Shown here: piece after piece, positions 1-64,000 of the stretch
How the letters are laid out: the number at the start of each line of letters is the position of its first letter
Numbering within the stretch: the first letter of the stretch is position 1
The notes under the pieces: model-generated
Database searches by the model: none
Seen by the model: the letters and a program-made list of their open reading frames with translations, nothing else
Told to the model about the DNA's origin: nothing
Source: Sulfuricurvum sp.
GTDB lineage: Bacteria > Campylobacterota > Campylobacteria > Campylobacterales > Sulfurimonadaceae
Reading direction: 5' to 3'
DNA: 64,000 nucleotides
Assembly: GCA_028710885.1 (NCBI GenBank)
Contig: JAQTTG010000003.1
Coordinates: 310,001 to 374,000 of the forward strand
Position numbers and translations under genes: made by a program

Positions 1-789
1 TACATCGAAATTTCCATACACTTTATCCAAGAATGCTGGTATCCCTTTTGGGAACATAATTACAGGGACATGAGGATATTTTTCTTTGAGATACTCGGCG
101 ATTTCGACCATGTATTTCCATGAAAATTCATCGTATCGACTTGGTTCGATCGCAGCTGCCCAACTGTCGAAAATTTGAACGACATCGATCCCTGATTGGA
201 TTTGTTTCTCCATATAGAGCTTGACGACGTCGGTCACTTTGCGGAGAATTTTGTGGAGGAGCTCAGGATTTGAATACATCATTTTTTTACAAATATTGTA
301 AGTTTTTGTCCCTTGTCCTTCGATCATGTAGGTTGCCAGTGTCCATGGTGCACCGGTAAAGCCGATTAATGCTTTGTTATCATCGCGTGCATCGAGTTGT
401 GCACGTAAAATCTTGATAGTTTCATAGACATAAGTGAGTTTAGATGCCGCTTCATCTCCGCCGATAAGTGCATCCAAATCTTCTTCTGTTGCAATAGGCT
501 TATCAAAAACAGGACCTTCCCCTTTGATGAAATCAAGTTTCATCCCCATCTCGTTTGGAACGACCAGAATATCGCTGAATAAAATTGCCGCATCCACACC
601 GACGATATCTACCGGTTGAATTGTGACTTCTGCTGCCATATCTGGAGCATGACAAAGGTTTAAAAAGTTTCCAGCACGCTTACGAACTTCCATATACTCG
701 GGAAGGTAGCGTCCTGCTTGACGCATCATCCAAACAGGAGTATAAGGTGTCTCTTTTCCAAAACACGCATCTACAAAAATTTTACTCAT
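1..789 (-). CDS. hemE: Uroporphyrinogen decarboxylase, 3' part outside the window
   Basis: Decarboxylates the four acetate side chains of uroporphyrinogen III to give coproporphyrinogen III in heme synthesis (cytosol). The visible 263 residues cover most of a roughly 340-residue family. They begin [20 protein letters not shown], and the typical N-terminal motif with [10 protein letters not shown] follows at about residues 22-32; the substrate-binding arginines lie in this segment. Later family segments such as [13 protein letters not shown] and IQIFDSWA-like residues are present. The ATG at 789 overlaps the stop of the upstream membrane-protein gene by 8 bases, so the two are probably co-transcribed. 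The C-terminus lies left of position 1. Family identification is firm. Confidence 0.95.
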
Positions 790-1306
790 GGTGACCTACT
801 TTACTAAGAAAATAAAGACCAACGGCAACGGCCGTGATCGAGAGAGCAAGGTATAATAATTCTAAAGCTCCGTTAAATACCGTATGACCTACTTTTTGGA
901 AAAAACCGACGACTAAAACCATGACAATAACTTTAGATATTTTATCTTTGAGTTGATCAAGTGAATGAACGGCAAGAAGCTGATTTTCGCTTCCATGTTC
1001 ATCTTTTGCAGGATCGATATCGGAGATAAAAAGCTCATATAATCCGAATGAAAAGATGATCATAATAACACCGATGAGATACAAATCAACCGCACCGATA
1101 ATACCGCCCACAACCTCTTCATGAAAATGTTCAGGGTGTGCATGGGTAGCATATGTATTAATAACGTATGCCGCAGTATTGTAAACATCAAAACTGGCGA
1201 CAGTGAAAAGTAATATAGCACCTATAAGACCGAAAATGACTGCTAACACAATCATAAAACGTGAGCTCCAAAGCCCGTGTTCAAATATATTTTCGATCAG
1301 GTTCAT
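782..1306 (-). CDS. UPF0114/YqhA-type integral membrane protein
   Basis: A 174-residue membrane protein with hydrophobic segments near residues 17-40, 70-92, 128-145 and 148-165. The pattern (N-terminal [13 protein letters not shown], then [15 protein letters not shown] and a C-terminal pair of helices) matches the UPF0114 (YqhA) family, whose function is unknown. I start at the ATG at 1306 because CAAGGAGAGT lies directly upstream; a longer reading from 1333 would overlap asd needlessly. It sits between asd and hemE with almost no spacing, suggesting one operon. No catalytic residues are evident. Confidence 0.8.
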
Positions 1307-1308
1307 TT

Positions 1309-2337
1309 TTACTCTCCTTGCATTTCTACCCATTTTTGGGCGATACGGACGGCATTTGTAGCTGCTCCAACACGGAGGTTATCAGCAACAACCCATAAAT
1401 GAAGAACATTTTCACGGTAAAGATCATTACGGATACGTCCAACAAAAGTTTCATTTTGATCCATGCAGAGCGATGGCATCGGATAGATACTCTCCTCCGG
1501 AGTATCTAAAATGATAATATTTGGTGCTTTACTGAGCAACTCGCGTGCTTCATTTGCATCCACTGCACCATCAAATGTGAGAGTGAGAGTTTCGGCATGA
1601 CCACGAAGTGTTGGGATACGGACACACGTTGCACTTACTTCGATCTCTTTGTGCATAATCTTTTGGGTTTCATTCACCATTTTAAGCTCTTCTTTTGTAT
1701 AGCCATTATCAGTAAAAGAGTCGATTTGCGGGATAGCATTAAGAGCAATTCGGTGAGGAAACTTTTTAGGTTCTACATCATCAAGTTTGAATGCAAAAAA
1801 AGCTTGCATTTGTTCAACGAGCTCTTCCATAGCAGATTTTCCAGCACCAGAAGTTGCTTGATAGGTACTGACATCGATTCGTTGCAAATCGTAAGCATCA
1901 TCAAGAGGTTTGAGTGCTTGCACCATTTGGATAGTAGAGCAGTTCGGATTGGCAATGATACCGCGATTACGCCATTGCGCAATGTCTTCAGGGTTGACTT
2001 CAGGAACGACGAGAGGAACATCTTCAAACATACGAAAATGGCTGGTATTATCAATGACGACTGCACCTGCCGCTGCTGCATATGGGGCAAACTCTGCGGA
2101 TACATTTCCACCGGCGCTGAAGAGGGCAATCTCGATTTCTTCTTCATCAAAAATAGTCGGCGTTAACTCTTTGATCACCAATTCCTGATCGTTAAAGGTA
2201 ACGGTATTACCTGCACTGCGTGCACTAGCAAGCGGAACGAGTTTAGCAAGAGGGAAATCGATCTCTTCGAAAATGCGTAAAATTTCTTCTCCGACAGCAC
2301 CACTGGCACCGACGATAGCAACGTTATAACGTTTCAT
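1309..2337 (-). CDS. asd: Aspartate-semialdehyde dehydrogenase
   Basis: Reduces aspartyl-4-phosphate to aspartate-semialdehyde with NADPH, the branch point to lysine/diaminopimelate, threonine and methionine. The 342-residue product has the N-terminal NADP motif GASGAVGEEIL, the catalytic cysteine in ANPNCSTIQM, and the STYQATSGAGKSAMEEL substrate segment; the C-terminus has LHLWVVADNLRVGAA. Start chosen at the ATG at 2337, preceded by AAGGAAAGCT, rather than an upstream in-frame ATG at 2400 that would add 21 unrelated residues. In Campylobacter jejuni asd also sits directly downstream of flgR, as here. Confidence 0.95.
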   Translation of the reverse strand: MKRYNVAIVGASGAVGEEILRIFEEIDFPLAKLVPLASARSAGNTVTFNDQELVIKELTPTIFDEEEIEIALFSAGGNVSAEFAPYAAAAGAVVIDNTSHFRMFEDVPLVVPEVNPEDIAQWRNRGIIANPNCSTIQMVQALKPLDDAYDLQRIDVSTYQATSGAGKSAMEELVEQMQAFFAFKLDDVEPKKFPHRIALNAIPQIDSFTDNGYTKEELKMVNETQKIMHKEIEVSATCVRIPTLRGHAETLTLTFDGAVDANEARELLSKAPNIIILDTPEESIYPMPSLCMDQNETFVGRIRNDLYRENVLHLWVVADNLRVGAATNAVRIAQKWVEMQGE

Positions 2338-2407
2338 AGGAAGCTTTCCTTGAGGGGATGATGGAATCACCCTTAAATATTTTTCCGCGATTATATCCAA
2401 TGCGGAC

Positions 2408-3562
2408 TTAGATACGACCTAAGCCACGCGCTTCTAAAAAAAGATCTTCGGTATCAATAAGATGGCCTTCGCTTAATATGGCGGAGCGTTCTACAACGGA
2501 AATTAATTCGCGGATGTTTCCTGGCCAGTTGTAATGCTGTAAAGCATTGTACGCATCGGGGGTAAATGATTTGGATTCAAATCCGTATTGAAGACAGCTT
2601 TGTGTCAATACCGCATCAGCTATAGAAAGTATCTCTTCTCTTCGCTCTCGTAATGGAGGGATAATAAGAGGGATGGTATTTAAACGGTAATAAAGGTCTT
2701 CACGAAATTTTCCTGCACTGATTTGTTGATCTAGATTGGCATTGGTCGCTGTGATGATTCGAACATCTATTTTTGTATTCTTGGAAGCCCCTAATCGTCG
2801 GATTTCCCGTTCTTGTAGTACGCGAAGAAGTTTTGCTTGGAGAGGATAGGGCATTTCAGCTATTTCATCCAGAAACAGTGTTCCACCTTCAGCTAATTCA
2901 AATTGTCCCATTTTCGCTTCAGTGGCATCAGTAAAAGCACCTTTTTCAAATCCGAAAAGTTCACTTTCAATTAAATTATCAGGAATTGCAGCCATATTAA
3001 TAGCGATAAAAGGTTTTGAGGCACGAGGAGAGGATTCGTGGATATGGCGGGCAAAAAGCTCTTTACCAACACCACTTTCACCCAGAAGCATAATGCTTGC
3101 ATCCGTAGCAGCGGCTTTAGAAATACGGGTAAGCAATTTTTCTAATGCAGGGGAGTTACCTAAAAAAGTTTTGTTTGGCTGTTTTGCGGAGATCAATGGT
3201 TTAGGTGCTTTTTTAGCTACTATAGCACTTCGTTCAATGGCAGCTATTAGCGTTTCGATTTCGAAAGGTTTGAGGAGAAAATCTTTTACGCCGAGTTGAA
3301 TTGATTCGATTGCTCGAGTAAGTGTGGCGTTGCCTGTGATGATGATCACTTCAAATTTTCCACCCAATGTTTTTACAAATTCTATTCCATCCATTCCAGG
3401 CATATTGATATCACTAATAATAAGTTGGAATGTATTATCCAGTTTTTTGAGGGCATCGCGAGCATTTTTAAAGGTATGTACTTCATATGCATCGTACTCA
3501 GCCATAGCGATTTCCAGTGATTTGCGCATATTGATGTCATCTTCAACAATTGCAATTTTCAT
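2408..3562 (-). CDS. flgR: Sigma-54 activator of flagellar genes, FlgR-like
   Basis: NtrC-family response regulator that activates sigma-54 (class 2) flagellar genes with the kinase FlgS. Residues 1-115 form a receiver domain (acidic pocket E7-D8-D9, phospho-acceptor D51 in LIISDINMPGMDG). Residues from about 130 to 360 form an AAA+ domain with Walker A GESGVGKE, a GAFTDA loop and LFLDEIAEMP. The protein stops at 384 residues without the usual Fis-type helix-turn-helix. Helicobacter pylori FlgR is also about 380 residues and lacks that domain, so this is family-typical rather than a truncation. The sigma-54 contact loop reads GAFTDA instead of the usual GAFTGA. The flgQ, flgP and gyrA genes upstream follow the C. 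jejuni order. Confidence 0.88.
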   Translation of the reverse strand: MKIAIVEDDINMRKSLEIAMAEYDAYEVHTFKNARDALKKLDNTFQLIISDINMPGMDGIEFVKTLGGKFEVIIITGNATLTRAIESIQLGVKDFLLKPFEIETLIAAIERSAIVAKKAPKPLISAKQPNKTFLGNSPALEKLLTRISKAAATDASIMLLGESGVGKELFARHIHESSPRASKPFIAINMAAIPDNLIESELFGFEKGAFTDATEAKMGQFELAEGGTLFLDEIAEMPYPLQAKLLRVLQEREIRRLGASKNTKIDVRIITATNANLDQQISAGKFREDLYYRLNTIPLIIPPLRERREEILSIADAVLTQSCLQYGFESKSFTPDAYNALQHYNWPGNIRELISVVERSAILSEGHLIDTEDLFLEARGLGRI

Positions 3563-3576
3563 GATCTACCCTTGAA

Positions 3577-3981
3577 CTATTTTAATAGAGAGATTGTAAC
3601 CAAGTCTCCATTAAACTCGACTGCATAGCATCGCATTGGTAAAGTAAGGGTTTGCAGGCTTTTTATATGTTCTGGAGAAATTTTTTCGTTGCTTTGAAGT
3701 CGAATTTCTTCTGAAGAAGCATATTCTAAAAAACGGGTTCGCTCATGATTTAACAGAGAACTCAATGATTCAGAAGAAGGGTTATTAAGTGATAATACCG
3801 AAAGTATTTCTCTAGAACAAGGTTGCATTGCTTTGGATATTGTTAATGATTCTTCGATAGGCTGGGCATTTTTAGTGGTAAGCCGATATCCTATATAATA
3901 GTTATCGGCGGAATAAGAGAGGCTGCAGATTAATGCAATACTCGTGAATACGAAAGGGCTATTTCCATTTCGACTTCGCAC
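3577..3981 (-). CDS. flgQ: FlgQ-like flagellar motility protein
   Basis: Small probably exported protein of 134 residues with an N-terminal hydrophobic stretch (FVFTSIALICSLSYSA, about residues 10-25) consistent with a signal peptide. I recognise it by position rather than by sequence: in C. jejuni flgQ lies between flgP and flgR, and here the order is gyrA-flgP-flgQ-flgR. FlgP and FlgQ are needed for motility, and FlgP forms basal disks under the outer membrane. The ATG at 3981 lies 52 bases inside flgP, and I see no better start, so translation is probably coupled. Assignment to FlgQ is by synteny. Confidence 0.68.
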   Translation of the reverse strand: MRSRNGNSPFVFTSIALICSLSYSADNYYIGYRLTTKNAQPIEESLTISKAMQPCSREILSVLSLNNPSSESLSSLLNHERTRFLEYASSEEIRLQSNEKISPEHIKSLQTLTLPMRCYAVEFNGDLVTISLLK

Positions 3982-4385
3982 AGACCCTCTTTAAATGTAG
4001 TATTATTGATTTTTGCACCACGAACAAGCGCTTCTACTGATGTTTTAGTACTTGATTGTTGTAACATCATGTTTTTGATACTGTCTTGACCTTCAACTTG
4101 AACACCTTTAATCCGTTCAGCAATAAGTCGGTACCCATCAACCATGGCGGCACGTTTGGCTAATGCATACGCTTGAGCTGGAGAAGAAGTAACGGATGGA
4201 GCAACACCTAAACCGGTAACGGTAATAACGAGTTCATTTTCTGATTTTAAAATAGGTTCAACACATTGCCCATCTGTGCCGCTGTAGACACATTTGACTT
4301 TTTGCTCAGACGCATCACTGGAAAAAAATTCCGCGTGAAGTGCAGAAACACTTAACAAGAGAGCAATAACAGTAGATATTCTCAT
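3930..4385 (-). CDS. flgP: FlgP-like (LPP20 family) flagellar disk protein
   Basis: 151-residue exported protein. Residues 1-18 form a signal peptide ending ALHA-EFF. The body has the LPP20-type segment ITVTGLGVAP...ALAKRAAMVDGYRLIAERIKGV...(about residues 52-100). In C. jejuni FlgP is an outer-membrane lipoprotein that builds basal disks and is required for motility. Here I see no lipobox cysteine at the cleavage site, so this version may be a periplasmic non-lipidated form. Gene order with flgQ, flgR and gyrA supports the call. Confidence 0.78.
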   Translation of the reverse strand: MRISTVIALLLSVSALHAEFFSSDASEQKVKCVYSGTDGQCVEPILKSENELVITVTGLGVAPSVTSSPAQAYALAKRAAMVDGYRLIAERIKGVQVEGQDSIKNMMLQQSSTKTSVEALVRGAKINNTTFKEGLCEVEMEIALSYSRVLH

Positions 4386-4432
4386 TCTGGTTCCTTAAAG
4401 GGGTTGGAATAGTTGCTAAAGTATAGCAAATA

Positions 4433-6913
4433 CTATTCCAATTCTAAGGTTCCCTCAGATGCTTCGATTTCATCTTCATCTTCTTCTTTTTTAGGACATC
4501 GAGAAATACTAGCTACGTCATCACCTTTGATGATATAGACACCGCTGGTATTGCGTCCAGATTTGGCGATGGTTTGCATATCGACGCGAATCATTTTACC
4601 TGCTTTGGTGAGTGCCATCATATCCATAGATTCATCGACCATGAGACATCCGACGACGGTGGTTCCGGTTTTTGCGTTAAGTTTCATTGCGATAACACCA
4701 GAACCTGCACGATTGGTAAGACGGTATTCTTCAGCAGTAGTACGTTTTCCGATCCCTTTTTCACTAACCATAAGGATCTCTTCTTCGTCAGATTTAATAA
4801 TATTGGCATCGACGACAACATCGCCATCAATTTTAAATTTGATACCGCGAACCCCGCGGGTACTGCGTCCTTGATCACGGGTTTTTTCGATTTCGAATTT
4901 GATACATTGTGCATATTTTGTAACGATAAAGAGGTATTTTGTCTCTTCATTTGCGATATGTGCGGTAATTAATGCATCATCGTCATCGAGGACAATCGCA
5001 CGGACACCGTTGCTTCGGACATTTGAGAATTCGCTGAGAGCAGTACGTTTTACAATACCGTTTTGGGTAAAGAATACCAATGATTTGTTTTCATCAAAAT
5101 CGGTCGTAGGGATAATCGAGCGAATTTTCTCATCGGCTTCAAGGTTGATGAGGTTAACGACCGCTTTCCCTTTTGCTGTACGTGAGCCTTCAGGAATTTT
5201 GTACACTTTAAGCCAGTGGAGCTGTCCGCGATCTGTCACAAACATCAACGTATCATGGGTGTTACAGGTATAGAATTTTTCGATAAAGTCATCATCATAC
5301 GTCGTTACAGCAATTTTGCCTTTACCACCTCGGATTTGTTTCTCGTACGCTACCAATGGTACACGTTTGATGTATCCGCGATGGCTAATGGTGACAACCA
5401 TGGGTTCATTCGGGATCAAATCTTCGATATTGATGTCATCATAGTTATCTTCGATGTCAGTGACACGAGGGATATTGTATTGTTCAACAAGTTCGATGAA
5501 CTCATCTTTTATAATTCCTTTGAGGACTTCTTCGCTACGAAGAATGCTCTCTAAATATTCGATATGAGCCAAGATTTCTTTGAGCTCATTTTCGATTTTG
5601 TCACGTTCTAATCCAGTGAGACGTTGTAAACGCATGTCTAAAATTGCTTGAGCTTGAATCGGTGAAAATCCGAATTCTTCAATTAGCCCATTTCTAGCAG
5701 TTTCACCATCAGCACTTGCGCGGATGAGTTTGATAATTGCTTCGATATGATCAAGCGCTTTTTTCAAACCTTCCAAAATATGGGCGCGAGCTTTTGCTTT
5801 TTCGAGGTCGAAAATAGTGCGGCGGATGATGACCGTTTTACGGTGATTAATGAAGTGCCCAAGCATATCAAGGAGTGGAAAAACACGTGGCTCTTGGTTG
5901 TACACTGAGAGCATGATAATTCCGAATGTCGTCTCCATATTAGTCGATTTATAAAGATTGTTGAGGACGATTTCACTCATCGCATCGCGTTTTAGTTCGA
6001 TAACGACACGGATCCCTTCACGGTCCGATTCATCGCGGATTTCAGAGATTCCTTCGATAAATTTGTCTTTGACCAAATCTGCGATTGTTTCAATCAGACG
6101 CGCTTTATTGACTTGATACGGGAGCTCATCGATAACGATGACATCTTTGTTCGATTTTTTCTCGATGTGGGTTTTAGCGCGAACACGGATACGTCCACGA
6201 CCGGTTTCGTATGCATCGAGTATCCCTTTTTTACCGTAAATAGTTCCACCTGTAGGAAAATCGGGTGCTTTGATGTATTGCATAATTTCAATCAAAGTGG
6301 CATTTGGATTATCCATCAAATGTACCAATGCACTCAAAATTTCATTTGGATTATGCGGAGGAATATTAGTTGCCATACCGACCGCGATTCCTGATGAACC
6401 ATTAATAAGGAGATTAGGCACGCGCGTCGGAAGAACTTCTGGTTCTTGAGTCGTTCCATCATAGTTGTCAATCATATCAACAGTATCTTTGTCGAGATCT
6501 TTGAGAAGTTCTCCAGCATAGCGAGTCATACGTGCTTCGGTATAACGCATAGCTGCTGCATTATCGCCATCAACTGAACCAAAGTTCCCTTGGCCGTCTA
6601 CTAACGGTGCACGCATTGCAAAAGGTTGTGCCATACGAACCAGTGCATCATATACGGAAGTATCACCATGTGGATGGTATTGACCGATTACGTCCCCGAC
6701 GATACGGGCTGATTTTTTGTATTTTGCACCTGCTGATAGACTCAATTTATCCATAGCATAGAGGATGCGGCGGTGAACCGGTTTTAGACCGTCACGCACA
6801 TCTGGGAGTGCTCGCCCTATGATAACACTCATAGAATAATCAAGATAACTACTCTTTAGGGTGTCTTCTATATTAATATCATTGATTTCGCTGTTGTCAA
6901 GCAGATCGTTCAT
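4433..6913 (-). CDS. gyrA: DNA gyrase subunit A
   Basis: Breakage-reunion subunit of DNA gyrase, which introduces negative supercoils with GyrB. The 826 residues are complete: N-terminal [20 protein letters not shown], winged-helix region, catalytic tyrosine Y124 in [10 protein letters not shown], the DNA-gate and coiled coil, and a C-terminal beta-pinwheel containing the GyrA-box-like stretch [13 protein letters not shown]. In the quinolone region [13 protein letters not shown], the positions usually mutated are T85 and D89, i.e. the common wild-type residues of this phylum. It is the first gene of a minus-strand run toward flgP. A TATAAT on the minus strand at 6946-6951 could be its -10 box. 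Confidence 0.97.
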
Positions 6914-6945
6914 TTCGCCCCCGGAAAGTGAAGATTAAGTCGCCG

Positions 6946-6951
6946 ATTATA
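6946..6951 (-). promoter_or_regulatory. Possible -10 box for gyrA
   Basis: Minus-strand TATAAT lies 33 bases upstream of the gyrA ATG. No recognisable -35 box is visible, which is usual for vegetative promoters of this phylum. Confidence 0.45.
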
Positions 6952-6977
6952 TCTTATCGCCCCTTAAGCTATGTTTT

Positions 6978-7376
<399 letters not shown>

Positions 7377-7385
7377 TTACAAAAA

Positions 7386-7408
7386 TATCAGAGGTGATAC
7401 CTCTGATA
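7386..7408 (+). terminator. Hairpin after P-II copy 1
   Basis: Perfect 10-bp stem TATCAGAGGT/ACCTCTGATA with a 3-base loop, 10 bases after the stop codon. No T-run follows on the plus strand, while an A-run precedes it. It may be an RNA-end-stabilising hairpin or a weak terminator separating the P-II gene from amtB. Confidence 0.4.
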
Positions 7409-7551
7409 ACTCTTCACACAATCTCTAATCTTTTACCCTACTTAATTTAATAAGCTGTATAGGGGGCTTTTCTTTTTGCATAGTTCTAAAGATAGGTACT
7501 CATTGTATAAATAAAAGAAATATATGCAAAAAAAGCCTTATACAATCAAAG

Positions 7552-7568
7552 TGATTAAAATTTAATCA
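7552..7568. promoter_or_regulatory. Palindromic operator upstream of amtB (copy 1 of a shared site)
   Basis: TGATTAAAATTTAATCA is a perfect 8+1+8 palindrome. The same TGATTAA-N3-TTAATCA pattern occurs at 9513-9529 upstream of the second ammonium transporter. Its centre lies 41 bp upstream of a TACAAT at 7601-7606 that could be the -10 box. Binding by a regulator is inferred from the repetition; the regulator is unknown. Confidence 0.6.
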
Positions 7569-7664
7569 ATAATCTGCACTCTCACCATTGGATTAATATG
7601 TACAATGGTACTCGACATTCAAATTAATCACGAACTTAACAAACGGTTCATAAAAGGAGAAAGA

Positions 7665-9008
7665 ATGAAAAAGTGGCTTTTAGCGTTATCGCTACTGGGT
7701 GTATCGTTGGTGGCGGATGATGCAAATGCAACCGCTGTTGCAGCGGTTGCGGAACCTGTACTTAATTCTGGAGATACAGCGTGGATGATGATTTCAACTG
7801 CGTTGGTCTTATTGATGACACCAATCGGATTGGCATTGTTCTACGGCGGGATGACAAGAGCGAAAAACGTTCTTAATACTTATGCAATGGTATTCGGAGC
7901 TTTCGTTGTTGCAATGATCGCATGGGTAGTTGCCGGTTATTCGGTTGCTTTTGGAACGGCTGAAGGTTCAATGAACCAAGTCATCGGTGGTTTTGCTAAT
8001 GTAATGCTTAGCGGTATCAGTTGGACTGATTTTGCCAGTGTTGAACTGGGTCAACTTTATCCTAAATTTGTATTCGTTGCGTTCCAAGGGACCTTTGCGG
8101 CTATCACAATTGCAATTGCTGCAGGGTCGGTTATTGAACGTATGAAGTTTTCTACATGGATGGTTTTTGCTGCAATATGGACGGTTGTTGTTTATGCTCC
8201 GGTTGCGCATATGGTATGGGGTGGCGGTTACCTCTTCAATGAAGGTGCTCTTGACTTCGCCGGTGGTACAGTTGTTCATATGAACGGTGGTTTGGCTGGT
8301 CTTGTTCTCGCTTTATTGGTAGGCAAACGCGCAGGATATCCTAAAACTGCAATGAAACCTGCAAGTGTTATTTTAACAGCTGTCGGTGCTGGTTTGTTAT
8401 GGTTTGGTTGGTATGGATTTAATGCCGGTTCTGCATTCGGTGCAAATGCAATCGCTGGTGTAGCATTCTTGACAACAACGATTGCGGCTTCTGTAGCAGC
8501 AGTTACATGGCTTATTATTGAGTCTTTGGTATTCAAAAAACCAACATTGTTGGGGATCGCATCTGGTGCGATAGCAGGTTTGGTTGCGATTACTCCAGCA
8601 GCTGGTTTCGTTGGTGTATCTGGTGCATTTATCATCGGTATTGTTGGAGCTTTAGTTGCTTTCTTCGGTGTTACTGCTCTCAAAAAAGCTATAGGTTATG
8701 ATGATTCTTTGGATGCTTTCGGAGTTCATTTTCTTGCAGGTCTTTGGGGTGCGATTGCAACCGGTATTTTTGCTCTTAATGATAAAGCGTTATTGTGGGA
8801 TGGACCACTTAAAGCTTCAGGAGACCGTATGGGACAAATTATGGTTCAAGCAGAATCTGCTTTGATCGTCGGATTGTTTACTTTGGTCGGAACGGTTGTA
8901 GTTTATTTCATCGCTATGGCATTGACTGGTGGTGCACGTGTGAATGAAGAACAAGAGAGTCAAGGTCTTGATGAGTCTGTACACGGTGAACGTGGCTTTA
9001 ATCTTTAA
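7665..9008 (+). CDS. amtB: Ammonium transporter with signal peptide (AmtB type)
   Basis: Inner-membrane ammonium channel, 447 residues. Residues 1-18 form a cleavable signal (MKKWLLALSLLGVSLVADD), then a periplasmic stretch and 11 transmembrane helices. The twin histidines of the pore are visible in FAGGTVVHMNGG and DAFGVHFLAGLWG. Start at the ATG at 7665, directly after AAAGGAGAAAGA; an upstream in-frame ATG would place the signal peptide internally. It is 13 bases upstream of the second P-II gene, the usual amtB-glnK arrangement, so the pair is probably co-transcribed and co-regulated by nitrogen status. Confidence 0.95.
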   Translation: MKKWLLALSLLGVSLVADDANATAVAAVAEPVLNSGDTAWMMISTALVLLMTPIGLALFYGGMTRAKNVLNTYAMVFGAFVVAMIAWVVAGYSVAFGTAEGSMNQVIGGFANVMLSGISWTDFASVELGQLYPKFVFVAFQGTFAAITIAIAAGSVIERMKFSTWMVFAAIWTVVVYAPVAHMVWGGGYLFNEGALDFAGGTVVHMNGGLAGLVLALLVGKRAGYPKTAMKPASVILTAVGAGLLWFGWYGFNAGSAFGANAIAGVAFLTTTIAASVAAVTWLIIESLVFKKPTLLGIASGAIAGLVAITPAAGFVGVSGAFIIGIVGALVAFFGVTALKKAIGYDDSLDAFGVHFLAGLWGAIATGIFALNDKALLWDGPLKASGDRMGQIMVQAESALIVGLFTLVGTVVVYFIAMALTGGARVNEEQESQGLDESVHGERGFNL

Positions 9009-9018
9009 TAAGGAATAG

Positions 9019-9360
<342 letters not shown>

Positions 9361-9394
9361 GATAATTAAAAGTTCTACACTTTTAGATTCAAAT

Positions 9395-9424
9395 TTATAG
9401 GAGTGAGGTTACTCGCTTCTATAA
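9395..9424 (+). terminator. Hairpin after P-II copy 2
   Basis: A 13-bp stem (TTATAGGAGTGAG with CTCGCTTCTATAA, two G-T pairs) and a 4-base loop lie 35 bases after the stop. The tail is A/T-rich but has no clear T-run, so termination is plausible but not certain. Confidence 0.45.
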
Positions 9425-9511
9425 AATATTGATCTTGCCACTGAGTTTTATTCGTAAGAGCATAATGACTTCAGCAATAAGCTCAAGTATTTTCGTCCTC
9501 AATGTTTCATA

Positions 9512-9530
9512 TTGATTAATTTTTAATCAA
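9512..9530. promoter_or_regulatory. Palindromic operator upstream of the second amt gene (copy 2 of a shared site)
   Basis: TTGATTAA-TTT-TTAATCAA is a perfect 8+3+8 palindrome sharing the core TGATTAA-N3-TTAATCA with the site at 7552. Its centre lies 40 bp upstream of a TATAAT at 9561-9566, nearly the same geometry as at the first amt gene. That suits a transcription factor acting just upstream of the promoter. Confidence 0.62.
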
Positions 9531-9560
9531 CAAAGCTTCTTCAATTCCATAAATTGGTTA

Positions 9561-9566
9561 TATAAT
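9561..9566 (+). promoter_or_regulatory. -10 box of the second amt gene
   Basis: TATAAT 33 bases upstream of the GTG start, at the same distance from the palindrome as the corresponding -10 box of amtB. No clear -35 box is visible. Confidence 0.55.
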
Positions 9567-9598
9567 GCACACCTTTATCTCAACTAAAGGTATCTGTA

Positions 9599-10777
9599 GT
9601 GGACAGTGCATACGTTATTAATACTCTCTTCGCTCTTTTTTCCATCACTCTCATTATTCTCATGGTTCCCGGTTTTGCTATGCTTGAAGCAGGGCTTGTT
9701 CGTACGAAAAATGTTTCCAGTGTTTTGACGGTAAACGTCATGATTTATGCGGTTGCTTCTATGGCTTTTATATTGGTTGGCTATACACTTGCCTTTGGTG
9801 AATTACAAAATGAGACCATGAGCAAATGGGCATTTATTATGTTTCAAATGGCATTCGTTGGTAAAGCGATTAATATCATGAGTGGCGGTGTCGGTGAACG
9901 GGCAAAAATTTTCCCGCTAACTATTTTTACCTTGATTATGGGTGCATTGATTTACCCGACAGTAGTTAATATCAGCTGGGGAACGGATTGGATTAAAGAG
10001 ACCATATTTGATCTTAATTTTGTTGACTTAGCTGGTTCTACGGTGATTCATTCGACTGGTGGATGGGCGTTACTTGCAGCAATTTTAGTGATAGGTCCAC
10101 GTAAGGGACGTTATGTTCAAAAGCAAATTCGTGTTATTCCGGCATCCAATATTCCTCTTGTTGTTCTGGGGGCAATGCTATTATGGATCGGATGGTTTGG
10201 TTTTAACGGAGGATCGGTTGGATCAATCGCAACAAAGGAAGCTGCAGACAGTGTTGCATTGACAATTTTTAATACTAATACAGCAGGACTTGCTGGCGCA
10301 CTTTCAACAGCGATTTTAATCTATGTTCGCTACAAACTTTTTGATATCACGATGATTCTTAACGGTGCTTTAGGCGGATTGGTTGCAATTACAGCAGGAC
10401 CACATTTATATACGATGCTTGATTCAATTATGGTCGGCTTGATTGGTGGTCTTTTGGTTGTTGTAGCCGTACCATTATTTGATCGCTTTCGCTTGGATGA
10501 CCCTGTTGGAGCACTTTCGGTACATTTGGTTAACGGTATTTGGGGAACACTTGCAGTAGGGATATTTGCAAGTGATTCTGCGCATGGAATTACATTTTTG
10601 AATCAGCTCAAAGGTGTAGCTGAAATTGCTATATTTGTATTTACGGTGTCGTTTAGCGTTATCTATATTATCAACAAATTTATAGCTTTTCGTGCTACTG
10701 ATGAAGATCAGGTTCAGGGACTCGATGTCAGCGAATGTGGTTTAGAAGCCTATCCTGAATTTAAAAGAGCAATTTAG
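9599..10777 (+). CDS. amt: Second ammonium transporter (Amt family)
   Basis: 392-residue ammonium channel without a signal peptide. It begins directly with the first helix (VINTLFALFSITLIILMVPGFAMLEAGLVR) and has the FAMLEAGLVRTKN signature. Pore histidines are in DLAGSTVIHSTGG and GALSVHLVNGIWG. Translation starts at a GTG at 9599 with AAAGGT upstream. It is clearly a different Amt subfamily from the gene at 7665 and is transcribed from its own promoter with the shared palindrome. Having two divergent transporters suggests different affinities or conditions, which is inference. Confidence 0.93.
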   Translation: MDSAYVINTLFALFSITLIILMVPGFAMLEAGLVRTKNVSSVLTVNVMIYAVASMAFILVGYTLAFGELQNETMSKWAFIMFQMAFVGKAINIMSGGVGERAKIFPLTIFTLIMGALIYPTVVNISWGTDWIKETIFDLNFVDLAGSTVIHSTGGWALLAAILVIGPRKGRYVQKQIRVIPASNIPLVVLGAMLLWIGWFGFNGGSVGSIATKEAADSVALTIFNTNTAGLAGALSTAILIYVRYKLFDITMILNGALGGLVAITAGPHLYTMLDSIMVGLIGGLLVVVAVPLFDRFRLDDPVGALSVHLVNGIWGTLAVGIFASDSAHGITFLNQLKGVAEIAIFVFTVSFSVIYIINKFIAFRATDEDQVQGLDVSECGLEAYPEFKRAI

Positions 10778-10819
10778 CCTTCTCTTAACACTTTTGTAAC
10801 ACTTCTTCACTATTCTTCG

Positions 10820-10840
10820 TATGGGGTTTTTTACCCCATA
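10820..10840. terminator. Possible terminator hairpin
   Basis: TATGGGGT/ACCCCATA, an 8-bp stem with a loop of five T, between the second amt gene and the phosphohexomutase gene. There is no T-run after the stem, so it could instead be a symmetric protein-binding site. Confidence 0.35.
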
Positions 10841-10899
10841 AACCACTCTTTTACTATCCACATTGTATAATTGTCTACTGTTTAAATTGAAAGGGTTTT

Positions 10900-12270
10900 A
10901 TGAGTATTTATCGTGAATATGATATCCGAGGGATTTATGAAAAAGAGTTAAATGAGGACACTATTACCCGTTTAGGGTATGCGTTAGCCGAAGAGATGCG
11001 TTTGCATGGCGAGTATGTTGCGGTTGGTTACGATGCTCGAAGTCATTCACCGATTTTGTTTGAATACCTCAGTGCAGGGTTGAATGCTGGTGGTATGAAA
11101 GTTTTAGGGATGGGGATGGTTCCGACCCCGGTGAACTATTTTTGTAATTATCAGGATTTTGATGGGATGACGTCATGCGCGTCAGTGATGATCACTGGCT
11201 CACATAACCCTAGTGAGTACAACGGTTTTAAAATCACGATTAATAAAGCACCATTTTTTGGGGAATCAATCTATGCCCTTGGTCGTAAAATTGAAACCCT
11301 TGCTTTTCCTCAAAAAGTTGCGCGGCAGGTAATAGAGATTGATGCACTAAGTCGTTATAAACGATTTATGGTCGAGTCATTTGGCCATTTGCGAGGGATG
11401 AAAGAACGTATAGTCTATGATTGTGGTAATGGTGTTGCAGGGCTCGCTATAGAAGATATTTTTAATGAACTTGGATTGACGACAAAAGGAATTTACGTCG
11501 ATCCTGACGGAACGTTCCCAAACCATCACCCTGACCCAAGTGAAGAGCATAATCTTGAAGATGTTAAAGTACTTCTCGAAAAAGAGGGGGATATTGCATT
11601 TGCCTATGATGGTGATGCCGACCGTATCGCAGTATTGACTCATAAAAACAATATCAAGGGTGATATGATGGCCCTTTTGTTTGCACTCAAGATGAAAAAT
11701 CCAACTGTTATCGGTGAAGTCAAATGTTCGCAAGTGATGTACGATACGTTACGTGAGCGTGGAGCTACTGCTGTGATGTATAAAACAGGGCACTCGAATC
11801 TTAAAGTCAAGATGAAAGAGCTACATGCTGACTTGGCATGCGAAGTGAGCGGACATGTCTTTTTTGCCGATCGTTATTTTGGATACGATGATGCGATATA
11901 TGCGACATTTCGGATGTTAGAACTCGTCTATGAAGGGATTGATCTTGATATAGAGCTTGCTCAACTTCCAAAAGTTTATTCAACCGAAGAGATTAAAGTG
12001 AAAACAACGGAAAAAGAGAAATTTTTGTTGATGGATCAATTTAAAAAATTACTTAAAAATCCTCCGGTCTCTTTTCCTGCAATTCGGGAAATTATCGAAG
12101 TTGACGGGGTTCGTGTAATTTTTGAAAAAGGGTGGGGATTGGTTCGTGCGAGTAATACGACTCCTGTGCTTGTAACTCGATTTGAATCGACAGAACAAGC
12201 AGAATCCCTTCGATATGAAGAAGCGCTTAATGCACTGATTCAAGAAGCTAAAAATCAATTAAAGGCATAA
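10900..12270 (+). CDS. manB: Phosphomannomutase/phosphoglucomutase
   Basis: Alpha-D-phosphohexomutase, 456 residues, which moves phosphate between C1 and C6 of glucose or mannose for sugar-nucleotide and polysaccharide synthesis. The phosphoserine loop TGSHNPSEYNGFK (serine in SHNP), the metal-binding loop AYDGDADR, the sugar-specificity loop GEVSGH-type (CEVSGHVFF) and the phosphate-binding C-terminal RASNTTP are all present. AAAGGG precedes the ATG at 10900. pyrC follows after 3 bases, so the two are co-transcribed. The bifunctional PMM/PGM type is likely, but exact substrate preference cannot be read from sequence. Confidence 0.9.
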   Translation: MSIYREYDIRGIYEKELNEDTITRLGYALAEEMRLHGEYVAVGYDARSHSPILFEYLSAGLNAGGMKVLGMGMVPTPVNYFCNYQDFDGMTSCASVMITGSHNPSEYNGFKITINKAPFFGESIYALGRKIETLAFPQKVARQVIEIDALSRYKRFMVESFGHLRGMKERIVYDCGNGVAGLAIEDIFNELGLTTKGIYVDPDGTFPNHHPDPSEEHNLEDVKVLLEKEGDIAFAYDGDADRIAVLTHKNNIKGDMMALLFALKMKNPTVIGEVKCSQVMYDTLRERGATAVMYKTGHSNLKVKMKELHADLACEVSGHVFFADRYFGYDDAIYATFRMLELVYEGIDLDIELAQLPKVYSTEEIKVKTTEKEKFLLMDQFKKLLKNPPVSFPAIREIIEVDGVRVIFEKGWGLVRASNTTPVLVTRFESTEQAESLRYEEALNALIQEAKNQLKA

Positions 12271-12273
12271 GCA

Positions 12274-13281
12274 ATGAAAACAATCACTTTGACAATGCCG
12301 CTGGATATGCATCTTCATCTTCGCGATGGCGAAATGCTCGAAACGGTTGCACCATTGACGTCATACAGTTTCAGCGGAGCGCTTGTGATGCCGAATCTTG
12401 TCCCTCCGGTGACAACGATAGATGAGGTAAAAGGGTATAAAAAACGGATTAAACATGCTATTGGACGTGATGATTTTGAACCGTATATGACCCTTTTTTA
12501 TCAAAACTATAGTAGAGGTTTTCTAGAGAGTGTTCAGGATGAAATTACCGCCATTAAACTTTATCCATCAGGTGTAACGACGAACTCAGAAGGGGGTGTC
12601 AGCTCTTTTGATATCGAATCGATGCGTGAAACACTTGAAGCGATGTCTGATTTGGGAATAATCCTTTCGGTGCACGGTGAGACTAACGGATTTGTGATGG
12701 ATCGTGAAGCGGAATTTATGAGTGTGTATGAGATGCTTGCATCTAACTTTCCTAAACTCAAAATTGTCATGGAACACATTACGACTGCTGATGCGGTTGC
12801 GATGTTGGATCGTTATGAAAACCTCTACGCAACGATTACCGTCCATCATCTTATTATCACTCTTGATGATGTGGCAGGAGGAATGCTCCGTCCACACCTC
12901 TTTTGCAAGCCAATTGCCAAACGTCCGGAAGATAGGGCGGCACTTCTCAAAGTGGCACTGGATGCCCATCCAAAAGTAATGTTTGGTTCTGATTCTGCGC
13001 CGCATCCTAAACATACTAAAGAGTCATGTGGGTGTGGTGCAGGAGTTTTTACTGCTCCTATTGCATTACAGCTACTATGTGAAGTGTTTGAAGAGCATGA
13101 AAAACTGGAAAATCTTCAAGCATTTGTTAGTGATAACGCTCAGCAAATTTATGGAATATGTGCCGAATATAAAGCGGTTATGTTGGCAAAACGTGATTTT
13201 ATTGTTCCTGATATTTATGGCAGTGTTGTGCCGATGAGAGCAGGAGAAACACTTCGATGGACTATTGAGCGTGTCGACTAG
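12274..13281 (+). CDS. pyrC: Dihydroorotase
   Basis: Zinc amidohydrolase closing carbamoyl-aspartate to dihydroorotate in pyrimidine synthesis. 335 residues, the short class II type. Metal ligands are visible: MHLHLRDG (HxH), the carbamylated lysine in TAIKLYPSG, histidines in SVHGE and MEHITT, and the aspartate in GSDSAPH. The ATG at 12274 is three bases after the phosphohexomutase stop. The next gene begins inside its last codons. Confidence 0.95.
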   Translation: MKTITLTMPLDMHLHLRDGEMLETVAPLTSYSFSGALVMPNLVPPVTTIDEVKGYKKRIKHAIGRDDFEPYMTLFYQNYSRGFLESVQDEITAIKLYPSGVTTNSEGGVSSFDIESMRETLEAMSDLGIILSVHGETNGFVMDREAEFMSVYEMLASNFPKLKIVMEHITTADAVAMLDRYENLYATITVHHLIITLDDVAGGMLRPHLFCKPIAKRPEDRAALLKVALDAHPKVMFGSDSAPHPKHTKESCGCGAGVFTAPIALQLLCEVFEEHEKLENLQAFVSDNAQQIYGICAEYKAVMLAKRDFIVPDIYGSVVPMRAGETLRWTIERVD

Positions 13282-13927
13282 CATCTTATTGTTAGAGGAT
13301 GATTTGCTTTTTGGTGAATCAATCGTTGATGTTTTGGAAGAAGAAGGATTTGCCGTAGTGCTGTGCCGAAATGGACAAGAAGCACTCGATGAAACCTACA
13401 AAAATCATTTTGATCTTTATCTTCTAGATATCAATGTTCCTCTAATTGACGGTTTATCTCTTTTAAAAGAATTACGCCGTGCAGATGATCTAACTCCTAC
13501 TATTTATCTTACTTCTTATCAAGAGATTGAAACTCTCTCGTTGGCATTTGAAATAGGGGCAGATGATTATCTCAAAAAACCATTTAATACTGATGAACTT
13601 TTAATTCGCATTCAGGCGTTGTTACGTCGTTCCAAAGGGAATAATCGCTTATGTATTGGAACGCTATGTCTGGATGAATTGCATAAATGTGTACTTATGG
13701 ATGGGAAAGAGATTCCATTTTCACTGAAAGAGTATCAATTGATGGCATTGTTTATACGAAATGCAGGTGAGATTGTTACTAAAGAGATGATTATGGATAC
13801 TCTTTGGAACCCATCGGAGATGATTAGTGATGGAGCGATACGGGTTTATGTAAATCGTTTGAAACAAGAGATAGGAAGTGAATTGATTGTTAATATACGT
13901 GGGGTAGGATATCGCCTTGTTTCGTAG
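13265..13927 (+). CDS. OmpR-type response regulator
   Basis: Two-component transcription factor of 220 residues: receiver domain (E11-D12-D13 acidic pocket, phospho-acceptor D55 in LYLLDINVP, conserved K in DDYLKKPF) and a C-terminal winged helix (about 125-218, with GAIRVYVNRLKQEI and NIRGVGYRLV). The start is either TTG at 13265 or GTG at 13271, both inside pyrC. The next gene, its kinase, begins 11 bases before its end, so the pair is translationally coupled. The genes downstream (exbB, exbD, a PiuC-like dioxygenase) hint at control of TonB-dependent uptake, which is inference. Confidence 0.9.
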   Translation: MSVSTSILLLEDDLLFGESIVDVLEEEGFAVVLCRNGQEALDETYKNHFDLYLLDINVPLIDGLSLLKELRRADDLTPTIYLTSYQEIETLSLAFEIGADDYLKKPFNTDELLIRIQALLRRSKGNNRLCIGTLCLDELHKCVLMDGKEIPFSLKEYQLMALFIRNAGEIVTKEMIMDTLWNPSEMISDGAIRVYVNRLKQEIGSELIVNIRGVGYRLVS

Positions 13928-14762
13928 TGTTCAAATAGCATTAGCATCTTTATATGTAGCTACTACTGGTATTTTAATTGCCGGAATTTATGTTGTACAT
14001 CAAATTTTAGGTGTTCAACAATGGGGCATTATTGCATTTGTCTCTTTAATCATTACACTTATCGCAGGGGGAATATTGGCAAAAATTGCAATTGCACCGT
14101 TGAGAGAACATTTTGATCATTTAGAACGGTTTTCAAAAGAGACACTTCACGAACTTAATCTTCCGATTAATACGATTACTGCCAATGTGCAAATGTTGAG
14201 AAAAACGCACAATGACGAAAAAAGTTTAAAGCGCCTGGAACGAATTGAAATGGCATCAGAGATGCTACAAGAACGGTACAATGAACTTGATTATTTGATT
14301 AAAAAACAGACAGAGAGGGAGAAGATAGAGAATTTTGATTTATCTGAAGTTATCGAAGATCGTTTAAAGTTTCTTCGGGCACTTTATCCTTCTACTGTTT
14401 GGGAAATTACGATTGAACCGTGTTATGTTCAGTTGGATCGAATCGGGCTTGGTAAAGTGATTGATAATTTGGTCGAGAATGGAGTTAAATATTCATCGCA
14501 GAATTCACAGATTACTATTTCACTGTACAATCATGCGCTTACTATTTGTGATCAGGGGATAGGGATGGATGAAATCACCCTTATGCGTATTTATGACCGT
14601 TATTATCAAAATGATTCGGCAATGGCTGGATATGGGATTGGATTAAATTTAGTCAAACGCTATTGTGATCGTCATCACATTAATCTACATGTTTCTTCTC
14701 AAGTCGGGAAGGGTACATGTATCAAACTTGAATTTAAAAAAGGAGAAATAGATGGAAAATAG
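13917..14762 (+). CDS. Sensor histidine kinase
   Basis: 281-residue membrane kinase with two transmembrane helices (about 5-27 and 36-58) separated by a periplasmic loop of only about eight residues. There is thus no periplasmic sensor domain, and it probably senses through the membrane or a partner. The H-box is SKETLHELNLPINTI with H78; N, G1 and G2 boxes are NLVENGVKYSS, CDQGIGMD and GIGLNLVK. Translation starts at a TTG overlapping the regulator gene, and its end overlaps exbB. It is the cognate kinase of the preceding regulator by position. Confidence 0.88.
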   Translation: MFRSVQIALASLYVATTGILIAGIYVVHQILGVQQWGIIAFVSLIITLIAGGILAKIAIAPLREHFDHLERFSKETLHELNLPINTITANVQMLRKTHNDEKSLKRLERIEMASEMLQERYNELDYLIKKQTEREKIENFDLSEVIEDRLKFLRALYPSTVWEITIEPCYVQLDRIGLGKVIDNLVENGVKYSSQNSQITISLYNHALTICDQGIGMDEITLMRIYDRYYQNDSAMAGYGIGLNLVKRYCDRHHINLHVSSQVGKGTCIKLEFKKGEIDGK

Positions 14763-15201
14763 TTGGCTTGGTTGGGCAGAGAGCGCCCTTAATTATGGAG
14801 TGGTAGGGATCTTACTTTTAATGAGCGTTGTGTCGTTATGGCTTTTTATTGAGCGTATTATGGCGTATGGTGCAGTCCGTATAGAGGATTATGAGACAAA
14901 AGAAGAACTTGAACTTGATTTAGGGGATCATGTTGGCATTGTTGCAACTATTGGATCGAATGCGCCATATGTTGGATTGCTTGGAACAGTTTTAGGGATT
15001 ATGATCACGTTTTATTCTCTCGGAGATGTTGGAGCAGTTGATCCGAAAAAGATTATGATGGGTCTAGCTTTAGCGTTGAAAGCGACAGCGATGGGTCTGA
15101 TTGTAGCTATACCATCCATTATTTTTTATAATATTTTACTCCGTAAAATGGAGCGTATTTTAACGCAGTGGGACATAAGTGCTCACAAAAAACAAGGATA
15201 A
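14752..15201 (+). CDS. exbB: ExbB/TolQ-type proton channel protein
   Basis: 149 residues, MotA/TolQ/ExbB family, with three hydrophobic segments (about 15-33, 72-92, 105-130). The family signature APYVGLLGTVLGIMITFYSLG is followed by ALKATAMGLIVAIPSIIFYN. Together with ExbD it forms a proton-driven stator that energises TonB-dependent outer-membrane transport. The short form is common in Campylobacterota. The start overlaps the kinase gene; AAAGGAGAAAT lies in front of the ATG at 14752. Confidence 0.9.
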   Translation: MENSWLGWAESALNYGVVGILLLMSVVSLWLFIERIMAYGAVRIEDYETKEELELDLGDHVGIVATIGSNAPYVGLLGTVLGIMITFYSLGDVGAVDPKKIMMGLALALKATAMGLIVAIPSIIFYNILLRKMERILTQWDISAHKKQG

Positions 15202-15205
15202 CACC

Positions 15206-15592
15206 ATGAGAATGAAACGGATCGATACGATCAATGTTATCCCTTTCATCGATATTATGCTTGTATTGCTCGTTATGGTATTGACGACAGCGACCTTTAT
15301 TAAAACAGGGTTGATACCCGTAGATTTACCGGAAGCAAAAGGTACAGCAGCAGAACATAAACCAAGTGAACTCAAATTAACTATTAAAAAAGACGGAACA
15401 CTTTGGATCGATGAAAAAACTCAAGTTACTCTTGATCAGTTTGAACAAAAGGTGACAGAGGGTGGCAAAGATATGACTGTGGTACTCTACAGTGACAAAG
15501 AAGCGGCATTTCAAAATTTTGTCGGTGTCATGGATGTGCTTAAACGACTGGGACATGAACAACTCTATATTGTTACTGATAAGCAGAAATAG
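15206..15592 (+). CDS. exbD: ExbD/TolR-type stator protein
   Basis: 128 residues with one N-terminal transmembrane helix (about 11-33) carrying the conserved proton-path aspartate in NVIPFIDIMLVLLVMVL, then a periplasmic domain. I start at the ATG at 15206, which follows AAGGATAACACC; an upstream in-frame ATG would sit inside exbB. It partners the preceding ExbB. No tonB gene lies next to it. Confidence 0.9.
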   Translation: MRMKRIDTINVIPFIDIMLVLLVMVLTTATFIKTGLIPVDLPEAKGTAAEHKPSELKLTIKKDGTLWIDEKTQVTLDQFEQKVTEGGKDMTVVLYSDKEAAFQNFVGVMDVLKRLGHEQLYIVTDKQK

Positions 15593-15594
15593 TT

Positions 15595-16290
15595 GTGCAT
15601 CAGATCAGTAATTATGTTTATGCCCGCGATGAATTACTAGGGTTGGATATCCCGACCAAGCGGCTTCCGAACCCTTATCACGACTTTCCCTATATGGTGA
15701 TTGAGGGGGTGTTGAGTCCTGCTGAATGCCGTGTAATAACTGCAGCAGCATTAGAGGATAAAAATGCACTCAAAGCGGAACTTCGGGGAAAGGCACTTGA
15801 TACGACTATTCGTAAAACCGATATTCATACGCTGAGTTCTGAACATCGCATGATTTATGAGAATCGTTTTTCTGCTGTTCGGAGTGAAATTGAACAATTT
15901 TTTGCTCTTTCACTTGGGAACTCTACTGATGTACAGGTTCTTGGATATGAGAGCGGATCATTTTATGTTAAGCATAGTGATGATTCAAGCGAATTGCATG
16001 AACGTGAAGGAAATATCATCGGCTATAAAACAGTTGCCCCCGAACGTAAAGTGACTACGGTACTTTTTACTACATCGTATACTCCCCATCCTACCGATAC
16101 CGATCATTTCAGCGGTGGTGAACTTCTTTTCAATTATTTGTGCGATGAACACGGCAATACAATCACACTGCGCCCTGAAGCGGGCGATATGGTTGTATTT
16201 CTAAGTAATCCTTATTTTTCGCACGAAGTACTTCCTGTCAAAGAAGGATACCGTCTCAGTTTAGTCCAATGGCATAATGCACATATGTAA
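15595..16290 (+). CDS. 2-oxoglutarate/Fe(II) dioxygenase, PiuC/prolyl-hydroxylase type
   Basis: 231-residue double-stranded beta-helix dioxygenase. The iron triad is visible as H127-S-D129 in FYVKHSDDS and H210 in YFSHEVLP, and the 2-oxoglutarate arginine is in EGYRLSL about ten residues later. This is the prolyl-4-hydroxylase/PiuC architecture. PiuC-like genes often accompany TonB-dependent iron-uptake genes, and this one is two bases downstream of exbD, which fits. Start is a GTG at 15595. Substrate unknown. Confidence 0.85.
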   Translation: MHQISNYVYARDELLGLDIPTKRLPNPYHDFPYMVIEGVLSPAECRVITAAALEDKNALKAELRGKALDTTIRKTDIHTLSSEHRMIYENRFSAVRSEIEQFFALSLGNSTDVQVLGYESGSFYVKHSDDSSELHEREGNIIGYKTVAPERKVTTVLFTTSYTPHPTDTDHFSGGELLFNYLCDEHGNTITLRPEAGDMVVFLSNPYFSHEVLPVKEGYRLSLVQWHNAHM

Positions 16291-16324
16291 GTTATAATTT
16301 CGGATTACTATATGAAGGAATTTT

Positions 16325-17317
16325 ATGCGTTATTTTTATACCTCTTTTCTTATCTTGGTTATCGGATTGGTCGCCGGATATTTTTTAGGCGGATGGGAAG
16401 GGGTATACATTGCCGGATTATTGGTGATTTTAGAAATATCCCTTTCATTTGATAACGCTGTTGTCAATGCGAAAATTTTGGAGACGATGGAGCCGATATG
16501 GCAGCAGCGTTTTATCCTTTTTGGTATGCCGATTGCCGTATTTGGGATGAGATTATTGTTTCCTTTGGCAATTGTTTCGATTGTTACAGGACTTGGGCTC
16601 TTTGAAACGCTTCAGGTAGCTATGGATGAGCCTCATAGGTATGAGACAATTTTGAAAAGTACCGAAACAACGATCTTTGCATTCGGTGGAGCTTTTTTAC
16701 TTATGGTTTTTTTGGATTTCTTTTTTCAAGAACATGATGTTAAATGGGTGACTTTTGTGGAAGGTTCCAGAATGATGGAGCATGTTTCTGGAGTAGCGAA
16801 TATTGAGCTTATTACCGCAATTATGGTTGGAATCGGTTTAGGGCATGTTACGCAGGATTTTGGGATCGTATTGGCATTCATGTATGGAGTCTTATTGCAC
16901 TCGCTATTGGGAATGCTGGACCATTTTCTTTCATCTGATACTGTAAAAAGTGGAATAGCAGGTTTTATTTATCTCGAAATACTTGATGCGAGTTTCAGTT
17001 TTGATGGTGTTATCGGCGCTTTTGCATTAACAAGCAATATTTTTATTATCATGATTGGGTTAGGTGTTGGAGCGATGTTTGTACGAAGTATTACGCTCTA
17101 TTTTGTGGAGCATAAAACTCTTTCTGAATTTCGCTATCTTGAACATGGTGCCCATTATGCGATTGGAATCTTGGCTATTATTATGCTGATTAAAATTACG
17201 ACCCCAGTTGATGAAGTCGTGACGGGGACAATTGGAATCGGATTGATTTCCATTGCTTTCTTGCATTCGCTTTGGGAAAATAAAAATGCGAATGCGATAA
17301 TCGGTGATAATAATTAG
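16325..17317 (+). CDS. TerC-like integral membrane protein (DUF475)
   Basis: 330 residues with about nine hydrophobic helices. The signature EISLSFDNAVVNAKIL near residues 38-53 and a second copy DASFSFDGVIGAFALT near residues 222-237 are the acidic paired motifs of the TerC/DUF475 superfamily, thought to handle metal ions. GAAGGAAT precedes the ATG at 16325. It converges with the CZB gene on the other strand, overlapping by 4 bases. Function unproven. Confidence 0.82.
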   Translation: MRYFYTSFLILVIGLVAGYFLGGWEGVYIAGLLVILEISLSFDNAVVNAKILETMEPIWQQRFILFGMPIAVFGMRLLFPLAIVSIVTGLGLFETLQVAMDEPHRYETILKSTETTIFAFGGAFLLMVFLDFFFQEHDVKWVTFVEGSRMMEHVSGVANIELITAIMVGIGLGHVTQDFGIVLAFMYGVLLHSLLGMLDHFLSSDTVKSGIAGFIYLEILDASFSFDGVIGAFALTSNIFIIMIGLGVGAMFVRSITLYFVEHKTLSEFRYLEHGAHYAIGILAIIMLIKITTPVDEVVTGTIGIGLISIAFLHSLWENKNANAIIGDNN

Positions 17318-17811
17318 ATTAAAGCAGCTATTGTTTCATTAGCCTGCACAGCTAAAATTTTTTCAAAATGATCAAGCATTTTAAGTAATGTTTTGGATGT
17401 TTTTTCTAATTCTGACAAATAAATTTTAGCTTTCTTTTGTTCCGCGTTTGAAATCTCTTTTTGAGATAAAGTGAGTACATTCATAATCCAAGAGCGTTTT
17501 GTGTCCAAAAAATAGATTTTATATATTTTGAGATAAGTGTCGTGTAACTCAGCATGCTGATACTCAATTTCGTTGATGATGTCACATAAATGGAAATTTT
17601 TTTTATATTTTGGTCCATATTCATATAGCCATTTTCCAAATGTACATTCTGTAAAGTCTACAGGAATCATCTCTTTGTTTACGGGCAAATTGGCAACCAG
17701 ATGTTGAGCTTTACGTACCCATTTAGAATGGGCAATGCGTGCACTGGATATTTCATCTAAAATTTGGTGCTTGAGGGCAATTCCATAATTAGCATAATTG
17801 TAGTTTGACAT
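17314..17811 (-). CDS. Stand-alone CZB (chemoreceptor zinc-binding) domain protein
   Basis: 165-residue soluble protein. The zinc-binding pattern of the CZB domain is complete: H in ARIAHSKW, CTFGKWLYEYG (the Cys and GKW core), and the two histidines of YQHAELHD. CZB domains usually end chemoreceptors or diguanylate cyclases and sense zinc or hypochlorous acid; here the domain stands alone with a helical C-terminus. The ATG at 17811 is preferred because AGGGA lies 8 bases upstream. Its promoter region is nearly identical to that of the next gene, a diverged paralogue. Confidence 0.75.
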   Translation of the reverse strand: MSNYNYANYGIALKHQILDEISSARIAHSKWVRKAQHLVANLPVNKEMIPVDFTECTFGKWLYEYGPKYKKNFHLCDIINEIEYQHAELHDTYLKIYKIYFLDTKRSWIMNVLTLSQKEISNAEQKKAKIYLSELEKTSKTLLKMLDHFEKILAVQANETIAALI

Positions 17812-17843
17812 TGCTTTTTTCCCTGCTTGCATTTATTGTGTGT

Positions 17844-17877
17844 AAATTGTAATAAAAAAATGTGTGCAAAAAGTTTG
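17844..17877. repeat. 34-bp direct repeat, copy 1 (upstream region of the CZB gene)
   Basis: Identical to 18491-18524. Contains minus-strand TACAAT, a likely -10 box, so the repeat carries a promoter. It marks the edge of a tandem duplication. Confidence 0.75.
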
Positions 17878-17977
17878 AAAAAGTCATGATGTAATAAAAG
17901 AAAAATTTATATATAAGGAACGTAGATTGGCACTTTTAATTGTTATACTTGATTCTGTAAATACAAGGGAATTATCT

Positions 17978-18466
17978 TTAGGTATAGAGTAAATGTTCCT
18001 CTATTGGCTGAATTGCCAACATGTTTTCAAGCATATTTAGCTGCAATAAAAGTTCTTTAGAAAGAGTTTCAAAATGAGAATAGTGCTGTTGTAAATTTTT
18101 ATATTCCTTCGATCTTGCTTGTTGATTCATTACTGAGTGAATCCATGTGTTTTTAGGTTGAGTTGTATATATGGAGTGAATGGTTTGATACACGACATCT
18201 AACTCTTTGTAAATTTCTTGTATATTTCGCGTATATTTTTGTAATCGGGTGAATTTTTTTAATTGTATAAATCGTCCATAATACCATTCGGAAAATACAG
18301 ATTCATTTAAAGTAGCCGGCAGTGTTTTCACATTGATAGGCAAACCATGTACTAGGTGGTCAATTTGCCGTGCGAAGCGTCTATGAGATACTGAAGCGTC
18401 ATGCATTTCATTTAGCAATTGTTTTTTTATTATTAAACCGTAGCTTAAAAAATTTGGCTTACACAT
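17978..18466 (-). CDS. Degenerate CZB-like paralogue
   Basis: 162 residues, alignable along its whole length with the CZB protein just downstream (shared start KKQLLNEM..SHRRFARQIDHLVHGLPIN and end LLQLNMLENMLAIQ). The zinc site is decayed: the CxxGKW core reads ESVFSEWYYG, losing the cysteine, and the QHAELHD histidine pair reads LDVVYQTIHS. It therefore probably does not bind zinc in the usual way. It is an intact reading frame with its own copy of the promoter, so it may have taken on a modified role, perhaps pairing with the functional copy. Confidence 0.65.
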   Translation of the reverse strand: MCKPNFLSYGLIIKKQLLNEMHDASVSHRRFARQIDHLVHGLPINVKTLPATLNESVFSEWYYGRFIQLKKFTRLQKYTRNIQEIYKELDVVYQTIHSIYTTQPKNTWIHSVMNQQARSKEYKNLQQHYSHFETLSKELLLQLNMLENMLAIQPIEEHLLYT

Positions 18467-18490
18467 TATCTTTTCTCCTGCTTGGAATTC

Positions 18491-18524
18491 AAATTGTAAT
18501 AAAAAAATGTGTGCAAAAAGTTTG
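18491..18524. repeat. 34-bp direct repeat, copy 2 (upstream region of the degenerate CZB gene)
   Basis: Identical to 17844-17877, at the same distance in front of the paralogous gene, with the same minus-strand TACAAT. Confidence 0.75.
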
Positions 18525-18574
18525 TAAAGCTGAAAATAAGTTTGTGATTAGATTGAAGAAAAAGTTAGAAGGAA

Positions 18575-18606
18575 CCTTTGAAGTCCAATAAAATGGGCTT
18601 CAAAGG
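18575..18606 (-). terminator. Terminator of groES-groEL
   Basis: A 12-bp stem CCTTTGAAGTCC with GGGCTTCAAAGG (one G-T pair) and an 8-base loop, 28 bases beyond the groEL stop. On the minus strand a pyrimidine-rich tail with a T5 run follows. Confidence 0.6.
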
Positions 18607-18633
18607 AGTAAGCAGTTATATCTTAGCTCAGAT

Positions 18634-20283
<1,650 letters not shown>

Positions 20284-20288
20284 CTAAT

Positions 20289-20549
20289 TTATTTGATAAT
20301 ACCGAGAAGGTCGTCAGTCTCAATGACTAAATAGCCTTTCCCTTCGAGGGACAATTCGCTGCCGGCATATTTTCCGAATACAACAGTATCCCCAGCTGCT
20401 ACGTTTTCTACTTCGTTACTTACAGCGATAACAGTACCTTGTGAAGGTTTCTCTTTTGCATTGTCAGGGATGATAATTCCTGAAGCGGTTTTGGTTGCCT
20501 CTTCGAGACGTTGAACCAATACTCGTTTTCCAAGCGGTTGAAAATTCAT
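20289..20549 (-). CDS. groES: Co-chaperonin GroES (Hsp10)
   Basis: 86-residue lid of the GroEL chamber. N-terminal [14 protein letters not shown], mobile loop [21 protein letters not shown] and the [17 protein letters not shown] core are diagnostic. It is the first gene of the groES-groEL operon; AAGGAAAT precedes the ATG. Confidence 0.97.
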
Positions 20550-20584
20550 AGCATTTCCTTTTATTTGATTTTAATATACTCGGG

Positions 20585-20613
20585 ATTGTACACGAGTTTA
20601 CCTGATATGTCAA
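20585..20613 (-). promoter_or_regulatory. Consensus promoter of groES-groEL
   Basis: On the minus strand TTGACA (20608-20613) and TACAAT (20585-20590) are separated by exactly 17 bases, a near-perfect vegetative promoter and unusually strong for this phylum, where -35 boxes are normally weak. Confidence 0.8.
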
Positions 20614-20616
20614 TAC

Positions 20617-20637
20617 TCTTAGTCTATATGACTCAAC
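20617..20637. promoter_or_regulatory. HAIR-like inverted repeat, probable HspR operator
   Basis: TCTTAGT-N7-ACTCAAC resembles the HspR-binding HAIR element (CTTGAGT-N7-ACTCAAG), with the right half nearly perfect and the left half degenerate. It lies just upstream of the groES -35 box. In Helicobacter and Campylobacter HspR represses groESL, so this is the expected place. No CIRCE element for HrcA is visible. Confidence 0.5.
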
Positions 20638-20753
20638 AATAGTGAGTTCAATTTAATATATAAGTATGAGCCAAACTTTTTATCTTTTAAATTACATCTT
20701 TTAAAGCTTTTAATAAGCTATTCATCATTATAATTCCGGTCTTCCCAAAAGAT

Positions 20754-20830
20754 GGCTGGGTAGCTCAGCTGGTTAGAGCGCTGGTCTCATAAGCCGGAGG
20801 TCGGGGGTTCGAGTCCCCCCCCCGCCACCA
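20754..20830 (+). tRNA. tRNA-Met (CAT), elongator; integration site of the mobile element
   Basis: 77-nt cloverleaf with encoded CCA: D-arm GCTC/GAGC, anticodon loop CTCATAA, T-arm GGGGG-TTCGAGT-CCCCC. G1-C72 pairing excludes an initiator. The acceptor stem has one mismatch (U4 opposite C69). The 3' 26 bases plus three more are repeated at 36441-36469, marking it as the attachment site. Confidence 0.9.
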
Positions 20831-20833
20831 TCT
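20805..20833. repeat. Left attachment site (attL), 3' end of tRNA-Met
   Basis: 29 bases covering the T-loop, a run of nine C, the acceptor 3' strand and CCATCT. They recur at 36441-36469 with one mismatch (G to T at the ninth base). This direct repeat bounds an element of about 15.6 kb whose first gene is an integrase, which is the classic tRNA-integration arrangement. Confidence 0.88.
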
Positions 20834-20892
20834 AAATCACAAACTCCCTATTTAAGAGACTTCCAAACAACAAAAAAGACAGAAGATAAAGT

Positions 20893-20938
20893 TTGTCATA
20901 CTTTTGTTATACCTCCTGTCATACCTTCTTGTGATACC
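20893..20938. repeat. Arm-type integrase repeats at the left end
   Basis: Two imperfect copies of a roughly 22-bp unit (20893-20913 and 20916-20938), each of the form TGTCATAC..TT..TTATACC, i.e. four TNATACC half-units. One copy of the same unit lies at 36276-36297 near the right end. Inside-end repeats of this kind are typical arm sites for tyrosine recombinases. Confidence 0.6.
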
Positions 20939-20950
20939 AAGCATCTCGAA

Positions 20951-22468
20951 TTGCGGAATAAAACCTATTATTTTGTCCTCAGAGTGTCCAGAAAAACACT
21001 TTTAAAGTATTCGTTAAAGACTGGATATATTGAAACAGCACAAAGCCTTAGAAACATGATTTTGCTGGGCTTGAACAACGGCTTCATTACAAATAATCGT
21101 TTTGTAGATACAATTGTCCGAAAAATACAAAGCAGGGGAATTGTTGAACCTATGGGCTTATTTGACGAGAAGACTTTAAAAAGCGTAGATGCGACGCCAG
21201 ATATGGAAAAGTTCTTTGTAGAGAACTATGATGAGATAACAGAAGATTATGAGCCATTCTACGAAGAAGACCATCCAGAAGTTTTTCAGATAATGGAGCT
21301 GTATAGAAAGCTCGAAGACTATGAAAAAGCCAAACTGAAAGATATGATGGAATATTGGGATGTTCCTACAAAAATAGTCAAACTTGATTTGAATAACCCT
21401 GAGCATATGGTCATTGCAAATAGCACCGAGGATTACAACATTGCGTCAGACAGTAAAAACTATTATGCAACAAATATTTTAGACGAGACTGCTTTATTAT
21501 TAGAGCACGAAAAAAAGTTCAGGGAAAAGAGTATTGAACAGGCCTTTAACGAATGGGTTCAATGGAAAATGGATTCCAATGTGGTTTCAGATAAGACCTT
21601 GCGGTATTACCAATCAAGCTTTAACTATTTGAAGATATTTTTTAGACCTGATAGAAAGGTCTCAGACTTCACAATTAGGGATTTTAAAAACATCCTTTTA
21701 AACTTTCCGTTGCTCCCCGCAAATATTGTAAAGCACGAGCGATTTGTCAATATGGATTTGCGGTCAATTATAGAAATCACCAGAAATGAAAATCTTCCGA
21801 GATTAAGCAATAAGACCATCAATAACCATATGATAAATTATAAGAATATGTTTCAATTTTTTGTTGAGGAAAAGGAATATATCGCTGATAATCCCGTTAA
21901 AGTCAGATTGCTGAAAGAGGGAGAAAGCGAAAAAATACCGTTTGAGCATAAAGACTTGGCATTGTTATTTGAAAATATCAAAGATAAAGATGTCAAAGAC
22001 ATTATATTGATAGCTCTTCATAGCGGTATGCGCTTGGGTGAAATTGTCAATATGAAGAAAGAACACATATATGACAATCTATTTCATATTTACGATGGTA
22101 AAACAAAGAATGCTACGAGGGTTATTCACATACATTCAAAAATCAAAGATATAGTTGAGTGGTATATCAAGCATAACACAGGGGAATACCTTATTTATGA
22201 CGGTAATGTGGATGCCATTCAAAAACGGATAAATAGACGAATACAGCCTATTATCAAAGACAAAAATAAAACATTCCATAGCACTAGGAAAAACTTCATC
22301 AGAGAATTGATTACCGACCCTGAACGAAAGCTTGAATGGATACAAATGATTGTTGGGCATTCTGTGAGTGAAGGAACCAAATTGACCAAACAAACTTACG
22401 GTCGAGAAATGAGAGTCCCTCAAAAAATACTAGAAGAGTATGTTGAAAGTGTCCATTATATCTTTTGA
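20951..22468 (+). CDS. int: Tyrosine recombinase (integrase) of the element
   Basis: 505-residue site-specific recombinase that probably integrates and excises the element at the tRNA-Met gene. The C-terminal catalytic domain has the arginine in LHSGMRLGEIVNMK, a lysine in the beta-hairpin (IYDGKTKNATRVI), HxxR as FHSTRKNFI, a histidine in VGHSVSEG and the nucleophile tyrosine in KQTYGREM. A core-binding (SAM-like) domain lies at about 195-320, and the N-terminal 190 residues are a longer than usual arm-binding region. No ATG fits; the TTG at 20951 is the best start. It lies right after tRNA-Met and the arm repeats. Confidence 0.9.
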   Translation: MRNKTYYFVLRVSRKTLLKYSLKTGYIETAQSLRNMILLGLNNGFITNNRFVDTIVRKIQSRGIVEPMGLFDEKTLKSVDATPDMEKFFVENYDEITEDYEPFYEEDHPEVFQIMELYRKLEDYEKAKLKDMMEYWDVPTKIVKLDLNNPEHMVIANSTEDYNIASDSKNYYATNILDETALLLEHEKKFREKSIEQAFNEWVQWKMDSNVVSDKTLRYYQSSFNYLKIFFRPDRKVSDFTIRDFKNILLNFPLLPANIVKHERFVNMDLRSIIEITRNENLPRLSNKTINNHMINYKNMFQFFVEEKEYIADNPVKVRLLKEGESEKIPFEHKDLALLFENIKDKDVKDIILIALHSGMRLGEIVNMKKEHIYDNLFHIYDGKTKNATRVIHIHSKIKDIVEWYIKHNTGEYLIYDGNVDAIQKRINRRIQPIIKDKNKTFHSTRKNFIRELITDPERKLEWIQMIVGHSVSEGTKLTKQTYGREMRVPQKILEEYVESVHYIF

Positions 22469-22532
22469 TATAAAAAACATAAATAAATATTTTTATATTT
22501 TTTTTTGTATAGTTACATAAAGAGGAGCAACT

Positions 22533-23261
22533 ATGCAAGCCACATATAGTGAATATGATTTTAATAAAAGTATTGAACGCATAAATGAAGTTCTTGATAA
22601 TTCTGATTCTTCATATGAAGATGTAAAATCAATACCTTCAAGAGATACACTGACATTTGGTAACGGATTTTATGTTGGGTGTTCTGTATTATATGTTGAT
22701 ATACGTGGTTCTACAGAGCTGACATCTAAACACACAAGACCAGTTTTGGCAAAAATATATAAAACATATATTTCCGAGTTAGTGGCAGTTTTAAAAGGAC
22801 ATTCAAAAGTTAATGAAATATACATAGAAGGGGATGCAGTTTGGGGAGTATTCGATACACCAAATAAAGCAGATGTTGATGAATTATTTAGTATTGGTGC
22901 TCGTGTATCTTCATTGGTCGATATACTAAATATTAAATATAAAAAGAAAGGATATAGTGAATTAAAAGTGGGGATAGGAATTGCAGATGGTTCTGCACTT
23001 TTAATTAAAGCTGGCTATAAAGGTAGTGGTATAAATGAAGTAGTTTGGTTGGGTAAAGTAGTAGCAGAAGCAGCCTTATTATGTTCATATGGAAATAAGA
23101 CATATACTGATTCAGAAATGATGGTATCTAATATAATATATGATAATTTGAATGATGCTAATAAAAAGCTGTTATCGAAAAACTATAGCAGAGATTGCTA
23201 TCATGGTGAAGTAATTAATACTGTAATGGATGCATGGGTACAAAAAAATGGAAAAAATTGA
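22533..23261 (+). CDS. pycC: Pycsar pyrimidine cyclase (PycC-like class III nucleotidyl cyclase)
   Basis: 242-residue cytosolic cyclase domain. The two metal-binding aspartates of the class III fold are visible: D56 in SVLYVDIRGSTELT and D101 in YIEGDAVWGVFD. A stand-alone cyclase followed at once by a small membrane protein is the Pycsar anti-phage arrangement, in which phage infection triggers cCMP or cUMP synthesis and the second messenger opens a membrane-damaging effector. Which nucleotide it makes cannot be read here. AAGAGGAGC precedes the ATG at 22533. The stop overlaps the effector start. Base composition is clearly more AT-rich than the chromosomal genes. Confidence 0.8.
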   Translation: MQATYSEYDFNKSIERINEVLDNSDSSYEDVKSIPSRDTLTFGNGFYVGCSVLYVDIRGSTELTSKHTRPVLAKIYKTYISELVAVLKGHSKVNEIYIEGDAVWGVFDTPNKADVDELFSIGARVSSLVDILNIKYKKKGYSELKVGIGIADGSALLIKAGYKGSGINEVVWLGKVVAEAALLCSYGNKTYTDSEMMVSNIIYDNLNDANKKLLSKNYSRDCYHGEVINTVMDAWVQKNGKN

Positions 23262-23808
23262 TTTTATTTCTGTAGCTATTAATGACACACAATCAACCAT
23301 TAGGGCTATTGATGTAAAAATTGGAGCATTATTAACCGGTATGCTTCTTCCTATTGCATCACTAGGCAAGATATGGGGGCATTTAAATCATTTATCATTG
23401 GCTATAAATCAAGTAATTGCCATAATAGCAGGAATTTTATTTTTTTCATTATGGATTTTAGCTGTATTATTGCTTGTAAGAGCAATTTCTGCAATTGATA
23501 GTCCTACTAATCATATTATAGATTCTAACCAGTATAAAGGCTCTTTTTTTGGCGCATATCTTTATAGATTTGGTTGGAGAGATTTGATTTTAAATAGAAC
23601 AAAAAATAAAGCTATTAAAAAAGTGAGCCAATTTTTATGTGATTATCCAGACTCCGCAGATTCAATCGCTTTGGAATTAACGTTTGAGCATATGAAATTA
23701 ATTTATATTCGGGATATGAAGTTATTTCGATTAAATATTGCCTTAAAAATAGGTTTTGCATGGCTAAGTTTAGGAATAGGTATTTATATTTTTTCAAAAT
23801 TGCTGTAA
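23248..23808 (+). CDS. pycTM: Pycsar transmembrane effector (PycTM-like)
   Basis: 186-residue membrane protein: a short N-terminal helix with KIDFISVAINDTQSTIRAIDVKIGALLTG, hydrophobic segments at about 25-43 and 52-75, a soluble middle, and a final membrane segment at about 165-184. The N-terminal amphipathic part followed by two helices fits the PycTM effector family, thought to permeabilise the inner membrane when bound by the cyclic nucleotide. Start at the ATG at 23248, 14 bases inside pycC, giving coupled translation; an alternative ATG is at 23230. The assignment rests on size, topology and position. Confidence 0.72.
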   Translation: MEKIDFISVAINDTQSTIRAIDVKIGALLTGMLLPIASLGKIWGHLNHLSLAINQVIAIIAGILFFSLWILAVLLLVRAISAIDSPTNHIIDSNQYKGSFFGAYLYRFGWRDLILNRTKNKAIKKVSQFLCDYPDSADSIALELTFEHMKLIYIRDMKLFRLNIALKIGFAWLSLGIGIYIFSKLL

Positions 23809-23876
23809 GTGGTTGGAAATCGGTTGGAACAGTTATTGTCTCAATTTTCAAGAGAGCTATTAAAGTAATTATTAAT

Positions 23877-23953
<77 letters not shown>

Positions 23954-23965
23954 GTATGTAAATGG

Positions 23966-24040
23966 TGGATGGGGAGGAGGGATTCGAACCCCCGAATGAC
24001 TGGACCAAAACCAGTTGCCTTACCGCTTGGCGACACCCCA
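23966..24040 (-). tRNA. tRNA-Gln (TTG)
   Basis: 75 nt, anticodon loop TTTTGGT (anticodon TTG), U1-A72 pair and D-arm CGCCAAGCGGTAAGGC typical of tRNA-Gln, and an encoded CCA. Oddities: a U6-U67 mismatch in the acceptor stem and U rather than G as discriminator base 73. It is upstream of and probably co-transcribed with the initiator tRNA. Confidence 0.9.
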
Positions 24041-24094
24041 ATCAATCATTTATCGGATTATAGACTATACACACTTAAATCTTACAATTTGTCT

Positions 24095-25129
24095 TTAAAC
24101 TGCTTCAAATAAAGTTGAATTGTATTCTTTATCAAGTTTTTTTTGTTCTTTTTTTGGTAATGAAGACAAAGCTATTTTGATTGAATCAGCTATATGCTTT
24201 GCTAATTCAACAGGCACAGCATTTCCAATCATTTTATATCCGTCATTTACATTTGAATAATAAAAAATAAAGTCATCTGGAAATGTTTGAATCCTAGCAC
24301 ATTCACGAACGGATAATCTACGAACTCGATTATAGTCACCTTCAAATTCAAATTTATCCGTATCTACTTTTACCATTGGAGGTGAAAGTGGGTGTATTGG
24401 GGCGTGGCGTCCACCAGCTTGTATTGTAAAACTATGCTCGTCAATGGCTCTTCTTCGATTTCGAGACATAAATATAGTTGAAAAAGAACCAGTTAAATAT
24501 TCGTTATTAGGAAGTTTAGTATTTAAAGTTGCTCCTTTTTTGTGTGGAACAGCATCTTCTAACCCCTTTATAACTGAATTCAAAAATACCTTATCTTTAA
24601 CAGGTTTAGGAAATTTAAAATTAACATTGATATCTTTTCTAAATCCAATAATAAATACCCTTTCTCGTGTTTGAGGGACACCATAATCACAAGCATTTAG
24701 CACTTCATAATGGCAAGTGTATCCAGCTTCATCAAATAAATGAAGAATATGCTCAAAAGACTGTTTATGTGCGCTACTTACTATTCCTTTAACATTCTCC
24801 GCTAAAAAAAACTTAGGTTTCAAATGACTTAATACTCTGATGTATTCGTAAAATAAGGAACCCCGGTCATCTTCAATACCTCTCATAGCTCCTGCTAAAC
24901 TCCAGCTTTGACATGGTGGTCCACCAATTAAACCATCAATATTTTGAGGTAGCTCTTCGTTAGGTATGTTTCTTATGCTTCGTCTGTCTAATTTTGTTTC
25001 AGGATGGTTTTTTTCAAATGTTTCCCAGATGGTTTTATCATATTCATTTGCCCAAACAACATCAAACCCTGCTTTTTTAAAACCTAAGTCTAATCCGCCT
25101 GCACCTGAAAAAAGGGCTGCTACTCTCAC
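24095..25129 (-). CDS. DNA (cytosine-5) methyltransferase
   Basis: 344-residue type II modification enzyme. Motif I LFSGAGGLDLGFKKAGF, motif IV GGPPCQSWS with catalytic C73, motif VI ENVKG, motif VIII QTRERVFIIGF, and motif X IGNAVPVELA are all present, with a target-recognition region at about 195-275. The gene is AT-rich and stands divergently from a likely restriction partner at 25262. It therefore probably protects the element's host from that enzyme. Recognition sequence unknown. Confidence 0.93.
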   Translation of the reverse strand: MRVAALFSGAGGLDLGFKKAGFDVVWANEYDKTIWETFEKNHPETKLDRRSIRNIPNEELPQNIDGLIGGPPCQSWSLAGAMRGIEDDRGSLFYEYIRVLSHLKPKFFLAENVKGIVSSAHKQSFEHILHLFDEAGYTCHYEVLNACDYGVPQTRERVFIIGFRKDINVNFKFPKPVKDKVFLNSVIKGLEDAVPHKKGATLNTKLPNNEYLTGSFSTIFMSRNRRRAIDEHSFTIQAGGRHAPIHPLSPPMVKVDTDKFEFEGDYNRVRRLSVRECARIQTFPDDFIFYYSNVNDGYKMIGNAVPVELAKHIADSIKIALSSLPKKEQKKLDKEYNSTLFEAV

Positions 25130-25261
25130 TTTGTCATCCTCGTTTTAACATATAGTAATTATACATCAATCATATTAGCTGGGTCTTGTTTATATTGCAA
25201 CTTGCAAAAAAAAAATGAAAGCTATACAATCCTTTTTAATATATTTTAATAAGGGGTTGTA

Positions 25262-26152
25262 GTGTCTAAAAATTTCTCAAAAGTTGAGCAACATATTGTT
25301 TCGTTATTCCTTGAAGCTAAAAGTATGGATAAAGCAATAAATTATAATGGGAAACAATATAAGATTTTGATTGCTGGAAAACCAACTAGTTCAAAGGGGG
25401 AACCAAAAACAGATGTATATGCTCTGTTATCAAATGGTTCTGAAAATATTGAATTTAAGATATCAATTAAAAAAGATAATGCAGATTTTTTAGAAAATAA
25501 ATTAACGAAAATAGGAGCAGAAAGATTATTTGGAAATAACTGGAGTGAAATACTAACCGAGTCCATTGCTCCTTTAATTGGTGAATTTGAGAAACGAATT
25601 TTAATTCATCGAACGAAAAGGTATAAAGGTGCAATTACATTAGGATGGAGATTTGAGCTAGTAAATAAAAAGAATGGCAAGCTTTCCAATGAAATTAATG
25701 TAAGTGCAGAAGAAGTTTATAAAGGATTATTACTTGATGATGATAAAAAAAATGCGTATGTTGAAAATCAAAGAATTCCAAATTCTGGAGTTGCAGAACA
25801 TATATTATTCGTGAATGATATTTCTATTACTGATGTTGAAACTGTTTTGAACAAGGTCAAAACAATAGATGAATATACTGTTGGAAAAAAAATATATTTT
25901 GCATGTAAAGCATCGAATTATCAAAGTTTTAAAAATCCACCAGAGGTAGAAGGATTTCGTGATTTAAGTGTGTATATTGATTGGTCAGTAGAAAACTCTC
26001 AATTAAAACACAAGTTAAGATTTGATACACCACTGATGAAAAATGGTCGTGAAATATTTAAACAATTAGAAAATTGTTTAAATATACTTGGTGTTCGTGA
26101 TGTGACAGGACTTGATAAAACTAATGTGAGGGATTGTTCAATATGTAATTAA
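25262..26152 (+). CDS. Probable type II restriction endonuclease partner
   Basis: 296 residues with no recognised family from inspection. The stretch PKTDVYALL...IEFKISIKK at about 48-77 has the D-x(n)-E-x-K spacing of a PD-(D/E)xK nuclease core. A restriction role is suggested by its divergent pairing with the cytosine methyltransferase, the matching AT-rich composition and the length. It starts at a GTG at 25262 after AAGGGG. The last residues contain a CSIC pair. It could instead be another methylation-linked accessory gene; confidence in the function is moderate. Confidence 0.55.
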   Translation: MSKNFSKVEQHIVSLFLEAKSMDKAINYNGKQYKILIAGKPTSSKGEPKTDVYALLSNGSENIEFKISIKKDNADFLENKLTKIGAERLFGNNWSEILTESIAPLIGEFEKRILIHRTKRYKGAITLGWRFELVNKKNGKLSNEINVSAEEVYKGLLLDDDKKNAYVENQRIPNSGVAEHILFVNDISITDVETVLNKVKTIDEYTVGKKIYFACKASNYQSFKNPPEVEGFRDLSVYIDWSVENSQLKHKLRFDTPLMKNGREIFKQLENCLNILGVRDVTGLDKTNVRDCSICN

Positions 26153-26192
26153 GGGTAGTTAAAAGTAACTAATTTTTTTGTCCAAGATGAAG

Positions 26193-27149
26193 TCAAAACG
26201 GCAAATCCTCACAATGGTATTTCCACAGCTCTTCCCTTACCACCGTTTCATTCTGCATAAGAATGTCCCACACGGTTAGGGCTTCTTTATCCGAATACCA
26301 TTCAACCCCGTTAGGGGTTTTATACCCCACCATAATTTTTTGCTTTTTTGGGTGCATATCAACCACCACGTCACGGTTCTTATAGACAAATATCGGTCTT
26401 CCCTCTGCTGTTTTATAAACCTCTTCCCGATACTTCACAAACTGTTCTTTTTTGGAGAATTGCTTTTGCTGACTTTTGGATTCGTCTTTGTAAATAAATC
26501 GAAATTCCAATGTGCTGACTTTCCTCCCTCGATAAATAGGCTCAACTGCCAAAGCAATCGAAGTCTTTTCGTTTATCTCTTTGACGGCTGGCGCAATTAC
26601 CCTCGCATTCAAATCACAGAACCGTTTATAGCCCGATTGTGGGTCAATCCCCATAAGAACTTTGAAATCGTCCAAATAGACCCGTTTCTTGCCTATTTTC
26701 AGGTAATCGGATATGAACTCATAAAGGGCGATGGAGTGTTTCGACTGCATCCCTTTGATGACTTTCAAATCCACCATCCCATACATATCGGGCTTATTGA
26801 TGACAGCAATCAACGCTTCTTCCATAGAGAACGACACAAACCCCTCTTCGGTAACATCAACATCAAGGATAACCCCTAAGTCTTTTTTCCAATCTTGTTT
26901 GGATTTTCCCAACACATTGAACGACACCTTGACTTCTTGCATCTGTAAAATGCTCTCTTTAATGTGGGTGCTGTTCTGCGACCCCGTATATTTTTTGATG
27001 TCCGATATATTGGCTTCAAATCTTCTTAGGTTTGGATTGTTTCTCAACTCTTTCTTGACAACGAACAGCAAGTAGTTGTAAATCGCCCGTTGGGAACGGG
27101 TCAGTTTATTGGTCATCTGTATCAAACCGCTCTCTTTTTTTAGCATCAT
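26193..27149 (-). CDS. rep: Plasmid replication initiator (Rep_3 family)
   Basis: 318-residue protein with two winged-helix-like halves: MTNKLTRSQRAIYNYLLFVVKKEL at about 12-35 and KHSIALYEFISDYLK...VYLDDFKVLMGI..GYKRFCDLNARVIAPAVKEINEKT at about 136-196. The latter is the hallmark of Rep_3/RepB initiators, which bind iterons in a plasmid origin. AAAGGTG precedes the ATG at 27149. Its presence with an integrase and mobilization genes indicates an integrated plasmid. The 27150-27495 stretch in front of it is the likely origin. Confidence 0.85.
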   Translation of the reverse strand: MMLKKESGLIQMTNKLTRSQRAIYNYLLFVVKKELRNNPNLRRFEANISDIKKYTGSQNSTHIKESILQMQEVKVSFNVLGKSKQDWKKDLGVILDVDVTEEGFVSFSMEEALIAVINKPDMYGMVDLKVIKGMQSKHSIALYEFISDYLKIGKKRVYLDDFKVLMGIDPQSGYKRFCDLNARVIAPAVKEINEKTSIALAVEPIYRGRKVSTLEFRFIYKDESKSQQKQFSKKEQFVKYREEVYKTAEGRPIFVYKNRDVVVDMHPKKQKIMVGYKTPNGVEWYSDKEALTVWDILMQNETVVREELWKYHCEDLPF

Positions 27150-27495
27150 TTTTTCACCTTTTAAATTGGATTACAAAACTATTTTAAAAACTTTGTTCAG
27201 GAACTCAAGAAATTTAACTGCTTTTTCGTAATCCGATTACAAAGTGCCGTTCGCAGGGGCAATTATTGGAGCGACAATCTGCCGTTGAATAGATATGAAG
27301 TGCCGTTAATGCCTTTTGAAAACATTGTTATATGGGTGATATTCAGCCCATTAAACCTGATTAAATAGATAGATGAAGATTATTGATTGATTAAAACACT
27401 CCCAGAGTGTTTTTCAAAACATTGTGATAGATTTTTTAGCGACCCTCTTTAAAATCTCAGGCGATTGATTTTTTTGCGGATTTTTAGCGGCACAT
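27150..27495. other. Non-coding region upstream of rep, candidate replication origin or oriT
   Basis: I see no gene here. It has short recurring words (GATTACAAA twice at about 27172 and 27233, TGCCGTT three times at about 27244-27307, AAAACATTGT twice at about 27320 and 27416) but no regular iteron array. A perfect hairpin is at 27393-27413. Origin function is inferred from position next to rep and the mobilization genes. Confidence 0.35.
27393..27414 (+). terminator. Terminator-type hairpin in the putative origin region
   Basis: AAAACACTC/GAGTGTTTT, a perfect 9-bp stem with loop CCA and T-rich end on both strands. No coding gene ends here, so it may terminate a small plasmid RNA (for example a counter-transcribed regulator of rep). 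Confidence 0.5.
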
Positions 27496-27606
27496 ATGGA
27501 GACAAGGATGGAAGGCTTCATAAGCAGGAAAGAGTATTGTCTTCGTCTGCGAGTCAATGTCAATAAGGTGGCTAAGGATTTTATGAATCAAATATCTGGC
27601 AAATAA
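27496..27606 (+). CDS. Possible 36-residue small protein
   Basis: Short frame METRMEGFISRKEYCLRLRV...KDFMNQISGK between the putative origin and the mobilization operon. The stretch ISRKEYCLRLRVNVNKVAKDF could be helical and basic. No good ribosome-binding site is visible, so it may be chance. Confidence 0.2.
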   Translation: METRMEGFISRKEYCLRLRVNVNKVAKDFMNQISGK

Positions 27607-27637
27607 AATAACTTTTTCGCCCAGAAATTTTATTTCT

Positions 27638-27656
27638 TACAATAGGTATAGATACC
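27638..27656 (+). promoter_or_regulatory. Promoter and operator of the mobilization genes
   Basis: TACAAT (27638-27643) followed by the inverted repeat GGTATAGATACC (27645-27656), 18 bases before the accessory-gene ATG. Nearly the same 12-mer, GGTATATATACC, overlaps the promoter region at 31388-31399, suggesting one repressor controls both plasmid-backbone operons. Confidence 0.5.
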
Positions 27657-27673
27657 AATTTAAAGGAATACAG

Positions 27674-28120
27674 ATGAGCAAAAAACGATTATTGACCAGA
27701 TTCAATTTACAACCCGAACTATTAGCACTGATTGAGGAACAGAGCCATAATCAGAACATCACCAAACACGATTACTTGAACCAGTTGCTATACGAAAAAC
27801 TGGTGAAGAAAGATAACCGCCTTAGTCAGCATATAGTTCGTGATGTAGAGAACTTACTATTGGTTCAATTGACCACCCAGCAAACATTTTCCTCTATCAA
27901 AGAAGCCATCGATGCCGCAATTCAAATCGACCCCATCAAGCGAAACATTTTAATGGAGCGTAGAGAGGTAAAACGGGGTCAATTTAAGAGCTTTTGGAAC
28001 CAAATACTAAAAGAAATCAACCCCGACCAGTTTTTAGAGATTAAAACAAAAGAAGCCGCTTTGGAGAAGTTGAAGACCATCTTTCGAATCGTGTTCGAGA
28101 ACAAGGAGGTGTTCGCATGA
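27674..28120 (+). CDS. Probable mobilization accessory protein (MobC-like)
   Basis: 148-residue helical, charged protein. The N-terminus KKRLLTRFNLQPELLALIEEQSHNQNITKHDYLNQLLYEKL looks like a ribbon-helix-helix DNA-binding fold. Genes of this size directly upstream of a relaxase and overlapping it by 4 bases usually encode a relaxosome accessory factor that binds the transfer origin. AAAGGA precedes the ATG. Family not certain. Confidence 0.55.
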   Translation: MSKKRLLTRFNLQPELLALIEEQSHNQNITKHDYLNQLLYEKLVKKDNRLSQHIVRDVENLLLVQLTTQQTFSSIKEAIDAAIQIDPIKRNILMERREVKRGQFKSFWNQILKEINPDQFLEIKTKEAALEKLKTIFRIVFENKEVFA

Positions 28121-29880
28121 GATACTCCGAGTCCAAGAACCTGAAACAGTTGAACACGGTATTCAAAGATACCCAAAAAATATACGAGGGGAAACAAAAG
28201 ACGGCTCTTATCACCTATGTCCAAAAACAGCATAATGTGTTCGAAAGCGATAAAAAACTGGGAGATGGTGGCGTTCATCACTACATCATCAGTCCTCTAT
28301 CACCTGAAAGCTATGAAAAACTAACTTCCGACCAAAAAAGAATAATGGAGGACGAGAGCATCCAGTGGAGTAAAAACACATTTGAAAAATTCGGCTTCAT
28401 CGGCGCATTGGAATATAACTCCGACAAAGGAGATAAACAATACACCAACGGCTTTCAAAATGTCAAAGAGGGATTTCACCTTCACCTTGCCGTCAGTGAG
28501 AAATATAAAATCAGGGGGCAAGCCGATTTATTGAGTTTGAGGGAGTCGCTGGCAAATCATCTATCCAACTCAATAGACGGTGATATGAGAACCATCTTGG
28601 GTCTGAAAAATAAAGAAGAAATGGAACAACACAGACGGCAAGCCATATCCCAAACCCAAAAGAAAAATGCCCTTGAAAACCTAAAAAATTCCCCTGAATT
28701 TATAGAAAATGATGCCTCGATTAAATCCCTGAACGGTGAATTGTCAAAGGTATTCACTGCTTTAGGAGTGAAACACATCTTGAAAAACGACCTTATTACT
28801 ATGAGCAAACACGAACGGCATAACATATTGAGCAAACGAACCGAGCTGAAAGAGGAAATCGGATTCATGCAAAAAGAGATTAAAAGCAGACGCAACGAGG
28901 TCAAATTAATTGATGGCTTCATCAAAGGGGAGAATGAGAAGATGTCCGATACCCAGAGGTTGTTTAATGACGAATACATCGCCTTGAAGCACTTTTATGA
29001 CAAGGAGATGATGTCGGTTTCCTATTACATCGAGGGACAATCCCAGTGGTTTCGAAAAATTAAATCAGACCAGTTGAAAAACAAACAAATATCCACCTCT
29101 GATTTTTTATCCCAAGTGGCACAGAATAAAAGTTATTGGAGATGGGTGAAGTCGGACGAGAAGAAACGCCACGAAGCCATTTTAAGACAACGAAGAGCCG
29201 ATTTTAAAAAGAAGCTATTTGCTATGGGAGATATTATCAGGGAGATTCAAAGAGACCGTTTGAAGGTGATAGCCCTGTCCAAATACGACTCCAAAAAACT
29301 GAAATCCAAACTTGCTAAATACGAGGATATCGGAACCCTATATAAGTCCCACTATGAGGTGTTCAATAAACGAATTGAGCAAATCCAGCAAGAGGTGGAA
29401 AGGCTGAAATCCAAAAAGGTCTCTTTGGTTCAAGAAAAAACCCAAAAACAGCACCAAAAACATCAAATGATAGAGAAAATCTTGAAGTTCGACTCAGCCG
29501 TTGGGGGCAAAGGATTTGAAGCACTGACGCAAGGGATGGAGAAAAAATACAATGTCAAAATCACCAAAGGCGGAGCGAATCCCGATTCTATTGACCTAAA
29601 AGAAAAAACCATCCATATACATAAACCCAAAAAAGAAGGAGCATTTGCCCACCTTCTTCGTGGCATTATGAAAATCACTGGAATGTCAGAAAGTTCCGTT
29701 ATCAGCAGTTTGAATATTAAAACGCTGTTTAAAAGGGTCAAAGAGAGTGTTTATAGCCAATATCCACACTTCCAACAATCATTGGAACAGACCCAATCGC
29801 TGGAGGACTTTATCGTGGTATTTGATAAGCTAAAAGAGGTGCATAAAAGACGGGAGGAGGATTACTCACCGTCTATGTAA
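28117..29880 (+). CDS. mob: Probable relaxase/mobilization protein
   Basis: 587 residues. The N-terminal third has VHHYIISPLSPESYEKLT at about 49-66 and GFHLHLAVSEKYK at about 118-130. The HxH pair and the ISP-type strand resemble the metal-binding core of HUH relaxases. A tyrosine near the N-terminus (Y3, or Y27 in LITYVQKQH) could be the nicking residue. The rest is a long charged coiled-coil region (about 180-470). Operon position after a MobC-like gene supports the role, nicking the element for conjugative mobilization. No coupling protein or mating-pore genes are in the element, so it would need a helper. Confidence 0.6.
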   Translation: MRYSESKNLKQLNTVFKDTQKIYEGKQKTALITYVQKQHNVFESDKKLGDGGVHHYIISPLSPESYEKLTSDQKRIMEDESIQWSKNTFEKFGFIGALEYNSDKGDKQYTNGFQNVKEGFHLHLAVSEKYKIRGQADLLSLRESLANHLSNSIDGDMRTILGLKNKEEMEQHRRQAISQTQKKNALENLKNSPEFIENDASIKSLNGELSKVFTALGVKHILKNDLITMSKHERHNILSKRTELKEEIGFMQKEIKSRRNEVKLIDGFIKGENEKMSDTQRLFNDEYIALKHFYDKEMMSVSYYIEGQSQWFRKIKSDQLKNKQISTSDFLSQVAQNKSYWRWVKSDEKKRHEAILRQRRADFKKKLFAMGDIIREIQRDRLKVIALSKYDSKKLKSKLAKYEDIGTLYKSHYEVFNKRIEQIQQEVERLKSKKVSLVQEKTQKQHQKHQMIEKILKFDSAVGGKGFEALTQGMEKKYNVKITKGGANPDSIDLKEKTIHIHKPKKEGAFAHLLRGIMKITGMSESSVISSLNIKTLFKRVKESVYSQYPHFQQSLEQTQSLEDFIVVFDKLKEVHKRREEDYSPSM

Positions 29881-30243
29881 TTTAATCTTGCCGTTCTTCA
29901 AAAACACATTGATGCGCTCAGAGAGTTCCATTTTTAACCCATCGGGGGCACTGATGATTTTTACATAGTGAAGGTTCTCTTGGATGACTTTGAGAATCAA
30001 CCCAGCTTCGTCTTTGGCTTTCAACAAAAAATAGGTCGCAATCGGTTTTTTGGCACCCGAGGTGAAGAAAAGCTTTTTCAAGGACGCTTCATAGATACTC
30101 ATTTGTGCGTCAATCTCTTTTTTCTCGGTGTAAATGTCCATCTCTTTAAAAACATTCACCGCTCTGAAATAATCAAGGGCGATGGTATTGACCGCCAACG
30201 CTACATTTACCACTTCTTCCTCTTCAAAATAATACCCTTCCAT
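29866..30243 (-). CDS. Hypothetical protein of the plasmid backbone
   Basis: 125-residue acidic/helical protein starting MEGYYFEEEEVVNVALAVNTIALDYF. The ATG at 30243 lies one base past the upstream gene's stop, which indicates coupling. It converges with the mobilization gene and overlaps its end by 15 bases. I recognise no family. Codon use matches rep and mob rather than the AT-rich cargo genes. Confidence 0.6.
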   Translation of the reverse strand: MEGYYFEEEEVVNVALAVNTIALDYFRAVNVFKEMDIYTEKKEIDAQMSIYEASLKKLFFTSGAKKPIATYFLLKAKDEAGLILKVIQENLHYVKIISAPDGLKMELSERINVFLKNGKIKLHRR

Positions 30244-30244
30244 T

Positions 30245-30994
30245 TTACACCACCACCCAAGACATCGGAACCGTCTGTTTTTTGCCGTCCCCGTCTTCGT
30301 ATTCGAGCCATTTATTCTCATTTTTCATCTTTACCGCCATCGGGTATCCTTCAACGATTGACTTGTCCATTAACTTGATTTCGACCATTTCGAAATTTTC
30401 CATCGCCCGATAAACCTTTCTCTCTTGTTTATAGGTCTCATTGTGCTTAAAAGTGGGGAGAAGGACATAAGAGATAACAGGGTCGATTCTCTTTACAAAG
30501 TCGTTAGGAGTCCGTTTAACGCTGTTGCGTAGATATTCGACCATTATCGGTGCCAATGAAACAAAGAGGTTGTTGTCTTGGAGCTTATAGCGGACATCAC
30601 CATTGTGCCATAACTCCCAGTTTATCGAATAGGAGCGTTTATCCAGACGGATAAGCTTGGAACATCGGAGAATTTTCAATGCGTCCGTCAGAAGGGAGGT
30701 TTTAATCTTGAAAACCTTTTCCTTTCCAACGGATTCTTGTATAACACATCGTTCATCGATTTCAAAGTTTTCCCCTGCTTCTACGACATTATAATTGTGT
30801 TCTTCAAGTTGAGTCCGTGTCGTGATATCTGGATTCCTCAACATCGCCCGCAAAACACCTTCGCTGGCAAGGGTGTTGAAGCTCTCTTTTTTTGGAAAAA
30901 ACCGTTCGCAAAGGTTCTTTTGCTTGGGCTTGCCATAAGTCCCGTAGGCTTCTTCAAGAGAATCAAGTATCTCTAATTGTTTTTCTTTATCCAT
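30245..30994 (-). CDS. Hypothetical protein, possibly a replication-related winged-helix protein
   Basis: 249 residues. Segments such as LEEAYGTYGKPKQKNLCERFFPKKESFNTLASEGVLRAMLRNPDI and LTDALKILRCSKLIRLDKRSYSINWELW suggest helical DNA-binding modules, reminiscent of replication or partition accessory factors, but no family is recognised. Start placed at the ATG at 30994, six bases after AAAAGGA; an ATG at 31000 abuts that site. It is the middle gene of a three-gene minus-strand run. Confidence 0.6.
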   Translation of the reverse strand: MDKEKQLEILDSLEEAYGTYGKPKQKNLCERFFPKKESFNTLASEGVLRAMLRNPDITTRTQLEEHNYNVVEAGENFEIDERCVIQESVGKEKVFKIKTSLLTDALKILRCSKLIRLDKRSYSINWELWHNGDVRYKLQDNNLFVSLAPIMVEYLRNSVKRTPNDFVKRIDPVISYVLLPTFKHNETYKQERKVYRAMENFEMVEIKLMDKSIVEGYPMAVKMKNENKWLEYEDGDGKKQTVPMSWVVV

Positions 30995-31006
30995 TGCCAT
31001 TCCTTT

Positions 31007-31375
31007 TCAAACATATGGGTTCGAATCGCCATTGTTATTGTCCTTGAACCGTTTTTTTAATGCACGAAGCCGCTGCTCAGCCAATTCTTTCTCTTTTTCT
31101 TCTATCACATCAGGATGGGTATCCATATCAAACACCCCTCGTTCGGAGTATTTGCATATAAGCTTTGAAATCACCTTCTCATAGGCAGTTTTAAATTCTT
31201 CTGACTCCTCTTCAACGGCATCCCTTACCTTTTGATAAGCGTCTCCAAGCTGGTCATTGGTCATTGACAAGACATCGTATTTTTTCATCATCAAATCGAT
31301 GGTTGGTTTGAAAGCTTCATCACAGATTTCGTCATAGGTAATCAGTTTTATTTCTGTTATTTGGTCATTTTTCAT
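31007..31375 (-). CDS. Hypothetical acidic coiled protein
   Basis: 122 residues, rich in Glu/Lys (for example VRDAVEEESEEFKTAYEKVI and EEKEKELAEQRLRALKKRFK), probably helical. First gene of the minus-strand run with 30245 and 29866. The start is uncertain: the ATG at 31375 has no visible ribosome-binding site and lies only 7 bases after a TATAAT, so the message could be leaderless. A TTG at 31420 would add 15 residues but would read through the promoter palindrome. Confidence 0.55.
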   Translation of the reverse strand: MKNDQITEIKLITYDEICDEAFKPTIDLMMKKYDVLSMTNDQLGDAYQKVRDAVEEESEEFKTAYEKVISKLICKYSERGVFDMDTHPDVIEEKEKELAEQRLRALKKRFKDNNNGDSNPYV

Positions 31376-31381
31376 AACTTC

Positions 31382-31400
31382 ATTATAGGTATATATACCT
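31382..31400 (-). promoter_or_regulatory. Promoter with AGGTATATATACCT palindrome
   Basis: Minus-strand TATAAT (31382-31387) abuts the perfect 14-bp palindrome AGGTATATATACCT (31387-31400). The core differs by one base from GGTATAGATACC at the mobilization promoter (27645-27656). Probably a shared repressor site. Confidence 0.5.
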
Positions 31401-31447
31401 TCAATCACCTTTAAAATCAACTCATATTTTATTTTAAAGGACTAACA

Positions 31448-32692
31448 ATGACTACATTGACTTCTTCTATTTCAACTTCAGTTGCTACGGCTCTTAACAA
31501 CCAAACGGTATCTATTTCGGCTGAACCGAAACAAAAACGTGAAATGACTCCTCATATCAGACGAGCGCATACTCGCACATTGAGAAACGGTGTCGTAAAA
31601 CAATTTCCAGCGTGTATTGTTCATGAAGAAAAATATTTCAAACTTTTCACGGAGAGTCCGAAATCTTTTTTTAACCGTATGACTGGAAGCAAAGTGGCAT
31701 TTTCTACTCTGTATCACTATACAGGTTCAAAAGCGAAGTTTTATAAAAAAGTTCAGCTTCTTTGGAATGAAACGGTTGATAAAAAGCGTGTGAAAAAAAT
31801 ATTGATTCCATTTTTTGGCGGCGGTTCGGATTTATTGAACATTTCGGTTAAAACAATGGGGATTGTTGATACTGCAATCGTAAACGATTTTAATCCAGTT
31901 ATCTCTGGCACAGTTAAAAACATCCGAGACAATCGTGAGAAACTGAAAGAGGAAATTGAAAAAATCACTGACATTGATTTGGAATCAGCCGATGAAGTAA
32001 GAATATTTCTGGAATCTTTGGTTGCGGTGGCACATGACCTTGAGTCGAATAAGGAATTTGACAATATCCGTTTATCGGCTATTTTTATTATTTTATTGAA
32101 TAGTTCAGACCGTGGTATTTATGAATGGAACGAAAAAGCTCAAATCAGTCAATTTTCCATTAATCCAACGAAGGCTCCAAAGAAGAAAAATCTAATGGGC
32201 AAAGTCGACTTTTTAGGTTATTTCATTGACGGATATAAAGAGTTCATTGTTGAAAATCTATCCTATGATGATTTGATTGAAAAATACGCTGGGGATGACG
32301 TATTGACTATTGCAGACCCTTTGTATGTGGAAGAGAACCACGATGAAAACGTGGAGGTTCTTATCAACACCGCCATCGATTATGGCTTTGATTTTGACCA
32401 TGACCGTTGCTTGGATGTATTTTCTACGAAATTGAAGGATTGTCAGCTTATTTACCATAATTATTTCAATACTAAACTAATACGGCAATTCGTTTCCAAA
32501 GGGTTTGATTTTATTCTACACCCAAAGAAAAATATCAGTCGTAATAGTGACGGCACATACAAAGATTGTGTGGAAATCATCGTATTTACGGATAACCGTA
32601 AAAAATCCAAAAAACCGTCTACAGCGGTTCAACCTCTGCCAAAGTCAAATAACACTGAATTCAGACCGTTTCTTGTTTTGAAATCGGCTTGA
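31448..32692 (+). CDS. Dam-like (D12 class) adenine methyltransferase homologue with altered catalytic motif
   Basis: 414 residues. FHYTGSK-type opening (LYHYTGSKAKFYKKV), the cofactor motif IPFFGGGSDLLN (residues 120-130) and VNDFNPVISG follow the plan of Dam-like N6-adenine methyltransferases. The catalytic DPPY motif, however, reads DPLY (290-293, in TIADPLYVEENH). Dam normally tolerates little change there, so the enzyme may be altered or inactive. A C-terminal FHPKKNISRNSDGTYKDCVEIIVFTDN segment fits the family's end. AAAGGAC lies upstream of the ATG. No restriction partner is adjacent. Confidence 0.65.
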   Translation: MTTLTSSISTSVATALNNQTVSISAEPKQKREMTPHIRRAHTRTLRNGVVKQFPACIVHEEKYFKLFTESPKSFFNRMTGSKVAFSTLYHYTGSKAKFYKKVQLLWNETVDKKRVKKILIPFFGGGSDLLNISVKTMGIVDTAIVNDFNPVISGTVKNIRDNREKLKEEIEKITDIDLESADEVRIFLESLVAVAHDLESNKEFDNIRLSAIFIILLNSSDRGIYEWNEKAQISQFSINPTKAPKKKNLMGKVDFLGYFIDGYKEFIVENLSYDDLIEKYAGDDVLTIADPLYVEENHDENVEVLINTAIDYGFDFDHDRCLDVFSTKLKDCQLIYHNYFNTKLIRQFVSKGFDFILHPKKNISRNSDGTYKDCVEIIVFTDNRKKSKKPSTAVQPLPKSNNTEFRPFLVLKSA

Positions 32693-32708
32693 TGAATTTA
32701 TTGTTATT

Positions 32709-32730
32709 AACGGTCATCAAAGACCGTTTT
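32709..32730 (+). terminator. Terminator after the Dam-like gene
   Basis: AACGGTC/GACCGTT, a 7-bp perfect stem with a 6-base loop and a short T-tail, 17 bases after the stop codon. Confidence 0.6.
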
Positions 32731-32761
32731 ACACTTAAAAATTATTATAAAGGACATTGAT

Positions 32762-33103
32762 ATGTATATAGAATTAGAAGATATCGGATTAGGTTATTAC
32801 AGCACGGGCATTGAAAAGAAAATACACGAGTTGATTAGTTCGAGCTACAAGCCAAAAATAACTTATGGAAAAGAAGAACGAAAAAAGCAGTTTAGAACGA
32901 ATTCAGCCTCTTTACGGGCTTATTGGGCTGGTTATGGCAATACATACACCGTGAAGATACCAATTAAATGGGAATACAAGACAAGCGACTTGATGAAATT
33001 CTTCAAGAACAACAGCACTGTCATTTTCAGACGCAAAGAGGTCGAGTTTGACAATCAATCGTATATCCAAAAAATTAAAGACATTACAAAGGACACAAAA
33101 TGA
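32762..33103 (+). CDS. Hypothetical basic protein
   Basis: 113 residues, lysine-rich (pI clearly basic by inspection), MYIELEDIGLGYYSTGIEKK at the start. AAAGGAC with good spacing precedes the ATG at 32762. It overlaps the next gene by 4 bases (ATGA), so the two are co-translated. No family recognised; small cargo gene between a methyltransferase and the large nuclease. Confidence 0.5.
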   Translation: MYIELEDIGLGYYSTGIEKKIHELISSSYKPKITYGKEERKKQFRTNSASLRAYWAGYGNTYTVKIPIKWEYKTSDLMKFFKNNSTVIFRRKEVEFDNQSYIQKIKDITKDTK

Positions 33104-33360
33104 AAAACGAAATCATCAAATGCTTATGCGAAGAACACGGCGGTGCTACCCATCATAGATTCAAAAAGATTTTTTTGAACATTTTCAATGACAACACCTA
33201 TAAAGAAGTTGAGCTTTACAGCTTTCTATGCAGTTGTGACCGCCATTACAGAGAAATGTTTTTTTGGCTGTTGGAGCAGGTTGCTGAACAAAGAGGCAAT
33301 TCGAGCAAAATGCTTCAAGAGATTTTTGACGAAATGGCAAAACACTCCCATAAGGATTGA
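33100..33360 (+). CDS. Hypothetical small protein
   Basis: 86 residues with Cys and His pairs (IKCLCEEHGGATHHR and YSFLCSCDRHYREMFFW) that could bind a metal, although no known zinc-finger spacing fits exactly. It overlaps the preceding gene by 4 bases. Function unknown. Confidence 0.5.
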   Translation: MKNEIIKCLCEEHGGATHHRFKKIFLNIFNDNTYKEVELYSFLCSCDRHYREMFFWLLEQVAEQRGNSSKMLQEIFDEMAKHSHKD

Positions 33361-33375
33361 CAATTATAAATTGTC
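33359..33375 (+). terminator. Palindrome at the end of the small-gene pair
   Basis: GACAATT-ATA-AATTGTC, a perfect 7-bp stem starting inside the stop codon and followed by a pyrimidine-rich stretch. It could be a weak terminator; an operator for the next gene is less likely given the 210-base distance. Confidence 0.4.
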
Positions 33376-33585
33376 CTTCCATCCTCCCCCTTTTTTCCTC
33401 CTTGAAAACCTTCACCTTTACCCATTCAATCATTCCCTCTAATATCAATCAGCCCTATCGTTTATCCCCACTACAAGTTTTTTCCCAAAGAGGTTGAAAC
33501 ACTCATTTTATTAAAAACAGAATCTTTTCATTAAATCTAATATAAACTTTTGATATTTTGTTATGTTTGATAAATAGGGAATATT

Positions 33586-36096
33586 ATGAGTTATGAAAAA
33601 TCACTAGAAACTTTAAAAAATTTAAATAAAAAGTTTTCAAATACTTCTATGAATGAAGCTGATACTAGATTTCAAATTATAGATAAAATTATTGAATATA
33701 CATTTTTTTGGCCATCAGCTAACATAAAAATGGAAACGAAAACAAATGAAGGATATACCGATTATCAATTAACTAATTCAAATGGTGAAAAAACTTTTCT
33801 AGTTATTGAAGCAAAAAAACAAAAAGTTGATTTCAATTTTAGTCAATATGGAGATATCACAAATCATCGTATAAAGGTAAAAATTCTTTTAAAGGATGAG
33901 AATACAAAAAATACGATTTTACAAGTAAAAAATTATTGTAATGATATAGGATGTAAATATGCTTGTATTACTAATGGCCATGAGTGGGCATTCTTTAGGA
34001 CTTATATAGATGGCAAAAGTTGGCAGGAAGGCAATGCTTATATCTTTAGAAATTTGCAAGATATCATCGACAACTTTGTAGAAGTTAATAAATATTTAAC
34101 GCATACCAAAATTGTGAATGAAAATTCTTTACAACTTCTTTTTGATGGTATTCAACATAGCTCTAATGAAAGATATGAACCGAAACTCAAAATCAATGGT
34201 TATGATGAACAAATTGCCAATAATCAATTAGATACGATGATTAGAGGTTATTTTGATAGATTCTTTGGAGAAATAAGAATTTCGGATGACGAATTGTTGG
34301 AAAAGTGTTACGTAGCAGAACGAGGTTATGAAATAAATTTTGACAAGGTAACACGTATATTAGAAGATGCACTTTCGCCTTATATGGAAAATACTGTCAA
34401 GCTAAAAAGTGTTGATACAAAAACATTTTCTCAAGATACATTTACACTTGAAATTCAAAAAATAATTATTGAAGGGAAAAAAGCAAAAGTCTTAGTTCTG
34501 TTTGGTGGTAAAGGGGCTGGGAAAACTACTTTCTTGGTGAATTTGTTTAGTAATAAACAAAATAATAATATTAGAGATCATAGTATTATTGGATACGTTA
34601 ATTTATTAAAAGTTGCAAATGATAAGGACGCCATAAAAAATCAAATACTAAAACAGTTATTGCAAGAAATTGATAAAGACAAATTATTAGAAGGAAGTAA
34701 TGATGATTTATCAAATTTATTTAGGGATAAATATGATGTTGCACTTAAACAATCTCTAGACGGACTTGATACTAAAACTGAATCTTTCATCTTAAAACGA
34801 AATGATTTACTTCAAAGCTACAAAAATGATTTGATGTATTGTCTTACAAGATTGTCACATTATTGGAGAGGTAAGCAAAAAGGTATTATTATAAACATAG
34901 ATAATACCGACCAATTTGACCAAGCATTGCAGGATTATTGTTTTAGCTTTGCAAGTGAGTTAGCTGAAAAATTACATTGTATATCTATTATTTCTTTAAG
35001 AGAAGAAAAATATGTTAGTTCAAATATTCAGGGATATTTGGACGCATATGAGCAGAATGGGTTTCATATTAGTTCTCCGAAGCCTCAACAAGTATTTTTA
35101 AAACGATTAGAGTTTATTTTAAACAAAATAAAGAATGAAAAGAAAATATTCAAACATCAAATTGATGATATCAATATACTGTTTCAAATTCTAAAAACAA
35201 ATCTTGAAAATGAGCAAAGTGAATTTAATAGATTTATGACAGCAGCTACTCATGGGAATATAAGACAAGGGCTTGAGCTCTTTAAATCATTCCTTTTTTC
35301 AAACTATACGAATATAAATGAAATGATTAAACAAGGGAAATGGGATATTACATTACATCAAATAATTAAGCCTATTATGATCCCGATTTATCGTTTTTAT
35401 AACGAAAAAATTTCAAATTCAATTCCTAATATATATAAATTGAGAAGTGAATTTAATAGTTCTCATTTTACAGCATATAGAATACTTAATAAACTTGCTA
35501 CAAGAAATGATGAGTATATTTCAGTATTTGAATTAAATTCTCATTTTTCTGATACTTTTAAAATGCTTAATGACTGTAAGCTAAATATAGAATTATTGTT
35601 AAGTAGGGGAATGGTTGAATCTGAAAATGGTTCTGATGTATACGATGACAATATACAAAAAATTAAAATTACATCATTTGGCTATTATATGCAAGAAGTC
35701 ATTTTTAAAGATTTGACATATTTGGAGCTTATTTCTGTTGATTTAGCTGTATTGGACCATCAACTATCCAATGAAATTATTGCATATTCGAATGAAGAAT
35801 ATGATTTATTAAAAAAAGGTCAAGATCGTAGTATTTTAGAAGAAGAAGCTAATCAACTTAGATATAAAAGACTTGAAATAAGACTAAGAAAAGTAGAGAA
35901 ATTAATCCAATATTTGAATAAGCAAGAACTAGCAGAAGTTGAACACTATTCATTAAACAAAGATAACTTGATGACTTCGAAAATCATTGATAATTTTAGA
36001 AATCAAAAAAAAGATGCTCTTGAAAGTGCTCAAAAAAATCTAAAAATCAATATAGCCATTTCAGAAACAAAACATGGCATCAAACGGTTGGATTAA
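33586..36096 (+). CDS. PD-(D/E)xK nuclease fused to a P-loop NTPase, candidate anti-phage gene
   Basis: 836-residue AT-rich gene. Residues 1-160 look like the nuclease domain at the N-terminus of type I restriction HsdR: NEADTRFQIIDKII (22-35), YTDYQL with D59, and the FLVIEAKK strand with E75 and K77, the D-x(n)-E-x-K core. Residues about 295-600 form an NTPase with Walker A GGKGAGKTT (307-315) and Walker B GIIINIDNTD with D439 and D442, of the STAND/KAP type. The last 240 residues are helical and charged, perhaps the sensor. No helicase motifs are present, so it is not HsdR. It is a single gene next to attR, where defence cargo often sits. Defence function is inference. Confidence 0.65.
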   Translation: MSYEKSLETLKNLNKKFSNTSMNEADTRFQIIDKIIEYTFFWPSANIKMETKTNEGYTDYQLTNSNGEKTFLVIEAKKQKVDFNFSQYGDITNHRIKVKILLKDENTKNTILQVKNYCNDIGCKYACITNGHEWAFFRTYIDGKSWQEGNAYIFRNLQDIIDNFVEVNKYLTHTKIVNENSLQLLFDGIQHSSNERYEPKLKINGYDEQIANNQLDTMIRGYFDRFFGEIRISDDELLEKCYVAERGYEINFDKVTRILEDALSPYMENTVKLKSVDTKTFSQDTFTLEIQKIIIEGKKAKVLVLFGGKGAGKTTFLVNLFSNKQNNNIRDHSIIGYVNLLKVANDKDAIKNQILKQLLQEIDKDKLLEGSNDDLSNLFRDKYDVALKQSLDGLDTKTESFILKRNDLLQSYKNDLMYCLTRLSHYWRGKQKGIIINIDNTDQFDQALQDYCFSFASELAEKLHCISIISLREEKYVSSNIQGYLDAYEQNGFHISSPKPQQVFLKRLEFILNKIKNEKKIFKHQIDDINILFQILKTNLENEQSEFNRFMTAATHGNIRQGLELFKSFLFSNYTNINEMIKQGKWDITLHQIIKPIMIPIYRFYNEKISNSIPNIYKLRSEFNSSHFTAYRILNKLATRNDEYISVFELNSHFSDTFKMLNDCKLNIELLLSRGMVESENGSDVYDDNIQKIKITSFGYYMQEVIFKDLTYLELISVDLAVLDHQLSNEIIAYSNEEYDLLKKGQDRSILEEEANQLRYKRLEIRLRKVEKLIQYLNKQELAEVEHYSLNKDNLMTSKIIDNFRNQKKDALESAQKNLKINIAISETKHGIKRLD

Positions 36097-36275
36097 GTCA
36101 TTGTTTCTTCTCCTTAATAAGAAAAGTCTTTAATAACTATTGAAGATGCAATTTCCATACTAAAAGAAGACAATAGTAATGTTTTGGATTGTCAAATTTG
36201 GTAAATTGACTTATAAATGAAATGCTCTTGACATATTGTCTCATGCATAGCTAAACACAAAAATATTGATGCTAC

Positions 36276-36297
36276 TTGTCATACCTTTTGTTATACC
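36276..36297. repeat. Arm-type integrase repeat at the right end
   Basis: One copy of the 22-bp unit seen twice at 20893-20938 (TTGTCATACC...TTATACC), 144 bases from the right attachment repeat. Confidence 0.6.
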
Positions 36298-36430
36298 TTG
36301 GCAAGGCATTTACTCGATGCTATAATTATTAAATCTTGACTAAAAAGGGTTCCTTGTGATTACGAAAAGCCGTAAAATAGGTGGGTCCTTAAATAGTGTT
36401 CAATTTAAAAACTTGAACAGGAGTCGTATA

Positions 36431-36469
36431 GATGGTGGCTGGGTTCGATTCCCCCCCCCGCCACCATCT
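36431..36469. repeat. Right attachment site (attR) with flanking inverted repeat
   Basis: 36441-36469 repeats the tRNA-Met 3' end (28 of 29 bases identical to 20805-20833). GATGGTGGC at 36431-36439 is the exact inverse of GCCACCATC at 36460-36468. The bases GATGG(TGG)CTGGG just before it resemble the 5' end of the same tRNA gene with three extra bases, as if a shortened tRNA remnant remained. Confidence 0.82.
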
Positions 36470-36562
36470 TACAATCATCCAAAAATTTTCATCCTGCTTT
36501 AATCTAACGGAACATTGACTATAATATAAAATTCATTTAGTATTTATCCATGAAAGTCCCCA

Positions 36563-38110
36563 GTGAAAAAAAGTATTCAAGCTGAGTTTTCTAATAACAA
36601 CACCTATTTTTATTTCGGTACGTTGATATCTGTACTAACAGTATTGCCACAGTTTATTTTTTCCCCGAATCAGACACATACACTCTTTTTAGCAATTACT
36701 CTCATTTTACTCATTTTTATCCCAAAATTTAGCAAAATACTCTTTTCGGTATTTATCATCTTTGTCAATTTAAGCAACATATTAATCGGACATATAGCAC
36801 TTCACTGGGGATATACATTAGCAGATATTACCCCTCGTATTGAAGTTGCTTTTTTGTCTCCGATTTACGAAACACGTGAATATATTGCACATTATATTGA
36901 TTATAGAGACTATGCACTTACTTTTTTTTCAGTGTTTGTTATGTTTTTATTATTTAAATTTATCAGACATTTTACGCATTCCTACAGAATATTTCGGATT
37001 ATAGGCTTAGGGGTTTTTGTACTCATTCTTTTAGGAGTAAGCTTTTACATCAATCCGATTAAAGAGTTCGAGCCTTTTAGCGTTCCATGTGAAGTGTGCA
37101 GTGTGATGGATGATAAAAATAAGATTGATCAAATTTTGAGTGAGAGAGAAAAATATGTACATCAAATTAAAATCCCCAATGCTAGCAAAAAAAATCAATT
37201 TTATGACAAAATCATTATTGTCATGGGTGAAAGTGTCAATAAAAATCATATGTCGATTTATGGTTATGGGCTTTCTACTACACCATTTTTAACAGCTCTT
37301 CAAAAATCCAAAAAGCTCTATGTATTTAATGCCATAGCTCCTACAAATCAAACACGGTATTCTATTCCTATCGATTTGACCGAAGCAAATGTCCATTCTT
37401 ATGAGAATCGATATTTACATTCGTGCTCTATATTGACAAATTTTGAGGCGAATGACTATGAAACGTATTGGATATCAAATCAAGGTCGTGTAGGGAAAAA
37501 TGACTCTTCCATCTCATCGATGGCGAGTGAAGCAAATACGACATTTTTTGCAAATTTAAACTATTTAGAGGCTAAAACGGATGAAGTTTTGCTGGAATAT
37601 TTAAATAAGCTTCAACCTAATAATAAAAAAGAGGTGTATTTCTTGCATCTGATGGGGTCCCATTCTGACTACATAAACCGATACAAAAAAGAGAGTGCTT
37701 TGTTTCAAGATGCAAAAAATATCGTCGAAGAGTATGATAACAGTGTCTACTACAGTGACTATATTTTGAGACAAATTTTTGAGCGATTTAAACATGAAAA
37801 ATTGCTTTTGATTTACATATCAGATCATGGTGAAAATATAAATTTGGAAAACAATGGGCATGGCTTTTTGCCACCGTATAAAGATGAATATATGGTTCCC
37901 TTCGTTATTTATAGCAATGTCAAAAATCCACGGTTAGATGAAATTTACAGGGATAACAAAAAAGGGTACTTCAATCTGGAAAACTTCAACTATACGGTTC
38001 AGTATGTCAGCGGGATTAGCAATCACAAGAACCTTTCCTATTCACATAAGGTGATGGCAGTTGAACCCAGCAATATATATGATTTTGACAAATTAGATTT
38101 TTTTAATTAA
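36563..38110 (+). CDS. Phosphoethanolamine transferase (EptA/EptC family)
   Basis: 515-residue inner-membrane enzyme that moves phosphoethanolamine onto lipid A or other envelope targets; the Campylobacter homologue EptC also modifies the flagellar rod protein FlgG. Five N-terminal hydrophobic segments (residues 15-170) precede a periplasmic sulfatase-like domain: VMGESVNKNHMSIYGYGL (metal-binding E; the family's Thr/Ser nucleophile region follows in PTNQTRYSIP), and YISDHGENINLENNGHGF with the DHGE and HG metal ligands. The start is a GTG at 36563. It is the first chromosomal gene after the mobile element. Confidence 0.85.
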   Translation: MKKSIQAEFSNNNTYFYFGTLISVLTVLPQFIFSPNQTHTLFLAITLILLIFIPKFSKILFSVFIIFVNLSNILIGHIALHWGYTLADITPRIEVAFLSPIYETREYIAHYIDYRDYALTFFSVFVMFLLFKFIRHFTHSYRIFRIIGLGVFVLILLGVSFYINPIKEFEPFSVPCEVCSVMDDKNKIDQILSEREKYVHQIKIPNASKKNQFYDKIIIVMGESVNKNHMSIYGYGLSTTPFLTALQKSKKLYVFNAIAPTNQTRYSIPIDLTEANVHSYENRYLHSCSILTNFEANDYETYWISNQGRVGKNDSSISSMASEANTTFFANLNYLEAKTDEVLLEYLNKLQPNNKKEVYFLHLMGSHSDYINRYKKESALFQDAKNIVEEYDNSVYYSDYILRQIFERFKHEKLLLIYISDHGENINLENNGHGFLPPYKDEYMVPFVIYSNVKNPRLDEIYRDNKKGYFNLENFNYTVQYVSGISNHKNLSYSHKVMAVEPSNIYDFDKLDFFN

Positions 38111-38173
38111 GGGTCGATATCTTTTAAAATTCAACTATAAATTTGAGTGGAGAATATTATTTTTTTCAACAAC

Positions 38174-38193
38174 TACGTCATAATACGTCATAA
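38174..38193. promoter_or_regulatory. Perfect tandem 10-bp repeat upstream of the fused hydrogenase operon
   Basis: TACGTCATAA occurs twice head-to-tail, 26 bases before the first codon. One helical turn per unit suits cooperative binding of a regulator. I do not see this word in front of the other hydrogenase operons. Confidence 0.45.
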
Positions 38194-38218
38194 CTGTAAC
38201 CATTAAGGATACTTATTT

Positions 38219-40645
38219 ATGCGTATTGTAATTGTCGGAGGTGGAATTTCCGCTGTGTATATTGCTAACGCTCTGATGGGGCAGGCTCCGGAATCAGAAG
38301 TATTGATTATTTCTGAGGAAGAGCACACTCCCTATGATCGTATTCATCTATGTAAATTAGTTAATGATGATAAGTGTATTGATTCCATCATGTTGGACGT
38401 GCATCCAGCTGTGCATTTTGAGTTAAACCAAAAAATCCTCTCATTGGATCCCACTTCCAAACGTGTTTTTAGTGAACATGCTGCATTTCATTACGATAAG
38501 CTTATTCTCGCGACAGGTTCAGTTCCAAAGAGCCTTTTTGATATCACAGGGATAGAGAATGCCACGACGTTTCGTTCACAGAGAGATTGTAAAACGATTG
38601 CGCAGGGGATTGTGGGAAAAAATGTTGTAATCGTCGGGGCAGGACCGATCGCATTAGAGTTGCTGGATGCACTAATTCACTCTCCTGATCCAAAAAGCAT
38701 TACCTTGCTGGTGCGTAAGAGTCATCTCTATTCTGAGGTTATTAGTCGTGAAGCTCTGGTATTGATACGCGAAATTTTTGAAGCCGATCCCAGAATCCGC
38801 ATAGAGTTTAACAATCAGATCATTGATAAAGAGGTCTCGGGCAAAAGAATCACAAAAATTTTGACGAAGAATGGGGAGATCGATAACCCGTTTATCATTT
38901 TCGGCGTCGGTATTGATCCGAATATTGCCTTTGCCCGTGAGTCACTCGAGTGTGATAGGGGAATATTGGTGGATGCAACAATGCAGACGTCTGAACCCGA
39001 TATCTATTGTGTCGGCGAGGCGGCTCAGATGCGCGAGGGTGGATTTATCGCTGGACGGGTCAAAGAATGCATTCTCCAAGCAGATGTAGCTGTCGCACAT
39101 CTGCTTGGAGATGCAAACTCATTATTTCAAGAAGAGGTCTCGATTGACGGGCTTAAAGTAGGGTCGTTTTTATTTGCTGATGTATCGGCACCGGATTTTA
39201 ATCCGAAGGATCCGGAAAACGAAACGATTCTTATTTCTCATGGAGATCGGATCGATCAATACATCGTTAACCATGAGCATCTCAAACGTTTTATCGGAAT
39301 CAATACCAATATTGACCTAATGCGTCTGAAACGTCTGATGGAGTTGGATGAGTCGATTGATGTGGCCTATTTTTATTCCAATCGGCTGATGTCGGCAAAA
39401 GGGCGTCTGATTTGCAGCTGCGAAGGGGTACATGAGCAAGAGCTGGTCGACTTAGTCAAACTCAATGCCATCACCTCATTTGGCGAATTGAAACCATTTA
39501 GTAAAGCGGGGCGGACCTGCGGTCGGTGCAAGGAGGATGTCTGTGCACTGATCGAGGCGACCCCTATCGATCCTGAAGAGGCGGCACGATTAAAACAAGA
39601 GCGTGAAGCTGCAGTCAAAGAAGCAGAGCTCGCTGTTGTTCGCGAACGGATTGAAAAATACAATCGTATTCATCCGAAAAATCAGCTTAGTAGCGATAAT
39701 CTCGAAGAAGCAATTACATCGTTTGAGATGAGTCACGAGTTCAATCGTTGGGTGTCGATGATTACCGCATCGATGCATTTACATCCAAACTACGAAGAGG
39801 TGGTTAGAGAAGGGGTAACACAGCTCAACAAAATCCCGATTATTTGGCTCGAACTGGCCGATTGCAGCGGAAATTCGGAAGGTTTTATCAAAACCGCCCA
39901 TCCTAAAATCGACGATTTGATTTTGAAGTTTATTTCTCTCGATTATCATGAACTGCTGATGGCGGCATCGGGAGAACAATCTGAGCAGGTCTTGCGGGAT
40001 ATTGTCCAAAATGATGCGGGAAAATACGTTCTCCTTGTCGAGGGGGCAGTTCCTCTGGGGCTAGATGGTAAGTTTCTCCGCATCGGTCCGAAGGGTGAGA
40101 CGGGGTTGGAACTGCTTCGTCGCGTTGCTAAAAATGCGGCGGCGGTGATGGCGGTAGGATCGTGCGCATTTGATGGTGGTGTGGTTGCGGCAGCACCAAA
40201 CCCTACGGGTGCGGTCGGGGTAAGTGAAGCACTGGGACGAGAGGACATTATCAATCTCCCCGGATGCCCCGTTAATCCGATCAATATCGTGGGTACTCTG
40301 CTCCATTATATTATGTTCGAGGAGTTTCCGAAACTGGATGCCAAGAACCGTCCCGAATGGGCATACGGATTTCGAGTGCATGACAACTGCGAGCGGCGTG
40401 GCCATTACGATTTGGATGAGTTTGTCCTCGAATGGGGTGATGAAGGGGCAAAAAAAGGGTGGTGCCTGTTTCAGATGGGATGCAAAGGACCTTATGCCGA
40501 TCTCAACTGTTCCCTGGTCAAGTTTAATGAGGGGACAAGCTGGCCGGTACAGGTAGGGCATGGATGTTTTGCTTGCGCTCAGGGAAAAATCGCATTTGAC
40601 CAATACGCTAATAACCGTAAATTAGAGGAAAAGCCGCATGAATAA
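38219..40645 (+). CDS. Fusion: NirB-like flavoprotein + [2Fe-2S] domain + [NiFe] hydrogenase small subunit
   Basis: 808 residues in one uninterrupted frame. 1-390: FAD/NAD(P)H disulfide-reductase fold (GGGISA at 7-12, LILATGSVPK, second dinucleotide site VIVGAGPIALE near 140). 399-437: BFD-type [2Fe-2S] site, cysteines C399, C401, C434 and C437. 450-540: charged linker. 540-808: hydrogenase small subunit with WLELADCSGNSE (C549), GSCAFDGG, HDNCERRGHYD and the distal cluster cysteines. The hydrogenase part closely matches HydA at 51125, but it lacks a working Tat signal and the C-terminal anchor, so the enzyme should be cytoplasmic. It overlaps its large subunit by 8 bases. Probable role: exchange of electrons between H2 and NAD(P)H or a [2Fe-2S]/flavin carrier. 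Confidence 0.88.
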   Translation: MRIVIVGGGISAVYIANALMGQAPESEVLIISEEEHTPYDRIHLCKLVNDDKCIDSIMLDVHPAVHFELNQKILSLDPTSKRVFSEHAAFHYDKLILATGSVPKSLFDITGIENATTFRSQRDCKTIAQGIVGKNVVIVGAGPIALELLDALIHSPDPKSITLLVRKSHLYSEVISREALVLIREIFEADPRIRIEFNNQIIDKEVSGKRITKILTKNGEIDNPFIIFGVGIDPNIAFARESLECDRGILVDATMQTSEPDIYCVGEAAQMREGGFIAGRVKECILQADVAVAHLLGDANSLFQEEVSIDGLKVGSFLFADVSAPDFNPKDPENETILISHGDRIDQYIVNHEHLKRFIGINTNIDLMRLKRLMELDESIDVAYFYSNRLMSAKGRLICSCEGVHEQELVDLVKLNAITSFGELKPFSKAGRTCGRCKEDVCALIEATPIDPEEAARLKQEREAAVKEAELAVVRERIEKYNRIHPKNQLSSDNLEEAITSFEMSHEFNRWVSMITASMHLHPNYEEVVREGVTQLNKIPIIWLELADCSGNSEGFIKTAHPKIDDLILKFISLDYHELLMAASGEQSEQVLRDIVQNDAGKYVLLVEGAVPLGLDGKFLRIGPKGETGLELLRRVAKNAAAVMAVGSCAFDGGVVAAAPNPTGAVGVSEALGREDIINLPGCPVNPINIVGTLLHYIMFEEFPKLDAKNRPEWAYGFRVHDNCERRGHYDLDEFVLEWGDEGAKKGWCLFQMGCKGPYADLNCSLVKFNEGTSWPVQVGHGCFACAQGKIAFDQYANNRKLEEKPHE

Positions 40646-42335
40646 TAATCGAAAAATCGTTATCGATCCTGTTACCCGAATCGAAGGGCATTTACGGATT
40701 GAAATCGAAATCGATGCGAACAATATGATTCGTGAAGCTTGGGTTTCAGGACAACTTTTTCGTGGGATCGAGACGATATTAAAAGGGCGTGATCCCAGAG
40801 ATGCCGGACTAATTGCACAGCGAATTTGCGGCGTATGTACAAATGTCCATTACCGTGCTTCCATCAGTTCGGTCGAGGATGCATATGGAATTACTATTCC
40901 AAAAAATGCTGAAATTATTCGTAATCTTGTGACACTCTCTCTATTTGTTCAGGATCATATCGTCCATTATTATCACCTTCATTCGCTCGATTTCGTCGAT
41001 ATTACATCGGCTTTGAGTGCCGATTGTGCAACAGCGGAAAAAGAGGCAGAAAAGTTCAGTGCCAACCCTTACCACAATTCGATTCCCCATTTGGAATACA
41101 TCAAAGAAAAACTGAGCAGTTATGTTAAAGCCGGACGTCTAGGACTGTTTGCCAACGGATACTGGGGACATAAAAGCTATCAACTGAGCCCTGAGCAAAA
41201 TCTCATCCATATGAGTCATTACCTTGAAGCGCTCAATATCCAGCGGGAGATTTCAAAAGCGGTTGCAATCTTTGCGGGGAAAACACCTCATCCCCAAAAC
41301 CTTGTTGTAGGTGGAGTGACGAGTGTCGCCGAGATACTGAATCCTCAACGACTGAACGATTTTCTTTTTATTATCAAAGAGGTACGCGATTTCATTGAAC
41401 GCGCTTATATCCCCGATATGTTGATACTTGTAAATGGCTATCGAGATTCGATTAAATCGGGTGAGGGGAGAGCGAGCGGCAATTTTATGGGATGCGGCGG
41501 ATACCGTTTCGGAAAGCAGTCGGTTTTGTTTGAATCCGGTGTGATACATGGGCATAATTTTGAGAATATTGCTCCATTCGATGCAACAAAGATTACCGAA
41601 GAAGCGTCACGGTCATGGTATGAAAAGGATGCCCCACTTTCTCCGTATGAGGGGGAAACAATCCCATTTTATACCGATCTTAATGAGGATGGAACTCTTA
41701 AGAGTGAGGGAAAATATAGCTGGATTAAAGCTCCTAGATACGATGGCGCAGTGATGGAAGTGGGGCCGTTGGCGCGGATGATTATCGGCTATAGTAAACA
41801 TTCACATGTGATTCGTCCTTATATGGAGCGTTTCATGAAAAGTGCACAGATGGAACTCATTGATTTTTCCACGACGATCGGAAGAAATGCAGCGCGTGCG
41901 GTAGAAGCACAAATATGTTGTGATTACCTTTTTGATATGATGAGCGATTTGATCGAAAATGTGAAATATTTAGATGAGACGACGTGGACAAAATATATTT
42001 TCGAAGAGATGGCTTCTTCAGCCAAAGGTGCGGGGATTTTTGAAGTGCCTCGTGGAGTTCTTGGCCATTTTGTCCGAATTGATAATGCAAAAATTGCCAA
42101 CTATCAGGCAGTGGTTCCGACTACATGGAACGCATCGCCCAAAGATGCACATAACATCAGAGGTGCTTATGAAGAATCCCTAATCGGTATTACTCTCATC
42201 GATCCGGAAAAGCCTTTGGAGGTTTTGCGCGTGATACATTCATTTGACCCGTGTCTGGCATGTGCGGTTCATGTGATCGATGCAACAGGAAAAGAGTTGT
42301 CACAGTATAAAATAATGAATGAGTGTTCGCTATAA
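40638..42335 (+). CDS. [NiFe] hydrogenase large subunit, partner of the fused small subunit
   Basis: 565 residues. Active-site cysteines are in L1 RICGVCTNVH (near 60) and L2 DPCLACAVH (near 540). After the final His a 20-residue tail (VIDATGKELSQYKIMNECSL) remains to be removed by a maturation protease. Similar in plan and sequence to HydB at 52356, indicating a duplicated HydAB-type enzyme. The overlap with the upstream gene means coupled translation. Confidence 0.93.
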   Translation: MNNNRKIVIDPVTRIEGHLRIEIEIDANNMIREAWVSGQLFRGIETILKGRDPRDAGLIAQRICGVCTNVHYRASISSVEDAYGITIPKNAEIIRNLVTLSLFVQDHIVHYYHLHSLDFVDITSALSADCATAEKEAEKFSANPYHNSIPHLEYIKEKLSSYVKAGRLGLFANGYWGHKSYQLSPEQNLIHMSHYLEALNIQREISKAVAIFAGKTPHPQNLVVGGVTSVAEILNPQRLNDFLFIIKEVRDFIERAYIPDMLILVNGYRDSIKSGEGRASGNFMGCGGYRFGKQSVLFESGVIHGHNFENIAPFDATKITEEASRSWYEKDAPLSPYEGETIPFYTDLNEDGTLKSEGKYSWIKAPRYDGAVMEVGPLARMIIGYSKHSHVIRPYMERFMKSAQMELIDFSTTIGRNAARAVEAQICCDYLFDMMSDLIENVKYLDETTWTKYIFEEMASSAKGAGIFEVPRGVLGHFVRIDNAKIANYQAVVPTTWNASPKDAHNIRGAYEESLIGITLIDPEKPLEVLRVIHSFDPCLACAVHVIDATGKELSQYKIMNECSL

Positions 42336-42358
42336 TTACGCTATTGAATTAGCAATAG
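42331..42358 (+). promoter_or_regulatory. Promoter and putative autoregulatory operator of the TetR gene
   Basis: TATAAT (42331-42336) overlaps the large-subunit stop. CTATTG-N6-CAATAG (42341-42358) lies at the expected transcription start, ten bases before the TetR start codon, a layout typical of self-repression. Confidence 0.45.
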
Positions 42359-42367
42359 GGAATTATT

Positions 42368-42961
42368 TTGGCACGACCTACAAAAGAAGAACGTAAAATT
42401 TCAATTATGACGAAAGCATTGGAACTCTTTTCCAAAGAAGGGTTTTATCAAACTACAATGCCCTCTATCGCTGAAAGAATCGGGATGAGCGTCGGAAATC
42501 TTTATAACTATTTTACCTCAAAAGAGATGCTTGCTAAAGATCTCATCCTCTATATCGCCAATATCTTAGGTGAAGAGATACGTTGTATTAATGAGAGTGA
42601 TCGAAATACCAAAGAAAAAATAGATGCGATAGTTCATATGTATTTTAGCATTGCTAAAGAGCGCCCTGAAACGATTGAGTATTTTTTACGGGTTTATCTC
42701 TCCAACCGCGAAGTGTTTCAAAACTGCTGTGAGGGGATGATCTGTGTTTCGGCTTTTGTGACCGAACTGATGATATTTTTCGAAGAGGGTGTTCGGTGCG
42801 GCGAGCTTAGAGATCAGGATTTTTTCAGTGCATTCGGTCTTTTTATGGGATATTTGGGGGGAATGGTCTTTTTAAACGGCGAAAAAATTCTCCCTAAATC
42901 ACTGGAAGAGTACGAAGCTACTATTGCTGAAAATATCTATTATGCCCTCAAATCCAACTAA
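42368..42961 (+). CDS. TetR-family transcriptional regulator
   Basis: 197 residues. Helix-turn-helix at about 27-50 (TTMPSIAERIGMSVGNLYNYFTSKEML) and an all-helical ligand/dimer domain with several cysteines (FQNCCEGMICVS, VRCGEL). Starts at a TTG at 42368 after ATAGGGA. It lies between two hydrogenase gene pairs and overlaps the next small-subunit gene by 20 bases, so it probably regulates one or both, but the ligand is unknown. Confidence 0.85.
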   Translation: MARPTKEERKISIMTKALELFSKEGFYQTTMPSIAERIGMSVGNLYNYFTSKEMLAKDLILYIANILGEEIRCINESDRNTKEKIDAIVHMYFSIAKERPETIEYFLRVYLSNREVFQNCCEGMICVSAFVTELMIFFEEGVRCGELRDQDFFSAFGLFMGYLGGMVFLNGEKILPKSLEEYEATIAENIYYALKSN

Positions 42962-43838
42962 ACTCAAAATTATTTGGCTTCAGGGGATCACCTGTAACGG
43001 TAACACCCACTCTTTTTTGAATGATCCATTATTGGGGTCACTATTAGAAAAAATTGACTTTATACATCATCCCCTTTTGCCCTGTACCAAAACACTCAAA
43101 GAACTTGTCAAAAAACTCCCAAAATCGGATATCCTGATTTTTGAGGGAGCGTATAAAGCTGATTTTGAGCGTGCTGGTATGGCCATGGAAATTTTATTGC
43201 CCGCACTGGCACATAAGACAAAACATATCGTTTCCATAGGAAGTTGTGCAAGTTTTGGAGGAATATTTAAAGAATATGATCCTGAAAATATCAGCGGCAT
43301 TGTATTTGACAAGGAAAAATCTAGCGGTCCACTCCAAGCGATGCGAGAGAAAGTGATAACACTTAGCGGTTGTCCTGTTCATCCAAAATGGTTCTCTTTT
43401 GTGATGGATATGATTGTGATGGGTAAAACAATCGCAGTTGATGAATATCGTCGTCCAAAAGAGTTGTATGCGTATCTTATCCATAACGGGTGCCTGCGAA
43501 ATGAGTATTTTGAATGGAAAGTGGACAGTGATGTATTTGGAACAAAAGAGGGGTGCTTGTTTTACGCACAAGGGTGCCAAGGCCCTTTTACTCATGGTAG
43601 CTGTAATAAAATTCTTTGGAATGAGGTGAGTTCAAAAACGCGTGCCGGAACCCCGTGTGTCGGGTGCACGGAGCCTGCTTTCCCTAGACGAGAGTTATTT
43701 ACGACGAAAACTTATATGTCGATCCCTGCTGAAATGCCGCTTGGTATACCGAAACGGAGTTATCTTGCATTAGCGGGTGCAGCAAAATCGTTTCATATTA
43801 AACGGCTTGAAGGGAAATTGATCGATGATAACGCATGA
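42942..43838 (+). CDS. [NiFe] hydrogenase small subunit, cytoplasmic (sensor-like or group 2 type)
   Basis: 298 residues. N-terminal proximal-cluster motif WLQGITCNGNTHSFL, GSCASFGG, LSGCPVHP, LIHNGCLRNEYFEWK, GCLFYAQGCQGP and CVGCTEPAFP carry the expected cluster ligands. No twin-arginine signal and no C-terminal anchor, so it stays in the cytoplasm. WLQG-C-x-GNT with no Tat signal resembles uptake/sensory hydrogenases of group 2 rather than HydA. Start at the ATG at 42942 inside the TetR gene; the ATG at 42924 is an alternative. The end overlaps the large subunit by 14 bases. Confidence 0.82.
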   Translation: MPSNPTKLKIIWLQGITCNGNTHSFLNDPLLGSLLEKIDFIHHPLLPCTKTLKELVKKLPKSDILIFEGAYKADFERAGMAMEILLPALAHKTKHIVSIGSCASFGGIFKEYDPENISGIVFDKEKSSGPLQAMREKVITLSGCPVHPKWFSFVMDMIVMGKTIAVDEYRRPKELYAYLIHNGCLRNEYFEWKVDSDVFGTKEGCLFYAQGCQGPFTHGSCNKILWNEVSSKTRAGTPCVGCTEPAFPRRELFTTKTYMSIPAEMPLGIPKRSYLALAGAAKSFHIKRLEGKLIDDNA

Positions 43839-45120
43839 ACTGATCGAGCGAATAGAGGGAGAAGCTGTACTCGATTTTAAAACCGACAAAAGTGGACGTG
43901 TTCAGGAAGCCGCTATTCGATTTTTACATTTTCGGGGAATGGAAGCGATTTTGGAAGGACGAAATGCTTTGGATGCATTGGTAATTGCTCCTAGGGTATG
44001 TGGTATCTGTGGACATTCTCATCTGATTGCGGCAGCACGTATGCTCGAAAATGTCTATTCTAATGCAGGTGTCAAGATTACACTTACATCTAAGGCGCAT
44101 GCGATAAGGGAAATTACGAGATCATGTGAATTGCTTCAGAATCATATTAAGTGGCTTTATCTCGTTATGCTTCATGAGAGTGGAAAACTTCTTTTAGCAG
44201 ACTACCCCGTTGCACTTAAAGCACTTTATGTCTCATCTCAGATCAATCAACTATGTGCTTTGTTCAGCGGGCAATGGCCTCACAGCTCTTATGCACTTCC
44301 TGGCGGAGTAACATGTGATCCTACCCATATTGAAGTGATGCAGGCTCTGAAAATCCTCTCTGAAGTAGAGCAATTTGTTGAGAGGGAAGTATTGGGTTGT
44401 AAAATGGAAGCATTTCAAGCGCGAATGGAAAATGGCTCATTGCTTTCGCTTGAGGGAGATTTTGGAACTTTATTGCAGTATTTTGAACGATTAAATTTAC
44501 TTCAAACGGGAAAAAGTCATGGTCAGTTCTTAGTGTTAGGTGAGGAGAAATTATCGATTAAGAACGGTGAAAGAAGTATTGCTGATGTCAGTTTCGTCCA
44601 TGAAGATGACTCAAAAATTTTTCAAAACGGAGGGGATACTTATGCTAAAAATGCCCTTTATCGGGGAGAATTTTATGAGACAGGGCCATTGGCGCGTGCT
44701 ATTGTAGCTGAGCGTTCGGGAGTGATGAAACTTTATGTACAATCTGGAGATACAGCATTGACTCGTCTCTCAGCACGAGTTGATGAAGTGGTTGTCATCA
44801 TAGGTAAACTACGTCAATTGCTTAGTTCTCTTGATCTTTCCCAACCTTCCTTTGTCCCTCTTACACATATTGAGAATATCAGCGCAGAGGGGGTTGGGAT
44901 TGTTGAAGCGCCGCGAGGGACACTTATTCATCGGGCTAAACTTGAAAAAGGGAAAATTACTTCCTACTCGATCATTACTCCTACCCAATGGAATTTGGGT
45001 AATGGAATGAAAGATTCTTTGGGAATTGCACAAAAAGCGATGATTGGTGCAGATTCTATTGCTAAAGCATCATTGATTTTTCGAACGTTTGATGTCTGTT
45101 CGGTGTGTACGACGCATTAG
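43825..45120 (+). CDS. [NiFe] hydrogenase large subunit without C-terminal extension
   Basis: 431 residues, shorter than the other two (565 and 591). L1 is PRVCGICGHSH, L2 is DVCSVCTTH and the protein ends exactly at that His. Other large subunits in the window carry 20 further residues that are cleaved after nickel insertion. Lack of this tail is known from H2-sensing (HupV/HoxC) enzymes, so this pair could be an H2 sensor, or a group 2 enzyme matured without a protease. The TetR gene just upstream suits a regulatory role. A sensor kinase of the HoxJ type is not adjacent, so function remains open. Confidence 0.85.
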   Translation: MITHELIERIEGEAVLDFKTDKSGRVQEAAIRFLHFRGMEAILEGRNALDALVIAPRVCGICGHSHLIAAARMLENVYSNAGVKITLTSKAHAIREITRSCELLQNHIKWLYLVMLHESGKLLLADYPVALKALYVSSQINQLCALFSGQWPHSSYALPGGVTCDPTHIEVMQALKILSEVEQFVEREVLGCKMEAFQARMENGSLLSLEGDFGTLLQYFERLNLLQTGKSHGQFLVLGEEKLSIKNGERSIADVSFVHEDDSKIFQNGGDTYAKNALYRGEFYETGPLARAIVAERSGVMKLYVQSGDTALTRLSARVDEVVVIIGKLRQLLSSLDLSQPSFVPLTHIENISAEGVGIVEAPRGTLIHRAKLEKGKITSYSIITPTQWNLGNGMKDSLGIAQKAMIGADSIAKASLIFRTFDVCSVCTTH

Positions 45121-45134
45121 ATATGGGCGAGGTA

Positions 45135-45932
45135 TTATTTCACAGCTTCAGCTTTTATCCACATCTTGATCTCTTTTTTGCCTTGGTAGCTGATGTAATA
45201 CCACTCTTGTCCTGCATCATCAGTTTTTGTATCGAGTAACGTTACTTTATCACCTGCAATTAGGTACATTTTAGATTGGGATGATTCGGAAGGTTCTTTG
45301 TAGAGGGGGGATTTATTGATTAATGGTTTTAGATTATCACTTTCTTCAAAATTACTTATACACTGTAGTTTTTCATAATTTCCTTCATTAAATGCTTTTC
45401 TAGATATTTTACAAGATAATGAAGTCACAGACTTCCCATCCATACTATGAACTGGTACATTATCAAAACTCAAATCATTTTTGATTTTTTCACTACCAAA
45501 ATTATATTTATCTGTCGTAAAAAGAAAATCAGGTTTAAAATCTCTTAGGTTCAGATTATTAAAATCACCAATATACAAAGTTGGTAACAACTTATTTGCT
45601 TTTATTGAAACAATATGATTAAAACAATAAACTCGTTGGATATAGAAATTATTCTGTTTTTTAAATACAGGTATCACACACTCTTCTTGTGATGAGTTCA
45701 AAAGTGTTGCTTTATTGATACTAAACTCAGAATTGTCAATGGACATATTTGAAAAATAATAAAGTGAAGTAACATTATCATTTTTTTTAATGAAATTATT
45801 GATCAACTGCTTGGTCTGAGTATTTATAATTCCTCTCTCTGTGATATCTAATTCTATTGTCTTGGCAATAGCCGTGTTCACCATGAGTAAAATACTCATA
45901 TAGCCTATTAATTTTTTGCTTTTGTTAAACAT
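45135..45932 (-). CDS. Exported protein with SH3-like C-terminus, probable immunity protein
   Basis: 265 residues. Signal peptide at 1-23 (KKLIGYMSILLMVNTAIA), then an unrecognised middle with one likely disulfide region, and a C-terminal bacterial SH3 module (IAGDKVTLLDTKTDDAGQEWYYISYQGKKEIKMWIKAEAV). It overlaps the end of the Rhs gene by 25 bases. The Rhs tip is a predicted peptidoglycan hydrolase, so an exported neighbour is just what an immunity protein would have to be. Function is inferred from position and export. Confidence 0.6.
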   Translation of the reverse strand: MFNKSKKLIGYMSILLMVNTAIAKTIELDITERGIINTQTKQLINNFIKKNDNVTSLYYFSNMSIDNSEFSINKATLLNSSQEECVIPVFKKQNNFYIQRVYCFNHIVSIKANKLLPTLYIGDFNNLNLRDFKPDFLFTTDKYNFGSEKIKNDLSFDNVPVHSMDGKSVTSLSCKISRKAFNEGNYEKLQCISNFEESDNLKPLINKSPLYKEPSESSQSKMYLIAGDKVTLLDTKTDDAGQEWYYISYQGKKEIKMWIKAEAVK

Positions 45933-48900
45933 TCTTCAAACTCCTCTGCATATTTTTTGATCACATCCGCTCTATCTAAACCATTAATTATTTGTCTTGC
46001 ACTCCGATAGTCTTTTTTTGAATTATCAATAAAATCTTCTAATTTATAGTGAGTGAACATACCATTCTCCATTCCTATAACCATAATATTAAATGAGTTA
46101 TTCCATTCAACTGCTTTTTCAGGATTATTGACAAAATTAACACCTAATTTATCAGTGAATTTTTGATAATTACTTTTTCCAGTAATTTGTACGAATCCTC
46201 TACCCTTATATTTAACACCGTCTCCTTGAACAGTATTACCAAGTGAGATAGCAATAGCTCTTCTGTTACCATTTTTACCTAAAACTGGATCATACATTTC
46301 TTCAGCATAATGATCTCCTCCTAATTCAGCAATCGGATTAAAAAGTATTTGATGTATATAATCATATGTTTCTAACTTAACTGTTGCGAGCATATATGCA
46401 ATATAGTATAAATTACATATTCCTTTTTGTGCATAGTAACTTTTTAAATCAACAAGAAGATGTTCAAGTCCTAAAATAGATTTTTGCTTTAGCGTTTGTT
46501 TAATGTATGAATGTGTATCTTGATCCCAAATGGTGTGAATTTTTTTATATTCATCGATAAATTTATCAACATTAAAACATTGGTTTTTCACCTTCAATTC
46601 CTCTCCCTTCAAATACTCTTGCGGAGTATTCTTCGCAGATGGACAGCTAACATTTAGCCACAAATGATCGAACTTTTCTGATTCTGTAGCAGTGTGTTTA
46701 AACTTCTCTTGCCACAGTTCCAAGCTAGGACTAGTATCCGTTGCATTTGCCTTTTTATCTTTTTTCGGTCGTAGTTCTACTTCGATAGCTGCGTAAGTTC
46801 CTTGTGAGGCAACACTTACTTCGGTTACTTCTACTCCGTCTTTTAACACTACGAGTTCTTTACCTGCTGCCATCAGCATCGGTGATTTCTCATAGATTTT
46901 AAAGGTGACGTTTTGACCCGCTGGGCATCCAGAGAGGGTTGCTAGCAAAGTTACCTTTTGTCCTATACTTGCTTCATTGATTTGTTTCGAATATTTCTCT
47001 TTTTTATAGAGTTTGAAGGTAATTGTTTCATTTATATTGTAATGTTCATGTGTTAACGCTTCTTTAATAGATGCTTCGGTTGGGTATCTTACTCCGTAAG
47101 GGTTGTCAAGTTGAATGTTATGAAGGATTCTATTTGCAATCTTGGTTTTATGCTGAGCGTTAGAGGTGTCATTGTTATTATGCTTAAACTTATATGTTCC
47201 AGTTCCGTCTAATACTTCACGTTCTGCTTGCTCTGCGAAATACGCATTAGTGATTTTACAAGTCAATGTAGGATTGAAGTTTCCTACACATGCTCCATTA
47301 TTTGGATTCGTTTGAGCTGTTATTGGTTTGACTTCTACTGTTTTTGGAGTATGTGATTGTGCGGTTGGTGTTTTAGCAGTCGAAACATTAGAATTTGGGA
47401 TTGATTGTTGCGGATTTGGCGAAAAGAAGTTTCGTATAGAATTATTAAAGTTATCAAAGGCTTGGGATAAATAGTTTTGTGCAGATGCTCCCTGCACACC
47501 ATTTTGCACTAATCCACTCGGATCGATAAAGTTCACCGGATCATTCCCTACATAGCGATAGAAGTTGGTGTCCCCTCCCATAAACCCTATCGGGTCTGGA
47601 GAGATAAATCGTCTCATGGTAGGGTCATAATAACGTGCTCGGTAGTAATACAGATCAGGGGTATCGTATTCTCTGCCTGTATATCTGTAAGGGTTATATG
47701 TCTCTATATCCTTAGTACTGTGAGTGATAGTACCATACGCATCATAATCATAGCTCTCTACTACATTTCCCTCTTTATCGGTGAGGGCTAGGATAGAGTT
47801 TTGATGATCACGGTGATAGTAGTAGGTATGGATGAGTGATTGCTCGTATGCATAGCGCTCATCCGCATCGAGTTGTTCATTTTCCCATGTACTGAGAGAG
47901 CTTTTATCGTAGAGGCTGATTGATAGTGGGGTATCAACTCCCTCATCATGCAGGAGAGTGGAGAGGAGTTCATCAGTGTCGTTATCGTAAATCGCAACGA
48001 TATTCGCTCCATCATACAGATAGCGGTGGTGGTAATCAATCGTTCCGCTTCGGTAGTGTTTACTCAGACGTCTTCCCAATGGATCGTAGATAAAGACAAT
48101 ACTTACTTGCAGTTCACGGTGGCGGGTGTCATATTGCATATAAGCGCCTAGGTATCCTTCGATAGTGTAGGTGTATTCGGTAATAGTAGAGGGGGATGTT
48201 TTTAGGATCAGTCTACCTAGAATATCGTACTTGTAGGTTTCATTACCTCGTTGCGTTAGGCGGTTGGTTATGGGATCGACGGTGCTATCATTGTCTGCTG
48301 GGTTTCCTACGAGATCATAGCTATAGTGACGATTACCCTCACCTATCAGTCTGCGCGTTTCATCATAGCGATAGATGATATCGTTACGGGAGACGATGAG
48401 AGAGCTTTTATCATAGTGGTAGAGGAGTGAACCGTTCGGGAGTGTACGTTCGCTCAGTCGTCCTAGCGGATCATAAGTGCTTTTTTCACTCAGGTGATTA
48501 GGATATCCTATCGTGTTTACTTTATCTCCTGAATAACTCAGGGCATATTTTTCTAATCCTCTGCGGATTTCAGTGATATTTCCGCGATCATTGCGAATGA
48601 GTCTATAATGCATCCCTTCGTATCCGATGAAGCGGCATGTTCCATCAGAGTTATACGCATGTGAAACACTCGTCTCTCCTAAACGCTCCAACAACACTCT
48701 CGCACCCGCATCATATACATATTCGACACTGTTTGTTCCATCATCGATACGGATAGGATTACCTAATGCGTCGTAAGTGTAATGGATGGTTTTATTTCCG
48801 ATTGTTTGAGAAATTTTACGTCCTCTTTTGTCATATTCGAATGTGTAAGATTGCGTATCTTCTCTCGTGATTGAAGCGAGAAGTCCATGCACATAAGTAT

Positions 48901-50863
48901 AGGTACGTATGTGATCTTCAGGAGTGATTTCACGAGCTAAAAAGCCGTTTTCATCATAGGCATATCTGGTGGTATTGTTTAATGGATCAATAACAGCACT
49001 GATACGTCCGGTATTGTCATAATATAGATGTACTGTATTTTTAGCATTATCAGTGATACTGATAAGACGGGAGAGCTTATCATACTCGAACTGCTCAATT
49101 CTCTCTTGTGGATCAATAATAGCGGTGCGGTTCCCCAATTCATCATAGACGTATTGTGTCATTCCACCGAGAACATCGGTAGCGCGGATCAGTAATCCCA
49201 TCGTATTATAAGCATATGAAGTCGTAATACCGGATCGGTCGGTTTCAGTGATCTTGTTACCGCGATCATCATAAGTATAACTTTCACTCGATCCATCAGG
49301 ATAGGTGATGCTGGTGAGATTGTAGCGCTCATCATAGGTATACATGGTCATTTTCCCATCATGAATGACAGAAACCGGATAGGGGTTGTTGACTTTATAG
49401 GTATAAAGCAGGACTTTTTTATCGGGGTAGATTTGACGGATTAATCGGTAACGTTCGTCAAAGACTTTGATGTGGGTATTGAGCCCCTGATCGATTTGGA
49501 TAGAGGTATTATCATGATATTCTTCTCGCAGTGTAGAGTTGTCAGGATAAGTGATGGCTCGGATAACTCCCCAATTATCCAATCCGTAAAAAGTTTTATT
49601 TCCCATCTCATCAGTTTTTATGACTCGATTACCCTCGTAACGGTAGGTAAAACGCATATCACTCTCGCGATAGGATTCTACCTGATTAGAGGAAGTGTAC
49701 GTAACATCCAGAAGTGTAATACCACTTTCATCTTGGACATGTGATAGAAAATAAGGGGTATTGTGCGCATAAGAGTAGCGTCGTATACCGGCAATCGGAT
49801 TTATAACTTCACTCAGATTATGATGCTTGTCATAAACATATCGCCATATTCGATTGGTATGATCGCTCAGACGTGAAACATATCCATTGGGATTATATTC
49901 AAAAGAGAGTGAAGCCTGATCTGAAATGATACGGACAAGTTTTCCATTGTTTTCACGAATAAACGTTACAACATTACTGTTACGGTCTTTAATCTCCATG
50001 AGATGGGTATTTTCATAACGTTCAGTATGAGCATCATTGTAATACTCGAGTAAAAATGTTTGTGTGCTTATAAGTGTTAGTTTGGCACCCAACTCGTCAG
50101 TATCAATAAAACCTTTATCGCTGTATGTAAAACGGAAGATTCTATCGTCTGGAAATATTAGGCTAAGTGTTTGAGGGTCACTGCGAATCAGTTTGATTTC
50201 GTATGAACATTCCCATCCGTTTCCAAACATTCCTGAGTGTCTGCCACTAATGTAAAATCGCTGTAGATGTAACAGCTGAATTGCAGTTGTGAGGGATATA
50301 TCGGTTTGAGTATAAAAAAGTTTTCCTTTAGAGAGGAGAACTGGTGAGCCGGTACGTGCACCTAAAGATCCGGACCCGGAATGATTGGTGGGTTTATTAT
50401 GTGATAGCGGCATTGGGATTGGTTCAGGTGTGGTATAACCTTCAATTTTACCATCATCAGTGATATGAGATGCTGATCCATTTTCACTGCTTATAATCTT
50501 GCCGATGGTATTTTTATTTTGCATAAACTGCATATCTCCGACACGTACTACCGCTTTTCCATTGATAAATACACTCGGGCTGGCTTCGATCGGGTCGGAT
50601 TGTGCTCCAACTGTTCCCGATTTAACTCCTCCCTTGCTCCCTTTTTCATCGCCTGTTACTTTTGTACTATGAGAGGTTTTGACATAAGCAGGATCGCCAT
50701 TGAAATAGACGTTTGGTGAGACTCCATCAGCACCACTCAAGTCTTGCTGTACATCATAGGGGACATCAGGTGTTGAATCTCCTCTTGGTGTTTTATTGAC
50801 ACTCGGGGATGAACTGACTACCTTATATTTGCTATTTTTACGCGCGCCAAAATTTTTAGCCAT
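45908..50863 (-). CDS. Rhs polymorphic toxin with PAAR-like N-terminus and GH19-type hydrolase tip
   Basis: 1651 residues. N-terminal PAAR-like domain (about 30-125, PNVYFNGDPAYVKTSHS and SPSVFINGKAVVRVGDM), then many YD/RHS repeats that form the toxin-holding shell, and the Rhs core end RYYDPTMRRFISPDPIGFMGG near residue 1080. After FIDPSG a variable part follows: an Ig-like stretch (about 1310-1400) and a C-terminal glycoside-hydrolase-19/endolysin-like domain (about 1450-1651) with the catalytic-glutamate segment LATVKLETYDY, LGNT and GDGVKYKGRGFVQITGKSNY. This should cut peptidoglycan in rivals. No secretion apparatus is in the window. Start at the ATG at 50863. Confidence 0.88.
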   Translation of the reverse strand: MAKNFGARKNSKYKVVSSSPSVNKTPRGDSTPDVPYDVQQDLSGADGVSPNVYFNGDPAYVKTSHSTKVTGDEKGSKGGVKSGTVGAQSDPIEASPSVFINGKAVVRVGDMQFMQNKNTIGKIISSENGSASHITDDGKIEGYTTPEPIPMPLSHNKPTNHSGSGSLGARTGSPVLLSKGKLFYTQTDISLTTAIQLLHLQRFYISGRHSGMFGNGWECSYEIKLIRSDPQTLSLIFPDDRIFRFTYSDKGFIDTDELGAKLTLISTQTFLLEYYNDAHTERYENTHLMEIKDRNSNVVTFIRENNGKLVRIISDQASLSFEYNPNGYVSRLSDHTNRIWRYVYDKHHNLSEVINPIAGIRRYSYAHNTPYFLSHVQDESGITLLDVTYTSSNQVESYRESDMRFTYRYEGNRVIKTDEMGNKTFYGLDNWGVIRAITYPDNSTLREEYHDNTSIQIDQGLNTHIKVFDERYRLIRQIYPDKKVLLYTYKVNNPYPVSVIHDGKMTMYTYDERYNLTSITYPDGSSESYTYDDRGNKITETDRSGITTSYAYNTMGLLIRATDVLGGMTQYVYDELGNRTAIIDPQERIEQFEYDKLSRLISITDNAKNTVHLYYDNTGRISAVIDPLNNTTRYAYDENGFLAREITPEDHIRTYTYVHGLLASITREDTQSYTFEYDKRGRKISQTIGNKTIHYTYDALGNPIRIDDGTNSVEYVYDAGARVLLERLGETSVSHAYNSDGTCRFIGYEGMHYRLIRNDRGNITEIRRGLEKYALSYSGDKVNTIGYPNHLSEKSTYDPLGRLSERTLPNGSLLYHYDKSSLIVSRNDIIYRYDETRRLIGEGNRHYSYDLVGNPADNDSTVDPITNRLTQRGNETYKYDILGRLILKTSPSTITEYTYTIEGYLGAYMQYDTRHRELQVSIVFIYDPLGRRLSKHYRSGTIDYHHRYLYDGANIVAIYDNDTDELLSTLLHDEGVDTPLSISLYDKSSLSTWENEQLDADERYAYEQSLIHTYYYHRDHQNSILALTDKEGNVVESYDYDAYGTITHSTKDIETYNPYRYTGREYDTPDLYYYRARYYDPTMRRFISPDPIGFMGGDTNFYRYVGNDPVNFIDPSGLVQNGVQGASAQNYLSQAFDNFNNSIRNFFSPNPQQSIPNSNVSTAKTPTAQSHTPKTVEVKPITAQTNPNNGACVGNFNPTLTCKITNAYFAEQAEREVLDGTGTYKFKHNNNDTSNAQHKTKIANRILHNIQLDNPYGVRYPTEASIKEALTHEHYNINETITFKLYKKEKYSKQINEASIGQKVTLLATLSGCPAGQNVTFKIYEKSPMLMAAGKELVVLKDGVEVTEVSVASQGTYAAIEVELRPKKDKKANATDTSPSLELWQEKFKHTATESEKFDHLWLNVSCPSAKNTPQEYLKGEELKVKNQCFNVDKFIDEYKKIHTIWDQDTHSYIKQTLKQKSILGLEHLLVDLKSYYAQKGICNLYYIAYMLATVKLETYDYIHQILFNPIAELGGDHYAEEMYDPVLGKNGNRRAIAISLGNTVQGDGVKYKGRGFVQITGKSNYQKFTDKLGVNFVNNPEKAVEWNNSFNIMVIGMENGMFTHYKLEDFIDNSKKDYRSARQIINGLDRADVIKKYAEEFEECLTKAKN

Positions 50864-51124
50864 AATGAGCAACCTGTATGTTATTTAAAAAAACAATAAA
50901 TTGTTATAAAAAATTTACGAAACAATATCATAATAAACATTAAATATAATTTATTTTGTTTAAAATAATTTTTAAATGTATTGCTAAATAATTTATCTTT
51001 AGGTCCTATAAATACATAAGAAATAGAAAAATTCAAATAAATTTTATCTATTAAATATTCGTTTAAGTTATCCAGACGTACAATACTGAATGATTGTTCA
51101 TTTAAAGATATTGAGGAGAAGATC
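50864..51124. other. AT-rich intergenic region between rhs and hydA
   Basis: 261 bases without a supported gene, very AT-rich and carrying the divergent control regions of rhs and hydA. A possible hydA -10 box TACAAT lies at 51079-51084; no operator repeat is obvious. Confidence 0.5.
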
Positions 51125-52363
51125 ATGTCCGACAAAATAGAAGCGGTTAAGAAACTGTTTACTTCGAAAAGTTCGCGTGTTGAAACGAACAAGGGTGATG
51201 CATACTATCAAGAGTTATTCCAAAAGTGTGAAGCACGTCTCAATGAGATGCGCGCGATGGAACCTACCAACAGAGTTGACTTCTCCGAATTATTAGAAGA
51301 GAACGGAATTGATAGACGGGAATTTATGAAATGGGCAAGTGCAACAACTGCGATGTTGATGCTTCCTCCTATGTTCACACCGCTTGTTGCCGATGCCACA
51401 TTATTGATGAACCGTGCTCCTGTCATTTGGCTTGAACTGCAAGACTGTGCGGGTAACTCCGAAGCGCTTTTACGTGCGGATGGACCGAAAATCGATGAGA
51501 TCGTACTTGATATTATCTCTTTGGAATATCACGAAACATTGCAAGCAGCAGCGGGTTATCAAGCAGAGAAACAACTTGATGAAGCGATGGAACATTTCAA
51601 AGGAAAATATCTTTTGTTTGTAGAAGGTTCTGTTCCGATGGGGATGAACGGTCAATATGGAACAATCGGAGCTAAAGCGGAAACATTCCATGATCATCTT
51701 GTCCGTTGTTCTGAAAATGCTGCTGCTGTTGTTGCTGTCGGTGCATGTGCTACGTTTGGTGGTGTTCCTGCCGCTTCACCGAATCCTACCGGTGCGGTTG
51801 GAGTTATGGAAGTTGTCAAAAACAAACCAATTATCAATATTCCTGCTTGTCCGGCAAATCCTGCCAATATGGTTGGTGTAATACTTCATTATCTATTGAC
51901 AGGTCAAGTGCCTGAACTCGATTCACTTCTACGACCTAAGTTTGCATTTGGATATCGTATTCATGATAACTGTGAACGTCGTGCTCATTTTGATGCGGGT
52001 GAATACGTAGAAGAGTGGGGTGATAAAGGGGCTCAAAATAATTTCTGCCTTTATAAAATGGGATGTAAAGGTCCTATGACATTTAACAACTGTTCTATTG
52101 TCCGTTATAACGAAGCGATTAACTGGCCGATCGGGGTTGGTCGTGGTTGTATCGGATGTTCAGAACCCGATTTTTGGGATAAATATGCGTATGAGCGTCC
52201 GATGGCCGATGCGAAAATTAAAGCACCGACTGGCGGCGTTGAAAAAACCGTCGATGAGTTTGGTTTGGGTATGTTAACCGCAGTCGGAATCGGTATTGGA
52301 ATTCACGCGGCAGCAAGTGCCGTAGCAGGTAAACGAGAAAAATCAGGAGAGAGCCATGAGTAA
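51125..52363 (+). CDS. hydA: Membrane-bound [NiFe] uptake hydrogenase small subunit (group 1, Tat-exported)
   Basis: 412 residues. The twin-arginine signal DRREFMKW (R64-R65) and its hydrophobic core (ATTAMLMLPPMFTP) lie unusually far in, after a 63-residue N-terminal stretch. The mature part begins VIWLELQDCAGNSE and carries VGACATFGG, PACPANP, HDNCERRAHFD, KMGCKGP, CSIVRYN and CIGCSEPDFWD. C-terminal helix LGMLTAVGIGIGIHAAASAV anchors it to the membrane next to HydC. This is the Wolinella/Helicobacter HydA plan (periplasmic H2 oxidation). AGGAGAAG precedes the ATG; it overlaps hydB by 8 bases. Confidence 0.95.
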   Translation: MSDKIEAVKKLFTSKSSRVETNKGDAYYQELFQKCEARLNEMRAMEPTNRVDFSELLEENGIDRREFMKWASATTAMLMLPPMFTPLVADATLLMNRAPVIWLELQDCAGNSEALLRADGPKIDEIVLDIISLEYHETLQAAAGYQAEKQLDEAMEHFKGKYLLFVEGSVPMGMNGQYGTIGAKAETFHDHLVRCSENAAAVVAVGACATFGGVPAASPNPTGAVGVMEVVKNKPIINIPACPANPANMVGVILHYLLTGQVPELDSLLRPKFAFGYRIHDNCERRAHFDAGEYVEEWGDKGAQNNFCLYKMGCKGPMTFNNCSIVRYNEAINWPIGVGRGCIGCSEPDFWDKYAYERPMADAKIKAPTGGVEKTVDEFGLGMLTAVGIGIGIHAAASAVAGKREKSGESHE

Positions 52364-54131
52364 ACATATTGTAGTTGACCCTATTACCCGTATTGAAGGA
52401 CATTTGCGCATTGAAGCTGTTATTGATGATAACAATACGATTGTAGATGCTTATAGCGCTTCAACCATGTTTCGTGGGATTGAGACGATTTTACAAGGGC
52501 GCGACCCACGCGACTGCGGATTGTTGGCAATGCGTATTTGCGGTGTGTGTACCGGAACTCACTATCAACGCTCTATCGAAGCGGTGGAAGATGCGTTTAA
52601 AATTACGATTCCGAAAAATGCCCGTTTGGTACGGAATTTGATTCAGGGTGCATTGTATGTGCATGACCACGTGGTTCATTTTTACCATCTACATGCACTC
52701 GATTTCGTTGACGTTGTTTCGGCACTTTCAGCAGATCCGGCTAAGACAGCGGCAGAAGCACGTAAATGGGCATCTGTAGCGGGCGAATCTCCGTATATCG
52801 ACGGTGAAAGTGAATTTAAAGCGATCCAAGAGCGTGTTGCTAAATTTGTTAAACAAGGGCGTTTAGGTATTTTCGGTAACGGATACTGGGGTAATCCTCA
52901 CTATAAATTGACGCCTGAACAAAACCTTATCGGAGTTGCTCACTATTTGATCGCATTGGACGTTCAGCGCGATTTGGCAAAAATGCAGGCGATTTTCGGC
53001 GGTAAAAATCCGCATCCACAATCGATTGTTGTCGGCGGGGTTACGTGTGTTCAGGATATCCAAAATCCGGCACGTCTTGCACTCTTTAAATCATTGATGC
53101 TAGCGGGACGCAAGTTTGTTAAACAAGCATATCTTCCGGATGTCTATATGGCGGGAACCATGTATGCGGGTGAAGCAACCGACTCTAAAGCAACGTTTAG
53201 CGAGCTTATGGGTGGAAAAGGGGTCGGCGGAACCGGCGGCGGATTGCTCAACTATATGAGTTATGGTGATTTCCGTCTCGATGATACCGGTTTTTATAAA
53301 TCGGCTCTTTTGTTCCCAAGCGGGGTTGTAATGGGGGGAGATATCTCTAAAGTAATTCCGTTGGATCAAGAAAAAATTGCGGAAGATGTGACTCACTCAT
53401 GGTATAAAGGGGATAAACCTCTTCATCCGTATGATGGGCAAACGATTCCTGAATATACCGGTTTGGAGAAAGGTGCCGATGGCATTGCATATTTAAAAAC
53501 CAAAGAGAAATACAGCTGGATCAAATCACCGATCTATAACGATGCTCGTGTCGAAGTGGGACCGTTGGCACGTATGGTTATCGGTGTTGCATCAAAAGAT
53601 GCCCGTATTACTAAATACGTTACAGAATTCTTGGAACGCGGGAAACTTCCAGTTACGGTACTTTTTAGTACGGTTGGACGTACAGCAGCACGTGCTATCG
53701 AGACGTCGTTGATGTCCGATGTCATGATTGAATGGATTGATGAACTGGAAGCTAACGTTATGGCTGGGGATCTTAGAACATGGAGTGATTTCAATTTTGA
53801 TGAAGTCAGTATGAATACTAAAGGTCGCGGTATGGCGGAAGCTCCGCGCGGTGCGCTTGGTCATTGGGTGAGCATTGCGGATGGTAAAGTAATCAATTAT
53901 CAAGCCGTCGTTCCATCAACATGGAATGCGGCTCCTCGTGATCATAAAGGACGTTTGGGCGCATATGAGGCGAGTTTGATCGGAACCAAAGTGGCGAATC
54001 CTGAACAACCACTTGAAATTATCCGTACGATTCATAGTTTTGACCCTTGTATCGCTTGTGCGGTTCACGTTGTCGATACCAAAGGTAAAGAGCTTGCTGT
54101 TTACAAAGTAGATACCTCTTGCAGTATCTAA
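52356..54131 (+). CDS. hydB: Membrane-bound [NiFe] hydrogenase large subunit
   Basis: 591 residues holding the NiFe site: L1 RICGVCTGTHY and L2 DPCIACAVH, followed by a 20-residue tail (VVDTKGKELAVYKVDTSCSI) cut off after nickel insertion. Exported as a complex with HydA. Length and the GGKGVGGTGGGLLNYMSYGD loop are typical of group 1b. Electrons pass via HydA clusters to HydC. Confidence 0.96.
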   Translation: MSKHIVVDPITRIEGHLRIEAVIDDNNTIVDAYSASTMFRGIETILQGRDPRDCGLLAMRICGVCTGTHYQRSIEAVEDAFKITIPKNARLVRNLIQGALYVHDHVVHFYHLHALDFVDVVSALSADPAKTAAEARKWASVAGESPYIDGESEFKAIQERVAKFVKQGRLGIFGNGYWGNPHYKLTPEQNLIGVAHYLIALDVQRDLAKMQAIFGGKNPHPQSIVVGGVTCVQDIQNPARLALFKSLMLAGRKFVKQAYLPDVYMAGTMYAGEATDSKATFSELMGGKGVGGTGGGLLNYMSYGDFRLDDTGFYKSALLFPSGVVMGGDISKVIPLDQEKIAEDVTHSWYKGDKPLHPYDGQTIPEYTGLEKGADGIAYLKTKEKYSWIKSPIYNDARVEVGPLARMVIGVASKDARITKYVTEFLERGKLPVTVLFSTVGRTAARAIETSLMSDVMIEWIDELEANVMAGDLRTWSDFNFDEVSMNTKGRGMAEAPRGALGHWVSIADGKVINYQAVVPSTWNAAPRDHKGRLGAYEASLIGTKVANPEQPLEIIRTIHSFDPCIACAVHVVDTKGKELAVYKVDTSCSI

Positions 54132-54143
54132 TTTGATGTTACA

Positions 54144-54188
54144 CACTTTGCGAGCAAAGCCCGCAAAGTGGCAGGGACAAATGTCCCT
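54144..54188 (+). other. Two adjacent hairpins between hydB and hydC
   Basis: CACTTTGCG/CGCAAAGTG (54144-54170, 9-bp perfect stem, 9-base loop) followed by AGGGAC/GTCCCT (54173-54188, 4-base loop). Neither has a T-run. They probably stabilise or process the hydAB message and set the ratio to hydC. Confidence 0.55.
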
Positions 54189-54242
54189 ACAACCCCCTAA
54201 AGCTTCCCGTATCTTTTGGATGCGGGAGAAGGAGAAAATGTT

Positions 54243-54953
54243 ATGGGTTACAAACAAGTCAAGCGTATGACGCCGGCTATGCGCATCATCCATTGGGTGA
54301 ATGCGATTAGTATGATTGGTGCCATCGCAACAGGACTTTATATCGGGCATCCGTATTATCAGACTTTTATCGCTGATGGTGCGGTTGATAAATATGTTAT
54401 GGCGTGGAACCGCTATGGGCACTTTATTATTGCGATTATCTTCGATGTTACATCAGTGGCAATCGTGTATCTTTATTTTTTCAGTCGATTTGAAAAACCG
54501 TATAAAAAAGTTATTCCAAATGCGAAGAACCTTACGGAATTCAAAGATGTCGTTGTCAATTTGTTGACGTTAAATCGTAAAAATGAGTTTAATTCAACCC
54601 ATTCGGACAGTTTCAATACCGTCTATTTTACGGTTTTTCATTTACTCCTTTTATGGATGCTTGTGACCGGTTTACAAATGTATGTTTGGGGATTGGGTTC
54701 TGGGTTAAGTTCAATAGGATCATGGTGGCCATGGATATTGCATGTTGGAACAGACTGGAGCCTATATGTGACCGGTGGAAGTAAAATGGATGTACGGTTA
54801 TCACATCACTATACAATGTGGTTTATTATCTGCTGGATAGTGTTTCACATCTATTATCAAGTCTGGAGAACCATTTTCTGGAAAGAAGCGGATATCGCTA
54901 TCGTTATCGGTGGTTCGAAATTTGTCAAAGAAGAGAAAGCAAACCGTAAATAA
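54243..54953 (+). CDS. hydC: Hydrogenase cytochrome b subunit
   Basis: 236-residue di-heme cytochrome b that takes electrons from HydA and reduces the quinone pool. Four membrane helices, with likely heme-ligand histidines in MRIIHWVNAISM, WNRYGHFIIAIIFD, VYFTVFHLLLLWML and LSHHYTMWFIICWIVFHIYY. Start at the ATG at 54243, preceded by AGAAGGAGAAA; an ATG at 54216 would add nine residues. Third gene of hydABC. Confidence 0.93.
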   Translation: MGYKQVKRMTPAMRIIHWVNAISMIGAIATGLYIGHPYYQTFIADGAVDKYVMAWNRYGHFIIAIIFDVTSVAIVYLYFFSRFEKPYKKVIPNAKNLTEFKDVVVNLLTLNRKNEFNSTHSDSFNTVYFTVFHLLLLWMLVTGLQMYVWGLGSGLSSIGSWWPWILHVGTDWSLYVTGGSKMDVRLSHHYTMWFIICWIVFHIYYQVWRTIFWKEADIAIVIGGSKFVKEEKANRK

Positions 54954-54956
54954 GTG

Positions 54957-54991
54957 TTTCATCATTCCCGACTTGGTTGGGAATGATGAAA
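54957..54991 (+). terminator. Terminator of hydABC
   Basis: TTTCATCATTCCC with GGGAATGATGAAA, a perfect 13-bp stem and 9-base loop directly after the hydC stop. A loose T-run follows about 12 bases later. Confidence 0.6.
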
Positions 54992-55064
54992 AATCAATAG
55001 TCTTTTTATATTTTTCCAGCGGGAGAGCGATAAAAGAACTATACTTCTTTTTCAAAGGTCTCGC

Positions 55065-56987
55065 ATGGCATTCGCATTAGAGGTTATAACCTCGTTTTCC
55101 CAACCCACAATCAAAAATTATCTCATCTCCATCATCCGAAGATTCTCCATCAAAGCGGTGGTTCACCAGAAAAAAAACAAAATTATTTGTGCATTTGATA
55201 GCTCTCATGATAAGCTTCAAGAATGTCTTGAAACGATTGCTGCTGAGTTACCGGCCTCGTGTTTTATGAGCAGTTCACAGCATTATGAATTAGAGGGGGA
55301 ACCTGAATCCATTCCCGATTTTGAGATGGAATATCCGGTTGCTCTTGGGTTGTGCCCCAGCTGTCAAAAAGAGATGTTTGATCCCTCTTCAAAACGGTAC
55401 TATTATCCTTTTACCCAATGTACCCATTGCGGTGGGCAGTATGCTTTTTCCGATCATTATCCCTATGTGCGTGAAAATACGGCACTGAAGTATATGAAAA
55501 CATGTCCGAAGTGTGAAGATGAATCTAAAAGTTTTGGACGTCACGAAAAACAAGTACTTAATTCCTGTCATGCGTGCGGAATTCCCGTCAAGCTGATCCA
55601 TAAGGATAAAGAGCGCTATGCCAACGATGCGGGGAGTTTCAGAACGTTATTTGAAGTTGCCGCAAAAGCGTTGCGTGATGGTAAGACGTTACTCATGAAA
55701 ACGACGATGGGGTACCGCTTTTTTGAGCGTAGTGATCGGTTGCGTGCAGGGGAAGTGGTGATGCTTACCAATGCGATGAAAATAACCGACTACTGCTCAC
55801 TTATCAATGATGAGTTTAATGCGCTTCTCAGTATCGAACGCCCGATTTTGCATGTTGCGCTCAAAGATGAAGCCTTGCGTGAAACATTCGGGACATCAAT
55901 TGATGTGAAATATCCTGATGAAGGATTCTCGATACTGCTCTCGAAAGAGCTCACTCTCTTGGGGATCGATTATATCGTGTATGAAGCGTTGGAGAGTGCT
56001 ATTGAGGCCGATTATGTGATGGATTTTGATCTGGAACTTCAATACCAGAGCGATATGCGGTTGTTTATCAACAAGGATATTAAATTTATCGCTTCGGGTG
56101 AGAGAGTCTCGTTTCCCTCACGAATCCCTTACGGTACTGATACGTTGAGTCTTGCTCATGGACTGGTCGGAATCAAAGACGAACGGGGTGTCTTGTTTGA
56201 TCAGATGGGGCGCTTTAGTTCTGCCTCCACGCTCAAGGTCAATCAGCTGGAGGGTGAAGAGAGAGCAGTTGAATCGGCGAATTTTCATCCTATTGCTGCG
56301 GATGAAGCCTCTTTTATGTCGGTGATCGCCGAACACAATAAATTCGGAATCAAAGCTGTCGGTGCCTATTTTGAGGGGGAACCGTCATTTTTGTATTATG
56401 ACGGTAAAAAAGTGATTCGGGTCGTTCCTCCGAAACATTTTAGCGGGTATGGGATTATCGAAGCGATGCGAGGATTGCGGGAAGGATCAGACAGACTGAT
56501 CGACAATGTCGAAAAAAATCATCCTGAATTACATCACATATTGCTCCGTATAGAGCAAAGCGACGCGACGCTATTTGAAGCCACGGCGATGATTTTAGGA
56601 CTTGCAGAGGAGAGCTTCGCAGGAGTTATGAAAGAGGCGTTGAAGTTTATCGGCAAAGGGGGACTCCAAATCGATACCAAAGTTAATGATAACCGATTTG
56701 ACCATGTCGCCTTCTTATCTAGTATTATTAGCTATCGCCTCGCGGGAGTTGATTCGATCTATATGAGTTACTCGATTTTCGAGTCATTCGGTGATTATTT
56801 CAGTGAATTACTAAACGAGATTAAGGGGAAAACAAAAGCGACGGATATTGTACTGTGCGGATCGTATTTTGCGGGGCAATCGCTCTTTAGTCGGATTCAG
56901 AGAAACTTTAAAAGCACTCCGTTTTTGATGAACCAAAACTATCCAATCGGGAAAGAAAATTGCGTTGTTGGTGGAGCCTTTCTCTGA
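55065..56987 (+). CDS. hydE: HydE hydrogenase accessory protein (HypF-related)
   Basis: 640-residue protein resembling the carbamoyltransferase HypF but diverged. Zinc-finger cysteines occur as CPSCQKEMFD...CTHCGGQYAF and CPKCED...CHACGIPV at about 105-185, in the same place as in HypF. The C-terminus has a HypF-like LCGSYFAGQSLFSRIQRNF...VGGAFL. In Wolinella and Helicobacter pylori hydE follows hydABCD and is needed for active hydrogenase, but its step is not known. A true HypF is also encoded at 58905, so this is a second, specialised member. Confidence 0.85.
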   Translation: MAFALEVITSFSQPTIKNYLISIIRRFSIKAVVHQKKNKIICAFDSSHDKLQECLETIAAELPASCFMSSSQHYELEGEPESIPDFEMEYPVALGLCPSCQKEMFDPSSKRYYYPFTQCTHCGGQYAFSDHYPYVRENTALKYMKTCPKCEDESKSFGRHEKQVLNSCHACGIPVKLIHKDKERYANDAGSFRTLFEVAAKALRDGKTLLMKTTMGYRFFERSDRLRAGEVVMLTNAMKITDYCSLINDEFNALLSIERPILHVALKDEALRETFGTSIDVKYPDEGFSILLSKELTLLGIDYIVYEALESAIEADYVMDFDLELQYQSDMRLFINKDIKFIASGERVSFPSRIPYGTDTLSLAHGLVGIKDERGVLFDQMGRFSSASTLKVNQLEGEERAVESANFHPIAADEASFMSVIAEHNKFGIKAVGAYFEGEPSFLYYDGKKVIRVVPPKHFSGYGIIEAMRGLREGSDRLIDNVEKNHPELHHILLRIEQSDATLFEATAMILGLAEESFAGVMKEALKFIGKGGLQIDTKVNDNRFDHVAFLSSIISYRLAGVDSIYMSYSIFESFGDYFSELLNEIKGKTKATDIVLCGSYFAGQSLFSRIQRNFKSTPFLMNQNYPIGKENCVVGGAFL

Positions 56988-57022
56988 TGAAAAAATAGAC
57001 AGTCCTCGAATAAAAAACCTGT

Positions 57023-57028
57023 TATAAT
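57023..57028 (+). promoter_or_regulatory. Probable -10 box of the chemoreceptor gene
   Basis: TATAAT 40 bases upstream of the chemoreceptor ATG; no clear -35. Confidence 0.45.
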
Positions 57029-57067
57029 CTGTTTCAGTGAGATGATTTTACAAATGGAGCTTTGTAC

Positions 57068-58882
57068 ATGACTATACATAATCGACTTATGATGACAGCA
57101 GGATTGACGCTGCTGGTTCTTCTTATTGTTAGCTTTCTATCGTATTCAACAACTGAATCGGTTCGAATTAAAGGCTCAGCATATAATCAAATTGCAGATT
57201 CCAAAGATCTTATAGCCGATATCCTCCCGCCTCCGGAATACATTATCGAGGCACGGTTGGCAAGTCTTGAGCTGGTAGAAGATTCTAAAAAGTTTGACAC
57301 TCTTGTTAAACGAATCTCAAGTTTGGAAAAAGATTTCAAAGATCGTCAAGAGTATTGGGAAAAAAGTGGATTAGATCCAAAGCTAAAGTCGATGATTACC
57401 AGTGATGCAAAAACAACGGCAGAGGCTTATTTTACAATGCTCAACGATAAGTTGATTCCGCTTGTAAAGGAAGGTCGTATCGAAGAAGCGCGTGCGTACG
57501 CACATGGTGAGCTTGAAAATGCTTTTGAAAAACACTTCCAGACCATTGATCCGATTGTGAAAGAAGCAACGTTGCAGGCTCAAAATAATGAAACTGCTGC
57601 GGATGAATTAGTCAGTTCAGGGGCATTAAAAATGACAATTGCGGCTGTAGGCGGTTTTATAGCAGCTTTCATCCTCTTTTTTCTAACGACACGACGTATT
57701 ACGTCACGTTTAAGTGAATTTAAAAGTGTTGCCGATGCTCTTTCGAGTGGAGATGCCGATTTGAGCCGTCGTATTAATTTTGAAGGTCATGATGAGATTG
57801 TTGAAGTTGCACACTCTTTTAACTGCTTTTTAGACAAGGTAGCAGACATTGCCCGTGATGCACAACGTGATGCCCAAAATGCTCATCTCTCTAATGAAAA
57901 AGCAAAGCATAGTTTGATTCATTCGGAAATGATGATAAGTCTTTCCGGTCATATGACGGGAGGTGCGGTTAGTGGCGCAAAAGATTTACAAGAATCGGCG
58001 CAACATGCGGTAGCAAGTTTAGGGGAAGTGAATGCGTTAAATGCATCAACAGCTGAAGTGGTTACTGAAGTCAAAGAGAGTACAGGTGAGATTAGTGCAG
58101 CGATCAATCGTATCGCCGAAATGATCAATGAAAACCGTGAAAATGCGGAACAGCTTCAAAAAAATATCGGTGATATCTCTCAGGTGATTGCTTTGATTAA
58201 AGATATTTCTGATCAAACGAACCTTTTAGCCCTCAACGCCGCGATTGAAGCAGCACGGGCAGGTGAACACGGTCGTGGATTTGCAGTTGTCGCTGATGAG
58301 GTGCGTAAGCTGGCTGAACGGACTCAAAAAGCGACCTCGGAGGTTGAAGTAACGATCAACATGCTCAAACAAAGTGCCGGTTCGATGGTTGAGAGCAGTG
58401 AAACGACTGAAGAGTATGCTGCTGAATCGACTCGAAAACTTGATGATTTTACCCAATCTTTGGGTGAACTGATTGACAAATCAGAAATCATAAAACAAGA
58501 TAATCAGTTTATTTCGTATGAAATTTTCGGCATATTAGCCAAGCTCGATCATTTGGTCTTTAAACTCAATGCCTACGGTTCTATTTTTGATAATGAGTTA
58601 AAAGCGCAGTTTGGTGATCATCATGGATGTAGACTCGGTAAATGGTACGAACATGGTGATGGGAAAATGGCATTTGGCAATACTGATTCATACCGTCGCC
58701 TCGAAGCGCCACATAAAATTGTCCATGAAAATGTATTACGCTCACTTGAGTGTGTAAAACAAAATAATTGTGTTGAGAAACGCGATGAACTTTCTGCATC
58801 ATTTGCCGAAACAGAGCGTCAAAGTAGTCTTCTTTTTGGAATATTAAACGATATGATACAAGAAGCAAAAAAGAAAAAGTAA
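57068..58882 (+). CDS. Methyl-accepting chemotaxis protein with C-terminal CZB domain
   Basis: 604 residues. Helix at about 8-27, a helical periplasmic sensor (30-185), second membrane helix at about 190-208, HAMP (about 210-265), signalling hairpin with the tip [42 protein letters not shown], and a C-terminal CZB zinc site ([18 protein letters not shown]). The four-helix sensor looks like the small-ligand/redox type. AATGGAGC with 8-base spacing supports the ATG at 57068. It lies inside the hydrogenase accessory operon region, so it might steer cells by H2 or energy status, which is inference. Confidence 0.9.
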
Positions 58883-58904
58883 TTTTTTCAATTTCGGAGG
58901 ATAT

Positions 58905-61148
58905 GTGTTTAAACCAAATAATCATATCCGAATTACGATCAAAGGGATAGTGCAGGGGGTCGGATTTCGCCCATTTGTTTACCGAGAAGCACTTGCTTAT
59001 GGAGTAAAAGGGTTTGTGATTAATACCTCCGAGGGGGTTGTGATCGAAGCGCATGCACAGGAGTGTGAGCCATTTATTCAAGCTTTGCGGGAACATTTAC
59101 CGCCTCGTGCCCGCATCGATTCGATGGAGATCACACCGTGTCCCTTTGCCGAATACGAAAATTTTGAGATCCGTGAGAGTACTTTAGGGCACGGGGGTGT
59201 TGCTATCCCCCTCGACAGCGCACTGTGTCCTGCGTGTGAAGCGGAGATGGATGATCCCTCTAATCGCCGCTATGGATATCCGTTTATCAACTGCACCGAT
59301 TGTGGTCCCCGTTACACCATCATCCAAACCCCACCCTACGATCGTGTCCGCACCTCGATGAAACATTTTACGATGTGCTCTGAGTGTATGAGTGAATACA
59401 CCGATCCCACTTCACGCCGTTACCATGCTGAGCCGATTTCGTGTCCAAACTGTGGACCGAAATTAAGTTTTACCGATAACAAAGGGGAAGCAATCGAAGG
59501 CGATCCTGTCACTTTAGCGGTCGAGATGCTTAAAGCGGGGAAAATTATTGCTCTCAAAGGGTTAGGGGGATTTCACCTGATGTGCGATGCGACTTCCGAT
59601 ACCGCCGTCGAGGAGTTGCGGCTTCGCAAGCACCGCCGTGCCAAACCGCTTGCGGTGATGTTCAGCTCACTAGAACAGCTTGAAATGTATGTATCGATCA
59701 ATGAAGTGGAAAAAATGCATATTACGGGAGTGATCAAGCCTATCGTGATTGTTGATGCTGTACGTGGGACGAACCTCTCCTCTCTCATTGCGCCACGTAT
59801 TGATCGGCTTGGCGTGTTTCTCCCCTATACTCCTTTGCATCGACTGCTGTTTGAACACATCGACTTTCCTCTCGTCGCGACGAGTGCCAACATCAGCGAT
59901 GAGCCGATTATGATACGTGCATCTGAGATTGTTGAACGGCTTGGAAATGTGATCGATGGGATTGTGGATCATGACCGCACGATTATCAATGCCCTCGATG
60001 ATGCGGTGATTCAAATCGCCGAAGGTCGTGTTGTTATGCTCAGAATGGGAAGAGGTTATGCACCTCATACGTTTGCATTGAGCAATGAAAAACCGATTTT
60101 GGCTCTTGGAGCCCACCAAAAAAGTTCGATTGCTTTGGGGGTCAAAGATAATATGATCCTAAGCGGACATATCGGGGATTTAGGAAGTGTGGAAGCCGAT
60201 GGCTATTTTGAGCGGACGGTGCAAACGTTTAAACGTTTTTATGAGGCGGAACCGTCGCTTTTGGCGCATGATCTCCATCCGCAGTATGCTTCGAGTGTGT
60301 ATGCCGTGGCTCAAAAAAGAGAGCACTATGGAATCCAGCACCATTACGCCCATATTTTGGCGTGTATGGCTGAGTATGGATTGAGCGAAAAAGTGCTCGG
60401 ATTTGCGTTTGATGGTACGGGATATGGGGAGGATGGGAACCTGTGGGGCGGAGAGGTGATGATTGCCGATGTACACGGCTATGAACGCATCGGATATCTC
60501 AAGCCTATGGCTTTGCTCGGCGGAGACAAAGCGATCAAAGAGCCTCGACGGATCGCCTTATCACTACTGTTTGAATGTTTTAGCCTCGATGAGGTGATGG
60601 AATTGAAAATCCCGACCGTGGAAGCCTTTTTGCCGCACGAAATACGGACGCTCCATCATATGTGGAGTAAAAATATCAACGCCCCCCACAGTTCATCTAT
60701 GGGGCGGCTGTTTGATGCGGTTGCTTCATTGGGCGGATTTGTCCAAAGCCTCGATTACGAGGGGCAGGGTGGGATGATGATGGAGTCGTTTGTCGATGAT
60801 TCCATTGTCACGCCATTTGCTTTTGAGATCGAAAACGGCGTGATAGATGTGTCGCCGATGGTGAAAGAGATCATCACACTCGGTGCGGAGAATCAAACGA
60901 TCATTGCGAGCCGTTTTCTCTCGACCATCGAAGCGATTATGGAGCATTTTGCGAATATGAATTCCGAATTACCGATTGTTATCGGCGGCGGCGTGTTTCA
61001 AAACCGTGTTTTGATGAGCAGGCTTTATCGCCGTTTTGGAGAGGGACGGTTTTATGCCCAACAGCAAACACCGATCAACGATGGATCGATTGCACTGGGG
61101 CAGCTTTATTATGCACTACACAACACAAAGGAAACAAATGAACGCTAA
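58905..61148 (+). CDS. hypF: Carbamoyltransferase HypF
   Basis: 747 residues. Makes the carbamoyl group that becomes the CN ligands of the NiFe site. N-terminal acylphosphatase domain (IVQGVGFRPFVYREA), two zinc fingers (CPACEAEMDDPSNRRYGYPFINCTDCGPRY and CSECMSEY...CPNCGPKL), a YrdC-like domain (GGFHLMCDATSD...LRKHRRAKPLAVMF) and the carbamoyltransferase domain (HHYAHILACMAEYG, FDGTGYGEDGNLWGGEV). Start is a GTG at 58905 after CGGAGGAT. It overlaps the next protease gene by 11 bases. Confidence 0.97.
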   Translation: MFKPNNHIRITIKGIVQGVGFRPFVYREALAYGVKGFVINTSEGVVIEAHAQECEPFIQALREHLPPRARIDSMEITPCPFAEYENFEIRESTLGHGGVAIPLDSALCPACEAEMDDPSNRRYGYPFINCTDCGPRYTIIQTPPYDRVRTSMKHFTMCSECMSEYTDPTSRRYHAEPISCPNCGPKLSFTDNKGEAIEGDPVTLAVEMLKAGKIIALKGLGGFHLMCDATSDTAVEELRLRKHRRAKPLAVMFSSLEQLEMYVSINEVEKMHITGVIKPIVIVDAVRGTNLSSLIAPRIDRLGVFLPYTPLHRLLFEHIDFPLVATSANISDEPIMIRASEIVERLGNVIDGIVDHDRTIINALDDAVIQIAEGRVVMLRMGRGYAPHTFALSNEKPILALGAHQKSSIALGVKDNMILSGHIGDLGSVEADGYFERTVQTFKRFYEAEPSLLAHDLHPQYASSVYAVAQKREHYGIQHHYAHILACMAEYGLSEKVLGFAFDGTGYGEDGNLWGGEVMIADVHGYERIGYLKPMALLGGDKAIKEPRRIALSLLFECFSLDEVMELKIPTVEAFLPHEIRTLHHMWSKNINAPHSSSMGRLFDAVASLGGFVQSLDYEGQGGMMMESFVDDSIVTPFAFEIENGVIDVSPMVKEIITLGAENQTIIASRFLSTIEAIMEHFANMNSELPIVIGGGVFQNRVLMSRLYRRFGEGRFYAQQQTPINDGSIALGQLYYALHNTKETNER

Positions 61149-61695
61149 AGTAGCCCTAATCGGTTCGGGAAATGCATTTTTTATGGATGAGGGGATCGGT
61201 CTTTATGCCGGAAAATATTTTAAAGAAAATTATACCTTTGAGCCGCATCTTGATATTGTCGATGGGGGGACGCTTGGGTTTCGTTTGATGCCGCTGCTTC
61301 AAGAGTATGAGCATGTTATCATCGTCAATACCAGCTCCGATGATACGTTGGCGGTAGGGACGATAGTGGTGATGAGCGGTGATGAACTGATAGAGCATCA
61401 GGGGATTAAAAAGACCGCGAACGAAGTAGAGATTACCGAGATGCTCCAAATCTGTTCGATGGCGTCTCATTGTGCACAAACGACCATGATCAGTATCGTT
61501 CCCGAAGATATTATCAGTGTCTGTGTTGACATCACACCCTCTCTTCGTGCATACTGGGACGGTTATATCGAAGTGATAGTGGAGGAACTCGCCAAATGCG
61601 GTATCACCGCTACGCGAAAAAGCGATGTCATGCATTTGAATGAGATATTAGAGCAGTTTGCCAATCCGAGTATTGAGCACGGCAAAGGGTTTTAG
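61138..61695 (+). CDS. Hydrogenase maturation protease (first)
   Basis: 185 residues of the HyaD/HupD peptidase family that trims the C-terminal tail of a hydrogenase large subunit after nickel insertion. N-terminal GSGNAFFMDEGIGLYAGKYF holds the first metal-binding acidic residue, and the IVDGGTLGFRLMPLLQEYEHVIIVN segment the next. Cysteine-histidine segment CSMASHCAQTTM near the middle. Start at the ATG at 61138, ten bases inside hypF with AAAGGA upstream. It probably serves one of the two large subunits with tails (40638 or 52356). Confidence 0.87.
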   Translation: MNAKVALIGSGNAFFMDEGIGLYAGKYFKENYTFEPHLDIVDGGTLGFRLMPLLQEYEHVIIVNTSSDDTLAVGTIVVMSGDELIEHQGIKKTANEVEITEMLQICSMASHCAQTTMISIVPEDIISVCVDITPSLRAYWDGYIEVIVEELAKCGITATRKSDVMHLNEILEQFANPSIEHGKGF

Positions 61696-61698
61696 AGT

Positions 61699-62235
61699 AT
61701 GTCAATGGTTGTTTTGGGTGTCGGAAATGTACTCGAAGAGGATGATGGTGTTGGGATATATGCCTGTGCTTATCTAAACGCCAACTATACCTTTAGCCCT
61801 AAGATCGAGATCATCAACGGCGGAGTCGAGGGGATTAACCTTCTCAATCTCTTTTTGGAGAATGATCATATTATTATTCTCGATACGATTAATCTCGACG
61901 ATGAGGCGGGGAGTATTTACAATATCCCCTCATTCGAACTCAGCGGTTACGGGCTTAACAGCGGCGGTGCGCACGAAGTAGGGGTGATGCAGTGTCTGGA
62001 TATGATTGAGCTGATGGGTCATCCGCTCCCCGAATCGAATGTCATCGGTATCATCCCTAAAAGCATTACGTTTCACATGGGGTTGAGCGATGAGCTGAGT
62101 GAACACTTTGATAGCTATATAAATACAGTTATTAACTATCTCAAAACTTGTGGTGTCGATGCGGTTAAAAAAGAGACTTCAGTGAGCCTTCTGTCGATTA
62201 TCGAAGAGTTTAAATATCCGAGCCATGTGGCTTAA
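61699..62235 (+). CDS. hydD: Hydrogenase maturation protease (second)
   Basis: 178 residues of the same family: GVGNVLEEDDGVGIYACAYL, IINGGVEGINLLNLFLENDHIIILDTI, and the histidine segment GGAHEVGVMQCLDMIEL. Three bases after the preceding protease. In Wolinella HydD processes HydB. I assign the symbol to this copy on family likeness only; the two proteases could serve the two large subunits the other way round. The end overlaps the convergent gene by 26 bases. Confidence 0.8.
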   Translation: MSMVVLGVGNVLEEDDGVGIYACAYLNANYTFSPKIEIINGGVEGINLLNLFLENDHIIILDTINLDDEAGSIYNIPSFELSGYGLNSGGAHEVGVMQCLDMIELMGHPLPESNVIGIIPKSITFHMGLSDELSEHFDSYINTVINYLKTCGVDAVKKETSVSLLSIIEEFKYPSHVA

Positions 62236-62902
62236 AGTAGAGTTCTTCTAAAATATCGGCACGTTTTTCGACCGGAGTGTTAAATTTAAACTCTGCCTCT
62301 TTGAGATAGTAGGGGAAGTGTTCATCGCTTACCCCTTTAAAGGTAGTAATAAACTGTTCAAAATAGTGCCAAAACCTAACAATAGCATTGTCATGCTCAG
62401 AAATTTTGATGATTTTACTGGTACGCATAAATTTAGAAAACTCTTTAAAATAGATCTCTTCGAGGTTGTCTTCCAAAAACTGCTGTTTGTACATTCCAAG
62501 CGATGGCATGAGCAGCGTATAGACATTTTCTCCGTATCCGAACGTCAAAAAATTATGGGAATCGAATATCGCTTTTTTGTCGTGCCGTTTTGATTTTTCG
62601 AGATAGAGGTATTCTTCGTATTGAGACTCTTGAGTACGCAGGGCATGGTATTGTAACTCACAATACTCCGCGATAAGATGGCGAAATTTTTGATAATACT
62701 TTAAAACGGTAACATAAGTAATCCCCACCGATTTGGATGCGTTAAGGGCATTTTCATCATTACAAAAGAGTTGGATTAGTGCTTGAGTCTGTTTGATACG
62801 TTTGGGGCTGTACTTTTTTTTACATTTGCTGCATTTGACCATACCATCAGAGAGATGGTAGAGGGGATTCTCGCAGTAAATACATAGATTGGTAGTTTCC
62901 AT
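62210..62902 (-). CDS. IS1595-type transposase-derived protein
   Basis: 230 residues. N-terminal zinc ribbon CIYC...CSKC, a helix-turn-helix-like part (NASKSVGITYVTVLKYYQKF), and the IS1595/ISXO2 C-terminal signature HFPYYLKEAEFKFN. I do not find a convincing DDE/N triad in the middle, and no terminal inverted repeats are visible around it. It therefore looks like a domesticated or dead transposase rather than an active insertion sequence. It converges on the proteases. Confidence 0.6.
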   Translation of the reverse strand: METTNLCIYCENPLYHLSDGMVKCSKCKKKYSPKRIKQTQALIQLFCNDENALNASKSVGITYVTVLKYYQKFRHLIAEYCELQYHALRTQESQYEEYLYLEKSKRHDKKAIFDSHNFLTFGYGENVYTLLMPSLGMYKQQFLEDNLEEIYFKEFSKFMRTSKIIKISEHDNAIVRFWHYFEQFITTFKGVSDEHFPYYLKEAEFKFNTPVEKRADILEELYFKPHGSDI

Positions 62903-63083
62903 AATAGATATTGTACCTAATTGAATAAGCTCATAACTGGATAATAAAAAATTATTGTTTATTTGCTAAAAAAGGGAATATTGAGTCCTGAAAATATATA
63001 AGAATAGGAGCGTTTTATATTGCTTTTACCCTAATGTTCTATAATAACTAACTGAACAGTTATTCATATGTAGTGAGGGTGTT

Positions 63084-63722
63084 ATGGAAACAGGATTAAT
63101 GATCATTTTTTGGTACGGCATCTTACACGCTTTCGGTCCGGATCATTTGACGGCCATTACCGATTTCTCGATCGGTAAAGAGACGAAAAAAACATTCTGG
63201 ATCGTAGGAGCTTTTGCAGTGGGGCACGGCATTATGCTGTTTCTTTTTGCAAAAATTCTGCAACACTATACTCTCCCTGAAACCTTTTTAGAGTATGGAG
63301 ATGTTATTGCATCGAGTGTCATATTAGCGATCGGAATCTATTTGCTGTACATGGTCTATGCGAATAAAATCCATTTGAAAACCCATACGCATGAACACAA
63401 AAAACATGTCCATATATGGTTCGGGAATGAACACCAGCATGAATCATCTACAACGACATCGGCGTTTGGTGTAGGGGTGTTGATGGGGATCGGCGGGGTA
63501 CGAGGGATGCTTGTTACCCTTGGAGTACTTCATGGTCAAACCGTCGATTTTACGATGATTTTAGCGTTTATCGCGGGTGTTATGGTGGTATTCTTTAGTT
63601 TCGGTTTGGTTATTTCGTGGATCAATAGAGATATTTTAACCAATCTACAAAATGTGCGCCGAGTTTTTGCTACAGTTGGAGCTATTTCAGTTCTTGTGGG
63701 CGGAAATATGCTTTTGGCATAA
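63084..63722 (+). CDS. NicO-family nickel permease
   Basis: 212 residues with six hydrophobic segments. N-terminal HAFGPDHLTAI is the H-x4-D-H metal motif, then a His-rich cytoplasmic loop (about 98-125, HLKTHTHEHKKHVH...HQHESS) and GIGGVRGMLVTLG. It would supply nickel to the hydrogenases whose maturation genes surround it. AGTGAGGG precedes the ATG at 63084. hypB follows in the same direction. Confidence 0.82.
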   Translation: METGLMIIFWYGILHAFGPDHLTAITDFSIGKETKKTFWIVGAFAVGHGIMLFLFAKILQHYTLPETFLEYGDVIASSVILAIGIYLLYMVYANKIHLKTHTHEHKKHVHIWFGNEHQHESSTTTSAFGVGVLMGIGGVRGMLVTLGVLHGQTVDFTMILAFIAGVMVVFFSFGLVISWINRDILTNLQNVRRVFATVGAISVLVGGNMLLA

Positions 63723-63755
63723 AAATAAAATTATAATCTATAGGAGATAGTATAA

Positions 63756-64000
63756 ATGTGTAAAGATTGCGGATGTTCCATTACGGATCACGATCATCAT
63801 AGCCACGACCATGGACACCACCATGACCACGAGGGTCATCATCATAGTCACGATCACGGAGATCATGATCACTCCCATTCTCATCAAGCGGCACATGAGA
63901 CTCTGCACCACAACCCTCAGCTCAATGATGCAAAAACGATCTCGGTGATTAAAAAGATTTTGGACAAAAACGATCAGGAAGCACACCACAACCGTGAACA
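63756..64000 (+). CDS. hypB: Hydrogenase nickel-incorporation GTPase HypB, N-terminal part
   Basis: 81 codons in the window; the GTPase domain lies beyond it. Begins MCKDCGCS, the N-terminal high-affinity metal motif of HypB, then a very His/Asp-rich nickel-storage stretch (about 22 His in residues 12-45) and the helical KTISVIKKILDKND typical before the GTPase. AGGAGAT precedes the ATG at 63756. The His stretch indicates a nickel-storing HypB. Confidence 0.93.
   Translation, partial: MCKDCGCSITDHDHHSHDHGHHHDHEGHHHSHDHGDHDHSHSHQAAHETLHHNPQLNDAKTISVIKKILDKNDQEAHHNRE

Follow-up and report, generated by a model that had tools for sequence, protein, structure and literature searches.

The protein analysed here, P0001, shares its N-terminal nuclease with HsdR of type I restriction: the fold, the D–ExK triad and the QxxxY pair, which is typical of HsdR/RecB-type nucleases, are common to both. 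Unlike HsdR, P0001 is without an SF2 helicase motor and as a rule without HsdM or HsdS partners; because it has no motor, we rejected membership of HsdR itself. STAND proteins of the Avs/bNACHT type are, like P0001, composed of an N-terminal effector, a central NTPase with a WHD and a C-terminal helical sensor-like region, whereas P0001, at 836 aa, has only ~125 residues past its probable winged helix (wHTH) and ends, in its model, in long helices with no TPR array or other repeat. PARIS, OLD, Gabija and PrrC resemble P0001 as ATPase-controlled nucleases on prophages, and such genes adjoin P0001 homologues; they are built on ABC-type ATPases and on nuclease folds other than that of P0001. Last, the ORC/Cdc6-clade ATPases of conflict systems (BREX BrxC, SspC and TnsC; PMC12839542, PMC10853773) have the NTPase, helical lid and wHTH in common with P0001, which differs from them in carrying a nuclease on the same chain and in lying outside any multi-gene operon; genes of the BREX operon (PglX, PglZ, BrxA/B/L) were found neither in its element nor in the annotated neighbourhoods of its homologues.

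The P0001 gene and its integrated element

The P0001 gene lies in a window of 64,000 nucleotides (the whole stretch of DNA that was analysed) from Sulfuricurvum sp. In agreement with an earlier note on this DNA, ORF call and translation gave a single intact, uninterrupted plus-strand ORF of 836 aa with an ATG start. It comes last among the genes of a 15.6-kb element, which is integrated at tRNA-Met and has the following main features.

20805..20833, plus strand: attL, a direct repeat at the 3′ end of tRNA-Met CAT (tRNA at 20754-20830)
20951..22468, plus strand: tyrosine integrase (Pfam Phage_integrase, 1.3e-9), starting 118 bp inside the left end
22533..23808, plus strand: Pycsar, PycC cyclase (PADLOC, 2e-95) and overlapping PycTM-like membrane effector (7e-11)
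24095..26152, divergent: type II restriction–modification (RM) system, C5 cytosine methylase on the minus strand (DNA_methylase, 5.5e-98) and restriction enzyme on the plus strand (REase_II, 3e-42)
31448..32692, plus strand: Dam-family-like adenine methylase, apparently partnerless, 0.9 kb upstream of the P0001 gene
33586..36096, plus strand: P0001, single-chain nuclease–NTPase gene (ORF, translation; phrog_14719 match)
36441..36469, plus strand: attR, repeat of attL, 345 bp downstream of the P0001 gene

The two att sites are 29-nt direct repeats identical at 28 of 29 positions, and in a related genome (G035) the tRNA (window 20836) and the sequence at window 36550 lie within ~80 bp of each other, an empty site; these data confirmed the placement of the gene beside attR, at the end of the element. 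Its AT-rich composition was likewise confirmed, with 27.0% GC in the gene versus 36% in the remainder of the element and 41% outside it. A Rep3-type replication initiator was recognized by Pfam within 26193-29880, and 28117-29880 is probably a relaxase gene (no family matched), so that the element resembles an integrated mobilisable plasmid. The proposal that neither a methylation nor a specificity subunit lay nearby was correct for hsdM and hsdS, which are absent from the element and, with one exception (viral contig L033, below), as a rule from beside the homologues, but incorrect for methylation in general, given the C5 methylase with its restriction enzyme and the Dam-like methylase listed above. 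Methylases are not, as a rule, brought along by the homologues of P0001.

The element also encodes its own tRNA-Met (CAT) and tRNA-Gln (TTG) at 23877-24040 on the minus strand. Near its ends, the 14-nt motif CTTTTGTTATACCT is present at both 20901-20914 and 36285-36298, together with further TGTxATACC-like copies; these are possible arm-type integrase sites. Elsewhere in the window, 38219-40645 (plus strand) encodes an unusual fusion of a NirB-like FAD oxidoreductase, a BFD [2Fe-2S] domain and a [NiFe] hydrogenase small subunit. By eye, the large protein encoded at 45908-50872 (minus strand) is PAAR/RHS-repeat-like and resembles GH19 chitinase/lysozyme in a stretch of its C terminus, and the small secreted protein whose gene follows (45135-45932, minus strand) could be its immunity partner.

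Domain architecture of P0001

The domains of P0001 were delimited from conservation, AF2 models and fold matches.

33586..34080, plus strand: HsdR-type PD-(D/E)xK nuclease domain, residues 1-165, with D59, E75, K77 and Q113/Y117 (QxxxY); conservation, AF2 and fold matches
34222..35085, plus strand: P-loop NTPase core, residues ~213-500, with Walker A GGKGAGKT (K313) and Walker B IDNTDQ (D439, D442); full AF2 model, Pfam and fold matches
35083..35385, plus strand: lid of helices, residues ~500-600, in which R507 is invariant and G557 and R560 belong to a GDxR-like motif; conservation and secondary structure of the model
35467..35688, plus strand: probable winged helix (wHTH), residues ~628-701; helix–helix–helix–strand–strand order in the model
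35713..36093, plus strand: helical domain at the C terminus, residues 710-836, modelled as three long helices

D59, E75, K77, Q113 and Y117 are identical in all 40 homologues that cover the nuclease domain. Residues 1-200 folded separately gave an AF2 model with a mean pLDDT of 92.7 (85.2 for the full-length protein), which matched the solved structures of a Vibrio HsdR fragment (3h1t; Z 12.1, 25% identity over 125 residues), BpuSI (Z 10.9), DrdV (Z 9.6), EcoR124I HsdR (Z 7.3) and Shedu (Z 7.0). The HsdR-like PD-(D/E)xK domain predicted earlier is thus backed by both conservation and the modelled fold. Pfam recognized HSDR_N_2 in 19 and HSDR_N in 12 of the 41 family members, and the PADLOC match of P0001 was to the generic PD_DExK model only (E 8e-5). 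Searches of PDB sequences with P0001 and with a 41-row profile yielded generic P-loop matches and a short piece of HsdR, and nothing else. No helicase family was matched in Pfam, NCBIfam and PADLOC scans of P0001, and SF2 helicase/translocase domains were absent, as the earlier note had it.

K313, D439 and D442 are identical in 41/41 members; together with D59, E75 and K77, every residue singled out beforehand is present and identical in each homologue that covers the position (41, close and distant), and these residues are under selection. Pfam agreed weakly on the family of the NTPase (AAA_22 in 33/41 members, AAA_16 in 26/41). The model of NTPase, lid and wHTH matched the solved structures of Orc1/Cdc6 (Z 14.5), BREX BrxC (14.2), TnsC (13.1) and CED-4/plant NLRs (12.8), and its alignments to CED-4, NLR and Orc1 (2v1u) extend to residues 707-709. 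By this modelled fold, at Z 12–14.5, the three domains belong to the ORC/Cdc6–STAND superclade. Of the previous 'STAND/KAP-like' assignment, the P-loop NTPase therefore stands on its residues and fold, but the KAP part does not: transmembrane helices were not predicted in P0001 (top 19-residue hydropathy 1.47), and Pfam KAP_NTPase matched 6/41 relatives, P0001 not among them. The invariant R560 may serve as sensor 2: the conserved G557-x-x-R560 resembles the corresponding motif of ORC-type AAA+ ATPases. S470-x-R472, where strand 4 ends, resembles the STAND sensor-1 arginine and appears nearer to STAND than to ORC. No Avs profile model occurred among the PADLOC matches of the 41 members, and no Avs-like solved structure among the fold matches listed, which excludes nothing.

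The C terminus, described beforehand as helical and unknown, is helical in the model, but part of it has a recognisable fold, the probable wHTH at 628-701. Conservation along P0001 is lowest in the bins 721-760 and 801-836, in the C-terminal domain. Because the nuclease and NTPase residues are kept in relatives of 17–27% identity, both activities are, to judge from the alignment, likely used. Together, sequence, structure and homologue context support a layout of HsdR-like nuclease, P-loop NTPase and helical C terminus in a single gene carried as mobile-element cargo.

Distribution and genomic context of the family

All 41 members matched PHROG 14719 (P0001 over residues 4-790, E 2e-78), a full-length homologous family that carries no assigned function. 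PADLOC, NCBIfam and Pfam hold no named model for the family, and searches of open-access papers by accession or phrase gave no known-system name. In the libraries and papers searched the building blocks are known, and their arrangement in P0001 is, as far as we have seen, uncharacterised. A 2026 DefensePredictor study reports 13 PD-(D/E)xK systems validated in E. coli (PMC13092281), among which a relative may already be included. The description 'undescribed' applies within the libraries and open-access literature searched, with those 13 systems as its possible exception.

Close relatives (~38% identity) were found at 22 genome loci in Alpha-, Beta- and Gammaproteobacteria, Thermodesulfobacteriota and Planctomycetota, and also on plasmids. 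In the tree, 23 close members form the sister group of P0001 (100/100); the deep branching order is unsafe because of long branches elsewhere. Distant clades (17–27% identity) were found in enterics and other bacteria, on their prophages and plasmids, and some of their members have an extra cold-shock domain, in two such variants. Occurrence is patchy: within the phylum of P0001 a homologue occurs in at least 1 of 298 genomes, that of P0001 itself, a prevalence that is a lower bound with three candidates scored per genome. Of 5426 complete genomes, 7 contain one particular E. coli lineage of the family. The phage record collection held no relative of P0001, and neither P0001 alone nor the close-clade profile found one in viral contigs, in which the wide profile found 15. 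Two copies are broken (L031 and L046); in nearly the whole family the frame and the motif residues are intact.

Among the 120 neighbours of the 22 close loci (three ORFs on each side) we counted six integrases and five resolvases, 11 in all, a raw count with no control set. OLD-like genes lie near three close homologues (L017, L021 and L027), a PDC-S06/PrrC-like gene near L014, a Ppl-like gene near L012 and a UvrD/GajB-like gene near L030. At 8 of the 22 close loci (L010, L013, L015, L020, L022, L023, L025 and L026) no recombinase or defence gene was recognized within three ORFs. No partner gene of a toxin–antitoxin or two-gene system was visible among the neighbours, none of which was seen to recur, and the partner-gene reading was dropped on that ground.

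One distant member (L039) is flanked by a P2-type portal (phrog_68) and a replication endonuclease (phrog_91), a position described as a hotspot of anti-phage genes (PMC9519451; P2 hotspots also in PMC9122126), and another, in E. coli MS 119-7, within a lambdoid early region. Many members are on plasmids, some of them adjoining replication genes. In Aeromonas, the lone L020 homologue is replaced in a congener, at the same chromosomal site, by a lone PD-(D/E)xK-like PDC-M36A gene (L072:3487-4917); PDC-M36A is a PADLOC candidate, and we read the site as a single-gene defence spot. The GC content of the family gene is below that of its flanks in 41/41 loci, by 12.7 points on average among members that are not independent. 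The association with mobile or defence loci on which the earlier proposal depended was thus found, in the form of integrases and resolvases, hotspots and defence genes, and the homologues are not consistently outside such loci.

Defence reading and its alternatives

Since its relatives from across the bacteria occur as lone genes on prophages and plasmids and at defence sites, P0001 is probably an anti-phage gene. The designation 'defence system' in the earlier note is supported by this context, from which we infer the role itself; we regard that role as highly probable. The reading that we prefer, and consider rather likely as a whole, is that P0001 is a stand-alone anti-phage (anti-invader) enzyme in which an HsdR-type DNase is restrained by an ORC/STAND-type ATPase; licensing of the nuclease by the ATPase is, taken by itself, a likely part of it. 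The retained motif residues, the modelled folds, the company of Pycsar and a type II RM system, the neighbours and sites of the homologues, the low GC and the patchy occurrence speak for it. The eight close loci with neither recombinase nor defence gene recognized and the generic nature of the PADLOC match count against the preferred reading, as does the consideration that an N-terminal REase–ATPase fusion could serve competition between mobile elements or plasmid stability. We know of no phage phenotype for any member of the family.

By analogy, an architecture of effector, switch, winged helix and variable helical end makes assembly upon a cue the likeliest course of action. The nucleotide-bound monomer or small oligomer would be inactive. 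The winged helix, together with the variable helices of the C-terminal domain, would sense an invasion cue, which may be a DNA structure, a replication state or a phage protein, and ATP-dependent oligomerisation of the NTPase would follow; in the oligomer the nuclease domains at the N termini would meet and cut DNA, either that of the invader or all cellular DNA. Both the oligomerisation step and the kind of cue are tentative elements of this course. Neither a methylase nor a specificity subunit would be needed, and the gene would travel alone as moron cargo.

A direct form of restriction, blind to modification or dependent on it (type IV-like), is a less probable account, in which the ATPase would load or translocate on foreign DNA in the manner of BrxC, TnsC or ORC, the nuclease would cut and the host would survive. 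The nearest ATPase folds are indeed those of DNA-loading ORC, BrxC and TnsC, the wHTH and the two cold-shock-domain variants fit, and 7 of 11 putative-DNase systems gave direct immunity (PMC9519451). However, scans of P0001 and of the 41 members found no SRA, ASCH, PUA or other reader of modified bases, and helicase or translocase motifs are absent.

P0001 might instead guard a restriction system and, like PrrC, sense an inhibited resident RM system or an anti-restriction protein and kill the cell, its HsdR-like nuclease domain responding to anti-restriction proteins that bind HsdR; PrrC and PARIS are precedents (PMC9122126). This improbable role is a live rival because of viral contig L033, where a distant member directly follows, with overlapping ends, hsdM, hsdS, hsdR and a small metallohydrolase-like gene (737-10400, beside terminase), as the last gene of that operon; we read it as an accessory gene of a prophage type I RM system. 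Two further members lie near RM genes (L050 near hsdR and an N-6 methylase, L007 beside a methylase and a REase), and the element of P0001 itself carries a type II RM system. Yet RM genes are absent near most members, and the RM system of the element, being type II and 7 kb away, is unable to share a transcript with the P0001 gene.

We also think it improbable that the gene has no part in defence and serves to maintain a selfish element or to exclude plasmids, or is a chance passenger encoding a relic nuclease: the many plasmid copies, some near replication genes, and the two broken copies would fit, but the gene is also found in several kinds of prophage and as a lone chromosomal gene, and nearly all members retain the reading frame and the motif residues.

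Returning to the preferred reading of an ATPase-restrained nuclease, its extension to the family is conceivable, if somewhat doubtful: P0001 and its relatives may form an unnamed, broad single-protein immune family in which an HsdR-type nuclease is joined to an ATPase switch of ORC/STAND type that has a winged helix, in place of the helicase motor, a 'restriction' that would need no methylation or specificity subunit and would be triggered by an invasion cue and not by unmethylated sites. Because a single gene of ~2.5 kb encodes clear catalytic residues, licensing of a restriction nuclease by an ATPase without methylation marks is directly testable. On elements such as this one, defences are stacked, with Pycsar, a type II RM system and the P0001 gene within 15.6 kb. 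If the preferred reading is true, a compact one-gene defence family would extend across several phyla, on plasmids, in prophages and at single-gene sites in chromosomes, and would join the HsdR nuclease of type I restriction with the ATPase switch of ORC/NLR type that is used in DNA loading and in immunity.

Follow-up and report, generated by a model that had tools for sequence, protein, structure and literature searches.

A tail-less cytosolic [NiFe] hydrogenase and a co-encoded TetR-family regulator as a candidate H2-sensing module of Campylobacterota

Comparative analysis of a hydrogenase region of Sulfuricurvum sp. suggests that a cytosolic [NiFe] hydrogenase composed of a small subunit (sS) and a large subunit (sL) is probably a regulatory, H2-sensing enzyme, the output of which would be a TetR-family repressor encoded together with it. 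The window analyzed here is the whole stretch of 64,000 nt (assembly GCA_028710885.1, contig JAQTTG010000003.1, positions 310,001-374,000, forward strand), and the positions given below are those of the window. Comparison at the sequence level established that the three genes belong together, that sL has no C-terminal tail, and that a palindrome ahead of hydA is found almost only in genomes possessing the TetR gene, even where hydA is distant from it; the H2 sensing by sS-sL and the chemistry at a C-x4-C motif of TetR are what we infer. The idea of an H2 sensor had been raised in an initial annotation of the region. It gained strong comparative support from the coupling to TetR, the palindrome at hydABC, the absent extension and the absent Tat signal, whereas the HoxJ-like partner and the second target, a fused FAD-hydrogenase operon, that had been considered along with it did not hold.

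Conservation of the three-gene module

The TetR gene (42368..42961, +; 197 aa, TTG start), assigned by a domain match and an AF2 model, overlaps the start of the sS gene (42942..43838, +), which encodes a [NiFe] hydrogenase small subunit of 298 aa with ligands for three Fe-S clusters and a proximal C-x-G-N motif. The lack of a Tat signal on sS and the presence of a TetR gene upstream, both pointed out in the initial annotation, were confirmed from the sequence. The sL gene (43825..45120, +), assigned by its ORF, a domain match (PF00374) and orthologues, encodes a group-2-like [NiFe] hydrogenase large subunit of 431 aa.

Among 397 Campylobacterota genomes, sL was found in 113 and TetR in 115, with both in 112, sL only in one and TetR only in three (Fisher p 1.6e-94). 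In 109/113, TetR was located upstream of sL in the same orientation and no more than 1.35 kb away; in the remaining four, it was located at 1.65 kb (two genomes), was separated from sL by a split over contigs (one) or was affected by contig run-off (one). When the count was restricted to distinct loci for which 1.5 kb or more of upstream sequence was available, TetR preceded sL in 97 of 98, the exception being L173, and the contig of the sole genome with sL only (G140) ended inside sS. Furthermore, TetR accompanied sS-sL, and not hydA, where sS-sL and hydA were apart, and the trio was also plasmid-borne in Sulfurovum mangrovi and Sulfurimonas paralvinellae, where the plasmid records name its parts as a TetR/AcrR regulator, a hydrogenase and a nickel-dependent hydrogenase large subunit. 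Taken together, sL, the Tat-less sS and TetR are, as judged by their co-occurrence and gene order, one conserved module across Campylobacterota.

Some genomes have TetR without the hydrogenase pair. It is placed directly before hydAB, with an exact palindrome, in G535; it is followed by an antisense gene and then hydA, again with an exact palindrome, in G205; and it is placed directly before hydA in G081 of the same family as the window. The three cases show that the loss of sS-sL need not entail the loss of TetR and its presumed site. In G415, the TetR match was partial and contained a stop. Separately, module-type TetR genes with no hydrogenase nearby were observed at two loci, L386 and L387 (G025 and G036), and at the latter a one-mismatch palindrome, located about 143 nt behind TetR, precedes sulfate-assimilation-like genes (named by eye).

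The three proteins differ in conservation. Identity to the window's sequences within the genus was 83-91% for TetR, 73-85% for sS and 63-77% for sL, and in a six-genome subclade it was 66-69%, 61-62% and 44-47%, respectively. Thus, TetR drifts least and sL most, as would be expected for a regulator paired with a hydrogenase that does not have to work at high rates.

Active site and predicted structures

The Ni ligands of sL, C59, C62, C425 and C428 in two CxxC motifs, were invariant in 106 sequences, together with E11 and R364. All catalytic residues are kept, so that turnover is possible. The AF2 model of sL (pLDDT 90.4) matched Huc of Mycobacterium smegmatis, a group 2a enzyme, as the top PDB entry (7utd, TM 0.89 by query length), and profiles likewise placed Huc closest for both sS and sL, making it the closest solved structure for both subunits. 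Huc also has the C-x-G-N motif in common with sS, but its relatives have a C-terminal extension and a protease gene, and sL is shorter by about 80 residues.

The usual motif at the proximal cluster of [NiFe] hydrogenases is C-x-x-C. In sS, 10 of the 11 cluster ligands are kept, as counted from ligand positions of group 1 structures, and the second proximal Cys is replaced by Asn in 100/101 sequences and by Asp in one. C-x-G-N is present in all three small subunits of the window (42942-43838, 38219-40645 and 51125-52363), as it is in Huc.

The product of the TetR gene has a TetR_N domain and the TetR fold. Its AF2 model (pLDDT 87.5) matched members of the TetR family, including Bacillus FadR, with TM 0.80-0.84. 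Although the fold is like that of FadR, the module TetR is encoded beside a hydrogenase with no acyl-CoA context and has an invariant C-x4-C: C121 and C126 (codons at 42728..42745, +) were present in 97/97 sequences, where the other cysteines vary, and also in 20/20 distant loci. In the model, the two residues fall within one of the least confidently predicted segments, which is flanked by helices 100-112 and 128-143.

A palindrome at the hydABC promoter

Enumeration over the regions upstream of hydA indicated TGAAT-N4-ATTCA, which was exact in 52/86 regions, whereas in shuffled sets no palindrome of the same size exceeded 6. At loci in which hydA is linked to the module, the palindrome was present within one mismatch in 87/89, compared with 49/1780 shuffled sequences; L170 and L173 had none at hydA. 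In many loci, it directly follows a -10-like hexamer, 14-26 nt before the hydA start codon. In the window, the candidate operator TGAATGATTGTTCA (51087..51100, +) is located 2 nt after TACAAT (-10-like, 51079-51084) and 24 nt before the start of hydA1, the first gene of the hydA1-hydB1-hydC operon (51125..54953, +), which was assigned by domains and synteny, encodes a Tat-exported membrane hydrogenase and is the predicted target. Another conserved element, TTTAAGTTAT (51062-51071), is present across genera a few nt before the -10-like box of hydA1.

The palindrome tracked TetR, being present in 9/9 genomes that have the module but in which hydA is unlinked from it. Among the 13 TetR-less genomes, a weak site at -159 was found near hydA in one and none in 12, a contrast that a missed TetR would blur in four of them (G063, G116, G141 and G147), which are less than 90% complete. 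Overall, the palindrome was found at hydA in 101/105 cases with TetR and 1/13 without (Fisher p 2.7e-12, only a guide because related genomes are not independent). With respect to genomes having TetR but no sL, a site was found in G156, G205 and G111, a weak one in G081 and none at hydA in G134, the TetR matches of G156 (5e-53) and G111 (3e-52) being weaker ones. Second copies of hydA differed in this respect, the one in G055 having the site and the one in G060 lacking it. It is therefore highly likely, on this comparative evidence, that the palindrome is the operator of the module TetR at the hydABC promoter.

A second candidate operator, TGAACAGTTATTCA (63053..63066, +; palindrome match), is located 17 nt 5' of the start of a NicO/UreH-like nickel transporter gene (63084..63722, +; named by eye), the second predicted target. 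The palindrome was present in 12 distinct upstream sequences of the transporter (11 from the genus and one from elsewhere), one of which is from G040, a genome that is 57% complete and yielded no TetR match; in two TetR-less genomes, the transporter promoter had no palindrome. Upstream of TetR itself, a site within one mismatch was found in 25/93 regions, compared with about 2.6% of shuffles, but several of those in the home genus apparently extend into the final codons of hydB2, the gene ahead of TetR, and autoregulation of TetR is therefore given little weight.

The initial annotation had also listed the fused FAD-hydrogenase operon for H2-dependent expression. In this operon, a fusion protein (38219-40645) in which a NirB-like FAD oxidoreductase and a BFD domain precede the small subunit is followed by a large subunit of its own, HydB2 (40638-42335). 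Among 14 promoters of the fused operon, none had the palindrome within one mismatch, and the operon was rejected as a target of TetR, leaving hydABC and the nickel transporter as the predicted targets. Members of the genus can have the fused operon whether or not they have the TetR module.

Beyond the window, the own genome contains another perfect copy of the palindrome seen at hydA1, at G000:C29:125276-125289 (L265, about 3277-3290), between nikR and a TonB-receptor gene (names by eye). G445 and G091, which we take to be Sulfurospirillum multivorans and Sulfurimonas denitrificans, respectively, have the module and an exact palindrome.

H2 sensing or H2 uptake

If sS-sL is the sensor, its action could be as follows. 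In the absence of H2, a TetR dimer would occupy the site immediately behind the -10 box, blocking hydABC and the nickel transporter gene. When H2 is available, it would be split at the Ni-Fe site of sL, and the electrons would pass through the Fe-S relay of sS. The electron flow would alter TetR, either directly, perhaps at Cys121/Cys126, or through a contact, and the altered TetR would leave the DNA, so that the respiratory hydrogenase is made and nickel is imported. A kinase would not be needed and, without a C-terminal tail, sL would mature independently of both proteases of the genome. A more specific version, which we regard as possible but tentative, is direct redox switching, in which the sS relay would reduce a disulfide or a bound metal or Fe-S centre at C121-x4-C126 and thereby lift the repression of hydABC and of nickel uptake, as well as that of the sensor operon itself in some genomes.

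We consider sL to be very probably the cytosolic HupSL/group II/group 2d enzyme of Campylobacterota, of the Aquifex Hase III kind, because it is the only large subunit of the genome outside group 1; the link to 2d, with Aquifex Hase III and Hydrogenobacter Hup2, comes via published papers. In the literature, the cytosolic group II enzyme of free-living Campylobacterota has long been argued over as a sensor, a source of electrons for CO2 fixation or an enzyme of H2 release, the debate including Campbell 2009 (PMC2628731), and HupSL/group II/2d has so far been read mainly as an uptake enzyme of unclear role, with TetR regarded as repressing hupSL itself. PMC7952632 names sensing or energy conversion at low H2, and a regulatory role of 2d was considered in PMC10052474. 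The S. multivorans enzyme resembles the module in that hupSL adjoins hydAB, and a TetR-like gene directly upstream of hupSL has been described as its possible repressor (Kruse 2017, PMC5357620).

A catalytic role of sS-sL is rather unlikely, although not negligible: as a cytosolic uptake hydrogenase of HydDB-type group 2d, it would reduce ferredoxin for the reductive TCA cycle, and TetR would merely repress it together with hydABC. Such a role in carbon fixation is already in print as a hypothesis for 2D in Campylobacterota (Waite 2017, PMC5401914), and it is consistent with the retention of the Ni ligands, the active-site Glu and Arg, and all cluster ligands but one. However, TetR stays with sS-sL when the pair is separated from hydA, the palindrome is found at hydA but ahead of TetR in only the 25/93 loci mentioned above, and sL is the fastest-drifting protein of the trio, with its last His changed to Q or K in 18/106. 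Moreover, the group II enzyme of S. denitrificans was transcribed but its soluble uptake activity was not seen, its role being called speculative (Han and Perner 2015, PMC4584964), and Aquifex Hase III was hardly detectable (PMC10052474).

The main evidence against H2-dependent control is, at least for that species and those conditions, the hydB result for S. multivorans. Kruse 2017 (PMC5357620) reports by qPCR that hydB was constitutive, with an H2 effect of only about twofold (p 0.224), and that the hupL transcript was mostly undetected, and it suggests a missing H2 sensor as the cause of the constitutive expression. Also speaking against the sensor reading are the genomes that have this TetR without sS-sL or with no hydrogenase near it, the lack of the palindrome in L170, L173 and G134, and the kept catalytic residues.

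Another explanation, which we consider unlikely, is that the palindrome belongs to NikR or Fur and that TetR is a bystander controlling its own operon. Two classes of sites are indeed nickel-related, namely, those at the nickel transporter and in the nikR/TonB-receptor gap of the own genome. On the other hand, the site tracks TetR (101/105 compared with 1/13), including the 9/9 cases in trans, and the two TetR-less genomes have the nickel transporter without the site. In addition, TetR repressors, among them Bacillus FadR, a fold neighbour of the module TetR, typically have palindromic sites with TGAATGA half-sites.

If H2 sensing with a TetR output is correct, it would represent a second, independent bacterial way to sense H2, in which a one-component repressor takes the place of the kinase cascade. 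The phylum concerned is frequently encountered in aquifers and at vents rich in H2. The redox-switch version, if true, would make the disputed group II (2d) hydrogenase of Campylobacterota a regulator and not a carbon-fixation enzyme. With the module, the palindrome and the target genes at hand, the question of its role should be simply testable. An open-access literature search returned no description of a TetR output of a hydrogenase sensor, of the palindrome or of the phylum-wide link.

Relation to regulatory hydrogenases and the end of the large subunit

The known regulatory hydrogenases, HoxBC of Cupriavidus necator and HupUV (group 2b), are likewise Tat-less heterodimers with a large subunit ending at CxxCxxH, as read for HoxC from pHG1; the lack of a C-terminal extension in HoxC is also stated in PMC10073562. 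They differ from the module in signalling through the kinase HoxJ and the response regulator HoxA, sL having no such kinase adjacent to it, and HoxB has CGGC at the proximal cluster, where sS has CxGN. In a tree with 15 references, the 21 sL sequences formed one clade (100/100) outside 2a, 2b, 2c and group 1 and did not group with HoxC/HupV. Therefore, sL, being tail-less like HoxC/HupV but of a different clade, would work like a regulatory hydrogenase without being a 2b member. Apart from these, three loci (L094, L095 and L109) were observed to encode a HoxBC-like pair with a C-terminal extension that groups with the 2c reference.

Accordingly, a sensor of the 2b type, the signal of which would pass via a HoxJ/HupT kinase to an NtrC-type regulator, is very improbable, although the tail-less end and the missing Tat signal would agree with it: in addition to the separate clade, a search of the own genome with HoxJ, the partner that the initial annotation had proposed to look for, returned 18 hits to kinase cores only (the best aligned to 164-436 of 447), and there was no kinase gene within the module neighbourhoods examined, including 20 distant loci. 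A kinase of the HoxJ/HupT type was thus rejected as the partner of sS-sL.

The ORF of sL terminates with RTFDVCSVCTTH (C-terminus DVCSVCTTH; 45091..45120, +, from the sequence and orthologues), and a TAG stop follows directly after the CxxCxxH motif with no cleavable extension, exactly as initially annotated. The other two large subunits, HydB2 and HydB1 (52356-54131), were also found to run 20 residues past the equivalent histidine. The maturation proteases had been counted as two, one for each large subunit to be cleaved. This count was right, since two HycI-type proteases were found genome-wide, both inside the window (HyaD/HycI type, 61120..62235, +), for three [NiFe] large subunits.

In the genus, sL was found over at least 408 residues in 26/41 genomes, the window's own included; in 25/25 for which the end can be read, the protein terminates at the same position, and the 26th is interrupted by a contig edge. 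The stop codon is TAA, TAG or TGA, and the DNA 3' of it differs among relatives. An sL match was obtained in 102/228 genomes of the family. Across Campylobacterota, 106/106 distinct sequences end at the same position (108 fetched, two at contig edges), as do those in 20/20 loci of other families, and the best 80 of 315 matches in a contig scan all bore Campylobacterota names. Homologues with a C-terminal extension, which would have indicated a local nonsense mutation, were therefore not found among these sets. The claim that sL ends at the last active-site histidine stands for the position, which is fixed, but not for the residue itself, since among the 106 sequences 88 have H there, 17 have Q and one has K. 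A local nonsense mutation or pseudogene is excluded for practical purposes, as all readable relatives end alike with three different stop codons and unrelated downstream DNA.

Between sL and hydA1, the window contains, on the minus strand (45135-50872), a gene for a PAAR/Rhs-repeat protein, the end of which is chitinase/lysozyme-like, together with a small partner gene (named by eye), and this gap is much shorter in most relatives. Partial second copies of sL were observed between sL and hydA1 in L044 (10708-10947, residues 309-388) and L058 (15325-15417, residues 401-431).
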